The position numbers were made by a program, and so were the translations under genes. From assembly GCF_014466985.1 (NCBI RefSeq), contig NZ_AP022826.1, positions 1,674,001 through 1,738,000 on the forward strand: a stretch of DNA of 64,000 nucleotides, read 5' to 3'. The notes under the pieces were generated by a model. The model did no database searches, was not told the DNA's origin, and saw nothing but the letters and a program-made list of their open reading frames with translations. Each line of letters opens with the position of its first letter. The first letter of the stretch is position 1. Positions 1-64,000 of this stretch are shown here, piece by piece. Source of the stretch: Nitrosophilus labii (GTDB lineage Bacteria; Campylobacterota; Campylobacteria; Campylobacterales; Nitratiruptoraceae).

Positions 1-1354
1 CAATCCCTGAAAGTTTAACGCCTCCATACGGCTGTATATCAAATCTAAGTGTAGGTATATCATTTATTACAACACCGCCTGCTTCGGCATCGTCGATAAA
101 TCTTTTAGTCAAACCTAGATCATTTGTAAAAATCGAAAACTGTAATCCATAAGGTGAATCGTTCATCTTTTTTATAGCCTCATCGTAGTTTTTAACTTTA
201 ACCAAACTTACAATAGGAGCAAAAACCTCTTCACAAACTATCTTCATATCATCAGTTACATCGGCTAATATTGCCGGATAAAAATACCTACCTTCCCTTT
301 TTGGAGGCAAAATTGCTCTAGCACCGGCTTCAATAGCACTATTTACCCAGTTTTGGGCTCTAATCGCCGCATCTTCGTTTATCAAAGGCCCCATAAAAGT
401 ATCCGGTTCATAAGGATCGCCAACTTTTAGTTTTGAAGTCTCAGTAGCTAGTTTTTGCGCAAACTCCTCATAAATATCCTCGTGAACATAAATTCTTTGA
501 AGGCTTATACAAACTTGACCGCTATTTACGAACGCTCCAACAGCACATCTACTAGCCGCATAAGATAGATCCGCACTTTTATCTATAAAAGTTGCCGCAT
601 TTCCTCCTAATTCTAAACTTATCTTTTTAATACCAGCGCTTTTAGTAATAATCTCTCCAACTTGAACGCTTCCCGTAAAACTTATCTTTCTTGGTATATC
701 GCTTGTAACTAACGCGCTTCCAACTTCGGCGTCTCCATATACGACACTTAGCATATCAGCAATCGCATATTCGCTTTCAATAAATGTTTTAGCTAAAAGG
801 TATCCCGTATATGGGGCTTCAGGCGTGGGTTTAAAAACAACGCTGTTTCCCGCAACTAATGCTGGTCCTAGTTTATGAGCCGCTAAATTTAGAGGAAAGT
901 TAAAAGGTGTAATGGCAACCACTACGCCTACAGGAACTCTTTTATAAAAAGCCACACTTTTTTTACCGCTTGAAGTCGCGTCCGTATTTATGGTCTCTCC
1001 TACTAGATTAACGGCCGCTTCAGCGCTTAACTCCAATGTTTCAACGCACCTATCAACCTCTACTCTACTAAAAGTTATAGGTTTTCCTACCTCTTTTGTT
1101 ATTGCTAAAGCGAATTCTTCTTTATCCTCTTTTATCTTTTTAGCCACATCTTTGATCCATTCTACTCTTTTAGCAAGAGTAAACTCTTTACTTTTTTCAA
1201 AAGCATCTTTGGCAATTTTTAAAGCTTTCTTGGCATCTTCAGCACTACACTTAGGAAAAATAGTAACAACTTGGTCGTTAAAAGGACTTTTTATCTCCCC
1301 TTTCTCCTCCTTACTCACCGGTACAGAACCATAATATATCTTTGCTTCTTGCAT
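1..1354 (-). CDS. NAD(P)-dependent aldehyde dehydrogenase (C-terminus cut by window edge)
   Basis: Reading the minus strand from an ATG at 1354 gives about 451 codons that stay open to the left edge. The product is an aldehyde dehydrogenase that oxidises an aldehyde to its acid with NAD(P)+. The family signatures are visible: the cofactor-binding ITPFNFPLNLAAHK, SFTGSVQVGE, the general-base glutamate in LELGGNAATF, and the catalytic cysteine in NSGQVCISLQR. About 20-30 C-terminal residues appear to be missing. The start has a strong ribosome site (GAGGGG a few bases upstream). It is transcribed away from ilvE across a spacer of about 200 bases. The substrate is not determined by sequence; lactaldehyde, succinate semialdehyde or glyceraldehyde-3-phosphate type enzymes are all possible. 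The gene was missed by simple ORF calling only because it has no stop inside the window. Confidence 0.92.
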   Translation of the reverse strand, partial: MQEAKIYYGSVPVSKEEKGEIKSPFNDQVVTIFPKCSAEDAKKALKIAKDAFEKSKEFTLAKRVEWIKDVAKKIKEDKEEFALAITKEVGKPITFSRVEVDRCVETLELSAEAAVNLVGETINTDATSSGKKSVAFYKRVPVGVVVAITPFNFPLNLAAHKLGPALVAGNSVVFKPTPEAPYTGYLLAKTFIESEYAIADMLSVVYGDAEVGSALVTSDIPRKISFTGSVQVGEIITKSAGIKKISLELGGNAATFIDKSADLSYAASRCAVGAFVNSGQVCISLQRIYVHEDIYEEFAQKLATETSKLKVGDPYEPDTFMGPLINEDAAIRAQNWVNSAIEAGARAILPPKREGRYFYPAILADVTDDMKIVCEEVFAPIVSLVKVKNYDEAIKKMNDSPYGLQFSIFTNDLGLTKRFIDDAEAGGVVINDIPTLRFDIQPYGGVKLSGI

Positions 1355-1452
1355 TACATACCCCTCTTCTGTTCGTTAAAATAATTAAAATTAATGCGTA
1401 ATTAAATAGTTTTAATTACTTAACAACAAATTACTATCTATTTTAACCATAT

Positions 1453-1458
1453 TATAAT
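1453..1458 (+). promoter_or_regulatory. Putative -10 box for ilvE
   Basis: A perfect TATAAT lies in the AT-rich spacer between the divergent aldehyde dehydrogenase and ilvE, about 105 bases upstream of the preferred ilvE start. No clear -35 box is seen, which is usual for the housekeeping sigma factor of Campylobacterota. The transcript would carry the inverted repeat at 1500-1528 in its leader. Confidence 0.4.
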
Positions 1459-1499
1459 TTAATCAATATTTTGATAGACTTAAGCCCACTTTTAAGGTT

Positions 1500-1528
1500 G
1501 AAGATTGAAGGTTGAGATCTCAATCTTC
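1500..1528. repeat. Small inverted repeat in the ilvE leader
   Basis: A perfect 9-base inverted repeat (GAAGATTGA at 1500-1508, TCAATCTTC at 1520-1528) encloses the 12-base palindrome TTGAGATCTCAA. It is built from the repeated word GAAGATTGAAGGTTGA and belongs to the type of word-based intergenic hairpin found at several other spacers in this window. It sits in the leader between the putative promoter and the preferred ilvE start, so it may also affect translation. Confidence 0.55.
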
Positions 1529-1561
1529 TCCTTTTACTTTAAAAAAATCATGGAGAAATGG

Positions 1562-2476
1562 ATGGAAAAAGCGAAATATATCTGGATGGATGGAGATTTT
1601 GTTGAGTGGGATGAGGCAAAAGTTCACGTTCTAACACACACTCTGCATTATGGAAACGGGGTTTTTGAAGGAACAAGAGCCTATAAAACCGATAATGGAC
1701 TTGCGATTTTTAGATTAAAAGATCATACAAAAAGGCTTTTGAACTCCGCAAAAATAACGGTTATAAAATGCCCATATACATTAGAAGAACTAGAGAGAGC
1801 ACAGATAGAGCTTTTAAGAAAGAACGATTTTAAATCAAATGTTTATATAAGACCTCTAATATATCTTGGTTATGGAATAATGGGACTCTATCACGTAAAA
1901 GCGCCGGTAAATGTAGCAATCGCCGCTTGGGAGTGGGGAAGCTATCTTGGAGATGATGGACTTGAAAATGGTATTAGAGTAAAAATCAGTTCATTTACTA
2001 GAAACTCTGTAAAATCAACTATGGGGAAAGCTAAAGCTGTAGCTAACTATCTAAACAGCCAAATGGCAAAATATGAAGCTCTAGAGGCCGGCTATGAAGA
2101 GGCTCTACTGCTTGATGAAGAAGGCTTTATAGCAGAAGGGAGCGGAGAGTGTTTCTTTATAGTCAGAGACGGGGTTTTGATCACTCCTCCTAACGATAAT
2201 TCTCTTGAATCGATTACACAAGATACTGTTTTAAAAATAGCTGAAAAAAAAGGTATAAAGATTGAACGAAGAAGAATTACAAGAGATGAAGTGTATATTT
2301 GTGATGAAGCTTTTTTTACAGGTACCGCCGCAGAAGTAACACCTATAAAAGAGGTGGATGGAAGAGTCGTTGGAAACGGAAAAAGAGGAGAAGTTACAAG
2401 AGAGCTTCAAAGCGCATATTTTGATGTAGTATATGGAAGAGATAAAGATTTTGAGTATATGTTGACATATATTTAA
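1562..2476 (+). CDS. ilvE: Branched-chain-amino-acid aminotransferase
   Basis: Pyridoxal-phosphate fold-type IV aminotransferase that performs the last step of valine, leucine and isoleucine synthesis, using glutamate as amino donor. The N-terminal block AKVHVLTHTLHYGNGVFEG, the active-site lysine region TMGKAKAVANYLNS, EGSGECFF and the C-terminal FFTGTAAEVTPIKEVDG are classic IlvE. The open frame extends upstream to a TTG at 1505, but that extension is translated inverted repeat. The ATG at 1562 has GGAG seven bases ahead, gives 304 residues (about the family length of 300-310) and matches the N-terminus of known IlvE proteins, so I start there. It is followed by a repeat-filled spacer and then an SPFH gene. 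Confidence 0.93.
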   Translation: MEKAKYIWMDGDFVEWDEAKVHVLTHTLHYGNGVFEGTRAYKTDNGLAIFRLKDHTKRLLNSAKITVIKCPYTLEELERAQIELLRKNDFKSNVYIRPLIYLGYGIMGLYHVKAPVNVAIAAWEWGSYLGDDGLENGIRVKISSFTRNSVKSTMGKAKAVANYLNSQMAKYEALEAGYEEALLLDEEGFIAEGSGECFFIVRDGVLITPPNDNSLESITQDTVLKIAEKKGIKIERRRITRDEVYICDEAFFTGTAAEVTPIKEVDGRVVGNGKRGEVTRELQSAYFDVVYGRDKDFEYMLTYI

Positions 2477-2477
2477 A

Positions 2478-2592
2478 TGAGCAGTTAAGTAGATGAGTGG
2501 TTGAGTGGTTAACTACTAAATCAGTTTAACCTTTTTAACTACTCAACTAACTTTAACCACTCAACCTGTTTAACCTTTTTAACCATTAAACT
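2478..2592. repeat. Intergenic word-repeat / inverted repeat, GAGTGGTT type
   Basis: The whole spacer between ilvE and the SPFH gene consists of variants of GAGTGGTTGAGTGGTTAA in the left half and of its complement (TTAACCACTCAACC, TTTTTAACTACTCAACT) in the right half. It could fold as a long imperfect hairpin. Related words occur near 7.9, 17.8 and 47.5 kb. Confidence 0.7.
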
Positions 2593-2610
2593 AAAACAAA
2601 AGGAGATCTA

Positions 2611-3666
2611 ATGCCAGCCGATCTGAACGATTACTTTAAAAAGAAAAGAGATGAAGAGGATAACGACAATAACAATATGCCCGATTTTATAAAAGATTTT
2701 GGTAAAAAAGCCACATATATTTATGTGATTATAGTTCTGCTTGTTTTGATTGTTATAGCAAAACCGTACACTATTATAAACTCCGGTGAAGTGGGTATAA
2801 AAGTGACTGCGGGTAAATATGACCCAATCCCGCTAGAGCCCGGTATCCATTTTTATATCCCGGGAATTCAAAAAATCATAAAAGTTGATACCAAAGTTAG
2901 GATCATAAACTATAAAGCCGAACGCGACACGGCTTTTGGAAATGTAAACGCTGGAATTATAGAAAAACCTGCTATACAAGTTTTAGACGCCAGAGGACTT
3001 CCTGTATCCATAGACTTAACCGTTCAATATAAACTAAATCCTCAAGGGGCACCGCAAACCATAGCTACTTGGGGACTTGCTTGGGAAGAAAAGATCATAA
3101 ATGCAGTTGTTAGAGAGGTAGTAAGAAACGTTGTCGGGCGCTATAAAGCAGAAGAGCTTCCTATAAAAAGAAACGAAATTGCAAAACTTATAGAGTCTCA
3201 AATAAGAGAAAAAATAAGTTCTTTGCCTAATAAACCTGTAGAACTGGTTGCAGTTCAGCTAAGAGAGATCTCTTTGCCTCCTAAAATAAAAGAGCAGATA
3301 GAGAGAGTACAGATAGCTAAACAGGAAGCGGAAAGAGTTAAATATGAAGTTGAAAGAGCAAGACAAGAGGCCGAAAAAAGAGCTGCATTAGCTAAAGGTG
3401 AAGCGGAAGCTAAAAAGATTAGAGCTCAAGGTGAAGCAGAAAAGATAATAATCGAAGCAAAGGCCAAAGCACAAGCAAACTTGGAAATCGGGAAAAGCAT
3501 AACGCCTGAATTGTTGCGTCTTAAACAGTTAGAAGTTCAAGGTAAATTCAACGAAGCTCTAAAAACGAACAAAGATGCTAAGATCTTTCTTACTCCTGGT
3601 GGAGCTGTTCCTAATATTTGGATTGACGCAAAAGATAAACAAAAAGCTACATCGGCTCAAAGATAG
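2611..3666 (+). CDS. SPFH/prohibitin-family membrane protein (HflK/HflC-like)
   Basis: A 351-residue membrane-anchored SPFH protein. It has a short charged, Asn/Asp-rich cytoplasmic N-terminus (residues 1-30), one transmembrane segment at about 35-52, then the SPFH/Band 7 domain (about 53-225, beginning INSGEVGIKVTAGKYDPIPL), a long Ala/Glu/Lys-rich coiled coil (about 225-295) and a C-terminal tail. Such proteins oligomerise into ring or cage assemblies at the membrane and often modulate the FtsH protease. No protease or NfeD partner is adjacent, so its target is unknown. The ATG is preceded by a strong AAAGGAGAT. It is 31 bases upstream of hisIE and separated from it by a hairpin. Confidence 0.85.
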   Translation: MPADLNDYFKKKRDEEDNDNNNMPDFIKDFGKKATYIYVIIVLLVLIVIAKPYTIINSGEVGIKVTAGKYDPIPLEPGIHFYIPGIQKIIKVDTKVRIINYKAERDTAFGNVNAGIIEKPAIQVLDARGLPVSIDLTVQYKLNPQGAPQTIATWGLAWEEKIINAVVREVVRNVVGRYKAEELPIKRNEIAKLIESQIREKISSLPNKPVELVAVQLREISLPPKIKEQIERVQIAKQEAERVKYEVERARQEAEKRAALAKGEAEAKKIRAQGEAEKIIIEAKAKAQANLEIGKSITPELLRLKQLEVQGKFNEALKTNKDAKIFLTPGGAVPNIWIDAKDKQKATSAQR

Positions 3667-3684
3667 GCATACGCCTTTTGAGCC
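3654..3684 (+). terminator. Hairpin over the end of the SPFH gene
   Basis: GGCTCAAA ... GGC-ATAC-GCC ... TTTTGAGCC forms a stem-loop that includes the SPFH stop codon and ends just before the hisIE ribosome site. There is no clean T-run after it, so it may be an attenuator or RNA-processing stem rather than a true terminator. Confidence 0.45.
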
Positions 3685-3697
3685 ATAAGGAAAACCG

Positions 3698-4372
3698 ATG
3701 CAATTTGAGATAGATTGGCAAAAAAATCCTCTCATACCTGTAGTTGTACAAAACATAGAGACAAACGAAGTTTTAATGTTGGCTTATATGAACAAAGAGG
3801 CGTTAGATAAAACTCTCTCAACAGGCTATGCGCATTACTACTCAAGAAGTAGAGAAAAACTTTGGAAAAAGGGTGAAACAAGCGGAAATACCCAAGAGGT
3901 AAAAGAGATTTTTTTAGATTGCGATTCAGATACGATTTTGTTAAAAGTGAAACAAAAAGGGCCTGCTTGTCATACAGGAAGAAAAGCTTGCTTTTATAAA
4001 AACCTAAAAAACGCTCAAGTTATCTCTGAACCAGAAATTGAGCCTTCATTGATGTATGAAAATATTATAGATGTTCTTTACCATACAATTTTGGAAAAAA
4101 AAGAGAGCGATCCTGAAAAATCTTGGACGGCAAAACTTTTTAAAAAGGGTGAAAACACTATTTTAAAAAAAGTTGTTGAAGAGGCCGGAGAGTTCTGTTT
4201 TGCCGTAAAAGATAAAAATAAAAACGAGATAATATACGAATGTGCGGATCTTGTGTATCACTCTTTGGTAGCTCTAGCCTATTCAAACATATCACCCGAA
4301 CTTGTTAAAAAAGAGCTTAGAAGAAGATTTGGAGTAAGCGGAATAGAAGAGAAAAGGAGTAGAAAAGAGTAG
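3698..4372 (+). CDS. hisIE: Bifunctional phosphoribosyl-AMP cyclohydrolase / phosphoribosyl-ATP pyrophosphatase
   Basis: Catalyses the second and third steps of histidine biosynthesis. The HisI cyclohydrolase domain covers about residues 1-105: it contains VLMLAYMNKEAL, YYSRSREKLWKKGETSGN and the zinc-binding cysteines in LDCDSDTILL and GPACHTGRKACFY. The HisE pyrophosphatase domain (about 115-210) has the KKVVEEAGEFCFAVK and ECADLVYHSLVAL helices of the MazG-like fold. The 224-residue length is normal for a HisIE fusion. The ATG has AAGGA six bases upstream. No other his genes are in the window. Confidence 0.95.
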   Translation: MQFEIDWQKNPLIPVVVQNIETNEVLMLAYMNKEALDKTLSTGYAHYYSRSREKLWKKGETSGNTQEVKEIFLDCDSDTILLKVKQKGPACHTGRKACFYKNLKNAQVISEPEIEPSLMYENIIDVLYHTILEKKESDPEKSWTAKLFKKGENTILKKVVEEAGEFCFAVKDKNKNEIIYECADLVYHSLVALAYSNISPELVKKELRRRFGVSGIEEKRSRKE

Positions 4373-4787
4373 ATATTGGATATTGTAAAGAGGTTTGATT
4401 TTAATGTATTGAGACCTCTGAAAAATTACAAATTGAACGAAGGATTTGAAATTTTAGCTTGAAAATTTTATGTTCGCCAAAAGGCTAAAAAAGTGCGCTT
4501 GTTTAGCACTTTTTAATAAAATTTACAAGCGTTAGTTTTACTAAAAATTTCAACTCTCCTGAGTGAAATTTTGTAATTTGTCAGAGCATTCTATTAATAA
4601 AACTCTCTAAAAATTTCAAATTGAACGAAGACTTTTTTTCTCGCTTCACCGCGAGGCTTTAGTTTCGCTAACGCTCAAACACTAGCCAAACAGAAGTCGT
4701 CTTCGGTTTGGCTAGTTTTAAAATTTAAAACTAAAAAATTTTTGACTCTTTTATCCTCATTAAACAAATAAAAAAGGGATTATACGG
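4373..4787. other. 415-base gene-free spacer with long imperfect inverted repeat
   Basis: No credible ORF. Bases about 4424-4595 form an imperfect inverted repeat with arms of about 60 bases: the left outer end CTCTGAAAAATTACAAATT matches the complement of the right outer end GTAATTTGTCAGAG with one mismatch. A hairpin (AAGTGC ... GCACTT) lies near the centre. A further partial copy of the arm (AATTTCAAATTGAACGAAG) follows at about 4614. This could be a MITE-like relic, a structured RNA or a processed transcript end. A separate strong hairpin is at 4682-4715. Confidence 0.5.
4682..4715. terminator. Strong stem-loop ahead of the RNase T2 gene
   Basis: CTAGCCAAAC (4682-4691) and GTTTGGCTAG (4706-4715) pair perfectly over 10 bases, with an inner GAAG/CTTC stem and a short loop. 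A TTTTAAAA tract follows. It lies about 310 bases after hisIE and 70 bases before the RNase gene, and could terminate read-through. Confidence 0.5.
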
Positions 4788-5441
4788 ATGAAAAAAGTTA
4801 TACTTTTTTTACTTTTGACAATTGCTGCTATAGCAAATGAATATGTATTAGCGATCCAGTGGTTTCCTTCTGTTTGTAAAGTAAAAAACTATAAAGAGTG
4901 CCAAAGACCTTTACCGTTTTGGCGTTCAAACTTCACTCTCCATGGATTATGGCCTAAAAAAAAGTATTGTAACGTTTCGGCTAGAGAAAAGATTTTAGAC
5001 AAAAAGAGAGAGTGGCAAAAGATACCGCTTAAAATATCCCCTTATCTTAGTGAACTTATAGCTACCTATATGCCAGGATATATCTCCGGACTTCATAAAC
5101 ATGAATGGGTAAAACATGGCTCATGTTATAGCAAGAGTCCCGAAAAATACTTTTTAGATGCAATCTCTTTGGTATCACAGTTAAACACATCAAAAGTCAA
5201 AGAGTTTTTTTTAAAAAATAGAGGCAAAAGAGTCCAGACTCTCAAAATAAGAAAAGTTTTCGATAAAGAGTTTGGTGAAGGAAGCGGCAAAAAAGTAAAA
5301 TTTATCTGTAAAAATGGGTATCTAACCGAACTTAGAATCAATCTTAAAGGTAAAATCGTTCCAAATACTTCTATATACGATCTTTTGCAAAACTCCAAAA
5401 AAAGCTCTATAGGTTGCAAAATAGGATTAATTGCTAGATAA
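4788..5441 (+). CDS. RNase T2-family ribonuclease (RNase I-like), secreted
   Basis: A 217-residue RNase T2 family endoribonuclease that cleaves RNA non-specifically through 2',3'-cyclic phosphates. A signal peptide of about 17 residues (MKKVILFLLLTIAAIANE) sends it to the periplasm. Both catalytic blocks are intact: CAS-1 FTLHGLWP with His52, and CAS-2 HEWVKHGSC with His105, Glu106, Lys109 and His110. Several cysteines (30, 38, 61, 113 and C-terminal ones) could form the family's disulfides. A weak AAAAAGGGAT ribosome site precedes the ATG. It stands alone between a structured spacer and a convergent terminator. A nutritional RNA-scavenging role is an inference. Confidence 0.92.
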   Translation: MKKVILFLLLTIAAIANEYVLAIQWFPSVCKVKNYKECQRPLPFWRSNFTLHGLWPKKKYCNVSAREKILDKKREWQKIPLKISPYLSELIATYMPGYISGLHKHEWVKHGSCYSKSPEKYFLDAISLVSQLNTSKVKEFFLKNRGKRVQTLKIRKVFDKEFGEGSGKKVKFICKNGYLTELRINLKGKIVPNTSIYDLLQNSKKSSIGCKIGLIAR

Positions 5442-5464
5442 ATTAAGGCATCTGAAAAATATCC

Positions 5465-5497
5465 AAAAAGAGGGTTAATAAGTGATACCCTCTTTTT
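5465..5497. terminator. Bidirectional terminator between RNase T2 and radical SAM genes
   Basis: AAAAAGAGGGT (5465-5475) pairs perfectly with ACCCTCTTTTT (5487-5497). The A- and T-rich outer ends give a U-tract in both directions. The stop codon of the minus-strand radical SAM gene (5475-5477) is at the edge of the loop. Confidence 0.85.
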
Positions 5498-6488
5498 TGA
5501 GTGCCTCTTTAATATCTCTCATCTGCATATTTTTATCGCTGCACCATTTTGGAGCCAAAAGTGTAGAGTCTCCTATACCTGCCGTAACTCTTTGAACTAT
5601 TAAATCTTCTGGAAGAAGTTTAAATGCTTCTACCAAAGTATCTATATAATCTTCTTTAGTAATAGGAGAAAATTTTCCTTTTAAAAAGTCTACGGCCAAA
5701 GCCGTATTTTTAACAACATATAAAGGGTGTATTTTGATAGAGTCTATACCCCACTCTACCGATTTTTCTACGGTTTTTAACATCATATCTCTGTTTTCGT
5801 CCGGAAGTCCAAAGATCACATGACCGCAAACTTTCAAGCCTTTGTCTTTGCTCTTTTTTATCCAGTATTCCACATTTTTGCTATCATGGCCTCTGTTTAT
5901 CTTTTTAAGTGTCTCATCAAAAACAGATTGGATGCCATACTCTATCCATATATCATAATTTTTGTCTAACTCTTTTAAATAGTCTAAAATCCCATCATTT
6001 ACACTATCGCTTCTAGTACCTATACTAAGACCAATACAATCATCCATAGATAAAGCTTTTTCGTAAAGGGCTCTTAGTGTCTCAATGGGTGCGTATGTAT
6101 TTGTAAAGGCTTGAAAATAGGCTAAAAATTTTTCATATCCTAGTTTTTCATACCTTTTTTTAGTCGCTTGGTATTGAAACTCTATCTCTAAAAGCTGTTT
6201 TTGAAGAATAGGATTATCTTTTGATGCAGGATTTAGATAAAACTTTTTACTACTTTTTGAGAGATTAGGACTAAACGATTCATTCTCACAAAAAGTACAT
6301 CCACCTTTTGCCACGGTTCCGTCTATATTTGGACAAGTAAATCCAGAAATACCGAGAGGAATCTTTTTAACTCTCTTTTTGATAAGTTTTTTGTAATATC
6401 TTCCAAAAGTCAAAACTGTTCTCACTCTTTCCCCATTTTCCCCAAGTTTTATAGGGAAAATACCATTTTCAAATCTTTTTGTCAACAA
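5475..6488 (-). CDS. Radical SAM protein, TIGR01212/YhcC family
   Basis: A 337-residue radical SAM protein. The iron-sulfur motif is the family's unusual CPNIDGTVAKGGCTFC (Cys52, Cys64, Cys67: C-X11-C-X2-C). Downstream blocks include FQAFTNTYAP, IGTRSDSV, WIEYGIQSVFDETLKKINRGHD, VCGHVIFGLPDE and IKIHPLYVVKNT, all typical of the YhcC-like group. The reaction is not established for this group, although tRNA or small-molecule modification has been suggested. It lies six bases after purF and is probably the last gene of the dapB-purF transcript. About 20 residues precede the conserved FGRYYKKL block, so a later start is possible. Confidence 0.85.
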   Translation of the reverse strand: MLTKRFENGIFPIKLGENGERVRTVLTFGRYYKKLIKKRVKKIPLGISGFTCPNIDGTVAKGGCTFCENESFSPNLSKSSKKFYLNPASKDNPILQKQLLEIEFQYQATKKRYEKLGYEKFLAYFQAFTNTYAPIETLRALYEKALSMDDCIGLSIGTRSDSVNDGILDYLKELDKNYDIWIEYGIQSVFDETLKKINRGHDSKNVEYWIKKSKDKGLKVCGHVIFGLPDENRDMMLKTVEKSVEWGIDSIKIHPLYVVKNTALAVDFLKGKFSPITKEDYIDTLVEAFKLLPEDLIVQRVTAGIGDSTLLAPKWCSDKNMQMRDIKEALKKEGITY

Positions 6489-6494
6489 ATTACC

Positions 6495-7856
6495 TTATTC
6501 GTTTTTATTTGGCACCGGATAATTTCCGTCAAAACATCCTAAGCAGTAACTTAAATCATTGCCTACACTTTTTATCAATCCTTCAATGGTAAGATAAGCT
6601 AATGAGTCAGCACCGATATACTCTCTTATCTTTTCGGTATCCATTTGTGATGCTATAAGCTCTTCTTTACTTGGCGTATCTACACCGTAAAAACAAGGTC
6701 CAGTAGTTGGAGGTGAGCTTATTCTCATATGAACCTCTTTGGCCCCCGCCTCTTTTAATATATTTACAATCTTTCTGCTGGTTGTTCCTCTTACGATACT
6801 ATCATCTATCACTACAAGTCTTTTTCCATCAATCAACTCTTTAATAGGATTTAGTTTCATTTTCACTTTTAAGTCTCTAATCTCTTGAGTAGGCTCGATA
6901 AAAGTTCTTCCCACATAGTGATTTCTAATAATTCCAAGTTCAAAAGGTATACCACTCTCTTCACTATATCCTAATGCGGCGGCAACTCCACTATCAGGAA
7001 CCGGAACCACCATATCGACTTCAACGGGAAATTCTCTTGCAAGCTCTCTACCCATCTCTTTTCTGGCTTTATACACGCTTTTTCCAAATATATAACTATC
7101 TGGTCTTGCAAAATAGATAAATTCGAAAATACATTTATGCGGTGTAGGTTCAAAAACCTGTATACTTCTTGGCTCTTTACCCTTTTCAAAAACCACCATC
7201 TCACCAGGTCTAATATCTCTTATATATCTAGCACCAATAAGATCGAAAGCGCATGTTTCACTAGCTACTACGTAACCATCACCTAGTTTTGCTATGGAGA
7301 GGGGTCTAAAACCGTGAGGGTCACGAATAGCAAACATCTTTTTTCGGCTTAAAAATATCATAGAATAAGCACCCTCTATCTGTTTGACCGAATCAATAAT
7401 CCTGTCATATAGGTACTCTTTATCGCTTCTAGCTATGAGGTGTATAAGGTTTTCAGTATCCATAAAGGTTTGAAAAATTGCACCCTCTTTTATCAATCTT
7501 TTTCTAACCTCTTTTGAGTTTGTCAAGTTTCCATTGTGAACAACGGCAATTTGCCCTAAGTCGTATCTTGCAAAAATAGGCTGAGCATCCAAAATAGACT
7601 CTTCCCCTGCAGTAGAGTATCGTGTATGTCCCACTGCACTATCGCCTATCAACTTTTTAAGCTTTTTTTCATCAAAAACTTGTGTTACAAGACCTCTATC
7701 TTTTGTAAGATAGATTCTCTCTCCATCACTACTAGCTATTCCCGCTGCTTCTTGACCTCTATGCTGCAGTGAAAAAAGAGCAAAGTACGCATATCTTGAA
7801 GCATCTGGTACATTAAAAATACCTACTACGGAACATTTTTCATTCAATGAAAACAA
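6495..7856 (-). CDS. purF: Amidophosphoribosyltransferase
   Basis: First committed step of purine synthesis: PRPP plus glutamine gives phosphoribosylamine. The N-terminal class II glutamine amidotransferase domain starts at Cys8 after a seven-residue propeptide (CSVVGIFN), which would be removed to expose the nucleophile, as in the Bacillus enzyme. HRGQEAAGI and GHTRYSTAG follow. The C-terminal phosphoribosyltransferase domain has the PRPP loop VVIDDSIVRGTTSRK. Cysteines near the C-terminus (CLGCFDGNYP) and others suit the Fe-S cluster-containing PurF type. 453 residues. A repeat-type spacer separates it from dapB upstream. Confidence 0.96.
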   Translation of the reverse strand: MFSLNEKCSVVGIFNVPDASRYAYFALFSLQHRGQEAAGIASSDGERIYLTKDRGLVTQVFDEKKLKKLIGDSAVGHTRYSTAGEESILDAQPIFARYDLGQIAVVHNGNLTNSKEVRKRLIKEGAIFQTFMDTENLIHLIARSDKEYLYDRIIDSVKQIEGAYSMIFLSRKKMFAIRDPHGFRPLSIAKLGDGYVVASETCAFDLIGARYIRDIRPGEMVVFEKGKEPRSIQVFEPTPHKCIFEFIYFARPDSYIFGKSVYKARKEMGRELAREFPVEVDMVVPVPDSGVAAALGYSEESGIPFELGIIRNHYVGRTFIEPTQEIRDLKVKMKLNPIKELIDGKRLVVIDDSIVRGTTSRKIVNILKEAGAKEVHMRISSPPTTGPCFYGVDTPSKEELIASQMDTEKIREYIGADSLAYLTIEGLIKSVGNDLSYCLGCFDGNYPVPNKNE

Positions 7857-7876
7857 CTTTCCATCCTTTTTTTGTT

Positions 7877-7957
7877 TGTTAAAATAGTTAAACTTGGTTG
7901 AGTGGTTAAAAAGGTTAAATTGGCCGAGCAGTTAAACTACTCAACCACTCAACAAAA
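7877..7957. repeat. Intergenic inverted repeat between dapB and purF
   Basis: GTTGAGTGGTT (7897-7907) and AACCACTCAAC (7943-7953) are perfect 11-base complements, flanked by degenerate GTTAAA words. Same word family as the spacers near 2.5, 17.8 and 47.5 kb. It lies within a same-strand gene run, so it may be transcribed as a hairpin. Confidence 0.75.
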
Positions 7958-7958
7958 A

Positions 7959-8723
7959 CTAAATACCAAGACAATCATAAATACTATAAAATCCGGGTTC
8001 TTGAGAAACAATCCACTTTGCCGCCTTTATAGCTCCTTTCGCAAATGTATCTCTACTAGTAGCGGTATGATTTAGCTCTAAAAATTCGCCATCGTTGTAA
8101 AATCCTACAGTATGTCTTCCAACGATATCTCCGCCTCTAAGAGCAAAAACTCCTATCTCATCTTTTGATCTTTGGCCTATATTTCCGTTCCTTCCGCTAA
8201 CTCTCACTTTATCAAGTTCAAGTCCTCTAGCACGTGCGGCATGTTCGGCTAATGTTAAAGCCGTTCCACTTGGAGCATCTTTTTTATATCTGTGATGCAT
8301 CTCTACTATCTCTATGTCAAACTCTCTAAGTTTTTTAGAAGCCATTTCGACAAGCCTATTTAAAACAGCTATTCCCAAAGACATATTAGTAGCATAAAGA
8401 AGAGGTATCTTTTTAGATGCTTCTTTCATCAAATTTAGCTGATGCTCGCTTAGTCCAGTTGTACCGCTTACTATCGGTTTAGGAGTTTGTAGAGCCTTCT
8501 CAAGAAGAGCCTCCGTACCTTCAGGAAGCGTAAAATCTATAACAACATCACAACTTTTCAACAAAGTATCTATATCATTAGTAACAATCGCGCCAGGAAC
8601 CTCAATCTCAATTCCTTCCAAAACATGGACGCAAGAAACTTTAGCCTCTGTATCATTTTTTAGATTTTTAATCAAAAGTGTGCCGACTCTTCCACTTCCT
8701 CCATACACTCCAACATTTAACAT
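7959..8723 (-). CDS. dapB: 4-hydroxy-tetrahydrodipicolinate reductase
   Basis: NAD(P)H-dependent step of the diaminopimelate/lysine pathway. The N-terminal Rossmann motif is [11 protein letters not shown]. The middle block has [11 protein letters not shown] and [10 protein letters not shown], and the catalytic/substrate block is [20 protein letters not shown]. 254 residues, normal length. The start codon overlaps the end of trxB by seven bases (ATGTTAA), so translation is coupled. Diaminopimelate feeds peptidoglycan synthesis. Confidence 0.96.
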
Positions 8724-9667
8724 GGTTTTACTTCTCCTATATGTTCAATATATCCTATAGCATTTATAGCTGCCGTAGCCCCATCTCCGGCAGCACAAAC
8801 AACCTGTTTTGATGCATGTTCTCTTATATCTCCAGCAGCAAAAAGTCCGGGAATATCGGTTCGCATTCTAAGATCAACTATAACTTCGCCCCATTGATTA
8901 ACGCTACACAAAAAACTTCCGTCTTCTTGTTTTAAAACTTCATTGTTTACATTCATACCGACAAAAACGAAAATTCCTGGAACTTTTAAATCTATCTCTT
9001 TCCTATTTTGCTCCAAAATAAGCCCTTGAAGACCCATAACATCGCCATACGCTTTTTTTATAGTAGTATTTAATATAAATTCTATTTTAGGATTGTTTTT
9101 AGCTCTCTCAACAGTAGCAGGCGCAGCTCTAAAACTATCTCTTCTATGGATTAAATAAACTTTGGAACATATATTGGATAGATAGATAGCTTCCTCTAAC
9201 GCAGTGTCTCCTCCACCCAAAACGGCCACTTCTTTATCTTTATAAAAAAAACCGTCACAAGTAGCACAAGTACTTACACCTTTTCCGAAAAACTCATCCT
9301 CTCCTTCGAAGCCGGCTCTTTTTGGCGTACTTCCGGTAGCAACTATTACTGCTTTAGCTTGAACTTTTCTACCGCTTAAAAGTTCTAATGCAAAAGTTCC
9401 GTTACACTCTCTAACTATCCTTTTTACCTCTTCCATCTCATGTTTAAGTCCAAATTTCATACACTGCTTTGGCCAGCACTCCATAAGTTCCATACCGGTA
9501 ACTACTTCACAAACCCCAGGATAGTTTTCCACTTCGCTCGATTGAGTTATCTGGCCACCCGGCATACCCTTTTCAAACATAACAACATCTTTTAGTCCGC
9601 CTCTTGTGGCATAAAGCCCGGCTGTCAAGCCTGCTGGTCCGCCTCCAACAATCGCTAAATCCAACAT
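8717..9667 (-). CDS. trxB: Thioredoxin reductase
   Basis: FAD/NADPH flavoprotein that reduces thioredoxin. Sequence shows the FAD-binding [14 protein letters not shown], the redox-active CATC in [11 protein letters not shown], the NADPH motif [12 protein letters not shown] and the C-terminal FAD motif [27 protein letters not shown]. The frame extends to 9694, but the ATG at 9667 ([10 protein letters not shown]) carries AAAGGAATTAAA upstream and fits the family N-terminus, giving 316 residues. It follows trxA, the expected redox partner, and overlaps dapB. Confidence 0.96.
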
Positions 9668-9820
9668 TTTAATTCCTTTAAAGTTATAAAGCAAAATTGC
9701 AAGCCAAAGAGATTACGATTCTTTGTTTACGTTAACCAAAATCTTATTAAAAAGAGGCTTTAAAAGGGATAAAATTTTTATTGAGGATAGAAGATAAAGA
9801 GTTCTACTCTTTGTAGATTA

Positions 9821-9844
9821 AAAAGCGGGGAAAAACCCGCTTTT
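9821..9844 (-). terminator. Terminator downstream of trxA
   Basis: AAAAGCGGG and CCCGCTTTT pair over nine bases with a six-base loop, and on the minus strand the stem is followed by T-rich sequence. It lies between trxA and trxB, so trxA may be expressed at a higher level than trxB or the stem may be a partial stop. Confidence 0.8.
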
Positions 9845-9846
9845 AT

Positions 9847-10167
9847 TTAGCCAAGTAATGCGTCTAGTTTTTGTTTGAAAACATCTTTGCTAGCTGCACC
9901 AACCATCTGATCGGCAAGTTGTCCATCTTTAAAGAACAAAATAGTAGGAATAGATCTTATTCCAAATCTAATCGCTATATCTTGCTCTTCATCTGTGTTA
10001 ACTTTACAGATTTTTGCTTTACCGTCATACTCTTCAGCCAACTCATCTATAATAGGAGCTATCATTCTACAAGGTCCACACCAAGGAGCCCAAAAATCAA
10101 CAAGCACTACACCATCTTTGATAGTTTCATCAAAATTTGAAGCGTTTAATTCTATATATTTTCCCAT
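9847..10167 (-). CDS. trxA: Thioredoxin
   Basis: A 106-residue thioredoxin with the active site FWAPWCGPCRM (Cys30, Cys33) and the cis-proline block IRSIPTILFF. It reduces protein disulfides and is recharged by the TrxB encoded next. The frame opens further upstream, but the ATG at 10167 has GGAG about eight bases ahead and matches the family N-terminus (MGKYIELNASNF). A strong terminator follows immediately. Confidence 0.97.
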   Translation of the reverse strand: MGKYIELNASNFDETIKDGVVLVDFWAPWCGPCRMIAPIIDELAEEYDGKAKICKVNTDEEQDIAIRFGIRSIPTILFFKDGQLADQMVGAASKDVFKQKLDALLG

Positions 10168-10339
10168 AATTTCTCCTTTAAATTTATAAATCTGTTTACA
10201 TTTTTTGCAAACGAACAATATTATACACATTTAAATCTTTAAATATCATTACATATAACAATGGATGAAAAGTTGTTTGGAATTGGGAAGTAAGAGTTTA
10301 TAAATAAGCCATTATTATAGGTATTATTAAAAATAAATT

Positions 10340-10666
10340 TTAAACGGTTACGTTTTCCAAAAACTCAATATCACCATTTTTTATAATTATTGCATCAATT
10401 TGATAAGGAAAATCTACTCTTTTTTTCATCATAAAAAAATTTAACGTCTTTAAAATTTTTTGAAGTTTTCTAGGAGTAAGATTATATATCGGTTCAAAGT
10501 TTATAGCGCTTTTTACTTCGATAATATGTAAAACATCATCTTTTATGGCAATAATATCTATCTCGCCAAATTTTGAGTAAAAATTTCTTTCAATTATCCT
10601 AAAACCTAAATTTTTCAAATATCTACACGCTTTTTCTTCAGCCTCGTTTCCTTTGTTTCTGTTCAA
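10340..10666 (-). CDS. UPF0102/YraN-family endonuclease-fold protein
   Basis: A 108-residue YraN family protein with a restriction-endonuclease-like fold. The active-site-like series [22 protein letters not shown] and HIIEVKS gives the E...D-X-EVK pattern of these nucleases. Cellular role is unproven; members are often found with DNA-processing or ribosome genes. The order trxB-trxA-yraN followed by hom resembles other Campylobacterota, but here a formate dehydrogenase sits between yraN and hom. Confidence 0.88.
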
Positions 10667-10675
10667 GAAAGTCCT

Positions 10676-10717
10676 TTAGTGACGGGTAATCAGTGATGAG
10701 TGATTAGTAATTACTGT
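10676..10717. repeat. Short word-repeat spacer (GTGATGAGTGATTAG type)
   Basis: The spacer between the formate dehydrogenase stop and yraN consists of loosely repeated GTGACGGGTAATCAGTGATGAGTG-like words. No strong inverted arm is seen. It is listed because it has the same simple-sequence texture as the larger repeat spacers. Confidence 0.35.
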
Positions 10718-12772
10718 TCACTCTATCTTAACTTTTACAGATTTAAACCTTGCAGTTTTAACAAACTCGTCCGCTTCATCACCAAATAGATAATTTATAT
10801 GACTTTTTGCATGATGAAAAGTTACATAAAGAGTCCCTCTTTTTAATGCTTTGGAAAATTTTATCTTTAAGGGTTTGCTTTTTCCGTATTTGGAAACTAA
10901 AATAACTTTCTCTTTTCCTTCAAAATAAGCCTTATCTTTAACGCTTACTAGCAATATATCTTCTTTATGTCTTTTAGCCAAACTTTCACAGGCATTGGTT
11001 TGAGCGGCGTTATTGTAGTGTGTAATGATTCTGCCTGTTGTTAAATAAAAGTGGGGATCTTTTTTATTCATTAACTCTTTTACCATACCTCTTAATTTAT
11101 ACTTATGATATCTAAAATGTCCGTACCCATCTTTTGTCCTAAAAACTTTTTCATGTAGTATTGGAGTATCATTTTCAAACACGGGCCACTGAAGTCCTCT
11201 TAAAGGCTCTTTTTGGAGTTTTTCATAACTTGCTCCGCTAAATCTATCACTCGCTACGCTTCTTACCTCATCCCAAATATCTTTTGAATCTTTATAATCA
11301 AAATCGGCGCCAAGTCTTTTTGCAATTTCGGTTATAATCTCCCAATCATCAGGAAGATCTGACTTTATAAGAGGCTGTGAAAGATGCAGTCTTCTTTCAG
11401 CATTTACATAGACTCCAACTTTTTCGTACGCACTTTTAACGCCAAAGATTATATGGGCATATTTCGTTATCTCATTTGGGAAAATTTCACTAACTATTAA
11501 AAATTCAAGCTTTTTCAATGCTTTATGAATTTTGTTTTGATTTGGATGTATATGAGCGATATCCTCTCCCATATTGAATATTGCTTTTATTTTCCCTTTA
11601 ATTATGGCATCAATGATGTCGGGAGTCATCAACCCTATAGCTTCTGGAGTTTTATAATCTGGCAGATAGTATGGCAAACACCCCATATCACAGGTTCCTT
11701 GTACATTGTTCTGACCGCGAAGAGGCATCAAGCCAGCACCTTTTCTGCCTATATTGCCCGTAAGCAAAGCCAAATGGGTTAAAGCCATAACCGCATAACT
11801 ACCATCAAGATGCTCCGTAACTCCCAATCCCCATAAAATAAGCGTTTTTTTGTGAGAGATAAGATAGGCTAAATCTTCTATCTTTTTTGGAAGCTCCTCA
11901 TATCCTCTTATATGAGCTAAAATCTCTGGATTTGCAAACTCATCATTCAATATCGATTTTCTATACTCTTGAAAACCTTTTGTTCTTTTTTCTATAAATT
12001 CCCTATTTTCCCAACCATTTTTTAAAATCACATACGCTAGCATATTGAAAATCATCAAATTTGATTCGTATGGAATGGAGAGATGATTTTTGGCAAATTT
12101 AGATAGAGTTATCTTCCTTACGTCTATAACATTTAGTGTTACTCCTTTTTTTATCACTTCTAAAATTCTGTTGGCCACTATAGGATGAGCTTCAGTGGTA
12201 TTGGAGCCGATAACTACAATATTCTCTGTTTCGTAAATATCGTCAAAAGGATTTGTAGCGGCCCCCTCGCCTATTGTGGCTCTCATACCTTTAAGACTCG
12301 GCGAATGACAGACTCTAGCACAGTTATCCACATGAGGCGAACCTATAACCTCTCTTGTAAATTTTTGGAAAAGATAACTACTCTCGCAACTTGTTCTTGC
12401 TCCACCTATCGCCGCAAAAGAAAAAGAAGAGTTTTTTTCTATAATCTCTTTTATCTTTTTTGCGGCTATATCGTAGGCTTTTTCAAATGGAAGCGTATAA
12501 AAATCGCTATCAAAAACTTTTAGATAATCTTTGACTTCTTCAAACAATTCGGGATTTTCTTTTAAAAAACTTCTTCTAACATAAGAATTTCTTAGTCTTT
12601 GCGGACTATATAGATACTCATAACCGTATTTGCCTTTTATGCAGAGTTTGCCTCTGCTAACGACTCCCTCTTCTTTTGCAAAAATCTTGATTATTTGATT
12701 TTCTTCGACTTCGGCACTGATATCACATCCTACACCGCAATAGGTGCAAACAGAATCTACTACTTTAGCCAC
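10718..12772 (-). CDS. Formate dehydrogenase-type molybdopterin oxidoreductase, cysteine form
   Basis: A 684-residue Mo/W-bis-PGD enzyme of the FdhF/FdhA group. An N-terminal [4Fe-4S] motif is formed by Cys9, Cys12, Cys16 and Cys44. The catalytic block NCARVCHSPS has Cys155-His156 where E. coli FdhH has Sec140-His141, and MPLRGQNNVQGTCDMG contains the conserved active-site arginine region. The C-terminal MopB domain ends in TLYVTFHHAK. There is no Tat signal, so it should act in the cytoplasm, oxidising formate or reducing CO2 with an electron-transfer partner not encoded nearby. No FdhB, FdhC, FdhD or FdhE is in the window, though moaA and moeA are. It lies between hom and yraN and probably arrived as a single-gene insertion. 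Confidence 0.88.
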   Translation of the reverse strand: MAKVVDSVCTYCGVGCDISAEVEENQIIKIFAKEEGVVSRGKLCIKGKYGYEYLYSPQRLRNSYVRRSFLKENPELFEEVKDYLKVFDSDFYTLPFEKAYDIAAKKIKEIIEKNSSFSFAAIGGARTSCESSYLFQKFTREVIGSPHVDNCARVCHSPSLKGMRATIGEGAATNPFDDIYETENIVVIGSNTTEAHPIVANRILEVIKKGVTLNVIDVRKITLSKFAKNHLSIPYESNLMIFNMLAYVILKNGWENREFIEKRTKGFQEYRKSILNDEFANPEILAHIRGYEELPKKIEDLAYLISHKKTLILWGLGVTEHLDGSYAVMALTHLALLTGNIGRKGAGLMPLRGQNNVQGTCDMGCLPYYLPDYKTPEAIGLMTPDIIDAIIKGKIKAIFNMGEDIAHIHPNQNKIHKALKKLEFLIVSEIFPNEITKYAHIIFGVKSAYEKVGVYVNAERRLHLSQPLIKSDLPDDWEIITEIAKRLGADFDYKDSKDIWDEVRSVASDRFSGASYEKLQKEPLRGLQWPVFENDTPILHEKVFRTKDGYGHFRYHKYKLRGMVKELMNKKDPHFYLTTGRIITHYNNAAQTNACESLAKRHKEDILLVSVKDKAYFEGKEKVILVSKYGKSKPLKIKFSKALKRGTLYVTFHHAKSHINYLFGDEADEFVKTARFKSVKVKIE

Positions 12773-12849
12773 TTTCGCTCCAAATCAACTTCAGTATCGT
12801 TTCAAAAATATTAGCCTATATGATATGACTTTATACTAATAAGAAAAAA

Positions 12850-14115
12850 TTAATTTTCTTCTATCCTCATCATAAAAGGTTTTTCCTCGATAAAATCTTG
12901 ATTTTTAAGCTCGTTTAGAGCTTTTTGAATATCTTTTTCCAAACACTCATGTGTAGAAAGAAGGAGATTGGCCGTATTTTTTGTTTTTGGTTTTTGAAGC
13001 ATAGACTCTATAGATATCTGATGCTCGCCGAAAAGCTGTGCTATCTTGGCAAGTATTCCTGGTCTATCCTGCACTGCTACTCTTAGATAGTATTTTACTC
13101 TTATCTCATCGTTACTTGCTAGCGTCATACCACTTTCAAGAGGTCGTTTAAATCCAAGCATTGGAGAGCATTTTCCTCCTCTTGCGATATCTATAAGATT
13201 TGATACAACGGCACTTGCCGTTGCATCTCCTCCAGCACCAGGCCCATAATACATCGTCTCTCCCACAAAATCTCCTATGACGCTAATACCATTCATAACA
13301 CCGTCAACTTTAGCTATCATTTCATCTTTTGAAATCAAAACTGGATGTACTCTAAGTTCTACTTGATTGGCTCTTTTTTTAGCAATTGCAAGAAGTTTTA
13401 TAGCGTAACCAAATTCAGAGGCAAAAGCGAAATCCAAAGAAGAGATCTCTTTTATACCTTCTATCAAGATATCTTCAGGTTTGGCGTCAATTCCATAAGC
13501 GATACTTGCCAAAATAAGAAGCTTATGTGCCGCATCGTAACCTTCTACGTCAAAAGTCGGATCGGCTTCAGCGTATCCAAGCTCTTGCGCCTCTTTTAAA
13601 ACAGGTTCAAAATCTACGCCCTCTTTGGCCATTTTTGTCAATATAAAATTGCAAGTGCCGTTCATAATGCCTTTGATAGCTTCAATATGGTTGGCGCTTA
13701 GCCCCTCTCTTAAAGCTTTTATGATAGGAATTCCCCCTGCAACACTTGCTTCAAACTCAAAAGGTATATCTTCGGCTAGATTTTGAAGCTCGTATCTATG
13801 ATATGCCAATAGCGCTTTATTAGCGGTTACTACCGCCTTTTTATTTTTCAAAGCTCTCTTTACCACATCGTAAGCCTCGTCAACCCCACCCATCAGCTCA
13901 ACTACAACATCGATACCTGGATCATCCGTTATCTCGTAAGGATTGTCTGTCAAAGCGATATCAACATCTCTTTTTTTGTTAAGATTTCTCACAGCGCCTT
14001 TTACTACAACAATCTCTTTTCCAGCCCTAGCGCTTATAATATCTCTATTTTTTTGCAATATCTTAACAACACTCTCTCCTACTGTTCCTACGCCTATGAT
14101 TCCGATTTTTATCAT
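12850..14115 (-). CDS. hom: Homoserine dehydrogenase
   Basis: NAD(P)H-dependent reduction of aspartate semialdehyde to homoserine, the branch point to threonine and methionine. N-terminal Rossmann motif IKIGIIGVGTVGE. The catalytic domain has ANKALLAYH, ASVAGGIPIIKALREGL, GIMNGTCNFIL and GYAEADPTFDVEGYDAAHK. A C-terminal ACT domain (about 345-420, VAVQDRPGILAKIAQLF) provides threonine feedback control. 421 residues, normal. Starts at ATG with AGGAGTT upstream. It follows the aminotransferase gene by 67 bases. Confidence 0.96.
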   Translation of the reverse strand: MIKIGIIGVGTVGESVVKILQKNRDIISARAGKEIVVVKGAVRNLNKKRDVDIALTDNPYEITDDPGIDVVVELMGGVDEAYDVVKRALKNKKAVVTANKALLAYHRYELQNLAEDIPFEFEASVAGGIPIIKALREGLSANHIEAIKGIMNGTCNFILTKMAKEGVDFEPVLKEAQELGYAEADPTFDVEGYDAAHKLLILASIAYGIDAKPEDILIEGIKEISSLDFAFASEFGYAIKLLAIAKKRANQVELRVHPVLISKDEMIAKVDGVMNGISVIGDFVGETMYYGPGAGGDATASAVVSNLIDIARGGKCSPMLGFKRPLESGMTLASNDEIRVKYYLRVAVQDRPGILAKIAQLFGEHQISIESMLQKPKTKNTANLLLSTHECLEKDIQKALNELKNQDFIEEKPFMMRIEEN

Positions 14116-14182
14116 AACTCCTACCTTTTTTGTAAATCATAATTTTTTCACAAACGGCAAAATGATATTTAGTTTTATAAAA

Positions 14183-15394
14183 TTAGCTGCGATAATCTTT
14201 CAAAAATTTTTTAATATTTCTTGCTGCTTGTCTGATCCTCTTTTCATTTTCTATAAGAGCAATTCTCACATAATTTTCCCCATACTCCCCAAAACCCACA
14301 CCTGGACTTACAGCAACTTTTGCTTCAGTTAAAAGTTTTTTACTAAACTCAAGACTGCCTATCTTTTCAAACTCTTTAGGGATTTTTGCCCATACAAACA
14401 TAGTAGCTTTAGGTTTTGATATCTGCCAACCTGCTCTTGAAAAACTCTCTATCAAAACATCCCTTCTCTTTTCATATTTGCTTCTAATCTCTTCTACACA
14501 ATCTTGAGGACCGTTCAAAGCTACGGTAGCGGCAACCTGTATAGGAGTGAACATTCCGTAATCTATCCAGCTTTTTATCTTTTGCAACGCACCTACAAGT
14601 TTTTTGTTACCAACTATAAAACCTACTCTCCAACCGGCCATATTGTAACTTTTAGAGAGTGTAAAACTCTCGATTGCCACATCTTTTGCACCATCTACCT
14701 GTAAAATTGACGGAGTTTTATATCCGTTGAAAGTAAGATCGGCATAAGCAATATCACTCAATATATAAAACCTCTCTTTTTTGGCAATTTTAACCAGCTC
14801 TTTGTAAAACTCAAGAGTTACGGTAGCTGTTGAAGGATTGTGCGGAAAGTTAACAACTAGATATTTTGGCTTTGGAAAAGCATCATTTAACGCTTGATGA
14901 AGATTTTTAAAAAACTGCTCCTCATCCACCTCATAATTTTCATCAAAAGGAAGCTTCATCTTCTGAACACTTCCGCCTGCCAAAATAAACGCATAAGAGT
15001 GGATAGGGTATGTTGGGTCAGGTACTATTGCCACATCACCGGGATTAGTAATCGCCTGAACAAGATGGACATATCCCTCTTTGCTTCCCATCGTAGCTAC
15101 CGCCTCATATTCAGGGTCAAGAGCAACAGAGTATCTTCTTTCATACCAATTGCAAATAGCGAGTCTAAGTTTATAGATGCCTTTACTTGCGCTATATCCG
15201 TGATTTTTAGGTTTTTGAGCAGACTCTATAAGTTTATCTATGATATGTTTTGGTGCCGGACCATCAGGATTTCCCATACTGAAATCTATAATATCTTCTC
15301 CGGCCCTTCTTGCAGCCATTTTGATCTCATTTACAGCGGCAAACACATATTTTGGAAGTCTATCTATTTTGTTAAATCTTATTTCTTCAAACAT
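14183..15394 (-). CDS. Class I/II aminotransferase (AlaC / aspartate-alanine type)
   Basis: A 403-residue fold-type I PLP aminotransferase. The PLP lysine is Lys248 in [38 protein letters not shown] and the C-terminal arginine block [16 protein letters not shown] are also present. The best family match by eye is the AlaC-like glutamate-pyruvate group, which also includes LL-DAP and succinyldiaminopimelate aminotransferases, so the exact substrate is open. Its neighbour hom favours an aspartate-family role. It begins 11 bases after the upstream periplasmic protein gene, with its ribosome site (AAAAGGGA) in the gap. Confidence 0.88.
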
Positions 15395-15405
15395 ATTTTT
15401 CCCTT

Positions 15406-16218
15406 TTATTCCAATGTCACTCTAAGACCATACTTTATATTGCTCAGAGTAAAAATATCTGAAATTTTAATATAATATGCGTTTGCTGGCAAATAAAAAA
15501 CCAACCAGTCGGTTTTCCTCTTTTTTTTGTAGATTTTTAAAACATGAAGATTTTTATCATAAATAGTTACTTTTGGATACCATCTATTACCACCGTAACT
15601 AGCAATAGAGATTTTTTTGCCCTCTTTGACTATCAACCAGTAATCATTAAGCGGCTTTTTTAAACGTATCTTCTCATTTAGCAAAAGCTTAGTCGCATTT
15701 AACCGGGCATTATCTACATTTATAACGTATCTCCATGTACTCTCGTCTTCTCTTACTATATCTAAAACTTCACATCCGTTTTTTATTAAAAATTGACTAA
15801 AAATTTCCGGATCGAGCGTATATTCCGATACAAAAGAGATTTTCCATCCAAAAGCATTTTCATCATATCTTATTTCATCGCTCATAAAATAGTAATACCC
15901 CAAATTTCTCAAATTATCTTCAATTATTTTCATAAACAGTACCGGATTGGAGTTTGTCTCAAACGTTATATGGTTTTTCTTAGGTGAATCAAAAAATAGA
16001 TTTAAAAGCCCGTTCTCTTTTAAATTTTTGATAACTTTTATCATATCCACCTTGTTTTCACACAGATAATAATCTTCTCTGTTTTGGAAAATCTTTTTTA
16101 TAAGCTTATAGTGTTTTTCATAAGTTATTTCACTTACGAGACTTTTTATCTTATCCTCTAAAAGATCGCCATAAGAGAGTTTGATTATAAATATAAAAAT
16201 AAAAAAGACTCTTACCAA
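15406..16218 (-). CDS. Conserved periplasmic protein of unknown function
   Basis: A 270-residue protein with an N-terminal signal peptide (about residues 1-17, [17 protein letters not shown]), so probably periplasmic. I do not recognise a catalytic motif. The C-terminal half is beta-rich with many aromatic residues ([15 protein letters not shown]). It overlaps the RodZ-like gene upstream by seven bases and is followed closely by the aminotransferase. C. jejuni, as I recall, has an uncharacterised periplasmic protein (Cj0151c) at the same place, which suggests conserved linkage rather than known function. Confidence 0.75.
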
Positions 16219-17075
16219 CTTTTCCCTCGATTATATTTTTTAAAAGTTTGCAAATCTATTTTTTCTAAATCTCCCGCTTTGTAGATAAATCTTAATCTAT
16301 TTTTATCACTATATTCCGTTACATTTCCATCTTTTTCTATTTCCAGATAGCCATGGCCTGTAACTATAAGCTGATCTCTTGTAGTATTTAGCTCAATAGC
16401 AGAAGAGGTGAGATAATTTTTTTTAGAGTAATCGTCTAGATAAATTATACCTACCCATATTTTTTGTTTAGGTATAAGTATAATTGAAGGCAAAACAGCC
16501 TCTTTAGGCTTTTCTTCTTTTGTAGATTTGGCTTTAAGAAGGCTTTTTTCTTCTAAATCTTCTTGTTTAAAAGTTTTATTTTCATCGCTCTTTTTTGATT
16601 CTATAGATTTTTGAGTCTCGTTTTTATCTTCATTTTTATTTGAGGTCTCATTTTTCTCTAAAAACATTTTTTCTTTATCATCTTTTTTATCAAGATTTTG
16701 AGTAGTAAGACTCTTTTGTTGCGTAAAAAATAGCAGCGCTATAAAAAGCATGGCAATTATAACTAACGCAAAAATAGGAAATTTTTTAGATTTTTGAAAA
16801 CTTTTGTTTGAATTTAACTCTTTTTTTTCTATATTTTCTAAATCTTTTACACTCTTTTCGCTTTTTTGAGAAAAATAGCTTTCTATCTCTTTTTTAAGTT
16901 CGCTCAAATCAAAATCGAACTCTCTTTCAATAATCTTTACAAAACCGAGAGCTTTTAGTCTGTCAAACTTGGAAAAATCTTTGTTTAAAATGGCTCTTAG
17001 ATGCTTTCTTGCGATAAATGTCTTACTATATAACTCCTCTATATCTATATTTTTTAGTTTTTCAAAATCACTCAT
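16212..17075 (-). CDS. RodZ-like single-pass membrane protein
   Basis: 287 residues in the layout of RodZ-type proteins: a cytoplasmic N-terminal helical region (about 1-95) with a possible helix-turn-helix-like fold, one transmembrane helix at about 98-117 (FPIFALVIIAMLFIALLFF), a long Lys/Glu/Asn-rich periplasmic linker (about 120-195) and a small beta-rich C-terminal domain (about 200-285, KIWVGIIYLDDYSKKNYL). RodZ helps shape the cell wall with MreB, but the match here is architectural only. The start overlaps the rlmB stop as TAATG, so it is translationally coupled. Confidence 0.6.
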   Translation of the reverse strand: MSDFEKLKNIDIEELYSKTFIARKHLRAILNKDFSKFDRLKALGFVKIIEREFDFDLSELKKEIESYFSQKSEKSVKDLENIEKKELNSNKSFQKSKKFPIFALVIIAMLFIALLFFTQQKSLTTQNLDKKDDKEKMFLEKNETSNKNEDKNETQKSIESKKSDENKTFKQEDLEEKSLLKAKSTKEEKPKEAVLPSIILIPKQKIWVGIIYLDDYSKKNYLTSSAIELNTTRDQLIVTGHGYLEIEKDGNVTEYSDKNRLRFIYKAGDLEKIDLQTFKKYNRGKSW

Positions 17076-17752
17076 TATCTCATCCTATCAATCAATATAG
17101 CAGCAGCGGCACTAACATTTAAAGAATCAAAATCTCTCTCCATCTCTATTTTTACTTTTATATCGCTCTTTTTACAAAGTTTTTGAGGAACCCCCTCTCC
17201 CTCACTTCCCAAAATTAAGACCTTTTTCCCTTCAAAACTCACTTTTCTTACATCTATCCCGCTAAAAGATGTTGCGTAAATAACAAATTTTTGCATTTTT
17301 AGCTCATTTACCAATTCATAGGCGTTTTGATATAAAACTATAGGTATATCTAATGCAGCCCCGCTGCTAGTTCTGATAAAACCTTCTGGTTTCATCTGTT
17401 TTACGTTTGAAATTACCACGGCGTCAACGCCTAACACATAAGAGGTTCTTATGATAGAGCCGATATTTCCTACGTCTGTCACCTTATAAAGTAACACTAT
17501 AAAATCCGCTTCTTTCAAACATTTTTTATCGGCGTATTTAAAATCTTCAATTTCTAGTAAAAAACCTTGATGATTACCTCCATGGGCTAAACTTTGAGCT
17601 TTTTTATTGTCTATACTCTGTATAGGAACGCCAAGCCTTTTAACTTCTTTGAAAATTTTTTCATCAACTTTTTTTGAAAAAAAGACTCTTTTAATAAGTT
17701 TAGAATGTCTGTTTAGGATATAAAAAAATATCTGTTTACCATATACTATCAT
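17075..17752 (-). CDS. rlmB: SpoU/TrmH-family RNA 2'-O-methyltransferase (RlmB-like)
   Basis: A 225-residue SPOUT methyltransferase. The three motifs are clear: DVGNIGSIIRTSYVLGVDAV (motif 1), LILGSEGEGV (motif 2) and DSLNVSAAAAILI (motif 3), which together form the SAM-binding knot. The N-terminal L30e-like substrate-binding region is present but short. The likely target is 23S rRNA G2251, as for RlmB, but another RNA is possible. A repeat-filled spacer of about 220 bases separates it from rsmI upstream. Confidence 0.88.
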   Translation of the reverse strand: MIVYGKQIFFYILNRHSKLIKRVFFSKKVDEKIFKEVKRLGVPIQSIDNKKAQSLAHGGNHQGFLLEIEDFKYADKKCLKEADFIVLLYKVTDVGNIGSIIRTSYVLGVDAVVISNVKQMKPEGFIRTSSGAALDIPIVLYQNAYELVNELKMQKFVIYATSFSGIDVRKVSFEGKKVLILGSEGEGVPQKLCKKSDIKVKIEMERDFDSLNVSAAAAILIDRMR

Positions 17753-17782
17753 AGGCCGATTGTAGCTTTTTATTACTTATTG

Positions 17783-17970
17783 AAAGATTAAATTGGTTGA
17801 GTGAATGAGTAGTTAAGTGGCTTAGAGGGTGTGGGTGTGAATGCTGAGCCGATAGTCGTTAGTCGTTAGTGGTGAGTGTGAGTGTGAGTTGATTTACCAC
17901 TCAAGTACTTAACCACTCAACTACTCAACCAAAAATCCAAATTCCCAATTCCCAATTCCTAATGTCCAAT
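17783..17970. repeat. Large compound word-repeat spacer between rsmI and rlmB
   Basis: Left arm GGTTGAGTGAATGAGTAGTT (17795 on) and right arm CTTAACCACTCAACTACTCA (about 17908-17927) are imperfect complements. Inside are tandem words AGTCGTT (two copies plus) and GTGAGT/GTGTGA runs. Immediately outside, at 17941-17970, is a separate heptamer series ATTCCCA. So three different words occur in one spacer. Confidence 0.75.
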
Positions 17971-17972
17971 AT

Positions 17973-18788
17973 TTATCCTCTAATCAACTCTTCATAACAC
18001 TCTTTTACACTTTTAGAAGTTATCTTGGAAAGAAGTTTGGCCTTTTCTTTTTTTGAGATATTTAGTGACAAAATATCCTGTTTTGTTAATGCACCTTGGC
18101 TAAATGACTCTTTTTTGGGAGAGATAATCGCCACCCACTCCCCTTTTATATCTACATTTTTTATCAGATCCAAAATTTCTCCAACCGTTCCTTTAAAAAA
18201 TCTCTGATATCTTTTGGTTAACTCTTTAGCCAAAAAGATCTCTCTATCATTATCTATATTTTCAATTTCGTTTAAAAATTTTAAAAGTCTATGTGGAGCT
18301 TCAAAAACAATTGAAAAGTATGGACTATCTAAAACCTCTTCGAGTCTTTTTTTTCTATCTTTGCCTTTGTAGGGTAAAAATCCGAAAAATGTAAACCTTC
18401 CCTCAAAACCGCTTGCGGCAAATGCGGTAATAGCCGCACTTGGGCCAGGTAAGACATCATACTCTATTTCGTTTTTTATGCAATATTCAACCAATTTTGC
18501 CCCGGGATCACTAATACAAGGCATCCCCGCATCGCTTATATAAACAATGTTTTGTTTAAAAAAAGATGGCTCCAATTTTGATAAAAAGCTTTCTTGGTTA
18601 TATTCATGAAAGGAGAGATATTTGGAAGACTTTACTGTTATAGAGAGTCTATCTTGCAGAAGTTTTATGAGTTTTCTAGCAACTCTGGTATCTTCGCACA
18701 AAAACAGATCCGCACTCTCTAGAGCCTTAATGGCTCTTAGAGTAATATCTTCAATATTTCCTATAGGAGTTGGAACTAGAGTGAGCAA
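17973..18788 (-). CDS. rsmI: 16S rRNA (cytidine1402-2'-O)-methyltransferase
   Basis: A 271-residue tetrapyrrole-methylase-fold enzyme that 2'-O-methylates C1402 of 16S rRNA. Diagnostic blocks are LVPTPIGNIEDITLRA, LCEDTRVARKLI, YISDAGMPCISDPGAKLV, GPSAAITAFAASGF and FEAPHRLLKFL. The start is TTG at 18788, two bases after the rpmE stop, with only a weak ribosome site inside rpmE, so coupled translation is likely. Confidence 0.95.
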   Translation of the reverse strand: MLTLVPTPIGNIEDITLRAIKALESADLFLCEDTRVARKLIKLLQDRLSITVKSSKYLSFHEYNQESFLSKLEPSFFKQNIVYISDAGMPCISDPGAKLVEYCIKNEIEYDVLPGPSAAITAFAASGFEGRFTFFGFLPYKGKDRKKRLEEVLDSPYFSIVFEAPHRLLKFLNEIENIDNDREIFLAKELTKRYQRFFKGTVGEILDLIKNVDIKGEWVAIISPKKESFSQGALTKQDILSLNISKKEKAKLLSKITSKSVKECYEELIRG

Positions 18789-18789
18789 A

Positions 18790-18990
18790 CTACTTCAAGC
18801 CAAACTTCTTTTTAAATTTCTCTACTCTACCAGTTGTATCTACAATCTTTTCACTACCCGTAAAGAATGGATGGCATCTGTTGCATATATCTATCTTTAG
18901 TTGCGGTTTGTTAGAGTATACAACAAAATGGTTTCCGCACGCGCAAGTCACTTCACACTCTATGTATTCTGGATGAATCCCTTTTTTCAT
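18790..18990 (-). CDS. rpmE: 50S ribosomal protein L31, zinc-binding type
   Basis: 66 residues. The four zinc ligands of the C+ form of L31 are present (CACG and CNRC with an upstream Cys in ECEVTCACG), and [20 protein letters not shown] is the standard L31 core. It is the first gene of the long minus-strand run down to the radical SAM gene. The promoter must lie in the AT-rich region 18991-19100. Confidence 0.97.
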
Positions 18991-19509
18991 CGTTAAATCC
19001 TTAATTTATATAGATTTCTTTATTTAGGAGCGCAATTTTATCTGATTTTTTATTTTATTTCAATAAAAAAAATATTAAAAAAAATATTTAAATTCACAGC
19101 AGACTCAAAAGAGCCTGCTGCTACATAGGGGGAGGGGAAGGAATATTATATCAAAAAAATATTTTTATTTCAATTATTTGTATAAGTCCACAACATATGG
19201 CACTAATTATAATTTTCAAGGAGGTATTTTATCTAAGATTAAATCAAGTGAGCTGTAGAATCAGAATAGTTAAAATCTATAATTAGTTTTTAAGGTATTG
19301 AACAAAATTTTGAGTTTATATTGCAATATTATATGTTTATTTTATATTTATTATAAAGGGAATATATATTTAAATTATATTTTATAACAAGTAAAAAATT
19401 ATTTTAATGATGAAAACATTGATATTACGGCCTTTCGAAAAAGTTTTTTATAAGCTATTTAATTGTAGAATCATATAAATGTTACAAGTTAATAACTAAA
19501 GGAGAGAGA
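18991..19509. other. About 520-base AT-rich spacer between rpmE and the pilin genes
   Basis: No ORF of note. The rpmE promoter should be at the left end. A hairpin AGCAG-ACTC-AAAA-GAGC-CTGCT lies at about 19101-19122, followed by a G-rich run (GGGGGAGGGGAAGG). The right 380 bases are extremely AT-rich and would form the promoter and long leader of the pilin pair, ending in the strong ribosome site AAAGGAGAGAG at 19498-19508. I see no tRNA or known riboswitch. Confidence 0.55.
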
Positions 19510-19983
19510 ATGAGAAGAAGCGGTTTTACTTTGGTTGAGCTAATCTTTGTAATAGTGATCATAGGTATACTTGCTGCTGTTGCCATACCTAAGTTTAAAG
19601 ATCTTAAACAAAATGCCGCAGCTGGAAATGTAATTGCTGTATTATCTGATCTCAACGGAAGCGGAGGGCCTGCTGCATACCTAAACGCTGTAGAGTTAGG
19701 AGGAATTGCTCCTAGCGATTTAAATTTGACAAATATCTATAGATTTCAAGGAAAAGATTGGGATATAAATGCAACAACGAATGATTCGGCTACCTATAGA
19801 AAAGAGCAAACGGATCTTAACGCAACTTTCACTTATAATAACGACGGAACTATCACCGTTAAACTTTATTGCGACACGGGTACCGATACTGGATTAGCCT
19901 CCAAGAGAGCTTTAAATGCTAAAGGATACGACTGTAGTACAACCGGAGTTACATATACGATAAATCTAGAAACCCAAAACTAG
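19510..19983 (+). CDS. Type IV (MSHA-type) prepilin 1
   Basis: 157 residues. Class III leader MRRSG followed by FTLVELIFVIVIIGILAAVAIPKF: cleavage after Gly5, with Phe at mature +1 and Glu at +5. The C-terminal globular domain is small, with two cysteines (LYCDTGTD ... GYDCSTT) that could form the C-terminal disulfide loop. Best read as a major pilin (MshA-like) given the long leader and strong ribosome site. It is convergent to the msh biogenesis operon and directly abuts a second pilin gene. Confidence 0.9.
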   Translation: MRRSGFTLVELIFVIVIIGILAAVAIPKFKDLKQNAAAGNVIAVLSDLNGSGGPAAYLNAVELGGIAPSDLNLTNIYRFQGKDWDINATTNDSATYRKEQTDLNATFTYNNDGTITVKLYCDTGTDTGLASKRALNAKGYDCSTTGVTYTINLETQN

Positions 19984-20532
19984 ATGAAAAAATCCTTTAC
20001 TCTAGTAGAACTTATCTTCATCATCGTCATCATTGGCATCCTTGCCGCTGTGGCGATACCAAAATTTACCGGACTTACCTCTAACACAAAAATCTCATCA
20101 GAATTAGCTACGGCTTCTACGATTCAAAGCGCCATTGAGGATGTTCACAGCGAATGGATTATGAGCGAAGGTACGTTTAACTGGGGAAACCAAGAGACAA
20201 CTGACTGTTCCGATAGCAATACGGCAAACGACGGAGATTTTAACTGTAGTTCAGGATATCCTATACTTGGAGATTGCAACACTAACAAACCTTTTGGCTT
20301 TATACTTAAAAACTCTTCTACGGTAGACGCCAAGTGGGCGTGTAAAGATAACAATGACGGTACGTACTTTTACAAAGGTCCAGCATCTACTAAAAACAGC
20401 GGAGTTAATCCAAGCAGTGATACAAAAGGAAAACCTGACTGCTCCGATTATTGGATATACGACATCAAAACCGGTACATTCTCTTTAAAAGATGTTGCAG
20501 ACCAGACTTGTACTAATGTTAATGAACTATAG
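19984..20532 (+). CDS. Type IV (MSHA-type) prepilin 2, cysteine-rich
   Basis: 182 residues. The leader MKKS precedes FTLVELIFIIVIIGILAAVAIPKF. Residue -1 is Ser instead of the usual Gly, which prepilin peptidases may tolerate. The globular part carries six cysteines (TTDCSDS, DFNCSSG, GDCNTN, KWACKDN, KPDCSDY, DQTCTN), enough for three disulfides. The start codon follows the stop of prepilin 1 with no gap, so the two are co-translated. Paralogue of prepilin 1 in the N-terminal helix but divergent beyond it. Its stop overlaps a convergent small ORF. Confidence 0.88.
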   Translation: MKKSFTLVELIFIIVIIGILAAVAIPKFTGLTSNTKISSELATASTIQSAIEDVHSEWIMSEGTFNWGNQETTDCSDSNTANDGDFNCSSGYPILGDCNTNKPFGFILKNSSTVDAKWACKDNNDGTYFYKGPASTKNSGVNPSSDTKGKPDCSDYWIYDIKTGTFSLKDVADQTCTNVNEL

Positions 20533-20622
20533 ATTTGACATTTTATATACTATCCATAGTCCAAATCCTAGTATAATCGAACTTATTATAGCTATTACTA
20601 TACTTCCGCTCTCAACATCCAT
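20527..20622 (-). CDS. Unlisted 31-residue single-helix membrane protein at the end of the msh operon
   Basis: ATG at 20622, stop at 20527-20529. The product is MDVESGSIVIAI followed by a hydrophobic helix of about 18 residues and a short YKMSNL tail. It begins 11 bases after the mshG stop with a plausible AAAAGGATTTAA ribosome site, so it would be the last cistron of the operon. Its end overlaps the prepilin 2 stop by six bases. No family is recognised. It could be a small accessory to the inner-membrane platform, or a chance ORF. Confidence 0.5.
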   Translation of the reverse strand: MDVESGSIVIAIISSIILGFGLWIVYKMSNL

Positions 20623-20633
20623 TTAAATCCTTT

Positions 20634-21872
20634 TTATCCAGCAATATTTACCAAATTCCACATAGGTAAGAAAATTCCTAAAGACAAAGTTAAAACAAAT
20701 CCGGCTATTGCAGCTATCAAGATAGGTTCTATCAAAGTGGCGATATTGTCGACTATATAATCAAATCTATCTTGATAGATTTTACTAACTTTTCCTAGCA
20801 TTTTTCCAAGTCCACCACCTATCTCACCAGCTTTTATCATCTCTACTACCATATTTTCAAAAAGTCTGCTATCCTCAAATCCGCTATATAGAGTTCTTCC
20901 CTCTTCAATCGCTAAAGATATTTTTTCTAATTCTCTTTTCATATAACTATTCTCTACAATCTCTGATGCTATTTTCAAAGCATCTATCATAGGTATTCCA
21001 GCTTCTACAAGAACTCTAAAAACATAGATAAATCTACTAATCATCGCATAAAGTGTAGCTTCACCTATAATATAGACTTTAAGTAGCCATTTATCTAAAA
21101 ATAATCTTACCTTTTCGTTTTTTGTGTAAAAAATAAGAAGTGTAGAAAAAATAGCCACAGCGGCAATCAAAATATATGGACCAAAAGTAACTACCAAATG
21201 TTCTAGCCATAGTAAAAATTTAGTCGGTAGAGGCAGTTCCATTTTAGTCTCTTCAAAAAACTGTTTAAACTGCGGTATTACCATTACTATAACGATAACA
21301 AAAGAGATTATCATCGCAAACATAACAAAAAGCGGATATCTAGTAGCCTTTTTAAATTTTCTTCTATTATCTAAAATAGCTTGTAAAATTTTTGATAAAT
21401 GATTTAACGATTCAGGTAAAGTTCCGGTTTCTTCACCTAATCTTATCATCGATAAAGTTAAAAATCCAAGCTGCTTTTTAAATCTTTTTGCCGCTTCAAA
21501 AAAACTTTTTCCTCCTTCTATATCTTCCATTATTTGAGTAAATATAGCCTTAAGCATCCTGTTTTCTTGTGTTTTAACTGTTTCGGCAAGTGCAGTATTT
21601 AACGGCAAACCTGCATCAATCATGATTGAAATTTGATCGATAATCGAGATTAATGTTTCTATATCGGCTCTTATGTTTTTTATAGGGTTATTGAGTTTTT
21701 CTTGAATCTCTTTTAGATAAAAAGAAAAAGGTTTGCTTGTTTCAGAAATTTTGATCAGAACTCCCAACTTTAAATCGGAAAATTTTTGCAATACTGAAGC
21801 CTTGTTTTCAGCTTCTATAATAGTAGAAAATCTCTTTTTTCCCCTTTTGTAAACTACTTTAAAGTATCTCAA
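20634..21872 (-). CDS. mshG: MSHA inner-membrane platform protein (GspF/PilC family)
   Basis: 412 residues, GspF type. Two cytoplasmic T2SSF helical domains (about 75-195 and 280-400) each precede transmembrane segments: around 185-210 (YPLFVMFAMIISFVIVIVMV), 225-250 and the C-terminal 380-405 (ILIAAIAGFVLTLSLGIFL). GEETGTLPESL and AGEIGGGLGKML are family motifs. It anchors the assembly ATPase MshE, whose gene ends directly upstream. Start is TTG at 21872, adjacent to the mshE stop. Confidence 0.92.
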   Translation of the reverse strand: MRYFKVVYKRGKKRFSTIIEAENKASVLQKFSDLKLGVLIKISETSKPFSFYLKEIQEKLNNPIKNIRADIETLISIIDQISIMIDAGLPLNTALAETVKTQENRMLKAIFTQIMEDIEGGKSFFEAAKRFKKQLGFLTLSMIRLGEETGTLPESLNHLSKILQAILDNRRKFKKATRYPLFVMFAMIISFVIVIVMVIPQFKQFFEETKMELPLPTKFLLWLEHLVVTFGPYILIAAVAIFSTLLIFYTKNEKVRLFLDKWLLKVYIIGEATLYAMISRFIYVFRVLVEAGIPMIDALKIASEIVENSYMKRELEKISLAIEEGRTLYSGFEDSRLFENMVVEMIKAGEIGGGLGKMLGKVSKIYQDRFDYIVDNIATLIEPILIAAIAGFVLTLSLGIFLPMWNLVNIAG

Positions 21873-23549
21873 CTATTTTTCCTTAGCAACTCTAAATACC
21901 TCTTCTAATGTAGTTATTCCCTTTATAACCTTGCTAATACCGTCAACTATCATAGGTTGATATGAACCCTTTTTCTCGGCATATTCAACTATTTCTACTT
22001 TATTTGCGTTTTCAGAAATCAGTTTTGCCAATATATCGTCGATAACTAAAATCTCAGATATCATCGTCCTATCGAAATAACCTGTAAAATCACACTTAGA
22101 GCAACCTTTTCCTCCATAAAATTTAGTATTTTGGGGTATATACTTTTTAACCTTTTCGATAAGCTTTAACGGAGGTTTTATCTCTATTTTACAGTATGGG
22201 CAAATCTTTCTAACCAATCTTTGTGCAACGACACCTATTAACGAGTCGGCAATAAGATACGGTTTTAGTCCCATCTGAACCATTCTAGGTATTGCTCCGG
22301 GCGCATCATTGGTATGCAATGTTGAAAACACCAAATGTCCTGTTAAAGCTGCCTGAGCGGCCGCATTTAAAGTTTCAAAATCTCTGATTTCGCCTATTAA
22401 GATAATATCTGGGTCTTGTCTTAAAAAAGATTTTACGGCTTTAGCAAACGTCAAACCTATCTTCTCGTTTACCTGGATCTGCTGAACAAGGGGAAGTCTA
22501 TACTCTACTGGATCTTCTGCGGTCATAACTTTATTGGTTATGTTTTTTATCTCATTTAAAGCTGCGTACAAAGTAGTTGTTTTACCACTTCCCGTTGGAC
22601 CTGTTATAAGTATAATTCCATGTGGAGAGTGGATAAGTTCCATAAACGTGTTTAGATTTTCCTCTTCAAATCCCAACTCCTCAAGCTTTAAAAGTACCTT
22701 TCCTCTGTCTAAAATCCTCATTACCAAAGATTCGCCATAAATAGTTGGAGTCGTAGAGAGCCTAAAATCATAAATTTTATCTTCTATAGTAAAAGAGAAT
22801 CTTCCGTCTTGAGGCACCCTTTTTTCCGAAATATCTAAATTTCCTAAAAGTTTGATTCTTGAAGCAAGCGCATTATATATCTCTAGATCAAAAACAAAAT
22901 TTTCATGTAAAATACCATCTATTCTTGCCCTTACTATTACCTCTTTCTCATCAGGTTCTATATGGATATCACTTGCTCTTTTTACAATGGAGTCTTTGAT
23001 TATTAGTAAAATAAGCCTCATTACGGCACTCTCTTCTCCCTCTTTTTTCGCACCTTCAGTTCTTAACTCCTTTTTTACCTCTTCAACAATCTCTTTAGTC
23101 TGCTTTAATATCTCTATTCTATGAAAAATAACGTCTATATCTTCTTGAAGAGCCAAATATATCTTTATAGGTTTTAAAGATATAGTCCTCTCTAGATGCT
23201 CTAATGCTTCATAATTAAGCGGATCGGAAGTTGCCACATATAAAAAATCCTCATCTTCTTTAAAAGGTATCGCATTTGCCGCTTTTAAAAGATTGAAAGG
23301 ATATTTTTTTGCAAGTTTGTCAAAATCTATCTCTTCTCCATAAAGATCTATAAAATCGATCTTTAACTGTTTAGATAAAGCTTTTAAAAGCTCTTTTTGG
23401 GTTACAAACCCCTCTTCGATTAAAATTTCACCAAGTTTTTTTGTAAAATTAAGCTCTTTTTGAATCTTTAATGCACGCTCTAACTGTTCTGGCGTAATCA
23501 ATCTCTCTTCAACTAAAATATCGCCTAGACGTATCTTTTTAGCTATCAT
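21873..23549 (-). CDS. mshE: MSHA pilus assembly ATPase with MshEN c-di-GMP-type domain
   Basis: 558 residues. The N-terminus has two tandem 24-residue MshEN motifs: Arg7-Leu-Gly ... Gln30 and Lys38-Leu-Gly ... Gln61, spaced exactly as in c-di-GMP-binding MshE, with Lys replacing Arg in the second. The GspE core follows with GITLITGPTGSGKTTTL-type Walker A (seen as LITGPTGSGKTTTLYA), the Asp box, Walker B ILIGEIRDFETLNAA and His box FSTLHTNDA. A tetracysteine zinc element (CPYCKIE ... GCSKCDFTGY) is near the C-terminus. It powers pilin polymerisation. It overlaps mshN by 11 bases. Confidence 0.94.
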   Translation of the reverse strand: MIAKKIRLGDILVEERLITPEQLERALKIQKELNFTKKLGEILIEEGFVTQKELLKALSKQLKIDFIDLYGEEIDFDKLAKKYPFNLLKAANAIPFKEDEDFLYVATSDPLNYEALEHLERTISLKPIKIYLALQEDIDVIFHRIEILKQTKEIVEEVKKELRTEGAKKEGEESAVMRLILLIIKDSIVKRASDIHIEPDEKEVIVRARIDGILHENFVFDLEIYNALASRIKLLGNLDISEKRVPQDGRFSFTIEDKIYDFRLSTTPTIYGESLVMRILDRGKVLLKLEELGFEEENLNTFMELIHSPHGIILITGPTGSGKTTTLYAALNEIKNITNKVMTAEDPVEYRLPLVQQIQVNEKIGLTFAKAVKSFLRQDPDIILIGEIRDFETLNAAAQAALTGHLVFSTLHTNDAPGAIPRMVQMGLKPYLIADSLIGVVAQRLVRKICPYCKIEIKPPLKLIEKVKKYIPQNTKFYGGKGCSKCDFTGYFDRTMISEILVIDDILAKLISENANKVEIVEYAEKKGSYQPMIVDGISKVIKGITTLEEVFRVAKEK

Positions 23550-24486
23550 TTTGCATCCATTGTTCTAAAAGTTTTGCAGCATCTTTTGAGTGTTTAAACT
23601 TTAAATACACCTGCAATAGCTCTATTGCTGATTCTTTATCTCCAAGATGATATAAGGATTTTGCGTACAAAAGCCATGACTCTTCAGATTCGTTATCTAT
23701 CGTATTTGCGGTTTTTGCCCATTCAAGAGATTTTCTGTAATCTCTTTTTTCAAAATAGTATTTAGCAATTTTTATAGCCAACTTATATGTTTTCCTTTTT
23801 TGAAAAAGCTCTTCCAAATCCTTTATCGAAGGCTCTTTTATATTTAAAATATTTCGATTTTGCTCCAAATTAGCACTATTTTCTTTCTCAGTTTTTTGAG
23901 CATTTTTTAAAGATATATTTTTCTCTTCTATAATCACACTTTTTTCTTCTTTAACATCTTTAACTTTTTTTAACGGTTCACAACTCTCCTTAACTACAAA
24001 ATAGTCCAGATTTTTCTCTTTGGCCAAATCTATAAATCTGTTCAAATCTTCATAATTTTCAACTTTATTGCATCTTAGATATACTTTGTCGCTATCAATA
24101 CTTCCAAATTTCAGATAACACTCTAAACCGTAACTTTCTAAATTATCCTCTATTTTTTTAATATCAGAAAGATACTTTTTTCTAGATTCTAAAAACTGTA
24201 GCGCATAACACTTTTTTTCACTATTTGCAAATTTGCCCTTTTTTAGTTTTTTAACAATTTTTTGAGCACTATTTTCTATATGAATATTTGGCTCTTTTTT
24301 AATTAATTCCGATTTTTTCGACTTGTTAAATTCGACGGCTTTTTTTTCTTCAAAACTTTTTTCAGAAAAATCATCCATAATATAAATAAAAATAAAAATC
24401 ACAAAAAAAATCGAAATTATAAACGGGAAATACCGTTTTAATCTATACTTTTTACACTTTTTTTCTAAGCGTTCAAAATTAAACAT
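23539..24486 (-). CDS. mshN: MshN-like membrane protein with TPR repeats
   Basis: 315 residues. Basic N-terminus, one transmembrane helix at about 19-37 (YFPFIISIFFVIFIFIYIM), then a long Lys/Glu-rich region containing a compact cysteine-bearing segment (about 85-160) and C-terminal TPR-like helices (about 220-310, KIAKYYFEKRDYRKSLEWAK and following). Position between mshM and mshE matches MshN of the Vibrio MSHA operon, although sequence identity is low. Probably a periplasmic scaffold. Overlaps mshM by eight bases and mshE by 11. Confidence 0.75.
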   Translation of the reverse strand: MFNFERLEKKCKKYRLKRYFPFIISIFFVIFIFIYIMDDFSEKSFEEKKAVEFNKSKKSELIKKEPNIHIENSAQKIVKKLKKGKFANSEKKCYALQFLESRKKYLSDIKKIEDNLESYGLECYLKFGSIDSDKVYLRCNKVENYEDLNRFIDLAKEKNLDYFVVKESCEPLKKVKDVKEEKSVIIEEKNISLKNAQKTEKENSANLEQNRNILNIKEPSIKDLEELFQKRKTYKLAIKIAKYYFEKRDYRKSLEWAKTANTIDNESEESWLLYAKSLYHLGDKESAIELLQVYLKFKHSKDAAKLLEQWMQNDS

Positions 24487-25273
24487 CTATAAGACCTCCT
24501 TCTATCGCAGCCATAATCAGGAGGCACTCCGAGAGCTTTTGATACTTTTTTTTGTTGTTGCTTATAGCATAATCCAAAAGTAAAAAAAGGTTATATAAAA
24601 GTTTTTTTAAATCTCTAAAATTACCTTTTGTAACTTTATATATAAATCCAAGATACTTTTTTGAAAGTTCTTCGGCAAAAGAGTTCATATCGGCTTTAGA
24701 TAAAGTATTGTATATAAAATCTCTGCACTCATTCTTTTGCAATTTTCCAAGTTCCAAAACTTTATGTGGGCGAGACGAGAATTGAGGCTCATTTAAAATC
24801 TCTTTAGATTCATGTTTATGCATTGCTAGCAAAAACCAAAACGCTTTACTATCCGCTAAAATCCTTATAAGCTCTATCATCTTTTTAGAAAGAAGTTGCG
24901 CCTCATCAATAGTTATTAAACATTTCTCATCTTCATAGATTCTTACTACCTCTTTTATCAAACCTTCCAACGAAAAATCTTTTATCTCTCGCTCTCTTTT
25001 TTTAATAAGAGTCTTTATAAAATCGACAGGTTCCATAAAAGGGGTGTCAAATTTTATTATCGTGTATCTATTTTCCAAAAACTCTTCTATGTTGTTCAAA
25101 AATGCGCTTTTACCGACTCCCGGCTCACCTATTAAGAAAATAAGCTGTTTTGTCTCTTTATCTAAAATATTGGTTAACGAAGACTTTACGCCTAAAACTT
25201 CCGCATTCTCAAAAAAGTCGACTGCTTTTGCATTTTCTTCAAAAATTTTCGTAATCTCTATATAGTTACTCAA
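24479..25273 (-). CDS. mshM: MshM-like AAA ATPase (ExeA/GspA family)
   Basis: 264 residues. AAA+ ATPase with Walker A IGEPGVGKSAF (about 44-54) and Walker B CLITIDEAQLL. The ExeA/GspA/MshM group helps secretin assembly in type II secretion and MSHA systems. There is no C-terminal peptidoglycan-binding domain, consistent with MshM rather than full-length ExeA. It lies between mshL and mshN, as in Vibrio. Overlaps both neighbours by eight bases. Confidence 0.88.
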   Translation of the reverse strand: MSNYIEITKIFEENAKAVDFFENAEVLGVKSSLTNILDKETKQLIFLIGEPGVGKSAFLNNIEEFLENRYTIIKFDTPFMEPVDFIKTLIKKREREIKDFSLEGLIKEVVRIYEDEKCLITIDEAQLLSKKMIELIRILADSKAFWFLLAMHKHESKEILNEPQFSSRPHKVLELGKLQKNECRDFIYNTLSKADMNSFAEELSKKYLGFIYKVTKGNFRDLKKLLYNLFLLLDYAISNNKKKYQKLSECLLIMAAIEGGLIDV

Positions 25274-26765
25274 ATTTTCGCCCTTTAAAAATTTTTACCT
25301 CATCTATAGTGGGCATATTTGAAGATTTAACTATTTTAGGTACAAGCAAAATAAAAAGCTCGCTTCTTTTTTTAATATCTTGGGTTGAGTGAAAAGCTCT
25401 TCCTAGAAGCGGTAAATCTCCCAAAATGGGTACTTTTTTGTGATATTTTGATTCCATCAGGCTAATTAACCCCCCTATTAAAACTTTTTGACCATCTTTC
25501 ACTTTTACTATAGATGTCATCTGCTTTATCTTTATATCTGGAGGCAACTCTCTTTGAGTGGTATTTAACTCTTGGTTTTCGATAAGTTCACTTATTACAG
25601 GATTTATTTTCATAATAATACTATCTTGAGAGCTAACTTCAGGAATAACATATAAAGTAATTCCCACAAAAGTGGTGCCTAAAGAGTAAGTCGTAGTCCC
25701 CACTGGAGTGCCTGTAGTGGTGTACGATATCCCTCCGGTTTGATATTTATATGAAAGCTGTTCACCTACATTGATAACTGCGGGTTGATTGTTTAGAGTT
25801 AAAACTTTAGGATTGGAGAGTATATTCACATCTCCGTATGTTTTTAAAAAATTAATTAATCCTTCTGTTGAAAAATTATAACCTATATAATAATCTGGCT
25901 TCGTCAAGTTACTAAAAGTAGTACCGTTTGATTTAGTATCAAAACCACTAATACTTCCTGAAAGCGACAGATTAAATTTGCTCCAATCGATCCCTTTTGT
26001 ATAATTGTCGTTGTAAACAACTTCTATAATTTTTGCTTCAATTAAAACCTGCTTATGCATCTTTTTCATCAACGAATCTAAAAATTTCCTAATATTTTCT
26101 AAATCCTTTTTGTTGGCTCTTACTGTTAACAAAGAAGCGTCTTTATTGATAAAAAGTTTATAATCTTTAGAGCCTGAAAGAAGTTTTTCGATACTCTCTC
26201 TTAAGCTTTTCCAAAAGGTAAACTCGGACTTTGTGACTATTTTCGTATAATCTGCCGAGGTGCCTCCGCTTGATCCGTATCTAGAGTTGGTCGTACCCGT
26301 ACCGTAGCTAGAGGTAGTTGCAGTAGAGCCATAACTGTTTGATACTCCTCCGCCCGAGCCCGTATTTATCGACTTACTGCTTTCGCTACTAAGCTCGCTA
26401 ACATTTATATAGTCGATATTAAAAGTTTCACTTTTATAGTAAGAGACTTTTATAATATTTTTCATTTTGTCATATCTATAAAACAGATTTGACTCATCAA
26501 AGAGAAAATCGATAAATTCATCAAACGTATAATTTTGTATATTTATAAAATCTAACTTTTTCTTTATCGCATCTTTACTCTTTTTATCTTCAAAACTGAT
26601 AGTTAAACCGCATTGCATAGATAGGTCTTTTAATACATCTTCCACGCTAATGCCTCTTTTGCTATCACCACTGTACGCACTCAGCGAAAAGAGCCTGTTT
26701 TCACAAAGATTAGCCGCATTAACGTTTAAATATATAAATAAAATCGCAAAGATTAATATTCTCAT
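25266..26765 (-). CDS. mshL: MSHA outer-membrane secretin
   Basis: 499 residues. Signal peptide of about 17 residues (MRILIFAILFIYLNVNA). An STN-like N-terminal domain (about 40-110) is followed by a Ser/Gly/Thr/Tyr-rich low-complexity linker (about 125-168), a short N-domain (about 170-245) and the C-terminal secretin domain (about 300-490) containing VPILGDLPLLGRAFHS. The protein would form the outer-membrane channel through which the pilus passes. No lipobox is visible, unlike some MshL proteins. Overlaps mshK by four bases and mshM by eight. Confidence 0.92.
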   Translation of the reverse strand: MRILIFAILFIYLNVNAANLCENRLFSLSAYSGDSKRGISVEDVLKDLSMQCGLTISFEDKKSKDAIKKKLDFINIQNYTFDEFIDFLFDESNLFYRYDKMKNIIKVSYYKSETFNIDYINVSELSSESSKSINTGSGGGVSNSYGSTATTSSYGTGTTNSRYGSSGGTSADYTKIVTKSEFTFWKSLRESIEKLLSGSKDYKLFINKDASLLTVRANKKDLENIRKFLDSLMKKMHKQVLIEAKIIEVVYNDNYTKGIDWSKFNLSLSGSISGFDTKSNGTTFSNLTKPDYYIGYNFSTEGLINFLKTYGDVNILSNPKVLTLNNQPAVINVGEQLSYKYQTGGISYTTTGTPVGTTTYSLGTTFVGITLYVIPEVSSQDSIIMKINPVISELIENQELNTTQRELPPDIKIKQMTSIVKVKDGQKVLIGGLISLMESKYHKKVPILGDLPLLGRAFHSTQDIKKRSELFILLVPKIVKSSNMPTIDEVKIFKGRKFE

Positions 26766-27097
26766 TTATACTCCATTGTCTTTAAAATCTTGTTTTTTAC
26801 CAGATAAAGAACTCTCTTTTTGCCTCTTTTTTTTAAAATTACAAAATTTTTGCCTATTTTATAGATTTTATATCCCTCTATTTTATCTCCAACTTTATAA
26901 AATTTTCCATTAATATATGCTCTTTCGTTATATATAGCGCTTAACGTTAGTTTTAAAGTCCTAGAGACACTTTTTATCTTTTTTTTCTTCTTCAATAACT
27001 TTTGAGCCTTATAAAAAGGATCGTATTTTACAGGTAAAGGCAAAACTTCAGCAAATAGCGATAAATAAAGCATTGTTGATAATAAAAAGAGTCTCAC
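26762..27097 (-). CDS. mshK: MshK-like periplasmic protein
   Basis: 111 residues. N-terminal hydrophobic segment (about 1-16) that may be a signal peptide, a run of lysines, then a compact beta domain with SAIYNERAYINGKFYKVGDKI, typical of the GspB/PilP/MshK-type proteins that link the inner-membrane complex to the secretin. It precedes mshL as in the Vibrio operon. Four-base overlaps on both sides. Confidence 0.78.
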   Translation of the reverse strand: MRLFLLSTMLYLSLFAEVLPLPVKYDPFYKAQKLLKKKKKIKSVSRTLKLTLSAIYNERAYINGKFYKVGDKIEGYKIYKIGKNFVILKKRGKKRVLYLVKNKILKTMEYK

Positions 27098-27714
27098 TTT
27101 CGAACTCCGTAAAAATCTATATTGAAACTAAATTTTGGCAAAGAACCCTCCGTCTCGATTATAAGTTCTTTGATAGACATCAACATTTTATTACTCTCCA
27201 GCCCTCTAACAAAAGATATAATATTTAAAAATCTTCCTTTACCTTCCACACTGATTGCCTTTTTAACATAGAGTTTTCCTATAAACGGTTCCTCTTTATC
27301 CAATATTTTTATATCTTTTATTAAAATATTTTTATTTACGGATTCTTTTAGCAGACTGTTTAAAAATCTATTAAAATCTTTATCATTTACAAACAAAAAT
27401 CTTATTTTGTCAAATCTGCTTTTTAGCAAAAGAAGCTTCAGATTTAGCTCCTCTTTAAGATTTTCATTTTTAAATATCTCTTTTTTTTTCAAAAAAATTT
27501 TAGACTGCATTTTTTTTGGAGAATTCTTGGATATTTTTTGCTCTAAAGCAGCAAGCGTTTCTTGTTTTTGATTTATCTCTTCGATAATTGGCTCTATTAG
27601 GAAAAAGTATATTGTAAACAGAACTAAAAAAAGAATTATTAATAGTATAAAAACTCTTTTTCTAGGTTCTTGCTCTTTAATCTTTTCTTCCAAACTATAT
27701 ATAAATTCTATCAT
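27094..27714 (-). CDS. mshJ: MshJ/PilO-like bitopic membrane protein
   Basis: 206 residues. One transmembrane helix at about 21-41 (FILLIILFLVLFTIYFFLI), a coiled-coil stretch (about 45-95) and a ferredoxin-like periplasmic domain (about 100-205). This is the PilO/GspM/MshJ architecture that pairs with the PilN-like part of MshI to align the platform. It overlaps mshI and mshK by four bases each. Confidence 0.82.
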   Translation of the reverse strand: MIEFIYSLEEKIKEQEPRKRVFILLIILFLVLFTIYFFLIEPIIEEINQKQETLAALEQKISKNSPKKMQSKIFLKKKEIFKNENLKEELNLKLLLLKSRFDKIRFLFVNDKDFNRFLNSLLKESVNKNILIKDIKILDKEEPFIGKLYVKKAISVEGKGRFLNIISFVRGLESNKMLMSIKELIIETEGSLPKFSFNIDFYGVRK

Positions 27715-29183
27715 CTTTTAACCTTGACACTACTAGTATAGACTCCATCAGTATAACTAATCTGCGCTGTTTTAACCTCTGAATATCCTCTATTTAAAAG
27801 CTCTTTTATAAACTTTGCTATTCTATCGCGCTGATAATATTCAGAAATCAACATAATTTCCATCTCTTTCGGATTTTTTTGTTTTATATACTGAGTATTT
27901 AAACGATATTTTGCCAAGGCGTAAACTACATCGTTCATAAACTCTTCTCTTGCTACTTTTTGCCTCTCTATAAAGGGTATCATCTTCAAAGTAGTCTCAT
28001 AAACAAACATTTTGTGCTCTATATTCTCTATTTCTTTTTTAATTTTTTGGTTTTTATCTTTCAATCTTTTTAGTTCTTTTAAATATTTTGCAGATTCGCT
28101 TTTTAAACTTTTTAATCTCTTCTCCTTTTTAACAATACTCTCTTCTAACATTAAGTTGTTATAATAAAAATAACCGTAAATAGACAAGCCAAGCAGTGTA
28201 AAAAGAGCCAATACCGCTGTATATTTGAATATCATATATTCGTATATCGGCCTCTTTCTTTCCCAAAAAGAGAGATTGATTTTTTGAAGATTTTTAGTTT
28301 CATCAGCCGCTTGATATATATACTCGCAAAATAGATATATCTTTGTCTCTTCGCCTTCTTTATCGCAACATTTAACACTTTCTATCTCTAAATTTTCATA
28401 TCCGAAAGAAACAAAAAACTCTTTTAAACCCTCTATACTTTTTCCACCGAAATCGACAAATATCCTATCAATTCCTTCTAATGCAAAAATAGTTCGCTTA
28501 TGATTTATAGAATAGACTATCTTTTCTATATTTTTTAAAAAAATTTCTTGCAAGGCATCTATGATATGAGTCTCATCCAAAGAGTAGTTTTTCCTTTGAA
28601 GCCCTTTTAAACTCAGATACTCTTTAAGTTTTGCCGTTTCAATACCCACTCTTTTTGATATGGAAGATATAGAATCAATCAGTCTATATCCAATATACTC
28701 TCCTCTTTTATAGATAACGGCAAAAGCCTCATCTTCATCTAAATATATAAAAAGATCGTTTTTGTCTAGGTTAAGCCCTTTATTGTAAAGAGCCTGATAC
28801 GATAAAAATCTTGGAAAAACAAGATCAATAGCTTCTATTTTTTTATTGTATCTGTTAAACTCTGTTTCAAAATCATCTTTATTTAGGGCAAAAGCCTCTA
28901 TGATATACTCATCTCCCATATCATATTTTAAAAAGTCTATAACATACTCTTTATTTGCATCCAATCCAGCCTCTTCATACATCTTGATCTCTACTTGTAT
29001 GGAAAGTTCATCGTTTGATAGTTTTTTAGGTAGTTTAAAAGTTAGAGTATCCACATATTTAAGAGGAATAAGAGCACCGGTAAAAAACTTTTTAGTATCT
29101 TTAAAATTAGCGGATTTTATATCTTTACCGTCATATAATATAGCTTTTTCATTATATAAAAAAACAATTTTATTTCTTTCCAT
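27711..29183 (-). CDS. mshI: MshI: fused PilM-like (actin fold) and PilN-like protein
   Basis: 490 residues from the ATG at 29183, which has GAGG six bases upstream. An upstream TTG at 29195 overlapping the previous stop is the alternative. The N-terminal half (about 1-300) resembles the PilM/GspL cytoplasmic actin-like domain (IDLVFPRFLSYQAL, FALEGIDRIFVDFGG). A transmembrane helix at about 315-337 (YTAVLALFTLLGLSIYGYFYY) is followed by a Lys/Glu coiled coil and a PilN-like periplasmic domain. One protein thus covers both PilM and PilN roles, as GspL does. It links the cytoplasmic ring to the MshJ/MshK periplasmic parts. Confidence 0.82.
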   Translation of the reverse strand: MERNKIVFLYNEKAILYDGKDIKSANFKDTKKFFTGALIPLKYVDTLTFKLPKKLSNDELSIQVEIKMYEEAGLDANKEYVIDFLKYDMGDEYIIEAFALNKDDFETEFNRYNKKIEAIDLVFPRFLSYQALYNKGLNLDKNDLFIYLDEDEAFAVIYKRGEYIGYRLIDSISSISKRVGIETAKLKEYLSLKGLQRKNYSLDETHIIDALQEIFLKNIEKIVYSINHKRTIFALEGIDRIFVDFGGKSIEGLKEFFVSFGYENLEIESVKCCDKEGEETKIYLFCEYIYQAADETKNLQKINLSFWERKRPIYEYMIFKYTAVLALFTLLGLSIYGYFYYNNLMLEESIVKKEKRLKSLKSESAKYLKELKRLKDKNQKIKKEIENIEHKMFVYETTLKMIPFIERQKVAREEFMNDVVYALAKYRLNTQYIKQKNPKEMEIMLISEYYQRDRIAKFIKELLNRGYSEVKTAQISYTDGVYTSSVKVKR

Positions 29184-29191
29184 CACTATCC

Positions 29192-29659
29192 TCAATAAAT
29201 AATCTCTATATATCCGCTAAAAGGATAAACTTTTATAGTTGAGTTTTTATCTTTATAATTAAGTTTGATTATAACATTACTTTGTATTAAAGAATCTAAA
29301 GTCGTCATATTGTTATCGATTGAACCATCATGCAAACGCCCTATATTGTCAAAACACAATATATCAAGAGTGTAATTTAGTTTTGAGCGAAAAACGTAAT
29401 TTTTGCTTTTGGTTTTATCATCTATTTCACTCAATTTGTTAAAATCGATACAGCCTATGCTACTATTTACATCAGCTAAACTAGAAACTCTTTTATCGTA
29501 CCCTATAGCGCTATACCTGGCATTTTCTAGCTTCATAAAAACATAATTTGTATCATTTTTCAGATAGTCTGGCTTAATGCTATAAAAAGCTATTGAACTT
29601 AATATACCTATAATTATCAAAACTGTTATAAGTTCAACTAGTGTAAAAGCTTTTTTCAT
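29192..29659 (-). CDS. mshC: MSHA minor pseudopilin (MshC/GspH-like)
   Basis: 155 residues. The leader MKKA precedes FTLVELITVLIIIGILSSIAF, with Ala at -1 and Glu at +5. The remainder is a small beta domain. Two cysteines (IGCIDF and DILCFDN) may be paired. Its place between the PilX-like gene and mshI supports a minor pilin of the initiation complex. Overlaps of four bases on both sides. Confidence 0.8.
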   Translation of the reverse strand: MKKAFTLVELITVLIIIGILSSIAFYSIKPDYLKNDTNYVFMKLENARYSAIGYDKRVSSLADVNSSIGCIDFNKLSEIDDKTKSKNYVFRSKLNYTLDILCFDNIGRLHDGSIDNNMTTLDSLIQSNVIIKLNYKDKNSTIKVYPFSGYIEIIY

Positions 29660-30123
29660 GGCCTTTGTAACGTCCTTTTGGCAATTCTTACCGGAGAGAC
29701 AAAACCTTTTATTTTCGGATGTGATGAATTTGTCTCAACTACCGTTTCTATCAGTACATAGCCGTGAGACTCTTCTGTTAAAATAGGCACTACTCTATCG
29801 CAAGCCGACAGTTCAACACCATCGTTATCCTTACCGTTATAAAGATAATATTTTGTTATATTTACATCTGCTATGAATCTTCTATCGTTTGAATAAAATC
29901 TTAGATTTTTTATACAGCCTCTGTTTAAACTTCTGTCATCTCCCTCTATTTTCAAAATAGTAGCTTCAATGACGCTTTGCATAAATATTTCCGCTTGCTC
30001 TTTTATGTAGCTATCACTTATATGTTTTGCACTGATAGACGCATATTTAAGTGTTAAAACAGCCGCACCGCTTAAAAGCAGTACCATAAAAATAGCCATT
30101 AGTAGATTAAACGCTCTTCTCAA
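29656..30123 (-). CDS. mshP: MshP/PilX-like minor pilin
   Basis: 155 residues. The N-terminus MRRAFNLLMAIFMVLLLSGA has the hydrophobic helix but lacks the standard Glu+5 (mature FNLLM), as is common for PilX/GspK/MshP-like tip components. The periplasmic part includes paired cysteines (RGCIKNL ... LSACDRV). Its position next to MshO- and MshC-like genes supports the MshP assignment, which rests on order as much as on sequence. Confidence 0.7.
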   Translation of the reverse strand: MRRAFNLLMAIFMVLLLSGAAVLTLKYASISAKHISDSYIKEQAEIFMQSVIEATILKIEGDDRSLNRGCIKNLRFYSNDRRFIADVNITKYYLYNGKDNDGVELSACDRVVPILTEESHGYVLIETVVETNSSHPKIKGFVSPVRIAKRTLQRP

Positions 30124-31067
30124 AACACTACCTTCATTTTGGATATATGTATAGGAGTAGAACCCTTTACGCTTCTATTTATATCTAGACTAATTCTTAT
30201 TGTATAATCTATCTCGTCAAATCTAAATCTTGCCACATTTTTCATAAGAATCGTTACTCTACCTCCTGGATTTCCGTTAGAGTCGCCGCAAAATGTCTCG
30301 CCTCTCCATGGACGATAGTCATAAAAAAGAAGCAACGTATAATCATTGATATCGCTCCAGTTTACATCGTTACAGCTCCAGTCAATCTCTTTTAAATCCG
30401 CTCTTCTTGCTATTGCGTATGCGCTATCAACCAAAAAATATTTCTCATAAATAAATTTTGGCTGAACAGTATCTGTTATCTTAATATATCCGGTAGAGTT
30501 TATATCTATATCAAAACTATTTAAACTTTGATTTCCATGCCATCCAAAAGAGTTGTTAAAATCGTTAATATCGCTTCTTCCCCTATCAAAACTTCCCGCA
30601 AAAATCAGATTTACAATATTGTTAGCGTAAATATCATCGGAAATTACAAATTTTTTCTGAATCGTTGCAGCTATCGCATCGCCGTTACTGTTTGGAGAGT
30701 ATGTGGTGTTTGTATCTTTGTTTGACTTCTTCAAATCCAAAAAACCGCTGTAGCTTCCGTTTAACAAAGCCTCGTTTGCTATCCCTATCCACTCTAAAAC
30801 AGGTTTGATTGAAGTTAACTCCCCTATATACTCAAACTCTCCCGTTTGAGGGTCATAGCCAATCACGGTTGAAGGGACCCTGTTTGATAGATATTCGCTG
30901 ATCTGATTTACGGCTATTTGAGATTGTAAAGATAGTCTTGTAATCTCTTTTGCTTTATAACTCCTTATCAAAATCGTCTGCAGCGCTTTAAAGGTAGCGA
31001 CACTTAAAATCGTAACAATAACTACGACAAATATCAGCTCAATAAGCGTAAATCCTCTCTTATTCAT
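30120..31067 (-). CDS. mshO: MshO-like minor pilin
   Basis: 315 residues, the largest of the minor pilins. Leader MNKRG followed by FTLIELIFVVVIVTILSVATF, with Gly at -1 and Glu at +5. The large globular domain has cysteines in DWSCNDVNW and ETFCGDSNGN. Size and position fit MshO/PilW (GspJ-like). Overlaps the previous gene by eight bases and the next by four. Confidence 0.78.
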   Translation of the reverse strand: MNKRGFTLIELIFVVVIVTILSVATFKALQTILIRSYKAKEITRLSLQSQIAVNQISEYLSNRVPSTVIGYDPQTGEFEYIGELTSIKPVLEWIGIANEALLNGSYSGFLDLKKSNKDTNTTYSPNSNGDAIAATIQKKFVISDDIYANNIVNLIFAGSFDRGRSDINDFNNSFGWHGNQSLNSFDIDINSTGYIKITDTVQPKFIYEKYFLVDSAYAIARRADLKEIDWSCNDVNWSDINDYTLLLFYDYRPWRGETFCGDSNGNPGGRVTILMKNVARFRFDEIDYTIRISLDINRSVKGSTPIHISKMKVVF

Positions 31068-31689
31068 ACCAAGAAAGCCTGTTTATATGAGTTTGACCAA
31101 TATTAAAAGAGTGAAAAACAAATCTAGCTATATTTTTTCTAAGCAGCTCCGTTTTTTTCGTACTATTTACATCGATAACTATATATTTTGTGTTTGTGGA
31201 GTTAGGAGTTATAAAGTTTTCATCTTTAAATACCTCATCATTTAGACTTAAATCCTCTACGAAATCAACCTTAACACTAAGTTTATAACTTCTGCTACTG
31301 TTATAATTGTTTGCATTGACAGTTGTAAAATCATCCAAGTCATCATAAGGAGGCTCGCCACTATCGGCTCCCAACGTCGAAGCCTTCACTTTGTGCTCAC
31401 AATTTCTAGAACCTAAAAAACCTCCTACTCTGTATCCGTTATTGTTACATTCATAAGCAGCATTGCCGTTATTAACAAGCAAAATATCGTCATATTCGCT
31501 ATTTTTTTCATCCCAAGCGGTAGCTTTGATAAGTCCCAAAAGAGCTACTGCACTAAACATAGCCTCTTCTCTTATACTTTGGGTAGAGGCTTTAGTGCTA
31601 AGCTGTAAAATTTTTGGCAAAACTGTAAATGCAATAGCGATTATCACCATAGAAAATATAAGCTCTATCAGCGTAAAACCTTTTCTCAT
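31060..31689 (-). CDS. mshD: MshD-like minor pilin
   Basis: 209 residues. Leader MRKG followed by FTLIELIFSMVIIAIAFTVLPKIL, with Gly at -1 and Glu at +5, the GspI/PilV/MshD style. The globular domain has cysteines in AAYECNNNGY and SRNCEHK. Overlaps mshQ upstream by four bases. Identity as MshD is inferred from operon order. Confidence 0.75.
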   Translation of the reverse strand: MRKGFTLIELIFSMVIIAIAFTVLPKILQLSTKASTQSIREEAMFSAVALLGLIKATAWDEKNSEYDDILLVNNGNAAYECNNNGYRVGGFLGSRNCEHKVKASTLGADSGEPPYDDLDDFTTVNANNYNSSRSYKLSVKVDFVEDLSLNDEVFKDENFITPNSTNTKYIVIDVNSTKKTELLRKNIARFVFHSFNIGQTHINRLSWYE

Positions 31690-34367
31690 CTAAAGAGCCT
31701 TATACCTCTTTTGTTATCGCTTATATTAATATCTTCTATATCAACCCCTTTAAAAGCGCCTCCGCTTTCTACTGCATTTCCCTGAGTCTGAGTTTTATAC
31801 TCGTACTTTATACAAGGATGAGAGAGACAACTACTTCCAGAAGTATAGTTATAATCTTCTCCAAACCCTTTTGGCAAATACCAAAGCCAAGAAGAGATAT
31901 TTAGATGTATATAAAAAACTCCCTCTAGCGCGTTACTGTTTGAAATGTTTATATTAAAAGTTCCGTTATTGTCCAATGAAGAGGATGTATTGATATTAAC
32001 GTCTGTATTAAGGATAGTAGTATCTGTTACGTTAGTCTCAACTATATTTCCGTAAGAGATATTTGAATGGTAGCTATTTTGATACCAGTTTACCAAAGTT
32101 TCGTTAAAATCTTTTACAAACTCGTTTTTTATACTGCTAAAAACTAAAATTTTTGCGGTAGTGTTGTCATCTGTTTTGTTTGTTGATATATCTTTTGGCC
32201 AAACTCTAGCAAAATAAAAAGTGGCATTCATATCATCTTTCACCTTGGCACCATTTAATCTCTTTGCTACGTTTGTTATGATATTAACTTCTTTCAACTT
32301 GACAAATATCGGATCTATCGGGTTATCAAAACTTCTGTTTACATCAAATGCGTATCTATTTTTAGCTTTACCGTTTCTAAAAAGAGTTACATCAAACCTC
32401 ATAGTTTTATTGATATCCTCCAAAGAGCTGTTAGCGTCATTCGTTGTACCTAGATATACGGCCGTTATATCTATATTGCCGCTGCTGTTTACATCGTAAA
32501 AAAACTTTATCTCAACATCTTCTCCATAACAGCTGCTATTAAAGTCGTTAAGCAGAGTTCCGTTTTTTGAAAAAACGCTCAACACAGCTTCTAAAGTTAC
32601 GTTCATATCTTTTAAATCCGAATTTTTAATCATATAGAGCCAATTCTGGCCGGTAGATACGGTAAAGTTAAGATCGGTGATATTGGCTTCGTAGGGTTTT
32701 ACGTTGATAGTTGTAGTATTTGACGCTATTAATCTTTCGCTATCGTTTGTATCGTCAAAGTCGATTCTAGCAAACTCGCTACCGTTTATCTCTTTTACAG
32801 TAACATTAATATCGCCAATCTCATCATAGTTTGCTGTAATATTTTTTGCCTCTCCGCTAGTAAAACTAAAAGAAGCAAGCGTTAACGTTCCGTTTTCACA
32901 TCCTACTTTAGTCTCGTTTGCATTCACCGTAAATGAGCCTTTTAGGGTTTCGTTGTAGTCGGTTGCATTTGTATCCGAGCCAAAAACTTTAGCGGCAAAT
33001 GAGAGATTAAAATCTTCCCCCGCATAAATCTGGTTTGATGGCGGATATATAATAAATCTATCGGGTCTTACGGCAAAATTATCGGTTGATAAAGTTCTAT
33101 TGTCTTCAACACTCAAAGGACAGCTATCGTCAATATCCCTTTTCCACGCTATCAAAACTCTAACTTTTTTCAAAGCGTTTGAGAGGACTATACTGCTATA
33201 GGTAGATAGGTTTTGATCGCTAAAAAGCAGTTTTTGCCAAGGAGTAAAGCTTCTGTTTAAATCATCTACTATCTGTACACATACAGTTCCGTTAAACTCT
33301 TGATAGTTTGTTCCCATCTCATCCAAAGAAGCTATTGTTAGACTAAAATCTTTAGAGATTATTTTAGTAGAGATGTTTCGATCGTTTATATCTCTAAAAG
33401 TATCCCAAGCGTCAAATTTATAGTTAACGTTGTTGCCGTTATCTGGCAAACATCGGGGAATGATAATCAACTCGTCCCAAGAGATATCGTCATATCCTCC
33501 GCCGCCTGTAAATGTGCCGGATACAATTTCTACTTTGCCGTTACTTATAGGAGAGAGATTTCCGTAATATGTCAAGTTTAAATCGTAAACACTGTCGTCG
33601 CTTGCGTTTAAATCAAAACTCTTAATCAAAGAGTTGTCTATATAAAAGTTTAGTTTGTTTATACCGTTTTCGTGAATATCTCTAATCCTAGATATAAAAA
33701 AAGTTATCCGATCCGCGCTGCAAGAGGTGTTAAAATCGTAAGATACCGAAGTATCTTCAAAATCGTCGGGATAATAAAAAGGTTTATCGTTATCGTTTGT
33801 TAAATCATCATAGTTGTCGTTACTTTCATAACAACCAAACCCATAACATATATAATCCGGAGTATCACCAATATGCCTTCTTTGTATAAAATTTATAGCC
33901 GAACTTCCCCGATCGCTAACAAGTCTAATGGCGCTAAAATGAAAATCATCGATATCGTCGATATTTCTAGAGCTACAATCACGTTCTCTACCGTTACGAT
34001 AACAGCTTCCCCTAACCGCAATGGCATGCATTCCTGCGGTTAAATATAGATCAACATCCACAAAAGTCTCTCCATCGTTACCCGTCGCTACTAAATTACC
34101 GTCTATATATACTCTAAGATTGCTATCAGTTTCAAAACCGTACGGAGCTACCAACTCAATTTTAGTTATATTTACGTCTTCAGTTACATAAAAACGACTT
34201 GGATTATTCAGATAGTAGTCATAAGTACTCTCGTCATACCTAGTTAACGGATCTTCAGGCGTATACATGGTATTTTTGTTATCTCCTGGATGTAGATACC
34301 CCTCTAAAATAATATCCGCTCTTAAAAAAAGCGTAAAAAAAAACGCAAGAAGGAGTATAAATCTCAT
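31686..34367 (-). CDS. mshQ: MshQ-like large tip/adhesin protein
   Basis: 893 residues, strongly enriched in Asn and Asp. Signal peptide of about 17 residues (MRFILLLAFFFTLFLRA). The N-terminal part is beta-rich and PA14-like (LRVYIDGNLVATGNDGETF). The second half contains the DUF6701-type block FAVRPDRFIIYPPSNQIYAGEDFNLSF seen here in pieces around residue 445-470, characteristic of MshQ proteins. Several Ig-like strands follow. It would sit at the pilus tip or surface and could be an adhesin. Its ATG overlaps the rsmE stop (ATGA), so the pilus operon is coupled to rsmE. Confidence 0.8.
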   Translation of the reverse strand: MRFILLLAFFFTLFLRADIILEGYLHPGDNKNTMYTPEDPLTRYDESTYDYYLNNPSRFYVTEDVNITKIELVAPYGFETDSNLRVYIDGNLVATGNDGETFVDVDLYLTAGMHAIAVRGSCYRNGRERDCSSRNIDDIDDFHFSAIRLVSDRGSSAINFIQRRHIGDTPDYICYGFGCYESNDNYDDLTNDNDKPFYYPDDFEDTSVSYDFNTSCSADRITFFISRIRDIHENGINKLNFYIDNSLIKSFDLNASDDSVYDLNLTYYGNLSPISNGKVEIVSGTFTGGGGYDDISWDELIIIPRCLPDNGNNVNYKFDAWDTFRDINDRNISTKIISKDFSLTIASLDEMGTNYQEFNGTVCVQIVDDLNRSFTPWQKLLFSDQNLSTYSSIVLSNALKKVRVLIAWKRDIDDSCPLSVEDNRTLSTDNFAVRPDRFIIYPPSNQIYAGEDFNLSFAAKVFGSDTNATDYNETLKGSFTVNANETKVGCENGTLTLASFSFTSGEAKNITANYDEIGDINVTVKEINGSEFARIDFDDTNDSERLIASNTTTINVKPYEANITDLNFTVSTGQNWLYMIKNSDLKDMNVTLEAVLSVFSKNGTLLNDFNSSCYGEDVEIKFFYDVNSSGNIDITAVYLGTTNDANSSLEDINKTMRFDVTLFRNGKAKNRYAFDVNRSFDNPIDPIFVKLKEVNIITNVAKRLNGAKVKDDMNATFYFARVWPKDISTNKTDDNTTAKILVFSSIKNEFVKDFNETLVNWYQNSYHSNISYGNIVETNVTDTTILNTDVNINTSSSLDNNGTFNINISNSNALEGVFYIHLNISSWLWYLPKGFGEDYNYTSGSSCLSHPCIKYEYKTQTQGNAVESGGAFKGVDIEDINISDNKRGIRLFR

Positions 34368-35032
34368 AATAAAACCTTCATAGAGAGCGCCAAAGCCGCA
34401 GTTTCACTTCTTAAAACCGTTTCTGTATCCAAGCCTAAAACTTTTAAATCTCTAAATAGTTCTCTCTCTTTCTCGCTAAAACCGCCTTCTGGACCTACAA
34501 CAATATTTTCTATATTATCGGTATTTTTAACTTTATTTTCACTAAAATCCAAAACTACTATGTTATTGGTTTCTTTTATAATTTTAGAAAGATTTTTAGC
34601 AAAAGAGATCTCCATTAAAGAGCTTCTTCCACACTGCTGACAAGAGTTGATCAAAATCTTTTGAAGTTTTTCCGGTTTTATTTTAAAATTTCTCTGACTT
34701 CTGTCGCAATATACAAAAGTTATCTTGCCTATTCCTATTTCGTTTAACATCGGTAAAGTTTTCTCCACAGTTTTTGGATCAACAACGCACCAGATAAGAT
34801 GAAAAGATTTTTTAGGCACAATCTCTTTTTTTTCTCTATGAACAAGCGTTAACAAAGCTCTTTTACGGCTTACTTCGGTTATATCATAAAAGTATAAAAA
34901 GCCGTCTTTTAGATTTCTAAACACTACTCTTTCATTTTTTTTATGACGTCTAACTTTAAATAGATAGTTATATACTTCACCCTCTATCTCTAAAATCTCT
35001 TCACCACTTTTAGGATGGTAAACAAACTGCAT
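34364..35032 (-). CDS. rsmE: 16S rRNA (uracil1498-N3)-methyltransferase
   Basis: 222 residues. SPOUT-fold methyltransferase that makes m3U1498 in 16S rRNA. N-terminal PUA-like domain (about 1-65) with NYLFKVRRHKKNE. The catalytic domain has KTVEKTLPMLNEIGI, CQQCGRSSL, VVGPEGGFSEKE and LRSETAALALSMK. It starts one base into the hepT stop (TAATG) and ends inside the mshQ start, an unusual position for a housekeeping gene between a toxin-antitoxin pair and a pilus operon. Confidence 0.94.
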   Translation of the reverse strand: MQFVYHPKSGEEILEIEGEVYNYLFKVRRHKKNERVVFRNLKDGFLYFYDITEVSRKRALLTLVHREKKEIVPKKSFHLIWCVVDPKTVEKTLPMLNEIGIGKITFVYCDRSQRNFKIKPEKLQKILINSCQQCGRSSLMEISFAKNLSKIIKETNNIVVLDFSENKVKNTDNIENIVVGPEGGFSEKERELFRDLKVLGLDTETVLRSETAALALSMKVLL

Positions 35033-35421
35033 TACAACTCTTTTACCGATTTTATAAAAATTTTAAAATCATCTAACCTATCTAAATACCCTATCAAAGC
35101 CTCTTTTTTAATCTCTTCATAATCGTGTATTAAGATATTTCTAAACCCCACCATTTTTATAAAATCATTAGCAATATCTTTTTGTAAAATATTAGCTTTT
35201 ACAAGTCCTTCAATGCATTCTCTATAACTTTTTGGTTTTACAAGATTATATTTTGCAACAAGTTTACAAGCAATATCTATTACGATTTGAATAGATTCAA
35301 AAAATCCATACCTAATCTCCCACTCTTTTTTCTTATCAAATTCGCCTTTTTTTATATCCTCTTTTATTTCCTTTAAAACAGATATATTATCTTCTAATCT
35401 TTGTAACTTTTGCAATATCAT
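35032..35421 (-). CDS. hepT: HepT-like HEPN-domain ribonuclease toxin
   Basis: 129 residues. All-helical HEPN protein with the catalytic/modification motif R-X4-H-X-Y as Arg94-NILI-His99-Asp-Tyr101. In characterised HepT/MntA pairs, MntA adenylylates the tyrosine of this motif and silences the RNase. The gene overlaps the mntA end by 35 bases, with its own AAAGGA ribosome site inside mntA. Toxicity here is inferred from the family. Confidence 0.85.
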   Translation of the reverse strand: MILQKLQRLEDNISVLKEIKEDIKKGEFDKKKEWEIRYGFFESIQIVIDIACKLVAKYNLVKPKSYRECIEGLVKANILQKDIANDFIKMVGFRNILIHDYEEIKKEALIGYLDRLDDFKIFIKSVKEL

Positions 35422-35833
35422 CTTTTTCTATCCTTTCTTTGAAGGCTTTATCTATCATCTTATATAAAGGCTTTCTATCAAAATAATAAAGATAACTTTT
35501 CGATTTAAAATCAATATACAACTCTTCATCGGCTATTTTTATGGGAATATGATTAATAGCTATCTCGTAAGATAACAGAGAATCTTTTTTAAAAAGATCT
35601 TTTAAATTAACAATATCAACCTTTTTCCCTAAAATCTCTTCCAACTCCAAATTTAAATCTATCTTATTCTCTATTTCATCTTTTTCAATCCAAACAGCAA
35701 TATCAACATCACTAAATGAGTGAAAATCTCCTTTTGCGAAAGAGCCAAAAAGTAGCACCAATTTATAATCTTTATCTAAAAAATATTTCTTTAGAATCTC
35801 TATTATCTCTCTATATACTCTATTTTCAATCAT
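35387..35833 (-). CDS. mntA: MntA-like nucleotidyltransferase antitoxin
   Basis: 148 residues. Minimal nucleotidyltransferase with the exact motif G-S-X10-D-X-D (Gly30-Ser31 ... Asp42-Val-Asp44), in LLFGSFAKGDFHSFSDVDIA. It is expected to transfer AMP to the HepT toxin encoded immediately downstream. The Lys-rich C-terminal tail is longer than in minimal members. The start overlaps the stop of the upstream membrane-protein gene (ATGA). Confidence 0.85.
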   Translation of the reverse strand: MIENRVYREIIEILKKYFLDKDYKLVLLFGSFAKGDFHSFSDVDIAVWIEKDEIENKIDLNLELEEILGKKVDIVNLKDLFKKDSLLSYEIAINHIPIKIADEELYIDFKSKSYLYYFDRKPLYKMIDKAFKERIEKDDIAKVTKIRR

Positions 35834-36240
35834 AAAATCCTCGCCAATATATAGATTACAACTCCAGCTACTGCTTCACTTAGATAAATCTTTGAGGCAT
35901 ACTTTTTAAACTCCTCTTGCAACTCTTTTTCTATCGATTTTATTGGCCTGATTTTTTTATAAAGAATTATCTGATAAACAAAGATACCTATCGCTAAAAA
36001 TATCATCAAAAATATCTCTAGATTCCATAAGGTAAACTGAGTAACCGCCATTACGACTACGCCGGTAAAAGCTGTCATACCGAAAATGATGTTTTGTATC
36101 AAAAGCAGATTTCTGAATTTTTTAGAAAATTTTATAAAACTTTTTTCATTTTTGATAAGAAAATAAGCTAATTGTGATAAAATCAAAAAAACGGCAACCG
36201 CCATATGGATATAAATAGACATTTTAACCAACTGTTCCAA
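35830..36240 (-). CDS. Small four-helix membrane protein of unknown function
   Basis: 136 residues, with four predicted transmembrane helices: about 6-27, 46-68, 73-95 and 117-135. A His in the first helix (YIHMAVAV) is reminiscent of heme- or copper-binding CopD-like membrane proteins, but no full motif supports that. From memory, C. jejuni has a small integral membrane protein near this place (Cj0157c). It is the first gene of the minus-strand run that leads through mntA, hepT and rsmE to the pilus operon. Confidence 0.7.
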   Translation of the reverse strand: MEQLVKMSIYIHMAVAVFLILSQLAYFLIKNEKSFIKFSKKFRNLLLIQNIIFGMTAFTGVVVMAVTQFTLWNLEIFLMIFLAIGIFVYQIILYKKIRPIKSIEKELQEEFKKYASKIYLSEAVAGVVIYILARIL

Positions 36241-36254
36241 GAAAACTCCTTTTT

Positions 36255-36366
36255 TTAGGATGAAGGCAGAGGGGAGAAGGAAGAAAGAAGAAGGGTGAAG
36301 AAGGATAAATTGTTCTTCTTCTCTTTACTCTTCTTCCTTCACCCTTCTCCCTTCAACCTTCAACCT
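36255..36366. repeat. Intergenic inverted repeat, purine/pyrimidine arms (GAAGGGTGAAG type)
   Basis: Left arm about 36260-36305 is nearly all purine (GAAGGCAGAGGGGAGAAGGA and following). The right arm about 36312-36365 is the pyrimidine complement. GAAGGGTGAAG (36290-36300) and CTTCACCCTTC (36337-36347) pair perfectly over 11 bases. The arrangement is like the GAGTGGTT spacers but with a different word. It lies between two divergent genes, so it contains the moeA promoter region. Confidence 0.75.
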
Positions 36367-36397
36367 TATTTTATAAAATTATATCAAAAGGAAGTTG

Positions 36398-37615
36398 ATG
36401 AAAGTTACTATAGAAAAGGGCTTAAAAATCATTGAAGATGTAGTTGAAAAAAAAGGCCTCGAGATAGTTCCTATAGAGGAAGCAACAGGAAGGATATCAG
36501 CGCAAAATTTAAAGGCAAACTTCAATCTTCCAAGATTTGACAACTCCGCAATGGACGGATTTGCCGTTAAGTTATCAGACGCCGGTAAAAAAGTTAAAGT
36601 TATAGAAACAGTATTGGCCGGAGAAAATAAAGAGATAATTTTAAAAGAAAATAGCGCCGTAAAGATAATGACCGGAGCCAAAATACCAAGAGGTTCTGAA
36701 GCAGTAGTGCCGATAGAAGATGTTACCATTGAAGAAGATTACGTAACATTGCCAAAAGAGATCAAAAAATACGCCAATATAAGAAAAGCCGGAGAAGATA
36801 TTAGCCAAGGCGAAACTATAGTAAAAGCAGGAGAAAAAATAGACGCCTATACTATTGGAGTCTTAGCATCGCAAGGGTACTCGTATCTAAAAGTGTACAA
36901 AAGAGTAAGAGTCGGTGTTTTTGCTACCGGAAAAGAGCTTAAGATGCATTATGAAAATATAGAGCCTCACCAGATATATAACTCAAATACTCCCGTTTTT
37001 TACTCAAGAGCAAAGGAGCTAGGTTGCGAAGTGAGCTTTTTAGGCTCAAGCGATGACGATAAAGAATCCATCAAGGAGCTTATCAAAAAAGCGCAAGATT
37101 TTGATCTTCTAATAACAAGCGGTGGAGTAAGCGTAGGAGAGGCTGATTTTACCAAAGAGGCTTTTTTGGAGCTTGGAACAAAAATATATTTTGATAAAGT
37201 TGAGATAAAACCGGGAAAGCCAACAACTTTTGGCACTCTAAATAAGACCCTTATACTAAATCTTCCGGGCAATCCGTTAGCGGCTGCGCTAAATTTTGAG
37301 ATTTTTGGAAGATTTATAATAAACAAGTTAAGCGGACGCAAAGATATTTATCAAAACTGTATAGAAGCTATATTAAAAGAGGATATTAAAAACAGACCTG
37401 GTCGCGAAGTTGTGATACCTGGCTTTTTTGACGGAAAATTTTTTATACCATCGCAAAAAAAAGGTCCCGGTATGGTAACTCCTTTAAGCAACTCAAACGG
37501 ATATATCATACTTCATAGAGAGATCGCTTTGCTCAAAGAGAACACTAAAGTCAAATTTATACCAATTGATTTTGAGTTTTTCTCAAAGGAAAAAATGAAT
37601 ATATATACATTATAG
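36398..37615 (+). CDS. moeA: Molybdopterin molybdenumtransferase
   Basis: 405 residues. Inserts molybdate into adenylylated molybdopterin, the last step of Moco synthesis. Blocks NLPRFDNSAMDGFAVK, IMTGAKIPRGSEAVVPIED, HQIYNSNTPVFYSRA, TSGGVSVGEADF and LPGNPLAAALNFEIF are diagnostic. I use the ATG at 36398, with AGGAAG just ahead, rather than the TTG one codon upstream. It is consistent with the molybdopterin enzyme at 10.7-12.8 kb and with moaA at 46.5 kb. Confidence 0.95.
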   Translation: MKVTIEKGLKIIEDVVEKKGLEIVPIEEATGRISAQNLKANFNLPRFDNSAMDGFAVKLSDAGKKVKVIETVLAGENKEIILKENSAVKIMTGAKIPRGSEAVVPIEDVTIEEDYVTLPKEIKKYANIRKAGEDISQGETIVKAGEKIDAYTIGVLASQGYSYLKVYKRVRVGVFATGKELKMHYENIEPHQIYNSNTPVFYSRAKELGCEVSFLGSSDDDKESIKELIKKAQDFDLLITSGGVSVGEADFTKEAFLELGTKIYFDKVEIKPGKPTTFGTLNKTLILNLPGNPLAAALNFEIFGRFIINKLSGRKDIYQNCIEAILKEDIKNRPGREVVIPGFFDGKFFIPSQKKGPGMVTPLSNSNGYIILHREIALLKENTKVKFIPIDFEFFSKEKMNIYTL

Positions 37616-37773
37616 ATTTTTAGAACGATAAGTTTTATTAGCTTACCCAAAACTTTCATTTCGCAAGCGCTAAAACATTAAGAAAAAAATCGACTTAGAT
37701 AAAGATAGCGCTTGTTTTTATATCAAGACCAAAAAAAGGTTTTTCAACCCCAAATTTGATTTAGAAAAAAGTT

Positions 37774-38290
37774 CTACGCCAAATAAAAGAGCCAAAAAAT
37801 TAAAAAAAACTTTACTAAAAATCTATAAGCATTTTTATATTTTGCGATATAGAGACTATATGCGATGATGCTAGCTAGTGATCCACAAACACCAAAACCT
37901 CCGACACTAACACCCATATCAGCGATTTCCAATCGTTTGTAAAGTTTGATAGCAGTACGGCGGTTGGAACGTTACTCATTATTTGACTAAGAAGGAGTGC
38001 GGTAAAAAAAGCGATATGAGAATCAAACAGGTTTTGATAAAGCAAAATAGAAAGATTATCCGCAATTTCAAAGAAAAGATAAAAAATAATTAAGAGCATA
38101 TAGTCTATTTTTTAAAGCGAAGTATCGGTAAATAGCGTATAGAAGAAAATTATCGAGAGAAGATAAAGAGAAACTGTCTTAAAAATCTCTAAAATAAAAA
38201 ACCTCATACTTATCTTGACTCAAGCACAGGTAGCGTTTAGCGATAAAAGAGGTAAAGGCAAAAAGTGCAAAAGAGAGAAAAGAGTCTCTC
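37774..38290 (-). pseudogene. Decayed C-terminal fragment of a YbiR/ArsB-like anion permease
   Basis: On the minus strand, pieces of one membrane protein appear in successive frames. FLSFALFAFTSFIAKRYLC comes first, then from 38207 MRFFILEIFKTVSLYLL running to an in-frame TAA just before KIDYMLLIIFYLFF. LLLSQIMSNVPTAVLLSNF follows, and a frameshift near 37920 leads into GVSVGGFGVCGSLASIIAY, ending at a stop at 37774. The SNVP...LL and VGGFG...GSLA blocks are typical of the C-terminus of YbiR-like transporters. The N-terminal half is absent. At least two frameshifts and one stop show it is dead. It lies between moeA and the ligase/peptidase cluster. Confidence 0.75.
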
Positions 38291-38312
38291 TTTGATAAAA
38301 AAAGCCAAAATT

Positions 38313-40889
38313 TTACGGTTCATAATATAAAACTACCGGCTCAGAATAGTTTGGAACATTGTCGTATGTAAAGACTGCGTAATATTTGGCGATTTTTGTG
38401 TTGCCAAAGTTATCGTAGGTGTAGTTATCTCGCCCGGCATAGAGCTTTACGCCGTCCTGTGGGTTTTTAGGCGGATGAAAACGGTTTCGAACCACATAGG
38501 CTCCTACAAAATCTTTATCTTTTGGGTTTTGCCAAGTCAATTTTACCATACCTTTTTCGATGGTGGCTTTTAAGTTTGTAACTGGACTTACGGGCATTTT
38601 TCGCTTTTTGATATACTTAATCACAAGCTTTACCACATTTGGACTATTTTTATCAAACCAATTAATGAGATGATCTTTAGCTTCGCTTGCCGGTGTTGGG
38701 TGGATAATAAATCCAACGGGTCTATTTTTGGTATGAAAGTTTTCTAATTCGATTTTACTAGCACTATCAAATAAGAAGTAGTTGGTATTCTCTTTGACAA
38801 GCTGCTCTTCACTCACTTCATAATCGATAAAACCAAGGGACTTTCTGTTTTGGATATGGGTATAATCTAACTTTTCTAAATCTACAAATTCGATCAAGTA
38901 ACGAATATCTAAAGAGCTTTTTTTGATGTTTTCATTTTTGATTTTGATAAAACTTTCAGTTATAACGCACTCATTAGCATCAGGCAAGAGAGAGAGATCA
39001 AACTCCATATATCCATAAACAATATTACCCTTTTCATCATACCCGCAAGAGAGCGTATCAAGAAGAATTTCATCTTTTTTTACGGTTGCTAGCTTCAAAG
39101 GCTCTAGCTCCACTTCAGCCGGCGGAACGGTATATTTAATATATAGATGGGGTCGGTAGTGAATCCCTCCGCCAAAAGGGCCATATCCAAGATCAAACAC
39201 CATCATCTGGCTATCTGCTCCAAGAGGAAGTTTTGTCGGCCCTTGCATTCGAAAGAGCACCTCTTTTTTCTTTAAGGCTTCTTCTAAAAGTTTTCGCTCA
39301 AAAGCGTTTAACTCCCAAGTCTTCCAGATACCTTGAGTCAATTTTTGTGAGGGAATCGTTTGTCCAAGGGTTTGAATCACTTTTGCGTTATGGATCTGAT
39401 TAAAATCGGTTATATCCTCAACATCTTCAATGATACTTATCCCCCACTCTCCATATTTTTCAATCTTTACATTAACGCGATTTAAGGGATAGAGACTTAT
39501 TTTTGCCTCTTTAATAATTGCGTTTTGGGGAATAGAGTCAAGACGAAAGCGCATTATGGCATAACTTATGCCAAGAGTTTTGTTTACGCCTACAAATAGT
39601 GAGTTTTTACCAAAGTGCTCCGGGTTTTTTTTCGATTTTTGAGCAACGTAGCCAATATCTTGCGGACATGGAAAAATGCTTCTAAAAAACTCGTCTCGCT
39701 CTAGTTTTGTCATAATTTTAAGCTGAGGAGCAAACGGCCCTTTTTGCTTTGTAAGCCTATCTACGGGACGAATATAGTAAAAATATAACTTACCGCTGGC
39801 TCTATCTTTGTCGACAAATTCCAGTTCGCTTGTGGTGGCGATAAGACTAGGTTCACGGCAAGACTCTTTATGTTTTTCATTTCGATAAATCTCAAAATAG
39901 ACGTTTGGATACTCTTCTTTATCATATTCCCATTTGAGCTTGACGCAGTTACTTTCATACTCATCTATCACAAAGTTTTCCACTCTAGCCGGTTTATTTA
40001 CTGCGTAACTATGTGCTTCGTTTAAAGCATATAGAAGAGCCGGGATATTTTCATCGATCGATTCGCTCATATTTTGCAAGTAATCTGGAATATTTCTTGT
40101 ACCAACCTCAACAACGGCCGCCAATATGCCTTTTGAGTAATAATACTCTCTTGCGCTTCCTTGAATAAGCCTAGCCGGAGGTTTTCCCCTATGAATCCCG
40201 TAGCGTCTACCAGTTACCTTTTCGATCTCATAGTTCATATTGGCACAAAGAACATTTAAATCGGTTCCTTCGATTTCGGCTTCATGGTTAAATTTGTGTG
40301 CTGGAAAAAAGACGTTGCCTTGCGAGTGATAATCTAAAGCTATCGTGATATTTGGATGAGTATCTACAAACTCTTTTATTGCTTTGGTTTCAGGCTCGCT
40401 AAAGGGCTCTGGTCCTCCATAAATATTGGAAGATGGATCTTTAGACTTTACCCAGCCAACGCTAAAGTTTCGATTTAGATCTACTCCAAAACTCCCATCA
40501 GAGTTTTTTCGTCTATTTTTTCGCCAAAAGGAGTAGTGACTGCGTGAATACTCGAAACCGTCAGGATTTAGCACGGGCACTATATAGAGCGTATTTTTCG
40601 ATAACGCGCTTATAACTCTTGGATCACTTTTATGGTTTTTTAGTAGATAATCCACAAAAGCGATTGCCAGCTCATTACCTATCCACTCTCTTGCGTGAAT
40701 CGTACCCGTGTATAGCAAAGCCGGCTTTAAATCGGCATATTCCACGTCAAGCGAAACGGTAGCCAAAATGATATCTCGATTCTCCCAAGTTTTGCCAATA
40801 ACCTGAAGTTTAATTAGATGCGGATACTCTTTGACTTTTTGTTTTAAAAACGAAATCGTCTCTTCGTAGGACTTATATTGATGTTTCAA
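38313..40889 (-). CDS. M14 zinc carboxypeptidase with FnIII and DNRLRE-like C-terminal modules
   Basis: 858 residues from the TTG at 40889, which has AAGGAGAG just upstream; the frame also opens at a TTG at 40922. The M14 catalytic domain (about 1-295) has zinc ligands His65, Glu68 (TIHAREW) and His188 (DYHSQG), VDLNRNF with Asn139-Arg140, and general base Glu261 (VVEVGTR), so it should be active. After it come an FnIII-like domain (about 300-390), two DNRLRE-like beta modules (about 405-605 and 610-765, e.g. YAIMRFRLDSIPQNAII) and a second FnIII-like domain (about 772-858). There is no signal peptide, although such modules are usually extracellular. It overlaps the ATP-grasp gene by 17 bases. 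Confidence 0.82.
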   Translation of the reverse strand: MKHQYKSYEETISFLKQKVKEYPHLIKLQVIGKTWENRDIILATVSLDVEYADLKPALLYTGTIHAREWIGNELAIAFVDYLLKNHKSDPRVISALSKNTLYIVPVLNPDGFEYSRSHYSFWRKNRRKNSDGSFGVDLNRNFSVGWVKSKDPSSNIYGGPEPFSEPETKAIKEFVDTHPNITIALDYHSQGNVFFPAHKFNHEAEIEGTDLNVLCANMNYEIEKVTGRRYGIHRGKPPARLIQGSAREYYYSKGILAAVVEVGTRNIPDYLQNMSESIDENIPALLYALNEAHSYAVNKPARVENFVIDEYESNCVKLKWEYDKEEYPNVYFEIYRNEKHKESCREPSLIATTSELEFVDKDRASGKLYFYYIRPVDRLTKQKGPFAPQLKIMTKLERDEFFRSIFPCPQDIGYVAQKSKKNPEHFGKNSLFVGVNKTLGISYAIMRFRLDSIPQNAIIKEAKISLYPLNRVNVKIEKYGEWGISIIEDVEDITDFNQIHNAKVIQTLGQTIPSQKLTQGIWKTWELNAFERKLLEEALKKKEVLFRMQGPTKLPLGADSQMMVFDLGYGPFGGGIHYRPHLYIKYTVPPAEVELEPLKLATVKKDEILLDTLSCGYDEKGNIVYGYMEFDLSLLPDANECVITESFIKIKNENIKKSSLDIRYLIEFVDLEKLDYTHIQNRKSLGFIDYEVSEEQLVKENTNYFLFDSASKIELENFHTKNRPVGFIIHPTPASEAKDHLINWFDKNSPNVVKLVIKYIKKRKMPVSPVTNLKATIEKGMVKLTWQNPKDKDFVGAYVVRNRFHPPKNPQDGVKLYAGRDNYTYDNFGNTKIAKYYAVFTYDNVPNYSEPVVLYYEP

Positions 40890-42288
40890 ATCTCTCCTTT
40901 TTAAATTCTTGCCAAGCTTCAAGCAATTTTTTTAGCGTTTTATCTTTAATTCCCTTAATTTCTAGTAAAGCATCGGGATTATTATCTAGTTCGTAAGATA
41001 TATTAAACGCGTCAATCTGCTCTAACACTTTTTTTGCCTTTTTGCCAAGTGTATTATGTAAAAACTCTTTAATCTCCTCTTCGCTTAAAACTACAGGCTG
41101 TTCGTCGCTTGGCTCTTCAAAACTATGTTCTTCGTTTGATATTTTCTTCTCTTTTTTCTCACTCTTTCCCCAAAAATTTTTACACTTTTTAGTAAAATCC
41201 CACTTTTCGCTTGGCCACTCTTCATAGTCTCTCTCTTCGGTATTTAACATCGGATACTCTTCGTCAAGTTCCCAAATCTTATGCACTGCTCCACTCTCAT
41301 CCATCTTTTGCCTATTTAAAAAGTACTCTCCGTCAAAGCTAGGAGTATAGCGTCCAAAGGTGATAAAGCGCATCGTACGAAGAAGGGAGCTATCGATTTT
41401 GCCAAGCTCCTCCCAGTTATAGACGGGTATATTTGGCTTAGGAAATCTTCCGTCGCTTAGCTTCCACATTAGATACTGTCCAATCCAGTCTCTTATATAA
41501 GGAAAGGCAGCAAATGCAGTAGCACACTCTAAGATACGATATTTTCCATCCTCTTTACCTACGGCTATATCGCATGCCCAATATTCCGCATTGGCTGCTT
41601 TACTAACTTTGACGGCTAGATCCAACACCCCTTTGGGCACGTTCATATAATCTATACTTCCTCCTTGAGAGGTATTGGTAAGCCAGTGTCCTTCTGGCGG
41701 CCTTCTCCAAAAAGCACAAACTGGTTTATGGCCAATCAGCATCACTCTTATATCGGCACTCATCGGCACAAAATCTTGTATATAGATTGGACAATACTTT
41801 TTTGCTTCTAAAAGCTTTTTAGCCTCCTCAAAGCTATCTACTTTATGTACAAAATAGCCTCCATAATTGCTTGGGCCATAGCTTCGTTTTATGATTTTAG
41901 GATAAGTTGTTTTTTCTAAAAATGCCATTCCCTCATCTTTATCGTAAAATATATAGGTTTTTGGAACGGGAATATCATATTTCCAGCAAAATCTTGTAAC
42001 ATTTTCTTTTGATTTATTGGCAAATTGGCTATCAAGCGATGGAATAAATTTTACGTTTGGAAGTTCTCTTGCAATCTTTCTAAAAGTCTCATAGGCAGTT
42101 GCTGGAATATTTCCTATTAAAACGTCTATTTTTTTCTTTTTAACCTCTTTTATAAAACGCTTCTCATCACCCTCCCAATGATAAATTACTGTTTCGATTT
42201 TATCCGGCCAACCTTTGAAATTGCTTCTGTCAAAAAATCGCAAAACATAATCTAGATATAAAAGCCCGATTTTTGGTAGTTTTTTCAT
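40873..42288 (-). CDS. RimK-clade ATP-grasp ligase with C-terminal HhH-like tail
   Basis: 471 residues. An ATP-grasp amide/peptide ligase core (about 1-330) shows YPKIIKRSYGPSNYGGY, SADIRVMLIGHKPVCAFWRR and WLTNTSQGG, matching the RimK layout. The usual metal-binding E-X-N is LECATAF: Glu254 is present but Asn is replaced by Ala256. An aromatic and acidic region (about 330-400) follows, then a helical tail with an HhH-like element (about 438-462, LLEIKGIKDKTLKKLLEAW). Substrate and product are unknown. The ATG overlaps the stop of the second ATP-grasp gene (ATGA), so the two ligases are co-translated and followed by the M14 gene. Confidence 0.82.
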   Translation of the reverse strand: MKKLPKIGLLYLDYVLRFFDRSNFKGWPDKIETVIYHWEGDEKRFIKEVKKKKIDVLIGNIPATAYETFRKIARELPNVKFIPSLDSQFANKSKENVTRFCWKYDIPVPKTYIFYDKDEGMAFLEKTTYPKIIKRSYGPSNYGGYFVHKVDSFEEAKKLLEAKKYCPIYIQDFVPMSADIRVMLIGHKPVCAFWRRPPEGHWLTNTSQGGSIDYMNVPKGVLDLAVKVSKAANAEYWACDIAVGKEDGKYRILECATAFAAFPYIRDWIGQYLMWKLSDGRFPKPNIPVYNWEELGKIDSSLLRTMRFITFGRYTPSFDGEYFLNRQKMDESGAVHKIWELDEEYPMLNTEERDYEEWPSEKWDFTKKCKNFWGKSEKKEKKISNEEHSFEEPSDEQPVVLSEEEIKEFLHNTLGKKAKKVLEQIDAFNISYELDNNPDALLEIKGIKDKTLKKLLEAWQEFKKERFETSI

Positions 42289-43187
42289 CTGTTATCCTTT
42301 AGTTTTTTCTCCATCAATTCTACAATTTTCTCAATCTTTTTATCGTTAAAATCAAGTCCCATTTTTTCTTGTTCCGGTGTGGCAAAAGCCGGGATCCCGT
42401 TAACTTCTAACACTACATACTCTTCATGTTCTCTATCGTAGATGATATCTACTCCGGCAATCTCTATACCTATCGAGCGTGCCGCTTTTTGAGCTAGTTC
42501 TATCACTTCATCTTCACACTCTCTTAAAACTACTCTGCCCCCGCTTGTTACATTCGTTCGCCAATCTCCCTCTTTTGCTTTTCTACCATAACATGCGATA
42601 AACTCTCCATCAACCAAATCTACCCTAAAATCGCTTCCGTCATAATCGATAAACTTTTCGATATAAAAAAATCTTAGATCCGTTTGATTTAAAAAGGGTA
42701 AAATCATATCAAGCTTATCTTTGCTATCTACAAGCGCCATACCTATACCGCCCCATCCATCGACGGTCTTAAAAACAGCTTTGCCCCACTCCAATACCTT
42801 ATTGCGAATAGTTTCTACATCTTCTCTATGGCATAAGAAATATTCGGCCGTTCTTATACCTGCTTTTCGTAAAAGATCGTTTGTTTTAAACTTATCTTCG
42901 CTTATATTGAAAGCTTGAAAACTATTGATGCAAGGCACATGTTTATCTAGAGCTTCATAAAGATAGACTTGATATTTCGTCTGTTCACCGGCGTTATAGC
43001 TAAAAAAACAATCAAGTTCATACAAGTTAAGCCCATTGAGTAAAATTTTTCCGTTTTCTGAAATCGCTTGACGAAGATTTAGTCCGGTTGAGACGATATG
43101 CCCTCGCTCTTGAAGTTTTGCAATAAGTTTTTTTTCAATCAAATCCCCACCGCCGTTTTGATACATCCAAATACCGATATGTGCCAT
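42285..43187 (-). CDS. RimK/LysX-type ATP-grasp ligase
   Basis: 300 residues. ATP-grasp ligase of the RimK (alpha-L-glutamate ligase)/LysX/MptN type. It has AVFKTVDGWGGIGMALV (about 137-153), SDFRVDLVDGEFIACYGRK (about 185-203), DWRTNVTSGG and an intact metal-binding Glu261-Val-Asn263 in VVLEVNGIPAF. Family members add an amino acid, most often glutamate, to a carboxylate of a protein, peptide or cofactor. First gene of the ligase-ligase-M14 operon. ATG with AAAGGA upstream. The acceptor cannot be read from sequence. Confidence 0.87.
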   Translation of the reverse strand: MAHIGIWMYQNGGGDLIEKKLIAKLQERGHIVSTGLNLRQAISENGKILLNGLNLYELDCFFSYNAGEQTKYQVYLYEALDKHVPCINSFQAFNISEDKFKTNDLLRKAGIRTAEYFLCHREDVETIRNKVLEWGKAVFKTVDGWGGIGMALVDSKDKLDMILPFLNQTDLRFFYIEKFIDYDGSDFRVDLVDGEFIACYGRKAKEGDWRTNVTSGGRVVLRECEDEVIELAQKAARSIGIEIAGVDIIYDREHEEYVVLEVNGIPAFATPEQEKMGLDFNDKKIEKIVELMEKKLKDNR

Positions 43188-43212
43188 AGTAGTCCTTTAA
43201 GAGGATTTAGTC

Positions 43213-43218
43213 TATAAT
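43213..43218 (+). promoter_or_regulatory. Putative -10 box for the M20 peptidase gene
   Basis: A perfect TATAAT lies in the 60-base divergent spacer, 30 bases before the M20 start, and would give a short leader. The oppositely oriented ligase operon must be promoted from the same spacer, so the two sides may be co-regulated. Confidence 0.5.
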
Positions 43219-43247
43219 ACAAAAAAATTGATAAAAAGGCTTTGAAA

Positions 43248-44330
43248 ATGTATGATTTTAGTGAACTTGCCGAACTTATCAACATCAACTCCTATACCAA
43301 AAATAAAGTGGGCGTTGATGAAAATGGTTCCCTTATGCGCCAAAAGTTTGAAGCTTTAGGATACAAAACAAAAGTTTTTGAAAGAAAAGATTTTGGCAAT
43401 CACCTCTATTTTACAAGCCTAAAAAAAGAAGGCCCAAAAATGCTACTTTTGGGGCACTTAGACACCGTCTTTCCACCAGGAACCTTTGAGGGATTTAAAG
43501 ATGACGAAGAGTGGATTTACGGGCCTGGAGTTTGCGATATGAAAGGCGGAAATATGGTAATGGTAGAGGCTTTAAGGGCGCAAGAAAAGATTTTTAATAT
43601 CGATATTTTTTTAGTAAGCGACGAAGAGATAGGTAGTGATGACTCAAGAGAGTTTACAAAAGAGATTGCCAAAAATTACGAGTATTGCTTAGTTTTTGAA
43701 GCGGCCGGCAAAAATGATGAAATAGTAGTGGCCAGAAAAGGGATTGGCACATTTTACGTAGATATCGAAGGAAAAGCCGCGCACGCTGGAAACTGCTATA
43801 GTGATGGAATTGACGCAAATTTAGAAGCTGCGCATAAGCTCATATCTTTTAGCCATTTAACCAATCTTAGCAAAGGAACAACGGTTAACGTTGGAAAAAT
43901 GGAAGGTGGTATTGGAGCTAATACCATCAGTCCACAAGCTAGACTCATTTTAGAGGCTAGGTTTACAACACAAAGTGAAAGAGATCGAGTCTTAGCTGAA
44001 ATTACAGAAATCGTAAATAGTTCGTACGTATTAGGAAGCAGAGCGATTTTGAGCGGAGGCTTACAACGGGATGTGATGGAAGAGAACGAAGCACAGCTTT
44101 TATTTATCAAAAAACTTGAAAAATGGAGTAAACAGAGACTTCTTACCGAAAAACGAGGCGGCGGGAGTGATGCAAATATTGCCGCAAGTGTTGGAGCTAT
44201 TACTCTTGATGGTTTTGGCCCGTATGGCGACGGAGATCACACTATCCATGAAAGGGCGAGTAAAAAAAGCTTTATAAACAGGATTGAGCTAGTTAGTAAG
44301 ATATTTAAAGGTTTTATGGACGAACTATAA
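43248..44330 (+). CDS. M20 metallopeptidase, carboxypeptidase G2 (glutamate carboxypeptidase)-like
   Basis: 360 residues from the ATG at 43248; a TTG two codons upstream is possible. M20 zinc peptidase with ligands in LLLGHLDTVFPPGTF (His70, Asp72), GVCDMKGG (Asp98) and SDEEIGS (catalytic Glu126, zinc Glu127), plus the C-terminal His in DGDHTIHERAS. KAAHAGNCYSDGIDAN marks the dimerisation-domain side. The HLDTVFPPGTF form is that of carboxypeptidase G2, which removes C-terminal glutamate. There is no signal peptide, so it is likely cytoplasmic. Divergent from the two ligases and M14, it may hydrolyse what they make. Confidence 0.87.
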   Translation: MYDFSELAELININSYTKNKVGVDENGSLMRQKFEALGYKTKVFERKDFGNHLYFTSLKKEGPKMLLLGHLDTVFPPGTFEGFKDDEEWIYGPGVCDMKGGNMVMVEALRAQEKIFNIDIFLVSDEEIGSDDSREFTKEIAKNYEYCLVFEAAGKNDEIVVARKGIGTFYVDIEGKAAHAGNCYSDGIDANLEAAHKLISFSHLTNLSKGTTVNVGKMEGGIGANTISPQARLILEARFTTQSERDRVLAEITEIVNSSYVLGSRAILSGGLQRDVMEENEAQLLFIKKLEKWSKQRLLTEKRGGGSDANIAASVGAITLDGFGPYGDGDHTIHERASKKSFINRIELVSKIFKGFMDEL

Positions 44331-44331
44331 G

Positions 44332-44356
44332 ATTCTCTCGCCTAAAGCGAGAGAAT
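44332..44356. terminator. Terminator between the M20 gene and the cytochrome lipoprotein gene
   Basis: ATTCTCTCGC (44332-44341) and GCGAGAGAAT (44347-44356) pair perfectly over 10 bases with a 5-base loop, directly after the M20 stop and 15 bases from the convergent lipoprotein stop. Only a short T-run follows, so efficiency is uncertain. Confidence 0.75.
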
Positions 44357-44370
44357 TTAACTAAAACTGA

Positions 44371-44883
44371 TTATTTTAATTTTGAGATATATTGGGATAA
44401 AGCTTCAATCTCCTCATCACTACTATTTTTAACTTGAGAACTCATCAAACTACCCATGCCATATTTATTAAGTTTTCCGGCTCTATACTCTTTTAAGATC
44501 CCAACAAGCTCCTCTATAGCCATTCCGCCTATAGGAAGAGATTTTCCTAGTGCCCTTTTCTCACCACTTTTGCCGTGACACCCTGCACATTTAGCGTACA
44601 ATTTAGCACCGTCTATGTCTGTTTTGCTCTCTGTACTATTCTCTTTGGTACTACTTTCAGCAGCTTTTTCAACATCTCTCTTTTCATCCAATTTATCTAT
44701 CTTTGTATAACTCTCTTTACCCTTACTTTCTAGTTTTATATCATTTTCAGAACTATTTGTCGTTACTTTCGATTGCTCTTTGGTTTGGACTTTTGATAGA
44801 CTATTTTTCTCCTCAGGTTTTTGAGAACAGCCGACTATCAAAAAAATTGACACTATAGCAAAAAGCCATAAAATTTTTCTCAT
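44371..44883 (-). CDS. Monoheme cytochrome c lipoprotein
   Basis: 170 residues. Lipoprotein signal with lipobox LIVGC (Cys19), a long charged Ser/Lys/Glu linker (about 20-88), then a class I cytochrome c domain with the heme site CAGCH (Cys99-Cys102-His103) and a Met-rich ligand region (GMGSLMSSQV). It should be membrane-tethered and carry electrons in the periplasm. C. jejuni, as I recall, has a heme-binding lipoprotein (Cj0158c) beside its queD gene, as here. Confidence 0.88.
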   Translation of the reverse strand: MRKILWLFAIVSIFLIVGCSQKPEEKNSLSKVQTKEQSKVTTNSSENDIKLESKGKESYTKIDKLDEKRDVEKAAESSTKENSTESKTDIDGAKLYAKCAGCHGKSGEKRALGKSLPIGGMAIEELVGILKEYRAGKLNKYGMGSLMSSQVKNSSDEEIEALSQYISKLK

Positions 44884-44892
44884 AATCTCCCC

Positions 44893-45474
44893 TTAAACGA
44901 TTTTTGGATTTTCAATCTTTTCACCTCTAAGAAGTCTCTCCCAAATAAACGGATCGCTCCACTCTTCTATAACTCCAGAAGAGAACTTAACTTTACTTAA
45001 ATCTATAAAACCCATCTTTTCACTATAAGCATCCGCACGGTCGCATCTTGCATATCCGGTATCCGTTTCATGAACAATTACGCTATCAATGCACACATTA
45101 TTCTCTTCATTTACCATTATAGTCTGATTTAAAATTTTATCAACAATTAGAAAAAATAGTCTACTAAACTGCTCGGCACTTGGATTTACCGGGATCTCCA
45201 CCCACCTTTGACTCCATTTTTTCATATCTTTAAGATACTGAGGATCATCGCCACTCCAAAGAGTTATAGCGTGATCGAAAGAATCAATAAGCTCCTTTAT
45301 GGTAAGTTTGGTAAGACCAAAATCGTAAACCATCTCTCCTCTATCTAGTGAGTCAGATCTAAAAAAGAGTTCAACTTTATAAGAGTGACCATGAATACTC
45401 TGGCTACATCTCTTAGAAGTACAGTTTCTAACTATATGAGCGTTCTCAAATTTAAAAAGTTTTCTAATAAGCAA
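44893..45474 (-). CDS. queD: 6-carboxytetrahydropterin synthase (QueD)
   Basis: 193 residues from the TTG at 45474, chosen because AAGGAGAGG lies about nine bases ahead and the product MLIRKLFKFENAHI matches other Campylobacterota QueD starts. The frame opens back into queE. Zinc histidines are in FENAHI and SIHGHSY (His13, His28, His30). MVYDFGLTKLTIKEL and SAEQFSRLFF are PTPS/QueD signatures. It converts dihydroneopterin triphosphate to carboxytetrahydropterin in queuosine synthesis, followed by QueE, whose gene is immediately upstream. Confidence 0.9.
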   Translation of the reverse strand: MLIRKLFKFENAHIVRNCTSKRCSQSIHGHSYKVELFFRSDSLDRGEMVYDFGLTKLTIKELIDSFDHAITLWSGDDPQYLKDMKKWSQRWVEIPVNPSAEQFSRLFFLIVDKILNQTIMVNEENNVCIDSVIVHETDTGYARCDRADAYSEKMGFIDLSKVKFSSGVIEEWSDPFIWERLLRGEKIENPKIV

Positions 45475-45499
45475 CTTCAACCTCTCCTTAGCTACCAAA

Positions 45500-46258
45500 C
45501 TATCTTTTTTTCTCTCTGTTCCAAAGCCTAACGTGGAGTCTATCGCTATAAATAAATCCATAAATCAAACAAAACTCTGCAACAGCTTTATCATGCTTTT
45601 TAATTATATCTTGTTTATCGCCAAGAGGCATACAGAAAATCTCTGCTTCAGGATAAGGTTCTACTATATCCACTATCTCCTCAAACGCTCTTCTTTCAAT
45701 AATACCTCTATCCAAAGTAAACTTAAAAAAGGAGTAAGAGGTGTTGTTTATATACTCCTTTATAACCTCTTTATTTACCCTTTTATCGTAAGGCTCGCCG
45801 CTATTGCTAAGTTTAACAGCCATAGCAAATATAACGTCTTTATAAGCTGAAAATTTTTCAATATCTACTTTTATAGTTGCATTAGTTTCGATAGTAACGA
45901 TAAAATCGTTATTAACTAAATATTGAATGAATTTATAAAAAATGGAATCTGTCGCATAGATCATAGGTTCTCCACCAGTGATAACTATGTGAGGCTTAAA
46001 GTCAAGATTTTCGATATAGTCGTCCAATATCTCTATCAAAACTTTTTCGTTCTCTATCCTTTTCCACTCATTTTGAAAGATCTCCTTATTTACCGCTCTT
46101 ACAGTATCACAGCCATAAACAATTTTACCTTTTACAAAATATTCTCCAAAATCTTGGCATCTTAGATTACATCCGCCAAATCTAAAAAAAACGCTTGGAG
46201 TACCTACAAATTTGCCCTCGCCTTGGATAGAATAAAAGTGTTCAACAAGATAAACCAT
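45500..46258 (-). CDS. queE: 7-carboxy-7-deazaguanine synthase (QueE), variant cysteine spacing
   Basis: 252 residues from the ATG at 46258 (AAAGGAAAT upstream). The frame runs back to 46324, but that part is translated intergenic repeat. Radical SAM enzyme of the queuosine pathway. SIQGEGKFVGTPSVFFRFGG and ITGGEPMIY are QueE hallmarks. The cluster motif is unusual: Cys30-X3-Cys34 is not followed by a cysteine two residues later (Phe37 there), and the next cysteine is Cys50 in YGCDTVRAV. Other Campylobacterota QueE proteins may share this. The stop is followed within 25 bases by queD. Confidence 0.88.
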   Translation of the reverse strand: MVYLVEHFYSIQGEGKFVGTPSVFFRFGGCNLRCQDFGEYFVKGKIVYGCDTVRAVNKEIFQNEWKRIENEKVLIEILDDYIENLDFKPHIVITGGEPMIYATDSIFYKFIQYLVNNDFIVTIETNATIKVDIEKFSAYKDVIFAMAVKLSNSGEPYDKRVNKEVIKEYINNTSYSFFKFTLDRGIIERRAFEEIVDIVEPYPEAEIFCMPLGDKQDIIKKHDKAVAEFCLIYGFIYSDRLHVRLWNREKKR

Positions 46259-46261
46259 TAA

Positions 46262-46493
46262 TTTCCTTTTTTGGAATTGGGCATTTGGAATTGGGAAATG
46301 GGAATTAGGAAATAGTAAATTCAAATAGTCATTAAGCCATTAGTCATTAAGTCATTAAGGATAATTTTTCCTAATGACCAATTACAAGTCAATTTTATAT
46401 TCTTAAAAGTTTCAAAAATTGTTAAATTTTTAAAATGTTTTGAATAAACGAAACTTAATGACTAATGACACTAATTCCTAATTCCTAATTCAA
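46262..46493. repeat. Large nested word-repeat inverted structure between moaA and queE
   Basis: The outer left arm is made of GGAATTGGGAAATGGGAATTAGG-like words and the outer right arm of the complement CTAATTCCTAATTCCTAATTC. A second nested pair uses the word CATTAAGTCATTAGT on the left and CTTAATGACTAATGACACTAA on the right. It lies in a same-strand run and would be transcribed as a long hairpin. Its left edge creates a false in-frame N-terminal extension of queE. Confidence 0.75.
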
Positions 46494-47462
46494 TCATCCG
46501 CCCGTTTCATAAAAAGCTCTATTTGATGCTTCAGTTGCCTCTTCACTCCATCTGTTCTCTTTTGGTTTATTAGCCAAAACTGTTTTCAAAATCTCTACAG
46601 CTTTTTCGATATCCCCTTTTTCTACAGCCTCCTTTATACTCATAGCCTCATCAAAATACAGACAAGGTATCAAATAACCCTCGGCGGTGAGCCTAATTCT
46701 GTTACAAGATTCACAAAAGTCGTGTTTATGAGGATCTATAAGTCCAAACTTATATCCATCATTTTTCAACTGATATAAAAATGCAGGCGAACTTCCAATT
46801 CGTCCCACTTTTTGGATTTCATACTTCTCTTTGATTTTTTCTAAAATCTCTCTTCCGTGCATTCCTTTTAAAGAGCTATGGGCGTGAACGTTTTCCATAT
46901 ACTCTATAAATCTAACTCTTATACCTCTTTTTTTTCCAAACTCTAAAATATCAACAATCTCACTATCATTTACGTTTTTTAAAGGAACCATATTTATTTT
47001 AATCTTCAAGCCTACCTTCATAGCCTCTTCTATACCGTCCAATACGTTTTTTAAAACATCTTTACCTGCAATCTTTGCCGCTATTTCTGGTTTTAAACTA
47101 TCTAAAGATATGTTGATCCTTTTAAGTCCGGCATCTTTAAGCTTTTTAGCACTCTCCTTAAGAAGATATCCATTTGTTGTCATAGCCAGATCAATATCAT
47201 TTTTATAATTATAAATCATTTTTATAAATTTATCTAAATCTGTTCTTAGTGTAGGTTCTCCTCCAGTTATCCTTATCTTTTCTATCCCTTCGTCAATTGC
47301 AACTTTAACAAACTTGAAAAGATCTTCAAAACTTAATAGATTCTCTTTAGGAACCCATGAAAAAGGTTTTTCGGGCATACAATATTGACATCTAAAATTG
47401 CATCTTTCCGTAACTGAGATTCTAAGATAGTTTACATTTCTGCCATGTCCATCTATAAGCAT
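46494..47462 (-). CDS. moaA: GTP 3',8-cyclase
   Basis: 322 residues. First step of molybdopterin synthesis. N-terminal radical SAM motif CNFRCQYC, then [13 protein letters not shown]. The C-terminal second [4Fe-4S] motif is [18 protein letters not shown]. The C-terminal GG is replaced by ETGG at the very end, so the conserved double glycine is kept. Follows the pathway of moeA at 36.4 kb and supports the molybdoenzyme at 10.7 kb. Confidence 0.95.
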
Positions 47463-47485
47463 AATTCCTCTTTTTATTAAATTTA

Positions 47486-47592
47486 AAAAGTTAAATTGAT
47501 TAAGTAATTGATTTTAGTTAAGTTATAAAAAAAATTATAATGATTAAATAATTATCAACTCAACTACTCAACCAATTTAACTACTCAACAAA
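47486..47592. repeat. Intergenic word-repeat spacer upstream of moaA
   Basis: AAAGTTAAATTGATTAAGTA-type words on the left and CAACTCAACTACTCAACC and TTTAACTACTCAAC words on the right form an imperfect inverted repeat with a very AT-rich centre. Same word family as the spacers at 2.5, 7.9 and 17.8 kb, but more decayed on the left. Confidence 0.6.
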
Positions 47593-47653
47593 ATAATAAC
47601 TGATTTTACCTAAAAATAGAGAAGATGAAAATGAAGTAGTTTGATTTCTTTAT

Positions 47654-47677
47654 ATCAAGAGGCGAGTGCCTCTTGAT
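47654..47677 (-). terminator. Terminator downstream of petC
   Basis: ATCAAGAGGC (47654-47663) and GCCTCTTGAT (47668-47677) pair perfectly over 10 bases with a four-base loop, immediately after the petC stop. This closes the petABC operon. Confidence 0.85.
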
Positions 47678-47678
47678 T

Positions 47679-48605
47679 TTAATGTAAATCTCTCCACATC
47701 TGTTTCTTCCAAGCATAAGCAAGAAGAGCAAAGATTACAAAATATAGGATAACTAAAGGTCCTAAAGAATTTCTTTTATCTTTCTTTCTATCACCCACAT
47801 TTTCCATATAAGTGATAACTTGTTGCGTAGACTCTTCAGTCAGACCAACTCTCGGCATTGCTGTTCCGTGAAGAATTTTTTGAGGATCCTCTATAAAATC
47901 TCTGATATATTCATGACCTCTTGATCTTATATATATAGAAAGATCTGGAGGATTAGTACCGAGATATTTTTTCAAATTTTCCTGATACTCAGCATGTTTT
48001 TTATTAAACTCGGCTTTTTCAAGCTCTGTATCCATTTTAGGTTTCTCACCTATTACATACCAGTTATCATATTTCATATCGTGGCATCTACCACAAGCAT
48101 TAACAAATGCATCTTTTGGCTCAACTTTTTTTGGAGCAATAGATTTTAAATATGCAACGATATCGGCAACTTCTTGCTCAATATCTCCGCCAACACCATA
48201 AAAATTAGGCATAGGAAAAGGCCTATTTTCGTTAAATTTGTGTTCCAACTTCATAGCATGAGCAGGATTTTTTATTACTGCGGCTAGAAATTTCTCATCA
48301 TAAAGAGCGCCGGCGTCGCTAAGATCAGGTGGATTAACTCCGTAACTCGCACTTGCAGTTACAGGATCCATAGGAGCTGGCATGTTTTGAGATTTGACAG
48401 AGTGACAACCAACACAACCAGCATTCATAAAAACTTCCGCACCCTTTTGAGGATTACCTTGTTTGGTAAGAGCAGGTAGATCATCATATTTAAACGTTGC
48501 AGGTTCATGGTGCGCATGCATTTGAGAGTGAGCGAACGGCTCAACGCCCCAATAAGTTATCAGTGTAAAAAATACTACAACAGCTAATATTTTAAGTTCT
48601 CTCAT
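47679..48605 (-). CDS. petC: Cytochrome bc1 complex, diheme cytochrome c1 subunit
   Basis: 308 residues. N-terminal signal/anchor helix (about 4-22), two cytochrome c domains with heme sites CVGCH and CGRCH, and a C-terminal transmembrane anchor (about 282-300, LGPLVILYFVIFALLAYAW). The diheme c1 is characteristic of the Campylobacterota bc1 complex. It takes electrons from the Rieske protein and passes them to periplasmic cytochromes. Overlaps petB by four bases and is followed by a strong terminator. Confidence 0.93.
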   Translation of the reverse strand: MRELKILAVVVFFTLITYWGVEPFAHSQMHAHHEPATFKYDDLPALTKQGNPQKGAEVFMNAGCVGCHSVKSQNMPAPMDPVTASASYGVNPPDLSDAGALYDEKFLAAVIKNPAHAMKLEHKFNENRPFPMPNFYGVGGDIEQEVADIVAYLKSIAPKKVEPKDAFVNACGRCHDMKYDNWYVIGEKPKMDTELEKAEFNKKHAEYQENLKKYLGTNPPDLSIYIRSRGHEYIRDFIEDPQKILHGTAMPRVGLTEESTQQVITYMENVGDRKKDKRNSLGPLVILYFVIFALLAYAWKKQMWRDLH

Positions 48606-49858
48606 GCCGCACCTCCTGCTCTTTGCGCTTCCTTCTTAGTAATTAATGGAAGCGCAACTAATAGCAACGTCAAAAATGTAATAGAAGCAAAAAATCCTAT
48701 CCAAGCATTTGCCCCAGTTGGAGGCAGTTTACCCCATATAGTTAAAACTATCATATCTACTACCAAAATCCAAAACCATATTTTAAAAGCCCCTCTTTTA
48801 TGAGCAGGTGCTACTACCGGCGATCTATCTAGCCACGGCATCAAGAAGAATATTACGTTAGCGATACCAAAAGCTATTAAACCTATATCCATCGCTGACA
48901 GAGGTCCAACATCGAAAAAGAAACCTCTAAGTACTTCATAACTCCACAAGAAGTACCACTCGGGGTAGATATGTGGCGGTGTTTTCATCGGATTAGCAGG
49001 ATCGAAGTTGATCGGATCCATCGCAAAATTGTAATGATAGAACACCAGATAAAAATAGAAAACCATAAATACGCCTAAAACAAAAAGGTCTTTACTTAAG
49101 AAAACAGGCCAAAAAGGTATAACTTTTGATTCAGCTTTTCTTCCGGCTTTATACTTTTCAGCTTCCGCATCAAAATCTATCTCTTCACCCTCTTGGTTGT
49201 TTACGTGTGGGATTCTTAAAGAGTAGAAGTGCAAACCAATAATCCCCATAATAACCAATGGTAAAAGAAGTACATGAAGCATAAAAAATCTAGTAAGCGT
49301 TGCGTCAGCAACATAAAAGTTACCTCTAATCCATATAACAAGCTCATCACCTATAAAAGGAATCCCTCCAAATAGGTTAGTAATAACTTGTGCAGCCCAG
49401 TAACTCATCTGCCCCCATGGAAGCATATAACCGCTGAAAGCTTCAGCAGAAAAAGTAACAAAAAGAAGCATACCGCTTATCCATATCATTTCACGGCCTT
49501 TTTTATATGAGCCGTAATAGATACCTGTAAACATATGTATATATATAACTAAAAAAACGACGGATGCGGCAACTCCGTGCATATGCCTCCATAGCCACCC
49601 AAACCAAACCTCTTGCATAATTGTGTAGTTAACGCTGTCAAACGCTAGTTTCGTATCTGGTTTGTAGTACATCAGCAAAAAGATACCAGAGATCAAAAGA
49701 ATTGTAAACATCGTCATTAAGACGACACCCATAGCCCAAAGAAAGTTTATATTTTTTGGAATCCAGTATTCCGTCATCAAGACTTTTGTCAGTTTAGTAA
49801 CTGCAAGTCTTTGATCGAGCCACTCATAAACACTATTAGCTTTTTCAAAATGTGCCAT
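48602..49858 (-). CDS. petB: Cytochrome bc1 complex, cytochrome b subunit
   Basis: 418 residues, a full-length cytochrome b with about eight to nine transmembrane helices. The b-heme histidines are in WRHMHGVAASVVFLVIYIHMF and FFMLHVLLLPLVIMGIIGLHF. The Qo-site signature is present as PEWYFLW. GYMLPWGQMSYWAAQVITNLF is standard. Oxidises menaquinol and moves protons. Lies 10 bases after petA. Confidence 0.96.
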   Translation of the reverse strand: MAHFEKANSVYEWLDQRLAVTKLTKVLMTEYWIPKNINFLWAMGVVLMTMFTILLISGIFLLMYYKPDTKLAFDSVNYTIMQEVWFGWLWRHMHGVAASVVFLVIYIHMFTGIYYGSYKKGREMIWISGMLLFVTFSAEAFSGYMLPWGQMSYWAAQVITNLFGGIPFIGDELVIWIRGNFYVADATLTRFFMLHVLLLPLVIMGIIGLHFYSLRIPHVNNQEGEEIDFDAEAEKYKAGRKAESKVIPFWPVFLSKDLFVLGVFMVFYFYLVFYHYNFAMDPINFDPANPMKTPPHIYPEWYFLWSYEVLRGFFFDVGPLSAMDIGLIAFGIANVIFFLMPWLDRSPVVAPAHKRGAFKIWFWILVVDMIVLTIWGKLPPTGANAWIGFFASITFLTLLLVALPLITKKEAQRAGGAA

Positions 49859-49868
49859 ATCCCGCTCC

Positions 49869-50372
49869 TTACGCTTTACCGACTAACTTTTTATATTCAG
49901 GTCCCTCTTCGCCCAATACCAATTTAGTTCCTTCTATCTTAAACGGAGGAATGTCCAGAGGTCTAGGAGGAGGTCCAAATGTATTTGTACCGCAAGCATC
50001 GAATTCACCACCGTGACATGCACACTTAAATACCTGCTTATCAGCTTCCCAAGCTGGAATACATCCTAAGTGAGTACAAAGACCTATTCTCACCAGATAG
50101 TCTCCCTCACCTACTTTTACATCAGCATCGTTACACTTTTTAAGCTGAGTACTGTCTTTCTTGAGTATAAAAATAGGTTTTCCCCTCCATGTAACTGTTC
50201 TGAACTCACCAGGTTTCATTGGTGATAGGTCAACAGTTGTAAAACCTGCTGCCATAACGCTTGGCAAAGGATCCCATGTTCTTTTCATGGCATACAGTGC
50301 CGCAACGCCTCCAGCAGCAGCAAAACCGCCAAAGACCATACCTAAAAAATCGCGTCTTTTTTGATCTGCCAT
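49869..50372 (-). CDS. petA: Cytochrome bc1 complex, Rieske iron-sulfur subunit
   Basis: 167 residues from the ATG at 50372, which has AAAGGAAG upstream; the frame runs on to 50426 without support. Tat-type N-terminus (KRRDFLGMVFGGFAAAGGVAAL) that also anchors it in the membrane. Rieske cluster motifs CTHLGCIPAW and CACHGGEFDACG give the two Cys and two His ligands. First gene of petABC. Confidence 0.95.
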   Translation of the reverse strand: MADQKRRDFLGMVFGGFAAAGGVAALYAMKRTWDPLPSVMAAGFTTVDLSPMKPGEFRTVTWRGKPIFILKKDSTQLKKCNDADVKVGEGDYLVRIGLCTHLGCIPAWEADKQVFKCACHGGEFDACGTNTFGPPPRPLDIPPFKIEGTKLVLGEEGPEYKKLVGKA

Positions 50373-50859
50373 ATGACTTCCTTTCTTTATAGTGATAAGT
50401 GTCGGATTAATTTTATATGAATACAAATTAAAAAATCATAAATTTAGATTAATATCAAGAAAAGTTCGCAATTTAACTCCTCGATGAATTATTTCAAGCA
50501 GCTTTAAGGCTGCGACTCATTAATCTGCATAACCTCTTAAAACTTTTGTGGGCGGATTTAGTCTCGCTTCACCTCCTATCCTCCGTAAACTCCTATAAGA
50601 AATCATAGTATAGCAGTATGTTCAAATAGAACTTTTCGGCGGCACTCTCCTTTGACAGCTTCAATTCTCTGTTCCGCCACTATCTTCACAACTTTTCCAT
50701 CATCCATTTCAATATCGAAAGAAATAGATCCCCCTACGGCCACAAATCCGGCTAGAATTCTTCTGAAAATTTCGCCTATCTCTCAGGTATAGACTTTCCC
50801 TTTTATGTTTTCTATCACCGAGAAGTCTATCTAAAATTATGAACTAAAGTGTACACTAT
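50373..50859. other. Gene-free region upstream of petABC with decayed sequence
   Basis: About 490 bases without an intact gene. The left 80 bases should hold the petABC promoter. A small hairpin GCAGC-TTTAAG-GCTGC lies at about 50500. A broken ORF occupies 50591-50818. Near 50570 there is TCTCGCTTCACC, which also occurs in the spacer at about 4650, hinting at shared decayed sequence. Confidence 0.5.
50591..50818 (-). pseudogene. Possible decayed small ORF with in-frame TGA
   Basis: From a GTG at 50818, VIENIKGKVYT is followed by TGA (50783-50785) and then an open stretch to 50591 containing EIGEIFRRILAGFVAVGG and SFDIEMDDGKVVKIVAEQRI. The amphipathic, charged composition looks protein-like rather than random, but I recognise no family. 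The interrupting stop suggests a pseudogene; selenocysteine is unlikely because no stem-loop or selenoprotein family is evident. Confidence 0.3.
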
Positions 50860-51735
50860 CTAAATTAAATTTAGCTTATTTTTTATATATGTCCCAGTTA
50901 TTGTCACATTTTTTTCATTTATCAACTCTTTTTTAAGACTAAATTCAGTTTTTATTGCATTCTTTAATAACTCTTTATTAAACTCTTTTAAAACTTTTAC
51001 CCCAAGCTGTCTCAAAAGAGGGACTAAGTTTTCATCTTTATCTTCTCTTTGTATATATATTACTTTTCCATCAGATGCTAAAGCTTCCAATGCGCTTTGA
51101 GGAGAAGAGGTTATAAATAGTTTAGTTTTTTTAATAACATTTTCATACTCTTCAATTTCAATAATATCTTTAAAGAACTCATTTAACTCATTTTGGTAAT
51201 TTATAAAAAAATAAAAACCTTCTATTAAACTTATGTATTCATCTTTAAAAATACCAGAAACTCTAACTAAATCTTTATCATAATCATCATCGCCGTAAAA
51301 GAAAGTTTTATCTATATTTTTTTTGAAATCTCCAAAATATCTCTTATCTATCAAAATCGCATTTATAATATTTTCACCATTTAGATAAGGTGAAATGAGT
51401 ATTTCACCTTTTTTTGCTTTATCATCCAATCTATCGCTTATTCTTACGAAGTGTCCAAAAAAATCAATCATCTCCTGGTGCATAATTTCGTTATATTCAT
51501 CACTATCAAAAATAACTATATCTCCCCTTTGGCATATATTGGCCATATTTCTCACATCATCTATACCAACACTTCTTTTTACGCCTAGCTCGCTTTTAGC
51601 AAAACTTGCCGCTCTAAAATCTTGTACCATCAAAAGCGGATCGTATTCTTCAAACTCTCTCATTAAAGCAATAACACGTCTTAATCTATTAAGACCGACT
51701 CTATGTCCAGTTTTTGCGTAAAAAAACAGTCTCAT
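50860..51735 (-). CDS. Conserved protein of unknown function, possible GT-B/PseG-like fold
   Basis: 291 residues, soluble. The N-terminal MRLFFYAKTGHRVGLNRLRR with a glycine-containing loop followed by a helix, and the later ITSSPQSALEALASDGKVIYI, resemble the two halves of GT-B-type sugar enzymes such as PseG/SpsG, but the catalytic residues cannot be confirmed. It precedes the word-repeat spacer that follows mnmG. Function is not assigned. Confidence 0.6.
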   Translation of the reverse strand: MRLFFYAKTGHRVGLNRLRRVIALMREFEEYDPLLMVQDFRAASFAKSELGVKRSVGIDDVRNMANICQRGDIVIFDSDEYNEIMHQEMIDFFGHFVRISDRLDDKAKKGEILISPYLNGENIINAILIDKRYFGDFKKNIDKTFFYGDDDYDKDLVRVSGIFKDEYISLIEGFYFFINYQNELNEFFKDIIEIEEYENVIKKTKLFITSSPQSALEALASDGKVIYIQREDKDENLVPLLRQLGVKVLKEFNKELLKNAIKTEFSLKKELINEKNVTITGTYIKNKLNLI

Positions 51736-51763
51736 ATCCTCCCCTTCTTTCGTATTTCAAATG

Positions 51764-51855
51764 TTAGTATATTTGGTTTATTGGTATATTTATATATTGT
51801 TGTATCTTGTTGTATCTGTTTTTTTATTTCAATACACCAATAACCAATATACTAA
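51764..51855. repeat. Intergenic inverted repeat, TTAGTATATTGGTT type
   Basis: The left arm 51764-51790 begins TTAGTATATTTGGTTTATTG. The right arm 51831-51855 reads in complement TTAGTATATTGGTTATTGG and on, differing by two single-base gaps and one substitution over about 25 bases. The loop has its own tandem word TTGTTGTATC. It overlaps the mnmG stop by a few bases. Confidence 0.75.
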
Positions 51856-53723
51856 TCACCCTCTTTCTCTTTCATTTTTATATAGATATGCAAAATCTCA
51901 ATAGCCGCCGGAGTTATCCCGCTAATCTCACTTGCAGCAAAAAGTGTCGGTGGTTTATACTTTATCAGTTTCTCCTTGACTTCATTAGAAAGGCCAGAAA
52001 TTGACTCAATATCTAAATCCACAGGAATATTTACACTCATAAGTTCTTTCATTCTATTAATCTGGCTTTTTTGTTTTTGAATATATTGATGATATTTGGC
52101 CTCTATTAAGATCTGCTCTTTTGCCTCTTCGCTAAAATCTATTATGGATGGAGCTAACCTTTCAAGTTTTTCTATATTAAAACTACTTCTTGAAGCTATA
52201 TTTTTCAGTGAGGTTTTATCGGTAATTTTTTGTTCATCTATACTCTCTAAAAAGGTTAATGTCTCTTTGGTAGGAGTTAAAAAGTTATTTTCCAAATATG
52301 CAAGTCCCTTCTCTATCTCCTCTCTCTTTTTTAACATCCTAGAGTATGTATCATCATCAATTAACCCTAGTTTGTATCCATATCTCATTAGTCTCAAATC
52401 CGCGTTATCCTCTCTTAAAAGAAGTCTAAACTCTGCTCTACTGGTAAACATTCTATAAGGCTCTTTAGTTCCTTTTATAACTAGATCATCTATCAAAACT
52501 CCAATATACGCTTCATCTCTTCTTAAAATTAAAGGCTCTTCTTCTTTAATAGCCAAAACCGCATTTATACCAGCCATCAACCCCTGAGCGGCAGCCTCTT
52601 CATAACCTGTGGTTCCGTTAATTTGTCCCGCACAATAAAGCCCTTCTACCTTTTTTGTCTCAAGAGTATGTTTAAGTTCCGTTGGATCCACAAAATCGTA
52701 CTCTATAGCATATCCATACCTTACAATCTCGGCATTTTCCAGCCCCCTGACACTTCTTATCATCTCTCTTTGCACATCGGGAGGCAAAGAGGTACTCATA
52801 CCGTTTATATAATACTCGGTAGCCTCTAGAGTCTGCGGTTCTACAAATATATGATGGCGCTCTTTGTCTTTAAATCTGTATATTTTATCTTCTATACTAG
52901 GACAATACCTAGGACCCACACCCTCAATCTGTCCTGTAAATAGAGGAGCTCTACTGAAGTTTGACTCTATGATTTCGTGTGTTCTTTCGTTAGTGTATGT
53001 TATATAACAAGGAAGTTGTTTAGGGCTAAAACTTTTTCTATCTGTTCTAAAACTAAAAGGTATTGGATTTTCATCTCCAGGCTGTATTTCCATTTTTGAA
53101 AAATCGATACTTTTAGCGTCAATTCTTGCACAAGTTCCGGTTTTTAGCCTACCCGTATTCAACCCGAAACTCTTTAGAGACTCGCTGAGTTTTTTAGAAG
53201 AAAACTCTCCGACACGTCCTGCTTCTTGCCTTATTTCTCCTATATGGATAAGCCCCCTTAAGAAAGTTCCTGTTGTAACTATAACTTTTTTTGCATGGTA
53301 TACATTATTTAGATTTGTCAAAATCCCCGTAACTTTTCCCTCTTTAGTAAGTATCTCCTCAACCATCTCTTGGACCACTTCCAGATTTGGGGTATTAAGA
53401 ACAACTGTTCTCATAAACATTTTATATCTATCCATATCTATCTGTGCCCTGCTTCCTCTAACGGCAGGCCCTTTGGAAGCGTTGAGTATCCTAAACTGTA
53501 TTCCCGTTTTATCGGTACAGATTCCCATTTCACCGCCAAGAGCATCTATCTCTTTTACAAGATGTCCCTTAGCAAGTCCACCTATGGCCGGATTGCAGCT
53601 AACGGCACCAATCTGTTCTGCCAAGATAGTTACAAGTAGAGTTTTCATACCCATTCTAGCACTTGCAAGTGCCGCTTCTATCCCTGCGTGTCCTCCTCCA
53701 ATAACTATAATATCGTATTTCAT
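51852..53723 (-). CDS. mnmG: tRNA uridine 5-carboxymethylaminomethyl modification enzyme
   Basis: 623 residues. FAD-dependent partner of MnmE in wobble-uridine modification. N-terminal FAD motif [72 protein letters not shown] and the C-terminal helical domain [12 protein letters not shown] are diagnostic. Normal length. Divergent from ribE across a 123-base promoter region. Confidence 0.97.
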
Positions 53724-53789
53724 ACAATCCTCTTAAATAAATTTATTGATATAGCAAGATTTTAACCCGCTCACTCTGCCAATTTTGGT

Positions 53790-53795
53790 TATAAT
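53790..53795 (+). promoter_or_regulatory. Putative -10 box for ribE
   Basis: A TATAAT in the divergent mnmG/ribE spacer, about 52 bases before the ribE TTG start. No riboflavin (FMN) riboswitch-like conserved sequence fits in the short remaining leader. Confidence 0.45.
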
Positions 53796-53846
53796 TATAT
53801 CCAATCACTATATACTATATAAAAATTATAAAATCAAGGATAAAAT

Positions 53847-54455
53847 TTGTTTACTGGACTTATAAGAGAGATAGCTAAAATAGAGAGTTTCGATAAAAGA
53901 TTTTTAAAACTTAAAGCTAAATATAAACCGGCTCTTGGTGACTCCATTGCTGTAAACGGATCGTGCCTTAGCGTTACAAAAATTTTTGAAAACGGATTTG
54001 AAGTGGAGTTGAGCGACGAAACGAGAAATATTGTAGCTTTGGAAAATTATAAAGAAAAAGTCCATATAGAACCTGCTATGAAACTGAGTGATAGAGTGGA
54101 AGGACATATAATCCAAGGGCATATCGATACGATTGGAACCATAACAAAAATAATCAAAAACATCAACTCTTTTGATTTTTATATAAATATACCAAAAGAG
54201 TATATTAAATTTGTTATTCCTAAAGGAAGTATTGCGGTTGATGGGGTTAGTTTAACCGTAAACGAAGTTTATGAAAACAGTTTCAGGCTTACGATAATAC
54301 CGCTTACAATGAAAGAGACACTCTTTGGCAGTTATAAAATAGGTCGAAGAGTCAATATCGAAACAGATATGTTTGCAAGATATTTATATTATATCTTTAA
54401 AAAAGAGAAAAAACTCAGCTGGAATGATATAGATAGAATTCAGGCTCTTTTTTGA
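53847..54455 (+). CDS. ribE: Riboflavin synthase alpha chain
   Basis: 202 residues, start codon TTG with AAGGA six bases ahead. Dismutates two lumazines to riboflavin. Two tandem lumazine-binding barrels: first MFTGLIREIAKIES ... GDSIAVNGSCLSVT, second SDRVEGHIIQGHIDTIGTI ... KGSIAVDGVSLTVNEV. Followed 13 bases later by thpR. Confidence 0.95.
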   Translation: MFTGLIREIAKIESFDKRFLKLKAKYKPALGDSIAVNGSCLSVTKIFENGFEVELSDETRNIVALENYKEKVHIEPAMKLSDRVEGHIIQGHIDTIGTITKIIKNINSFDFYINIPKEYIKFVIPKGSIAVDGVSLTVNEVYENSFRLTIIPLTMKETLFGSYKIGRRVNIETDMFARYLYYIFKKEKKLSWNDIDRIQALF

Positions 54456-54468
54456 TTGAAGGAGATGG

Positions 54469-54966
54469 ATGAGACTTTTTTTGGGAACTTTTGCAAAGAT
54501 TGATAATCTTGCCGCTATAAAAAGAGAGTTTGAAGATATAATTGAAGCCAAATGGGTTGAAGAAGAAAATATCCATCTAACATACCTTTTTTTAGGAGAG
54601 GTAGAGAATCCCAAAGATATTATCTTTAAACTAAAAAATATTCAGTACAAAAAAAAGAGTATTCAGATCAGGTCTCTTGGATATTTTGGAAGGCCGCCTA
54701 AAATTCTATATGCGAAAATAGAAGACAACGAGATAGAAGCTCTTTATAAAAATATTTGCAAAAGACTCGGTATAAAAATAGATAAAAAATATATTCCCCA
54801 TATAACTCTAGCTAGAATAAAAAAGACAAAAAATATAAATAGATTTTTAACAAAAATTGAAGAATTTAAAAACCATAAACTCGGAAATATGCAATTAGAA
54901 CTCTTTTTAATAAAGAGTGAACTTACACCCAAAGGACCTAAATACTTAGTTTTGGAGAAATTTTAA
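54469..54966 (+). CDS. thpR: RNA 2',3'-cyclic phosphodiesterase (2H family)
   Basis: 165 residues. 2H phosphoesterase with its two H-X-T/S motifs, HLTYLFLGEVE (about 36-46) and HITLARIKK (about 105-113), 60-70 residues apart as expected. Opens 2',3'-cyclic phosphate ends on RNA. Probably co-transcribed with ribE. Convergent with the AMMECR1 gene. Confidence 0.92.
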   Translation: MRLFLGTFAKIDNLAAIKREFEDIIEAKWVEEENIHLTYLFLGEVENPKDIIFKLKNIQYKKKSIQIRSLGYFGRPPKILYAKIEDNEIEALYKNICKRLGIKIDKKYIPHITLARIKKTKNINRFLTKIEEFKNHKLGNMQLELFLIKSELTPKGPKYLVLEKF

Positions 54967-55028
54967 TCAATGATACAGTAAAAAGCAAATGAGAGACTCT
55001 TAGACTCGTTTTTCAATAGAAAATGCTA

Positions 55029-55604
55029 TCAAAAGTCCTCTTCACTAAACTTTTCCACATAATATACTAAAATCTCGGGATGAAGTTCCAAACAGTTTGG
55101 ACGAAGTCCGGCTTTAATACAAAGATGTGCGAAAAACTGCTCAAAATCAGACAGTTCTTTCCAAACCTGTGGTAAAAAAGTAGCTTGATGGCTGCCATAT
55201 TTTAAAACAACACCATCTCGCCCCGGCACTATTTTGGCTCTTAAATCTTCTATATCCGTATAAGCAAGAGGTTTAGGTTCACTTAAGATAGATATCTCTA
55301 AAGTAATCTTATCAAACTCTTCAGGAGTTAAAGGAGGAAATCTAGGATCAGAAAAAGCAGCAGCTTTAGCATTCTCAATAATATCTTCTATAAGAGTTCT
55401 ATACGCAATTAGCGAACCTATACATCCTCTCAAACTTCCTCTCTCTTTTATAGTTACAAAAACTGCACCCAGTTTTGCTAAATCAGGAAACATTTCTAAA
55501 ACTCTTTTTTTCACCTCATTATTCAGTTCTTTATGACCCAAAAACTCCTCTTTTATAGCTATTCTTGCTATATTTAAAAGAGTCCTTTTAAATCTTTCAT
55601 CCAT
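55029..55604 (-). CDS. AMMECR1-domain protein
   Basis: 191 residues from the ATG at 55604 (AAAGGA upstream), overlapping the diguanylate cyclase stop by eight bases; the longer frame to 55655 has no ribosome site. The AMMECR1 signature LRGCIGS, plus AFSDPRFPPL and ILSEPKPL, is clear. This fold is widespread in archaea and bacteria, often next to MEMO-type dioxygenases or radical SAM activators, but its biochemical role is unknown. The last gene of the luxS-to-AMMECR1 run. Confidence 0.88.
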   Translation of the reverse strand: MDERFKRTLLNIARIAIKEEFLGHKELNNEVKKRVLEMFPDLAKLGAVFVTIKERGSLRGCIGSLIAYRTLIEDIIENAKAAAFSDPRFPPLTPEEFDKITLEISILSEPKPLAYTDIEDLRAKIVPGRDGVVLKYGSHQATFLPQVWKELSDFEQFFAHLCIKAGLRPNCLELHPEILVYYVEKFSEEDF

Positions 55605-57411
55605 TTTGATCCTTTTGTATAATAATCTTGTCTCTTCCGCTTCTTTTAGCTTCATAAAGAAGTTTGTCAGCTCTTAGATATAGAGTTTTTACGCTATCAT
55701 TTTTACTTAGTTTCGCAACACCTATACTGATTGTGATTTTTTCATCTATCAAATCGAAAGATTGTTTTGCAACTCTTTCTCTAATACGATTTAAAATCTT
55801 TTTTACACTCTCATATGAAAGCTCTTTAAATATTATAGCAAACTCCTCTCCTCCAATTCTAAAGACTGTATCTTTATTTCTAAGCGACTTTTCTATAACT
55901 TTTGCAACCTCTTTTAGGACATTATCGCCAACTTGATGACCAAACCTATCGTTAATCTTTTTAAAATAATCTATATCTAAAATAGCTAGCCATAAGTTTT
56001 TACCATCTTTTTTAGCAGACTCTATCTCAGCTTTTATCAGTTCATCAAAAAATCTTCTATTAAATAGTCCAGTTAAGCCGTCTGTAATGGCCATTTTTTT
56101 AAGTTGCATCTCATTAAGATACTCATTGGTTATATCAAAAAAAATTAAACTATATCTATTTTTGGAAACTTTGGAAACCTTTACAGAAAAAACATAAATT
56201 TTTTCTTTGTAAGATACTTTTACTCTAGAAGATTTATCTATATTTTCTATCAAAAACTCCGACCACTTTTTTCCTTGTCCAATATCTGGGTAAAAACCCT
56301 TCTCTTTGACAAAAAACTCGCAGATACATCTATGTCTTTTCAAAAAATCCTCTAAATTTTTAAAATCATGAAAATATTCAAAAAATCTTCTGTTGGCAAA
56401 TTGCATACTTTCACCATCTGTAATAATAACAATCTCTTGCAAAGAATCAAGGATATTAAAATAGTATCTGTTTTGAGCTTTTATAGCCTTCTCTTTATCT
56501 TTTGTGTATAAATAGATAATTAAAAGAATAAAAATTGATACTGTTAAAAAAAGAAATGCTAAATGTTTGAAAATTTTATTTTTATAAAAAAATTGATTTA
56601 AATCTTTTGCTTTTTTAACAAATATTACCCATCCAACAATCTGATTTTTGAAATTTTTCAAAGGGATCTTTGAAATATAAAGATCTTCATACGCTAAATA
56701 GGAGTCTTTTTTGATAATTTTTTCTATTCCCACTTTTTCTATGAGCTTTAATAAATCTTTTTTTATTTCAAAATTTACAACATAATAATCATCAATAAAC
56801 TTTTTTGTTAATGGATATAAAATCTTATTTTTATATTTTTTATCAGCGACGATTAGTGTTTCATACCCATACTTTTGTAAATTTTTAACGATAGAGTTGA
56901 AATGGCTTATAATCTCTATAAATCCTAAAAAACTATTTTGATCATAAATGGGTGCAATTGCATATATGGCCATAGTATATTTATTTATAGTGACAGTAGA
57001 GATAAATTCTGGATTGTTTAAAAGTGTCTTAAACTCTTCTCTATACTCTATCAAACTATCACCGCTTTTTTCAGACCAACTCCTATATATGATATTAGCT
57101 TTTTTATCAAGCAGTTCTAGCCAAATATTTTGATACTTTGTGTATTCCCTATATAGTTTTGGAAGATTTTCAACATTGCTCAAAAACTCTTTTTTTCCGT
57201 AGAAAATCTCATTTATATGTGAATTTTTGGATAATGTTATGCTTATAGCCAAAGTACTATTGAGTTTATTCTCTATCTCATTTTCTATCTCTATTTTGGC
57301 TCTATTAAAAGACTGAGTAAGTAGTGTATGCCAAAAAGATATATAGTTAATATAGCCAAAAAACGAAAAAATAAGAAAAATTACAAATATTATACTATAT
57401 TTTCTTAGCAT
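55597..57411 (-). CDS. Membrane sensor diguanylate cyclase (Cache-like, PAS-like, GGDEF)
   Basis: 604 residues. Transmembrane helix 1 at about 6-25, a periplasmic Cache-like sensor of about 240 residues, helix 2 at about 278-299, a PAS-like domain (about 315-430) and a C-terminal GGDEF domain (about 445-600). The active-site loop is RIGGEEFAII, and the inhibitory I-site RNKD lies five residues upstream, so both synthesis of c-di-GMP and product inhibition are expected. The sensor ligand is unknown. It overlaps mnmD by 17 bases. It could feed c-di-GMP to MshE elsewhere in the window. Confidence 0.9.
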   Translation of the reverse strand: MLRKYSIIFVIFLIFSFFGYINYISFWHTLLTQSFNRAKIEIENEIENKLNSTLAISITLSKNSHINEIFYGKKEFLSNVENLPKLYREYTKYQNIWLELLDKKANIIYRSWSEKSGDSLIEYREEFKTLLNNPEFISTVTINKYTMAIYAIAPIYDQNSFLGFIEIISHFNSIVKNLQKYGYETLIVADKKYKNKILYPLTKKFIDDYYVVNFEIKKDLLKLIEKVGIEKIIKKDSYLAYEDLYISKIPLKNFKNQIVGWVIFVKKAKDLNQFFYKNKIFKHLAFLFLTVSIFILLIIYLYTKDKEKAIKAQNRYYFNILDSLQEIVIITDGESMQFANRRFFEYFHDFKNLEDFLKRHRCICEFFVKEKGFYPDIGQGKKWSEFLIENIDKSSRVKVSYKEKIYVFSVKVSKVSKNRYSLIFFDITNEYLNEMQLKKMAITDGLTGLFNRRFFDELIKAEIESAKKDGKNLWLAILDIDYFKKINDRFGHQVGDNVLKEVAKVIEKSLRNKDTVFRIGGEEFAIIFKELSYESVKKILNRIRERVAKQSFDLIDEKITISIGVAKLSKNDSVKTLYLRADKLLYEAKRSGRDKIIIQKDQNG

Positions 57412-58135
57412 CTCTATCTCTAAGCGCCTTAGAGCTGCTTCTTTTCTTTTTTGTCTTCATATCAATCTCTTTTAGAGGCAACTCTTTTCTTGAAGCAACT
57501 GTTTGCTTCTTTATGCCCTCTATTTCTCTTTCAAAAACTCTAAAGCCGCTCTCATAAAGTGCAAGTCTTACCGAAGCGGCAATCGAATATGTTGTTATTA
57601 TACCTTCGTCATTCATTATACGTGATATATCTTTAAAATACTCTACAGTCCATAAAAGAGGATTTTTTTTAGGACTAAAAGGGTCTTGATAAAGTATATC
57701 TATCTGTTTATCTATCTTTTTTATTACTTCTCTTGCATCACCTATTTTTATCTCTATTTTAATCTTTTCATCTTCATAAAACAGGTTATTTAATATAGAG
57801 TTGATCACATTTTTTAGCGGATCAAACTCTTTTGGATAATCAAAACTTTTTAAGTTTCTAATTAGATTTTCATCGAATTCTGGAGAAATTATGCGTATTT
57901 TCTTATCAATTTTATTTTTTTTCAAATAGTAGAGTGTTGTTAGAGTATTATAACCTAATCCAAAGCAGATATCTAAAATAGTGAGTTCATCTTTTTTTGC
58001 AGCATATAAAAAAGCGGGCTCCACATGTTTTTTTAAAGATTCGCTGAGTGCTCCATCATTTACATTGTGGTAGCACTCATCAAATTCTTCACTATAAAGA
58101 GTATAAGTTTCATCTTTCGTTTTAACTCTTTTCAT
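57395..58135 (-). CDS. mnmD: MnmC/MnmD-type tRNA methyltransferase
   Basis: 246 residues. SAM-dependent methyltransferase of the DUF752 family: LDICFGLGYNTLTTLYYL is the SAM site and YQDPFSPKKNPLLWTVEYF the substrate loop. It corresponds to the MnmC(M) domain that makes the final methylation of mnm5s2U, here without the fused FAD domain, which complements mnmG at 52 kb. A basic C-terminal tail. Overlaps arsC by 14 bases. Confidence 0.9.
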   Translation of the reverse strand: MKRVKTKDETYTLYSEEFDECYHNVNDGALSESLKKHVEPAFLYAAKKDELTILDICFGLGYNTLTTLYYLKKNKIDKKIRIISPEFDENLIRNLKSFDYPKEFDPLKNVINSILNNLFYEDEKIKIEIKIGDAREVIKKIDKQIDILYQDPFSPKKNPLLWTVEYFKDISRIMNDEGIITTYSIAASVRLALYESGFRVFEREIEGIKKQTVASRKELPLKEIDMKTKKKRSSSKALRDRDAKKI

Positions 58136-58472
58136 CTACCAATTCTTTAAATCTATCTACAGGTCTTCCCAAGATAGCTTTTTCGCCTTTTATCAATATA
58201 GGTCTTTCTATTAGTTTTGGATGTTCGCACATAGCTTTTAAAATAGTATCTTCATTGGCATTATTTAATCCCAGTTCTTTAAAAAGCTTCTCTTTTTTTC
58301 TTACAAGCTCACTAGGCTTCATACCCAATTTTTTAAGCACATCTTTTAACTCTTCACATGAAGGCGGCTTGTTTATATACTTTCTAACTTCTACATCCAA
58401 TCCTTCCAAAAATTTTAAACCATCTCTACTTTTTGAACATCTAGGATTATGCCATAAGATATATTTTGCCAT
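58122..58472 (-). CDS. arsC: ArsC-family arsenate reductase-like protein
   Basis: 116 residues from the ATG at 58472 (AGGAGGGGAG upstream). Thioredoxin-fold ArsC: NPRCSKSRDGLKFLE with the catalytic Cys12, and the C-terminal LIERPILI and LGRPVD blocks with the conserved arginines. Proteins of this size may reduce arsenate with glutaredoxin or may be YffB/Spx-like regulators; there is no ars operon nearby, so the arsenate role is not certain. Confidence 0.82.
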   Translation of the reverse strand: MAKYILWHNPRCSKSRDGLKFLEGLDVEVRKYINKPPSCEELKDVLKKLGMKPSELVRKKEKLFKELGLNNANEDTILKAMCEHPKLIERPILIKGEKAILGRPVDRFKELVDEKS

Positions 58473-58488
58473 TTCTCCCCTCCTATTT

Positions 58489-58785
58489 TTATGCCAACTC
58501 ATCCAATTCCGCAAACATTATCGCTTCCAAAATATCTTCTATATACATATTTTTTCTAGCCAAAAGTGCCCTTGCGCCAAGCTCAAAAACCTCTTCTAAA
58601 TCTTCGTTTCTATCATTTACTACTATATAATCAAATATTTCGTTAGAAAAACTTTTTTTAAATTCGCTATTTTTAACTTTAGCGCCATCTGCCAATTTTA
58701 AAAAAACAAAATAGTTTGCATCAGCTATTGATGTTATTTTTCCCTCTTCCATATCATTCAAATCAACAGGTATTACTACTAACAT
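58489..58785 (-). CDS. NifX/NafY-like (dinitrogenase Fe-Mo cofactor-fold) small protein
   Basis: 98 residues. The sequence begins MLVVIPVDLND and has the IADANYFVFLKLADG, FDYIVVNDRNED and MYIEDILEAIMF blocks that resemble the RNase H-like NifX/MTH1175 fold, although no nitrogenase is implied. Such proteins bind or carry metal clusters in some systems. It lies between luxS and arsC with short gaps. Family placement is by eye. Confidence 0.55.
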   Translation of the reverse strand: MLVVIPVDLNDMEEGKITSIADANYFVFLKLADGAKVKNSEFKKSFSNEIFDYIVVNDRNEDLEEVFELGARALLARKNMYIEDILEAIMFAELDELA

Positions 58786-58803
58786 CTCCTCCCCCTTTAT
58801 ATA

Positions 58804-59358
58804 TCAATTTTGACCTATTACCTTAACCTCTTGGGGTCTAACATCGCATCTATGTTTATCTATACTTTCCAGATCCAATACCAACTCTTCGTTATTTATA
58901 ATGGATATTCCATTATTAACTACATACATTGCAACTTTTTGTGCTTCGTTAAGTGAATGCATATAACAGCTTCCACACTGATAAATATTAAGTTCTGGAA
59001 TATCTTTTATATCTTTCAAAGATAAAATATCTCTCATACTTTTTTCCCAAGATGCAGCCACATCTAATTCACTTGGTTTACCAATAACGCTCATATAAAA
59101 GCCCGTTCTGCAACCCATAGGAGAGATATCTATAATCTCAACATCCTCGCTATTTAAATGTTCTCTCATAAATCCGGCAAAAAGATGCTCTAGTGTATGT
59201 ATCCCTTTTTCACTTATTATCTCTTTGTTAGGTCTGCAAAATCTAAGATCAAATACTCTTATATCATCACCTTTTGGTGTTTTCATATCTTTTGCAACTC
59301 TAACTGCAGGTGCAATCATCTTGGTATGATCTACCGTAAAACTCTCTAACAGCGGCAT
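58804..59358 (-). CDS. luxS: S-ribosylhomocysteine lyase
   Basis: 184 residues from the ATG at 59358: AAGGA lies seven bases ahead of it, and [14 protein letters not shown] is the standard LuxS N-terminus; two upstream in-frame ATG codons are too close to or outside the ribosome site. Metal-binding HTLEH (His54, His58) and a C-terminal Cys in [20 protein letters not shown] contains the catalytic cysteine. It makes homocysteine and DPD, the AI-2 precursor, as part of methyl recycling. Confidence 0.96.
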
Positions 59359-59447
59359 TTTCATCCTTATTGATATAAATTTTAGATATTTTAGCATAAT
59401 TTTAGGATAAGAGTGAGGTGTGAGTGTGGGTGTGGGTATGAGACTAA

Positions 59448-59478
59448 AAAGGCAAATCGCCTAAGCGATTTTGCCTTT
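59448..59478 (-). terminator. Terminator at the end of the por operon
   Basis: AAAGGCAAATCGC and GCGATTTTGCCTTT pair with a single bulged base around a short loop. The porB stop codon is at its right edge. The spacer just to the left (59410-59442) is a G/T-rich simple sequence (GTGAGTGTGGGTGTGGG). Confidence 0.8.
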
Positions 59479-60475
59479 ATACTCCAGCCTCTTCTCTTCT
59501 TTGAAGATGTTCCCACTTAGTGTCAACAGCTTTTTGCCATAAATCTATAATATGTCTGTTTTCAGGTTTAAAAAGATGTTTAAATCTAGGCTGAGCAGCA
59601 AGATACTCTTCTACAGGAATTTTGTTTTTAGGTCTATATGTGATATTTAGTTTTGTATTGTAAATTATGCCATGCTCATCTCTTTCGTTAATGATCTCAT
59701 ATAGCGGCCATACACAACTTTCCACTCCAAGATCACTTACCTCTATGGTATCTTCAGGAGCATGCTTCCACTCTGTTGTACATGCACTTTGAGCGTTGAT
59801 ATAAACAGGCCCGTTAACTTCAAAACCTTTTTGAACTTTTTTAACCAAATCTTTCCATTTAGAAGGACTCACTTGAGCTACATAAGGGGCTCCATGATCA
59901 GACATAATCTCTACCATAGACTTTTTCATCATTTTTTCGCCGTAACTTACCGTTCCTGCAGGACTAGTAGTAGTACTTGCTCCTATAGGAGTTGAAGAGC
60001 TTCTTTGTCCTCCTGTATTTGCATAAACCTCGTTATCAAGACATACATACATAAAGTTGTGACCTCTCTCAAAAGCACCGCTTAAAGACTGAAAACCAAT
60101 ATCATAAGTACCACCATCCCCTGCAAAAGCGACAAATTTCGGTTCACGTCCCTCTTCTAACATTTTTTTAGTTGCTTCTGGAAGTCTTCCTTTTCTTTTT
60201 AATACTTCATAAGCAGCCTGAGCCGTAGCTATGGCAACGGCAGCATTCTCAAACCCAATATGTATCCAGCTAACATCCCAAGAAGTTTTTGGATACACTG
60301 CTGTACAAACCTCCAAACATCCAGTAGCCGTTGCTACTATAACAGGATCGTTTGTAGCATTTAATACTTCTCTAACTATGATATTATGAGAACATCCGGG
60401 ACACATTAAGTTTGCGCCCTCATATCTATCGTTCGATAGAGAAAACTCTTTTAAGTTTTTTATTTTTTTAGTCAT
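59477..60475 (-). CDS. porB: Pyruvate:ferredoxin oxidoreductase, beta subunit
   Basis: 332 residues. Thiamine pyrophosphate-binding subunit: FAGDGGTYDIGFQSLSGA is the TPP motif. The cysteines in LMCPGCSH, ATGCLEVC and SACTTEW provide the proximal [4Fe-4S] cluster. Interconverts pyruvate and acetyl-CoA/CO2 with ferredoxin, central to the reverse TCA cycle in autotrophic Campylobacterota. Last gene of porGDAB; preceded by a 67-base gap with a ribosome site. Confidence 0.95.
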   Translation of the reverse strand: MTKKIKNLKEFSLSNDRYEGANLMCPGCSHNIIVREVLNATNDPVIVATATGCLEVCTAVYPKTSWDVSWIHIGFENAAVAIATAQAAYEVLKRKGRLPEATKKMLEEGREPKFVAFAGDGGTYDIGFQSLSGAFERGHNFMYVCLDNEVYANTGGQRSSSTPIGASTTTSPAGTVSYGEKMMKKSMVEIMSDHGAPYVAQVSPSKWKDLVKKVQKGFEVNGPVYINAQSACTTEWKHAPEDTIEVSDLGVESCVWPLYEIINERDEHGIIYNTKLNITYRPKNKIPVEEYLAAQPRFKHLFKPENRHIIDLWQKAVDTKWEHLQRREEAGV

Positions 60476-60542
60476 CTTTTTTCTCCTTCAAAAATTGTGA
60501 GGACAGTACCAAATGCAACTTTTTTCGCCTCTAGTCCATCAC

Positions 60543-61760
60543 TCAATAAAAGCTTAGTTTAGGTCCTCTTAGTCCTATAAATTGTTGAAGCGGATATTTT
60601 CTTTCACCCGCTTTTGCACACTCGTCAAGTTGTCTATAAATATCAACTAAATGATCAATAGTGGTATCTCTACCTCCAAGCCCATATATATAATTAAGTA
60701 TAACTGGGCTCTTTCCAGCAGCAAGCATAGCCGCGCTTATTTCATTAAAGAGTGCTCCAAACGTTCCTCCTGGTGCACTTCTATCCATAGCAGCAACAGC
60801 TTTTATGTTTGAAAGAGCCTTTTGAACCTCTTCAAACGGGAATGGTCTTAAAACCCTAAGACTTACTACTCCGGCTTTAATACCTTCTTCTCTCATCTTA
60901 TCAGCAGCCACTTGAGCACTCTCTACCGTAGTTCCAAGAGCAAATATAGCTATATCAGCATCATCCATTTTATATTTATACACAAAATCATACTCACGTC
61001 CCGTCAAATCTTTAAATTCGTCAAAAACTCTCTTAATAACTTTTTTTGAGTTCATTAAATCGTTATGCTGTCTCGCTTTATGCTCAAAATGCCAATCTTC
61101 TTCTGTCTGTACTCCGTGAGTTACGGGATTGGAAACGTCTAACATACTATTTACAGGCTTATAATCTCCAACAAACTCTGTAGCAACCTCATCTTGCAAA
61201 GGTCTTACATTTTGGGCAGTATGAGAACACAAAAAGCCATCTTGATGAACCATTACCGGAAGTCTTACATCCAAATCTTCTCCGATTTTAAAAGCCATTA
61301 AAGTAAGATCATAAGCTTCTTGAGGATTGTATGAACAAAGATTTATCCATCCCGCATCACGTCCAAGATACATATCGGAATGATCACCGTTAACATTTAA
61401 GGGTGCTGCAAGAGCTCTATTTACTACGGTTAATACTATAGGTAGTCTCATACCGCTTGCTTGATACAAAACTTCAACCATCAATGCAAAACCTTGAGAA
61501 CTTGTAGCAGTTGCCGCTCTTGCTCCTGCAGCACTAGCTGCAACACAACCACTCATCGCAGAGTGCTCGCTCTCAACCATAATAAAATCGCCATCAACAT
61601 ATCCGTCTGCTAAAAATTGTGAATAGTTTTGTACTATTGGAGTCGATGGAGTAATAGGATATGCCGCTACAACATCTACTTGAGCTTGTCTCAGCGCTTG
61701 AGCGGCAGCCATATTACCGTCCCAAACCTCCACTTCGTTTAACTCATACTTTTTTGCCAT
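60543..61760 (-). CDS. porA: Pyruvate:ferredoxin oxidoreductase, alpha subunit
   Basis: 405 residues. The PYR-domain subunit. AAYPITPSTPIVQNYSQFL, MVESEHSAMSGCVAASAAGARAATATSSQGFALM and the C-terminal transketolase-like block GVVSLRVLRPFPFEEV are family signatures. Follows porD by 12 bases and pairs with porB to form the active site. Confidence 0.95.
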   Translation of the reverse strand: MAKKYELNEVEVWDGNMAAAQALRQAQVDVVAAYPITPSTPIVQNYSQFLADGYVDGDFIMVESEHSAMSGCVAASAAGARAATATSSQGFALMVEVLYQASGMRLPIVLTVVNRALAAPLNVNGDHSDMYLGRDAGWINLCSYNPQEAYDLTLMAFKIGEDLDVRLPVMVHQDGFLCSHTAQNVRPLQDEVATEFVGDYKPVNSMLDVSNPVTHGVQTEEDWHFEHKARQHNDLMNSKKVIKRVFDEFKDLTGREYDFVYKYKMDDADIAIFALGTTVESAQVAADKMREEGIKAGVVSLRVLRPFPFEEVQKALSNIKAVAAMDRSAPGGTFGALFNEISAAMLAAGKSPVILNYIYGLGGRDTTIDHLVDIYRQLDECAKAGERKYPLQQFIGLRGPKLSFY

Positions 61761-61772
61761 TGTCTATTCCTT

Positions 61773-62180
61773 TTACTTTTTCTTTTCTTCTTTAGAAGGC
61801 CACTTTGATAGTGCCTCATCATTATCCATATGTTCAGGATACATCAGTAGTGATTTAGGGTTTGTAGGACAAACTTCAACACAGATACCACATCCCTTAC
61901 AGTGATCATAAATCACGCCTATCATCTTTTTGTCTCTGCTCAAAATCGACATATCTGGACAAAATACCCAACAAAACTGGCAATCTATACAATAGTCTCT
62001 ATTGAAAACCGGTTTTTCAACCCTCCAATCACCTACACTATACTCATGAGAGTTAGTAGGCGCATATGGTCTTTCATCCATAGGAACTTCAGCAATATCT
62101 TCAACCGGCTCAGTAAATGAAAAAAGTGCAGCGCCGGGAATTAATTCATTCCATCCTAAATCTTTAATATCTTTAGCCAT
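61773..62180 (-). CDS. porD: Pyruvate:ferredoxin oxidoreductase, delta subunit
   Basis: 135 residues. Two [4Fe-4S] ferredoxin motifs, CIDCQFCWVFCP and CKGCGICVEVCPTNP, transfer electrons from the catalytic subunits to ferredoxin or flavodoxin. The N-terminal 60 residues are an extension typical of Campylobacterota PorD. Second gene of the operon. Confidence 0.93.
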   Translation of the reverse strand: MAKDIKDLGWNELIPGAALFSFTEPVEDIAEVPMDERPYAPTNSHEYSVGDWRVEKPVFNRDYCIDCQFCWVFCPDMSILSRDKKMIGVIYDHCKGCGICVEVCPTNPKSLLMYPEHMDNDEALSKWPSKEEKKK

Positions 62181-62190
62181 CTTTTATCCT

Positions 62191-62748
62191 TTACTTAACT
62201 TCGTTATAGGCTCTCTCGATTGCAGCCATATTAGCATCGATAATTTTTTGAGGAAATTTTGACAATACTTTTTTCATAGCATCTTGGAAATATTCAAGCT
62301 CGAACATTCCAGATACTTTCATCAAAGCTCCCAACATTGGAGTATTTGGGATAGCCCTTCCTATAGTATCTAAAGATATCTGCATACAATCAACTACATA
62401 TACCTCTTTACCTTTTAGTTTTGGTTGAGCATTTATAAGCTCCTCTTTTGAAAGATGTGTAGTGATGATATATTTGGTATCCTCTTTTTCGTTGGCAGTT
62501 ATATCGGCGGTATAAGTAAGACCAGGGTCTATTACTAACACATAATCCGGTCTCATAAATTTTTCATGATTTAATATAGGTTTATCATCAACCCTATTAT
62601 ACGCCGTCATGGCTGCACCCCTTTTTGCCGAACCGTAGAAAGCGAAAGCTTGTACAAATTTTCCGGTATTAGCAACAACGTCCGCTAAACCTTTTGCTCC
62701 GGTAACGGCCCCTTGTCCTGCACGGCTATGCCATCTAATTTCTAACAT
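62191..62748 (-). CDS. porG: Pyruvate:ferredoxin oxidoreductase, gamma subunit
   Basis: 185 residues. Starts MLEIRWHSRAGQGAVTGAKGLADV, the classic gamma-subunit opening, with PDYVLVIDPGL and PNTPMLGALMKVSG downstream. First gene of porGDAB, with a strong GAGGGAGAT ribosome site; the spacer of about 355 bases ahead of it should hold the promoter. Confidence 0.94.
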   Translation of the reverse strand: MLEIRWHSRAGQGAVTGAKGLADVVANTGKFVQAFAFYGSAKRGAAMTAYNRVDDKPILNHEKFMRPDYVLVIDPGLTYTADITANEKEDTKYIITTHLSKEELINAQPKLKGKEVYVVDCMQISLDTIGRAIPNTPMLGALMKVSGMFELEYFQDAMKKVLSKFPQKIIDANMAAIERAYNEVK

Positions 62749-63103
62749 TTCATCTCCCTCTCAAATACTTATATAGTTTGTTGCTTAATTGTAATCATTT
62801 TGTTCTTAAATAAGGCTTTATTATTTTAGGAATAAGCATTGATAAAATTCCATTCAAAAGTTTTTAACATTATATCAATATAATTCTCCAAAAATTAAAA
62901 TTTAAAGAAAGCTTTTTAAAAAGGTACGTGGTCGGTATAAGTAGAGTATATAAAACTGAAGTTTGAATGAAAAAAATCTACTTATTAGTTTCCAATAACG
63001 TTTATTAAAGCTCTAGTACTGCGCGTTTAACAACACCTTCACTCTACGATATATATGTGTAAAATTTAGTAATTTTTCAATCTTTCTATTTTTTAGAACC
63101 ATA
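62749..63103. other. AT-rich spacer of 355 bases upstream of porG
   Basis: No ORF seen. The part next to porG contains CTATATAAGT-like -10 sequence on the minus strand, and the rest is very AT-rich without strong hairpins. It separates the por operon from the HAD phosphatase gene on the same strand. Confidence 0.5.
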
Positions 63104-63748
63104 TTATTTTCCTATTTTTTTTATAATATTTACGGCTTCCAAACTATCTTTTTTTATAAACTCACTACATCTTTGTAAAGTTTTAAAATATCCATATCCT
63201 GAAAGCACTGCAACACCTTTAATACCCGCTCTTTGAGCCGAGTCTATATCCAAACATGTATCTCCTATCATCCATGTATGATCTTTATTGGCATTTAGTT
63301 TATGCAAAGCTTTTAAAATAGGCTCCGGATGGGGTTTAGGATAAATTACATCTTCTCTTCCTATTAAACATTCAAAAAATTTCATAACACCAAAATGCTT
63401 CAAAAGCTCTTTAGAATATAGTCCGGTTTTAGTGGTAACCACACCCAAAACAGCAAATTTACTAGCCTCTTTTATTGCCTCTTTGGCATTTGGTAAAAGT
63501 ACGGTTTTTTCTTTTGAGACAGTCCTATAGTTTTCTTTATAGGCATCAACGAACTCTTTAATATTTTCTTTGATTCCAAGATGTAAAAACATAAAATCAA
63601 GCGGGTGACCTATAAGCTTTAAAATCTCCTTTTTTTCGGGCGTTTTTAAGCCAAACTTTTTAAAAGCGAAATCAAAACTTTCCAAAATAGCTTCTGTTGA
63701 GTCTATTAAAGTACCATCTAAATCAAATAAAATAGTAATCTTTTTCAA
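63104..63748 (-). CDS. HAD-superfamily phosphatase, phosphoglycolate phosphatase-like
   Basis: 214 residues. HAD motifs: FDLDGTLIDS (nucleophile Asp9, Asp11), GVVTTKT (motif II Thr), KPHPEPIL (motif III Lys) and MIGDTCLDIDSA (motif IV). Cap domain type C1. Similar to Gph and PpaX phosphatases that clear phosphoglycolate or pyrophosphate, but HAD substrate specificity cannot be read from sequence. Stands alone. Confidence 0.85.
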   Translation of the reverse strand: MKKITILFDLDGTLIDSTEAILESFDFAFKKFGLKTPEKKEILKLIGHPLDFMFLHLGIKENIKEFVDAYKENYRTVSKEKTVLLPNAKEAIKEASKFAVLGVVTTKTGLYSKELLKHFGVMKFFECLIGREDVIYPKPHPEPILKALHKLNANKDHTWMIGDTCLDIDSAQRAGIKGVAVLSGYGYFKTLQRCSEFIKKDSLEAVNIIKKIGK

Positions 63749-63822
63749 AAATCCCCCTTAAATTAAAAAAACTGAAATATTTATAAATATATATTATGAT
63801 TTTGTTATATTTTATTTATTAT

Positions 63823-64000
63823 TTATGGTTTAACCCAATCTATCTCATTATGGAAAATTCCTATTATTGAAGGCTCTATTGGTCGTATCTTTTTATTTAC
63901 AGCCGTTATAGAGTTTGGGATATACAAAAATAGATAAGGGAGATCGTTTGCTATTAAAGCAAAGATCTTCTTGTAAATTTTAGAGAGCTTTTTTCTATCT
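63823..64000 (-). CDS. C-terminus of a family-5 extracellular solute-binding protein (Opp/Dpp type)
   Basis: The minus-strand frame entering at the right edge ends at a TAA at 63823-63825. About 59 residues are visible, including KIFALIANDLPYLFLYIPNS, SITAVNKKI and the closing block GIFHNEIDWVKP, which matches the conserved C-terminal end of peptide/nickel ABC transporter binding proteins (typical text: ...DLPYIFLY...). The rest of the gene lies outside the window. Confidence 0.8.
   Translation of the reverse strand, partial: DRKKLSKIYKKIFALIANDLPYLFLYIPNSITAVNKKIRPIEPSIIGIFHNEIDWVKP

Follow-up and report, generated by a model that had tools for sequence, protein, structure and literature searches.

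A HepT/MntA toxin–antitoxin pair at the joint between memP and rsmE in a gap-free gene run of Nitrosophilus labii

Gene content and packing of the locus

The window analysed here, a stretch of 64,000 nucleotides from Nitrosophilus labii, carries a putative toxin–antitoxin (TA) pair embedded in a tightly packed run of minus-strand genes, whose features are the following (positions of the window):

36395..37615, plus strand: moeA, divergent neighbour and landmark (Pfam MoeA_N, MoCF_biosynth and MoeA_C)
36241..36394, no strand: non-coding stretch heading the run and common to it and to the divergent moeA, with a long purine/pyrimidine hairpin
35830..36240, minus strand: memP, membrane protein of 136 residues, TTG start, first gene of the run
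35387..35833, minus strand: mntA, adenylyltransferase antitoxin of 148 residues with GSX10DXD
35032..35421, minus strand: hepT, HEPN RNase toxin of 129 residues with an intact RX4HXY
34364..35032, minus strand: rsmE, 16S rRNA (uracil 1498-N3) methyltransferase (NCBIfam NF008695)
31686..34367, minus strand: mshQ-like gene for a large protein, named by position
20634..31689, minus strand: remaining pilus run of 12 gap-free genes (prepilins, secretin, ATPases, PilC-like)

The run comprises 17 genes and extends without gaps from position 36240 down to 20634, over 15.6 kb. With gene starts picked mechanically, its 16 junctions consist of one abutment and 15 overlaps of 1 to 35 bases, which measure, in order, 4, 35, 1, 4, 4, 8, 4, 4, 4, 4, 4, 4, 8, 8 and 11 bases. 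The first four of them (memP/mntA, mntA/hepT, hepT/rsmE and rsmE/mshQ-like) bear out the coordinates of the first-pass annotation, which had placed these five genes in succession with overlaps of 1, 4 or 35 bases. At the borders of the pair, the ATG of mntA shares bases with the memP stop (ATGA), and the start codon of rsmE shares a base with the hepT stop (TAATG). Since all 16 junctions are gap-free, a single transcript could span the entire run of about 15.6 kb, in line with the 15 kb originally suggested, and the 17 genes may plausibly form a single operon. Tight packing is the norm throughout the run and is no hallmark of the TA pair. The hairpin in the stretch that heads the run has a predicted RNA fold of −62.9 kcal/mol (z −5.9), with 45-nt arms that are 80% complementary. 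The Rfam search gave 22 sub-threshold matches, all of them to microRNA and snoRNA models on this moeA/memP intergenic hairpin, which were taken for artefacts.

The identity of the pair proposed at the outset was sustained by both motifs and by both NCBIfam equivalog models. MntA carries GSFAKGDFHSFSDVD, which corresponds to GSX10DXD, and scores 74.4 bits with NF047752 (MntA_antitoxin), whereas HepT carries RNILIHDY, that is, RX4HXY with the Tyr included, and scores 92.7 bits with NF047751 (HepT_toxin), against a cut-off of 60 in each case. Pfam agrees, with Polbeta on MntA and HepT-like on HepT. Moreover, profiles built from six homologues each matched the solved Shewanella MntA and HepT chains in the PDB (5yep_A at E 6.5e-9 for MntA; 6m6u_B and 5yep_B at E about 4e-14 for HepT). 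With the antitoxin gene immediately 5′ of the overlapping toxin gene, these features identify what would be an ordinary type VII HepT/MntA pair of an already known kind. RsmE reaches 317 bits with its equivalog model (cut-off 246). No Pfam model above cut-off and no NCBIfam match was obtained for memP, nor any Pfam match to E 0.5 or NCBIfam match to E 0.01 for the mshQ-like gene. Among the pilus genes, T2SSF, T2SSE with MshEN and the secretin were confirmed by Pfam, and two of the three short genes scanned beside the mshQ-like gene have a prepilin N-methylation motif.

The joint between memP and rsmE across the family

The family comprises 22 genomes, and rsmE was found in all except G018, so that 21 sites were examined; the window's genome is referred to as G000 and its nearest TA-free relative as G002. 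In each of the 21, memP adjoins rsmE or the TA genes and moeA adjoins memP, at a distance of 900 bases in one genome. The joint is TA-free in 17 genomes, with memP overlapping rsmE (11 sites) or lying within 15 bases of it: the overlap is of one base in nine (G002, G003, G006, G008, G010, G014, G015, G017 and G020) and of four bases in two (G001, G011), the genes abut in two (G019, G021), and 2 to 15 bases separate them in four (G004, G005, G012 and G013). The pair or its remnants fill the remaining four, G000, G007, G009 and G016, which upholds the earlier view of an insertion between conserved genes.

A close-up view of these four sites, obtained through the comparison of relatives that had been recommended, revealed several states of the same joint. 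The pair is intact in G000. Both frames are open in G009 and G007, where the HepT motif reads RNILINEY and RNLLIQEY, respectively. G016 keeps a wreck, in which mntA is split across frames, hepT stops after some 27 residues, and a pair of DUF4160 and DUF2442 genes stands between memP and mntA. In G000, G007 and G009 the start of the pair lies within the memP stop (ATGA or GTGA) and its end within the rsmE start (TAATG or TGATG). It is AT-rich, its two genes having 25.1 and 25.7% GC versus 30–39% in ten other genes measured. Between G000 and G002, the 100-base flanks to the two sides of the insertion show 89% and 96% identity; import of the flanks along with the pair was dismissed because they are no more divergent than sequence further off (0.57–0.98 in other 100-base windows, as identity).

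History of the pair

In a tree of concatenated MntA and HepT with 63 rows, the four copies from this site form one clade (100/98), nearest to other copies from Campylobacterota, and the clade persists (98/98) when eight rows are restored (71 rows). Within it, G000 pairs with G016 (99/90 with 63 rows, 98/88 with 71), G016 being represented in the 63-row tree by a single fragment of MntA, some 90 residues long, that covers 34% of the columns. By moeA, G016 belongs beside G012 and G013 and to the same genus as G007 and G009. The best MntA+HepT tree thus conflicts with moeA, an observation that counts against the explanation we propose below; the conflict over G016 is weak, since the data do not reject a tree constrained to unite G016, G007 and G009 (p-AU 0.36).

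According to the moeA tree, the nearest relatives of G000 (G002) and of G016 (G012 and G013) are TA-free, and the pattern can be explained by no fewer than 3 changes, while an ancestral pair would entail 11 losses. In this regard, memP of G002 and G003 has one codon more (N or D) ahead of its stop than memP of G000, so that the empty form looks ancestral in the window's genus, favouring a gain in the line of G000. The pair looks like a presence/absence passenger of the joint, of one lineage and patchy occurrence, repeatedly gained or lost and decaying in some species. An intergeneric transfer that carried rsmE along with the TA genes was also considered and set aside, the one-clade test for the window's genus (p 0.041) being too weak for use.

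Expression signals

There is no non-coding base 5′ of mntA that could hold a promoter of its own. A Shine-Dalgarno stretch, TGGCGAGGA, lies ahead of mntA within the end of memP, and the same stretch precedes rsmE in G002. The best anti-Shine-Dalgarno energy before mntA is −6.4 kcal/mol in G000, −6.1 in G007 and −1.9 in G009, the last of these being a weak value that counts against our proposal. Before rsmE the corresponding values are −3.0 (G000), −3.5 (G009) and −2.9 kcal/mol (G007) versus −6.4 in G002, the sole empty site for which the energy was computed. From this weaker signal in G000 than in G002 we infer that rsmE of G000 would lean more on coupling to hepT. Promoters of Campylobacterota match sigma-70-type scans poorly. 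Such a scan of positions 29000–37000 gave 38 promoter-like sites versus 31.6 (sd 5.9) in shuffles, a total near chance that includes matches within memP (36158–36129) and at the mntA start (35829–35802); these two count against our proposal.

Loss of the motif histidine and apparent constraint on HepT

The His of RX4HXY is retained in 67 of the 69 named homologues (out of 74 loci) with a match extending across this position, the two exceptions being a frameshifted copy (L170) and a divergent one (L168). At this position the codon is AAT in G009 and CAG in G007. The dN/dS of hepT between these two genomes is 0.137 (bootstrap 0.06–0.25), or 0.104 without the overlap, and the same comparison gives 0.163 for mntA outside the overlap, 0.089 for rsmE and 0.072 for memP. 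Eight control pairs of hepT yielded 0.023, 0.116, 0.19, 0.375 (one very close pair), 0.056, 0.062, 0.127 and one undefined value, a rough scale because one member, L133, no longer has the motif Arg, and several pairs approach saturation at synonymous sites. The His-less HepT therefore looks still constrained, as judged from substitution patterns, and MntA of both genomes keeps GSX10DXD. A second HepT of G007 (L083) is also His-less (RNFLAPQY), its counterpart in G009 reading RNFLAHQY. Mutagenesis of the motif has been described in two systems: R97G and H102A are given as abolishing toxicity of the Shewanella HepT (PMC4621449), whereas R98A and H103A of the Legionella HEPN are reported to still arrest growth (PMC11586414).

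Relation to rsmE and to the pilus genes

Among the 31 loci examined, a homologue of the mshQ-like gene comes next after rsmE in 12, the window included, and the two genes overlap by four bases in nine genomes (G000, G002, G007, G008, G009, G015, G017, G019 and G024), three with the TA pair and six without it. The pair therefore did not create the link between rsmE and the pilus, which predates the TA genes or is at least independent of them. As for the earlier idea that the insertion had placed rsmE and the pilus downstream of the pair, both do lie downstream without gaps; as a new control link it found no support, the overlap existing without TA in those six genomes and memP already overlapping rsmE at 11 of the 17 TA-free sites.

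Wider associations were sought by taking the PF01934 places in 248 genomes of the order as HepT and comparing them by eye with the listed rsmE and mshX-like places. A general association of HEPN/MNT pairs with pili was rejected, as among the matches listed only members of the family have HepT and an mshX-like gene no more than 10 kb apart: the joint of G000, G007 and G009, besides a further HEPN/MNT pair that G007, G009 and G016 carry at about 7 kb from a different pilin-like gene. A general association with rsmE was likewise discarded, HepT adjoining rsmE, among the matches listed, only in the window's family and in G048, where a pair of another subfamily follows rsmE (in the order rsmE, mntA, hepT) after about 200 non-coding bases. 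Around the 74 named HepT loci no rsmE or memP match was found at E 0.01 in up to 4 kb on each side, many of these flanks being shortened by contig ends. Within the same distance, msh-like genes occur near two of the 74. In Sulfurimonas STA_12 (L111), two tandem HEPN/MNT pairs lie 155 bases upstream of mshQ-like and prepilin genes, and in a Helicobacteraceae bin (L106) hepT and an mshO-like gene converge, with a single base between their ends; L117, a near neighbour of L111 in the tree, has no msh-like gene up to 4 kb on each side. This pilus company of L111 and L106 is a lead found post hoc and not an established link.

Interpretation

We favour, with a probability of roughly 0.7, an explanation in which a type VII pair was inserted at the joint between memP and rsmE of an older memP–rsmE–pilus operon, where it would persist as a passenger of the site. 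Its transcription would probably occur by read-through from the memP promoter, followed by serial translation in which mntA could be read from the Shine-Dalgarno stretch that formerly served rsmE, then hepT, and then rsmE by coupling. MntA, being made first, should polyadenylylate the Tyr of the HepT RX4HXY and so turn the RNase off, by analogy with what is known from Shewanella. Such a scheme would need no TA control of rsmE or of the pilus.

The occupation of the same joint in two genera by a single clade, together with the wreck retained by G016, would also fit a pair ancestral to the family at this joint and repeatedly lost, of which the window copy would be a vertical relic. We regard this history as doubtful, given that it needs the 11 losses instead of the minimum of 3 changes and that the extra memP codon of G002 and G003 makes the empty form look ancestral in the window's genus. 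A different question is whether part of the family has domesticated the pair, keeping a His-less HepT that serves MntA as partner or substrate without being toxic. RNILINEY and RNLLIQEY stand out against the nearly universal His, the hepT dN/dS of 0.137 falls within the range of six control pairs (0.02–0.19) and MntA remains intact in its motif. But G007 and G009 carry different substitutions, each a single base away from a codon for His, which leaves room for recent, independent losses and for a low dN/dS that predates them; moreover, the growth arrest by H103A reported for Legionella (PMC11586414) indicates that His loss need not abolish the toxin, and the window copy retains its His. We consider domestication unlikely.

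That TA regulation governs rsmE and the pilus appears very improbable. The genes are gap-free, and two further copies of the TA subfamily (L111 and L106) lie beside related pilus genes; in Shewanella, MntA is described as binding its own promoter, which is 1.6-fold more active when the pair is missing, and motility as being affected by the pair (PMC4621449). Against this, mntA is not preceded by non-coding DNA, and thus no promoter for the TA genes alone can be seen, rsmE overlaps the mshQ-like gene in six TA-free genomes, the convergent genes of L106 exclude a shared transcript there, and among the matches listed HepT and an mshX-like gene are 10 kb or less apart only in the window's family. 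It also seems rather improbable that the joint is a slot for promoterless TA-like pairs, that this HepT/MntA subfamily is drawn to pilus operons, and that the toxin has been disarmed by missense and kept as a non-toxic nucleotidyltransferase module produced in concert with RsmE and the pilus.

The family offers a natural series for one TA pair at a single joint within an operon, from intact through His-less and wrecked to empty. With this series it can be asked how a toxin gene comes to be tolerated upstream of genes for an rRNA methylase and a pilus. The series also raises the question of whether loss of the toxin by missense is favoured over frameshift where downstream genes are translated serially; the frameshifted and truncated copy of G016 speaks against it. 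The joint is well placed for study, and the regulatory idea is unsupported.

Comparison with known systems

No account of HepT/MntA at the joint between memP and rsmE was found among the titles and abstracts listed by literature searches, which does not prove its absence. The ccdAB genes of Escherichia coli belong to a TA family different from that of the window pair. A 2009 paper in Genetics reportedly dealt with ccdAB decay. As described in PMC7232551 and PMC7167474, ccdAB likewise occupies a fixed place between housekeeping genes, folA and apaH, is absent in some strains, and decay is known for chromosomal pairs of this type, as at the joint studied here; the empty site of K-12 and HS is a 77-bp intergenic region, whereas the present joint is a stop–start overlap inside an operon. 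In Legionella pneumophila, the HEPN protein is reported to be poly-AMPylated by its MNT partner, which needs GSX10DXD, its RNase activity to use a metal site, and its toxicity to survive changes of the Arg or His of RX4HXY (PMC11586414). A close parallel is the type VII HepT/MntA pair SO_3166/SO_3165 of Shewanella oneidensis, whose structures are matched by the window profiles. According to PMC7641770 and PMC4621449, its antitoxin gene likewise precedes and overlaps the toxin gene, and its proteins have RX4HXY and GSX10DXD; the two Shewanella genes form a bicistronic unit transcribed from a start 30 nt ahead of the antitoxin gene, whereas the window pair is embedded without gaps in a run of 17 genes.

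Repeat and additional genes around the membrane-protein gene

The interval separating memP, the membrane-protein gene that heads the rsmE-pilus run, from its divergent neighbour moeA holds a long, imperfect palindrome of purine/pyrimidine character, and related genomes carry additional genes on either side of memP:

Window 36257-36366: palindrome of the memP/moeA interval (fold z -5.9)
L051 (genome G016), about 3878-4411: DUF4160 and DUF2442 genes, flanked by memP and the wrecked mntA
L059 (genome G013), 1868-2494: ORF with an OrfB/IS605 helix-turn-helix domain, flanked by memP and moeA

BLAST against the window's genome returned 14 more matches to the palindrome at 10 genomic places (E < 0.001), which therefore identify it as one copy of a dispersed repeat family. 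Its counterpart in the nearest relative, G002, is weaker and diverged. The DUF4160/DUF2442 genes, a possible toxin-antitoxin-like pair, are a second cargo in the same memP/rsmE joint. The ORF of G013, probably a transposase fragment, widens the divergent interval there to ~900 bases.

Further HEPN/MNT and ribonuclease genes

Additional genes of these kinds were located as follows:

Window 4788-5441: gene of the ribonuclease T2 family, scoring 70.3 bits against Pfam PF00445
G000:C1:320269-320562: second HepT-like gene of the window's genome, outside the window, with an MNT-like gene immediately upstream
L083 (G007), 7116-7532, and L082 (G009), 7494-7910: second HEPN/MNT pair, besides the same-site copy
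L111 (a Sulfurimonas genome), 2771-4372: two tandem HEPN/MNT-like pairs

By eye, the N-terminus of the ribonuclease resembles a signal peptide. In the second-pair HepT, the position of the motif histidine is occupied by proline in G007 and by histidine in G009; among the matches listed, another pilin-like gene lies ~7 kb from this pair, and likewise in G016. The tandem Sulfurimonas pairs, the first assigned by eye without a family scan, stand 155 bases upstream of an mshQ-like pilus gene.

Follow-up and report, generated by a model that had tools for sequence, protein, structure and literature searches.

Tubulin is a well-known substrate for the reversible attachment of acidic amino acids. LysK, in the LysW pathway, is an M20-family hydrolase, and the N-acetylglutaminylglutamine amide (NAGGN) osmolyte trio makes a small peptide from an operon in which a peptidase accompanies an ATP-grasp ligase. 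In bacteria, the idea of a glutamate writer paired with an eraser is already established by the RimK/RimB system of Pseudomonas (RimABK), in which ribosomal protein S6 is polyglutamylated by an ATP-grasp ligase and the modification is undone by a protease, both being cytosolic and encoded by adjacent genes (PMC7343187, PMC12239564). Given RimK/RimB, the pairing of a glutamate writer with an eraser in a bacterium is not in itself new (PMC7343187). The locus analysed here combines two ATP-grasp ligases with an M14 and an M20 peptidase.

Organisation of the locus

The window (the whole 64-kb stretch of DNA that was analysed) comes from a genome of 2.09 Mb, whose close relatives are named Nitratiruptor. 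AG1, a RimK/MptN-like ATP-grasp ligase of 300 aa, lies at 42285..43187 on the minus strand (Pfam RimK, 2e-24), and is followed on the same strand by AG2, a divergent ATP-grasp ligase of 471 aa (40873..42288; Pfam RimK, 6e-14). Their frames overlap by an ATGA (42285-42288), and the open reading frames and Pfam matches agree with the two overlapping ligases proposed in the initial annotation. The third minus-strand gene (38313..40889; Pfam Peptidase_M14, 2.1e-56) encodes an M14 carboxypeptidase with a β-sandwich region, 858 aa in all. Its start was placed at the TTG at 40889, which gives the 17-base overlap with AG2 described initially and agrees with the family start MKxQYxSY in relatives; starting from the TTG further upstream, at 40922, would lengthen the protein to 869 aa. 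The M20 peptidase, CPG2-like and 360 aa long, is on the plus strand (43248..44330; Pfam Peptidase_M20 and M20_dimer), with candidate starts at 43242 and 43248, of which relatives favour the ATG at 43248. A spacer of about 60 bases (43188..43247) separates the starts of AG1 and M20, which diverge. This spacer had been taken to indicate co-regulation, an argument that does not hold generally, since M20 is co-directional in several other lineages. Across cassette loci the median gap is 6.5 bases between AG1 and AG2 and 33 bases between AG2 and M14.

None of the cassette proteins reaches an NCBIfam cut-off, and no system name for the four-gene set was found in Pfam, NCBIfam, PHROGs or PADLOC. In the open-access literature searched there was no publication on the combination, which bears out the earlier impression that no operon of this composition had been named. 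An earlier mention may exist in Iyer et al. 2009 (amidoligases), the likeliest source of one.

Distribution and inheritance

The gene order M20-AG1-AG2-M14 recurs with differing flanks in Campylobacterota and in Vibrionaceae/Pseudoalteromonas. It is kept in most of the roughly 80 best AG2-relative loci, the four genes being adjacent in nearly all of those that are long enough. The hosts among these best 80 are mostly Campylobacterota (Nitratiruptor, Sulfurovum, Sulfurimonas and Arcobacter-like), together with Veronia and Pseudoalteromonas. A search for co-occurrence in Campylobacterota, as suggested in the initial annotation, found AG2 in 44, M14 in 44 and AG1 in 43 of 347 genomes, with all three together in 42; linkage is maintained well beyond the strain of the window. 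The naive probability of the AG2-M14 overlap in the 347 genomes is about 1e-52, a statistic that ignores shared descent. There are four exceptions to the trio: G450 has a remnant of AG2 that contains stop codons, G656 has M14 only, G619 is without a detected AG1, and G030 has AG1 and M20 on a contig of 4.2 kb.

In genus g19, five genomes have AG2 elsewhere on the chromosome, with M20-AG1-M14 still contiguous. Given that AG2 is kept there even though unlinked, the link between the genes is functional and not merely positional. In two genomes (G009 and G003) the block sits between an HtpX-like and a PurL-like gene, and in five others (G007, G008, G017, G014 and G004) these neighbours are present without it; at the empty site of G007, a close relative, the missing stretch is exactly the four cassette genes and no other. 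Pairwise distances among the four proteins are correlated, with r between 0.63 and 0.89. The four genes are inherited as a single unit, gained and lost as a block. It could be supposed that peptide-scavenging peptidases merely lie beside unrelated ligases, M14 and M20 being common peptidase families, but this is refuted by the co-occurrence, the retention of unlinked AG2 and the exact empty site, and we regard it as scarcely credible.

The gammaproteobacterial copies form a single clade with full support in a midpoint-rooted tree, from which the direction of transfer is not readable. AG2 is found in 28 of 198 Vibrionaceae genomes, and in 1 of the 369 genomes of a broad sample of Gammaproteobacteria. 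The cassette is an accessory system, and it has most likely passed between phyla at least once. Its hosts, in two phyla, are vent, sulfidic and marine bacteria. Phage or plasmid cargo was rejected: no relative was found in IMG/VR, and the one record in the plasmid collection with a full-length relative is a 2.1 Mb Photobacterium replicon. PADLOC gave no match to a known anti-phage defence, and the defence-system reading was also rejected. The cassette is not accompanied by a regulator gene.

The ligases AG1 and AG2

The ATP, metal and catalytic residues of AG1 (K140, E177, R188, N212, D247, E261 and N263) are invariant in 104 of 104 sequences, and match all seven of the corresponding RimK positions (K141, E178, R189, N213, D248, E260 and N262); residues 88-284 of the RimK reference sequence were verified against a solved chain. 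The closest approach of AG1 to any model is to TIGR00768 (RimK subfamily), where it scores 137.6 bits against a cut-off of 143.4. It scores 69.3 against NF007764 (RimK; cut-off 331), 62.8 against the CofF equivalog (cut-off 300) and 136.9 against MptN (cut-off 350). Identity with an F420, H4MPT or lysine-pathway enzyme was rejected, all scores being below the cut-offs, and the possibility raised initially that the enzymes belong to a known, unrelated pathway failed in the same way, as no F420, H4MPT, LysX or RimK equivalog cut-off was passed. The nearest ligases to the cassette ATP-grasp proteins are RimK, MptN, CofF, ArgX and LysX. The donor is glutamate for RimK, MptN, CofF and ArgX, and aminoadipate for LysX.

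AG2 has a conserved core of about 330 residues and a variable acidic tail, which in the window copy ends with a weak HHH match. The tail varies past about residue 365, and one Vibrionaceae copy (open frame of 368 aa) is without it. K134, R181, N205 and D240 are invariant and the first two metal ligands are also kept; at the position of RimK E178 the residue is mostly Asp. The EVN motif reads ECA in AG2, with an invariant A256 replacing the usual Mg-ligand Asn (RimK N262), and the gapless alignment of AG2 D240...E254-C-A256 with AG1 D247...E261-V-N263 sets this Ala at the third metal ligand. The missing Asn may make AG2 non-catalytic. PurK-type enzymes carry E-x-A at this place and are active, so AG2 need not be dead.

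AG2 might accordingly be no ligase at all, serving as a regulatory or substrate-holding subunit of AG1 and leaving one writer and two erasers. Besides the replaced metal ligand, the variable acidic tail and the spacing of AG1 and AG2 within a few bases (the median of 6.5 given above) would suit such a subunit. We consider it distinctly unlikely, as there is no variation in the ATP-binding Lys, Arg, Asn and Asp or in the first two metal ligands, and as AG2 is encoded far from AG1 in genus g19.

The M14 and M20 peptidases

The M14 protein consists of an M14A-type catalytic domain (residues 1 to about 295) followed by about 560 residues of β-sandwich, which is Fn3-like and DNRLRE-like, the DNRLRE match being weak. 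An AlphaFold model has a mean pLDDT of 81, with the catalytic loops poorly modelled, and its fold matches are to CPT, CPB, CPA and CPO, the same four that are best among solved structures. A PDB search with the C-terminal half of the M14 domain alone returned ETS-domain matches, which were dismissed as noise.

In bovine CPA numbering, H69, R71, E72, R127, N144, R145, H196 and E270 are invariant in 97 of 97 sequences, and the zinc ligands (H69, E72 and H196) are intact, as initially reported; the landmark positions of the CPA reference sequence agree. The equivalent of CPA position 255 is R247, and it is Arg in all 97 cassette M14s, compared with none of seven other gammaproteobacterial M14A-like sequences, a small control. 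Within the subfamily, position 255 sets the preference for the C-terminal residue: it is hydrophobic in CPA and Asp in CPB, and in CPO it is an Arg that directs the enzyme to acidic residues (PMC9925722). A coherent reading of the alignment is that the cassette M14 would be acid-specific at C-termini by virtue of a CPO-type Arg255. Tyr248 is not kept, this position being variable (mostly Lys, Asn or Ala), and position 198 is Gln, so that the kinetics or the substrate may differ. No hydrophobic N-terminus was found in 105 M14 copies, and no signal peptide was found; given this, and that the catalytic domain begins at residue 1, the enzyme should be cytosolic.

For M20, the best solved homologue is CPG2 (1cg2, 2.6e-43). 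H72, D99, E128/E129, E153, H181, N227 and R276 are invariant, and match the metal ligands, the catalytic Glu and H229/N275/R324 of CPG2. Lys208 of CPG2, which sits near the glutamate side chain, falls in an alignment gap and is without a counterpart. The sequence HLDTVFPPGTF had been read initially as a CPG2 motif. By itself it is no such signature, because CPG2 has HMDTVYLKGIL and H-x-D-T is general to the M20 family; CPG2 is all the same the nearest solved homologue.

Two independent lines, the acidic amino acids used by the ligase relatives and the specificity residue of M14, thus favour an acidic residue as the one handled by the cassette. Overall, as judged from these residues and relatives, the cassette probably adds an acidic residue at a terminus and removes it again. 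The product would then probably be a molecule ending in an acidic amino acid, built and unbuilt by the cassette. The glutamate chemistry put forward in the initial annotation gains support in its acidic part from the Arg255 of every cassette M14 and from ligases of the RimK/ArgX group; the protein acceptor that it allowed for fared less well, as the sole one tested, S6, does not track the cassette.

The acceptor and a possible cycle

Among 26 usable of 30 S6 sequences (G000, G002, G005 and G022 were left out, and the window's own S6 is outside the set), the C-termini do not track the cassette, and the tails are identical in G007, without the cassette, and G009, with it. S6 was consequently rejected as the acceptor. 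In the gaps and 600-base flanks no small acceptor ORF is conserved across lineages, in line with the initial failure to see an acceptor-peptide gene beside the cluster; the small-ORF matches that are shared come from ordinary neighbouring genes, from antisense frames or from within AG1 itself.

These results bear on whether the ligases could load an amino acid on a small carrier protein and the hydrolases free it again, in the manner of LysX/ArgX and LysK with LysW. The AG2 structure model, of modest quality (pLDDT 69), has ArgX in complex with LysW (3vpb) as its best fold match, and it is an M20-family hydrolase that acts as LysK. However, LysW was found in none of 10 cassette genomes in a search that detected its positive controls, and the LysW carrier was rejected. 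With no conserved small ORF and no amino-acid-modifying enzyme in the cassette, carrier-peptide chemistry is very improbable.

A protein tail is a further candidate. Here AG1 and AG2 would attach Glu or Asp to a cytosolic protein, at its C-terminus or on a side chain, M14 would trim it and M20 finish, and the set would correspond in function to RimK/RimB or to TTLL/CCP on tubulin. RimK-type ligases and a predicted acid-specific, cytosolic M14 are what such a system would need, and the large β-sandwich region could dock a protein; its roughly 560 residues suggest a large partner, which is a better fit to a protein or polymer than to a metabolite. There is also the precedent of RimK/RimB, in which it proved necessary to postulate a second, 'reset' protease (PMC7343187). 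Nevertheless, no acceptor gene accompanies the cassette, S6 does not track it, and the RimK residues that bind the poly-Glu acceptor (S7, R8 and R64) cannot be aligned reliably to the N-terminal half of AG1 or AG2, R8 and R64 in AG1 being the relevant ones here. On this balance we consider a protein tail rather unlikely and lean towards a small peptide-like metabolite. That the cassette persists in both phyla, with no acceptor gene alongside, suggests that the acceptor is something that every host makes.

The scheme that we tentatively favour, and to which we give not quite an even chance, is a closed cytosolic cycle of ligation and hydrolysis on a small acceptor, in which AG1 and then AG2 would build and M14 and then M20 would undo. 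Using ATP, the two ligases would join amino acids successively to a carboxylate of the acceptor, presumably a common metabolite already made by all hosts and not a protein, and the last residue added would be acidic, Glu or Asp. M14 would remove this terminal residue and M20 would hydrolyse the inner amide bond; the pairing of M14 with AG2 and of M20 with AG1, like the order of action, is our inference. The cell could thus build and dismantle the product. Without regulation, expressing the hydrolases together with the ligases would be futile, and this counts against the cycle.

Comparison with known systems

The more general proposal is a reversible glutamylation or aspartylation in which an M14 specific for acidic residues serves as the dedicated eraser, and in which the target is either a protein of the cell or a universal metabolite. 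Such a system would be the bacterial equivalent of TTLL/CCP, passing from phylum to phylum as a block of four genes; we judge the case for it to be evenly balanced. Since it behaves as one removable unit, the block could offer a route to an unknown metabolite or protein modification.

The glutamylation of tubulin by TTLL/CCP has in common with the cassette an ATP-grasp writer and an M14 eraser of acidic residues, whereas the cassette M14 is of the CPA/CPB/CPT type (HAREW), not of the CCP subfamily, and there is no tubulin. In the LysX/ArgX-LysW-LysK system a RimK-fold ligase likewise adds an acidic amino acid and an M20-family hydrolase frees the product; the cassette differs in being without LysW (10 genomes) and without modifying enzymes, and in having the extra M14. 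The NAGGN trio requires a GNAT fusion, an asparagine-synthetase-like protein and an M42 peptidase, none of which is in the cassette. Carboxypeptidase O (M14A) shares the Arg at CPA position 255 and prefers acidic C-termini (PMC9925722), but it comes from animals and carries an export signal, while the cassette M14 is predicted to be cytosolic, carries its extra β-sandwich residues and has no Tyr248. The RloABC operon of Pseudomonas aeruginosa also pairs an ATP-grasp protein with a polyglutamate-cleaving protease (PMC12239564); there, the protease RloA is secreted and retropepsin-like, and the operon has a membrane transglutaminase-like partner that is absent from the cassette.

The nearest precedent is RimK/RimB, with its cytosolic ligase and reversing protease encoded together. 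RimB is a retropepsin-like aspartic protease that works with a single ligase, in contrast to the two ligases and two metallopeptidase-family proteins of the cassette, whose AG1 is below the RimK cut-off and for which S6 is not implicated. What sets the cassette apart is the presence of two ligases, the replacement of the retropepsin by M14 and M20, and the failure to reach the RimK cut-offs. If the proposal is correct, this would be a second bacterial system for reversible addition of acidic residues, built differently from RimK/RimB, with two ligases and two metallopeptidase-family enzymes, in vent, sulfidic and marine bacteria and in Vibrionaceae.

Genomic context

The genes that follow the cassette in the window (44371-46324) encode a cytochrome c-like lipoprotein, QueD and a QueE-like protein. 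Among the genome-contig loci compared, QueD and the lipoprotein adjoin the cassette only in the nearest relative (locus L026). In the carrier genome G009, an aspartoacylase/AstE-like gene with the motif GGVHGNELTG lies three genes away from the cassette (locus L175, 4950-5813); this gene is also found in cassette-free relatives, and it is therefore a mere neighbour of the cassette.

In one genus of Campylobacterota (g19), the gene for the ligase AG2 is gone from the cassette but is still kept at another chromosomal position (loci L169, L172, L173 and L236-L240; genomes G740, G532, G730, G037 and G717).

The cassette is present a second time in two genomes of Vibrionaceae (L136, on contig 12 of G061, and L138, on contig 63 of G750), and in this additional cassette AG2 and the M14 peptidase are each broken into two frames. 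This suggests either an extra copy in decay or frameshifts.

C-terminal regions of M14 and AG2

The C-terminal region of M14 (38313-39960) contains DNRLRE-type and Fn3-like sandwiches, which are typical of secreted proteins, yet the enzyme has no export signal. The C-terminus of AG2 (40873-41200) gives a weak match to a helix-hairpin-helix domain (HHH_5, E 0.018), and the end of this tail is similar to the C-termini of unrelated proteins of 750-830 aa from other genomes.
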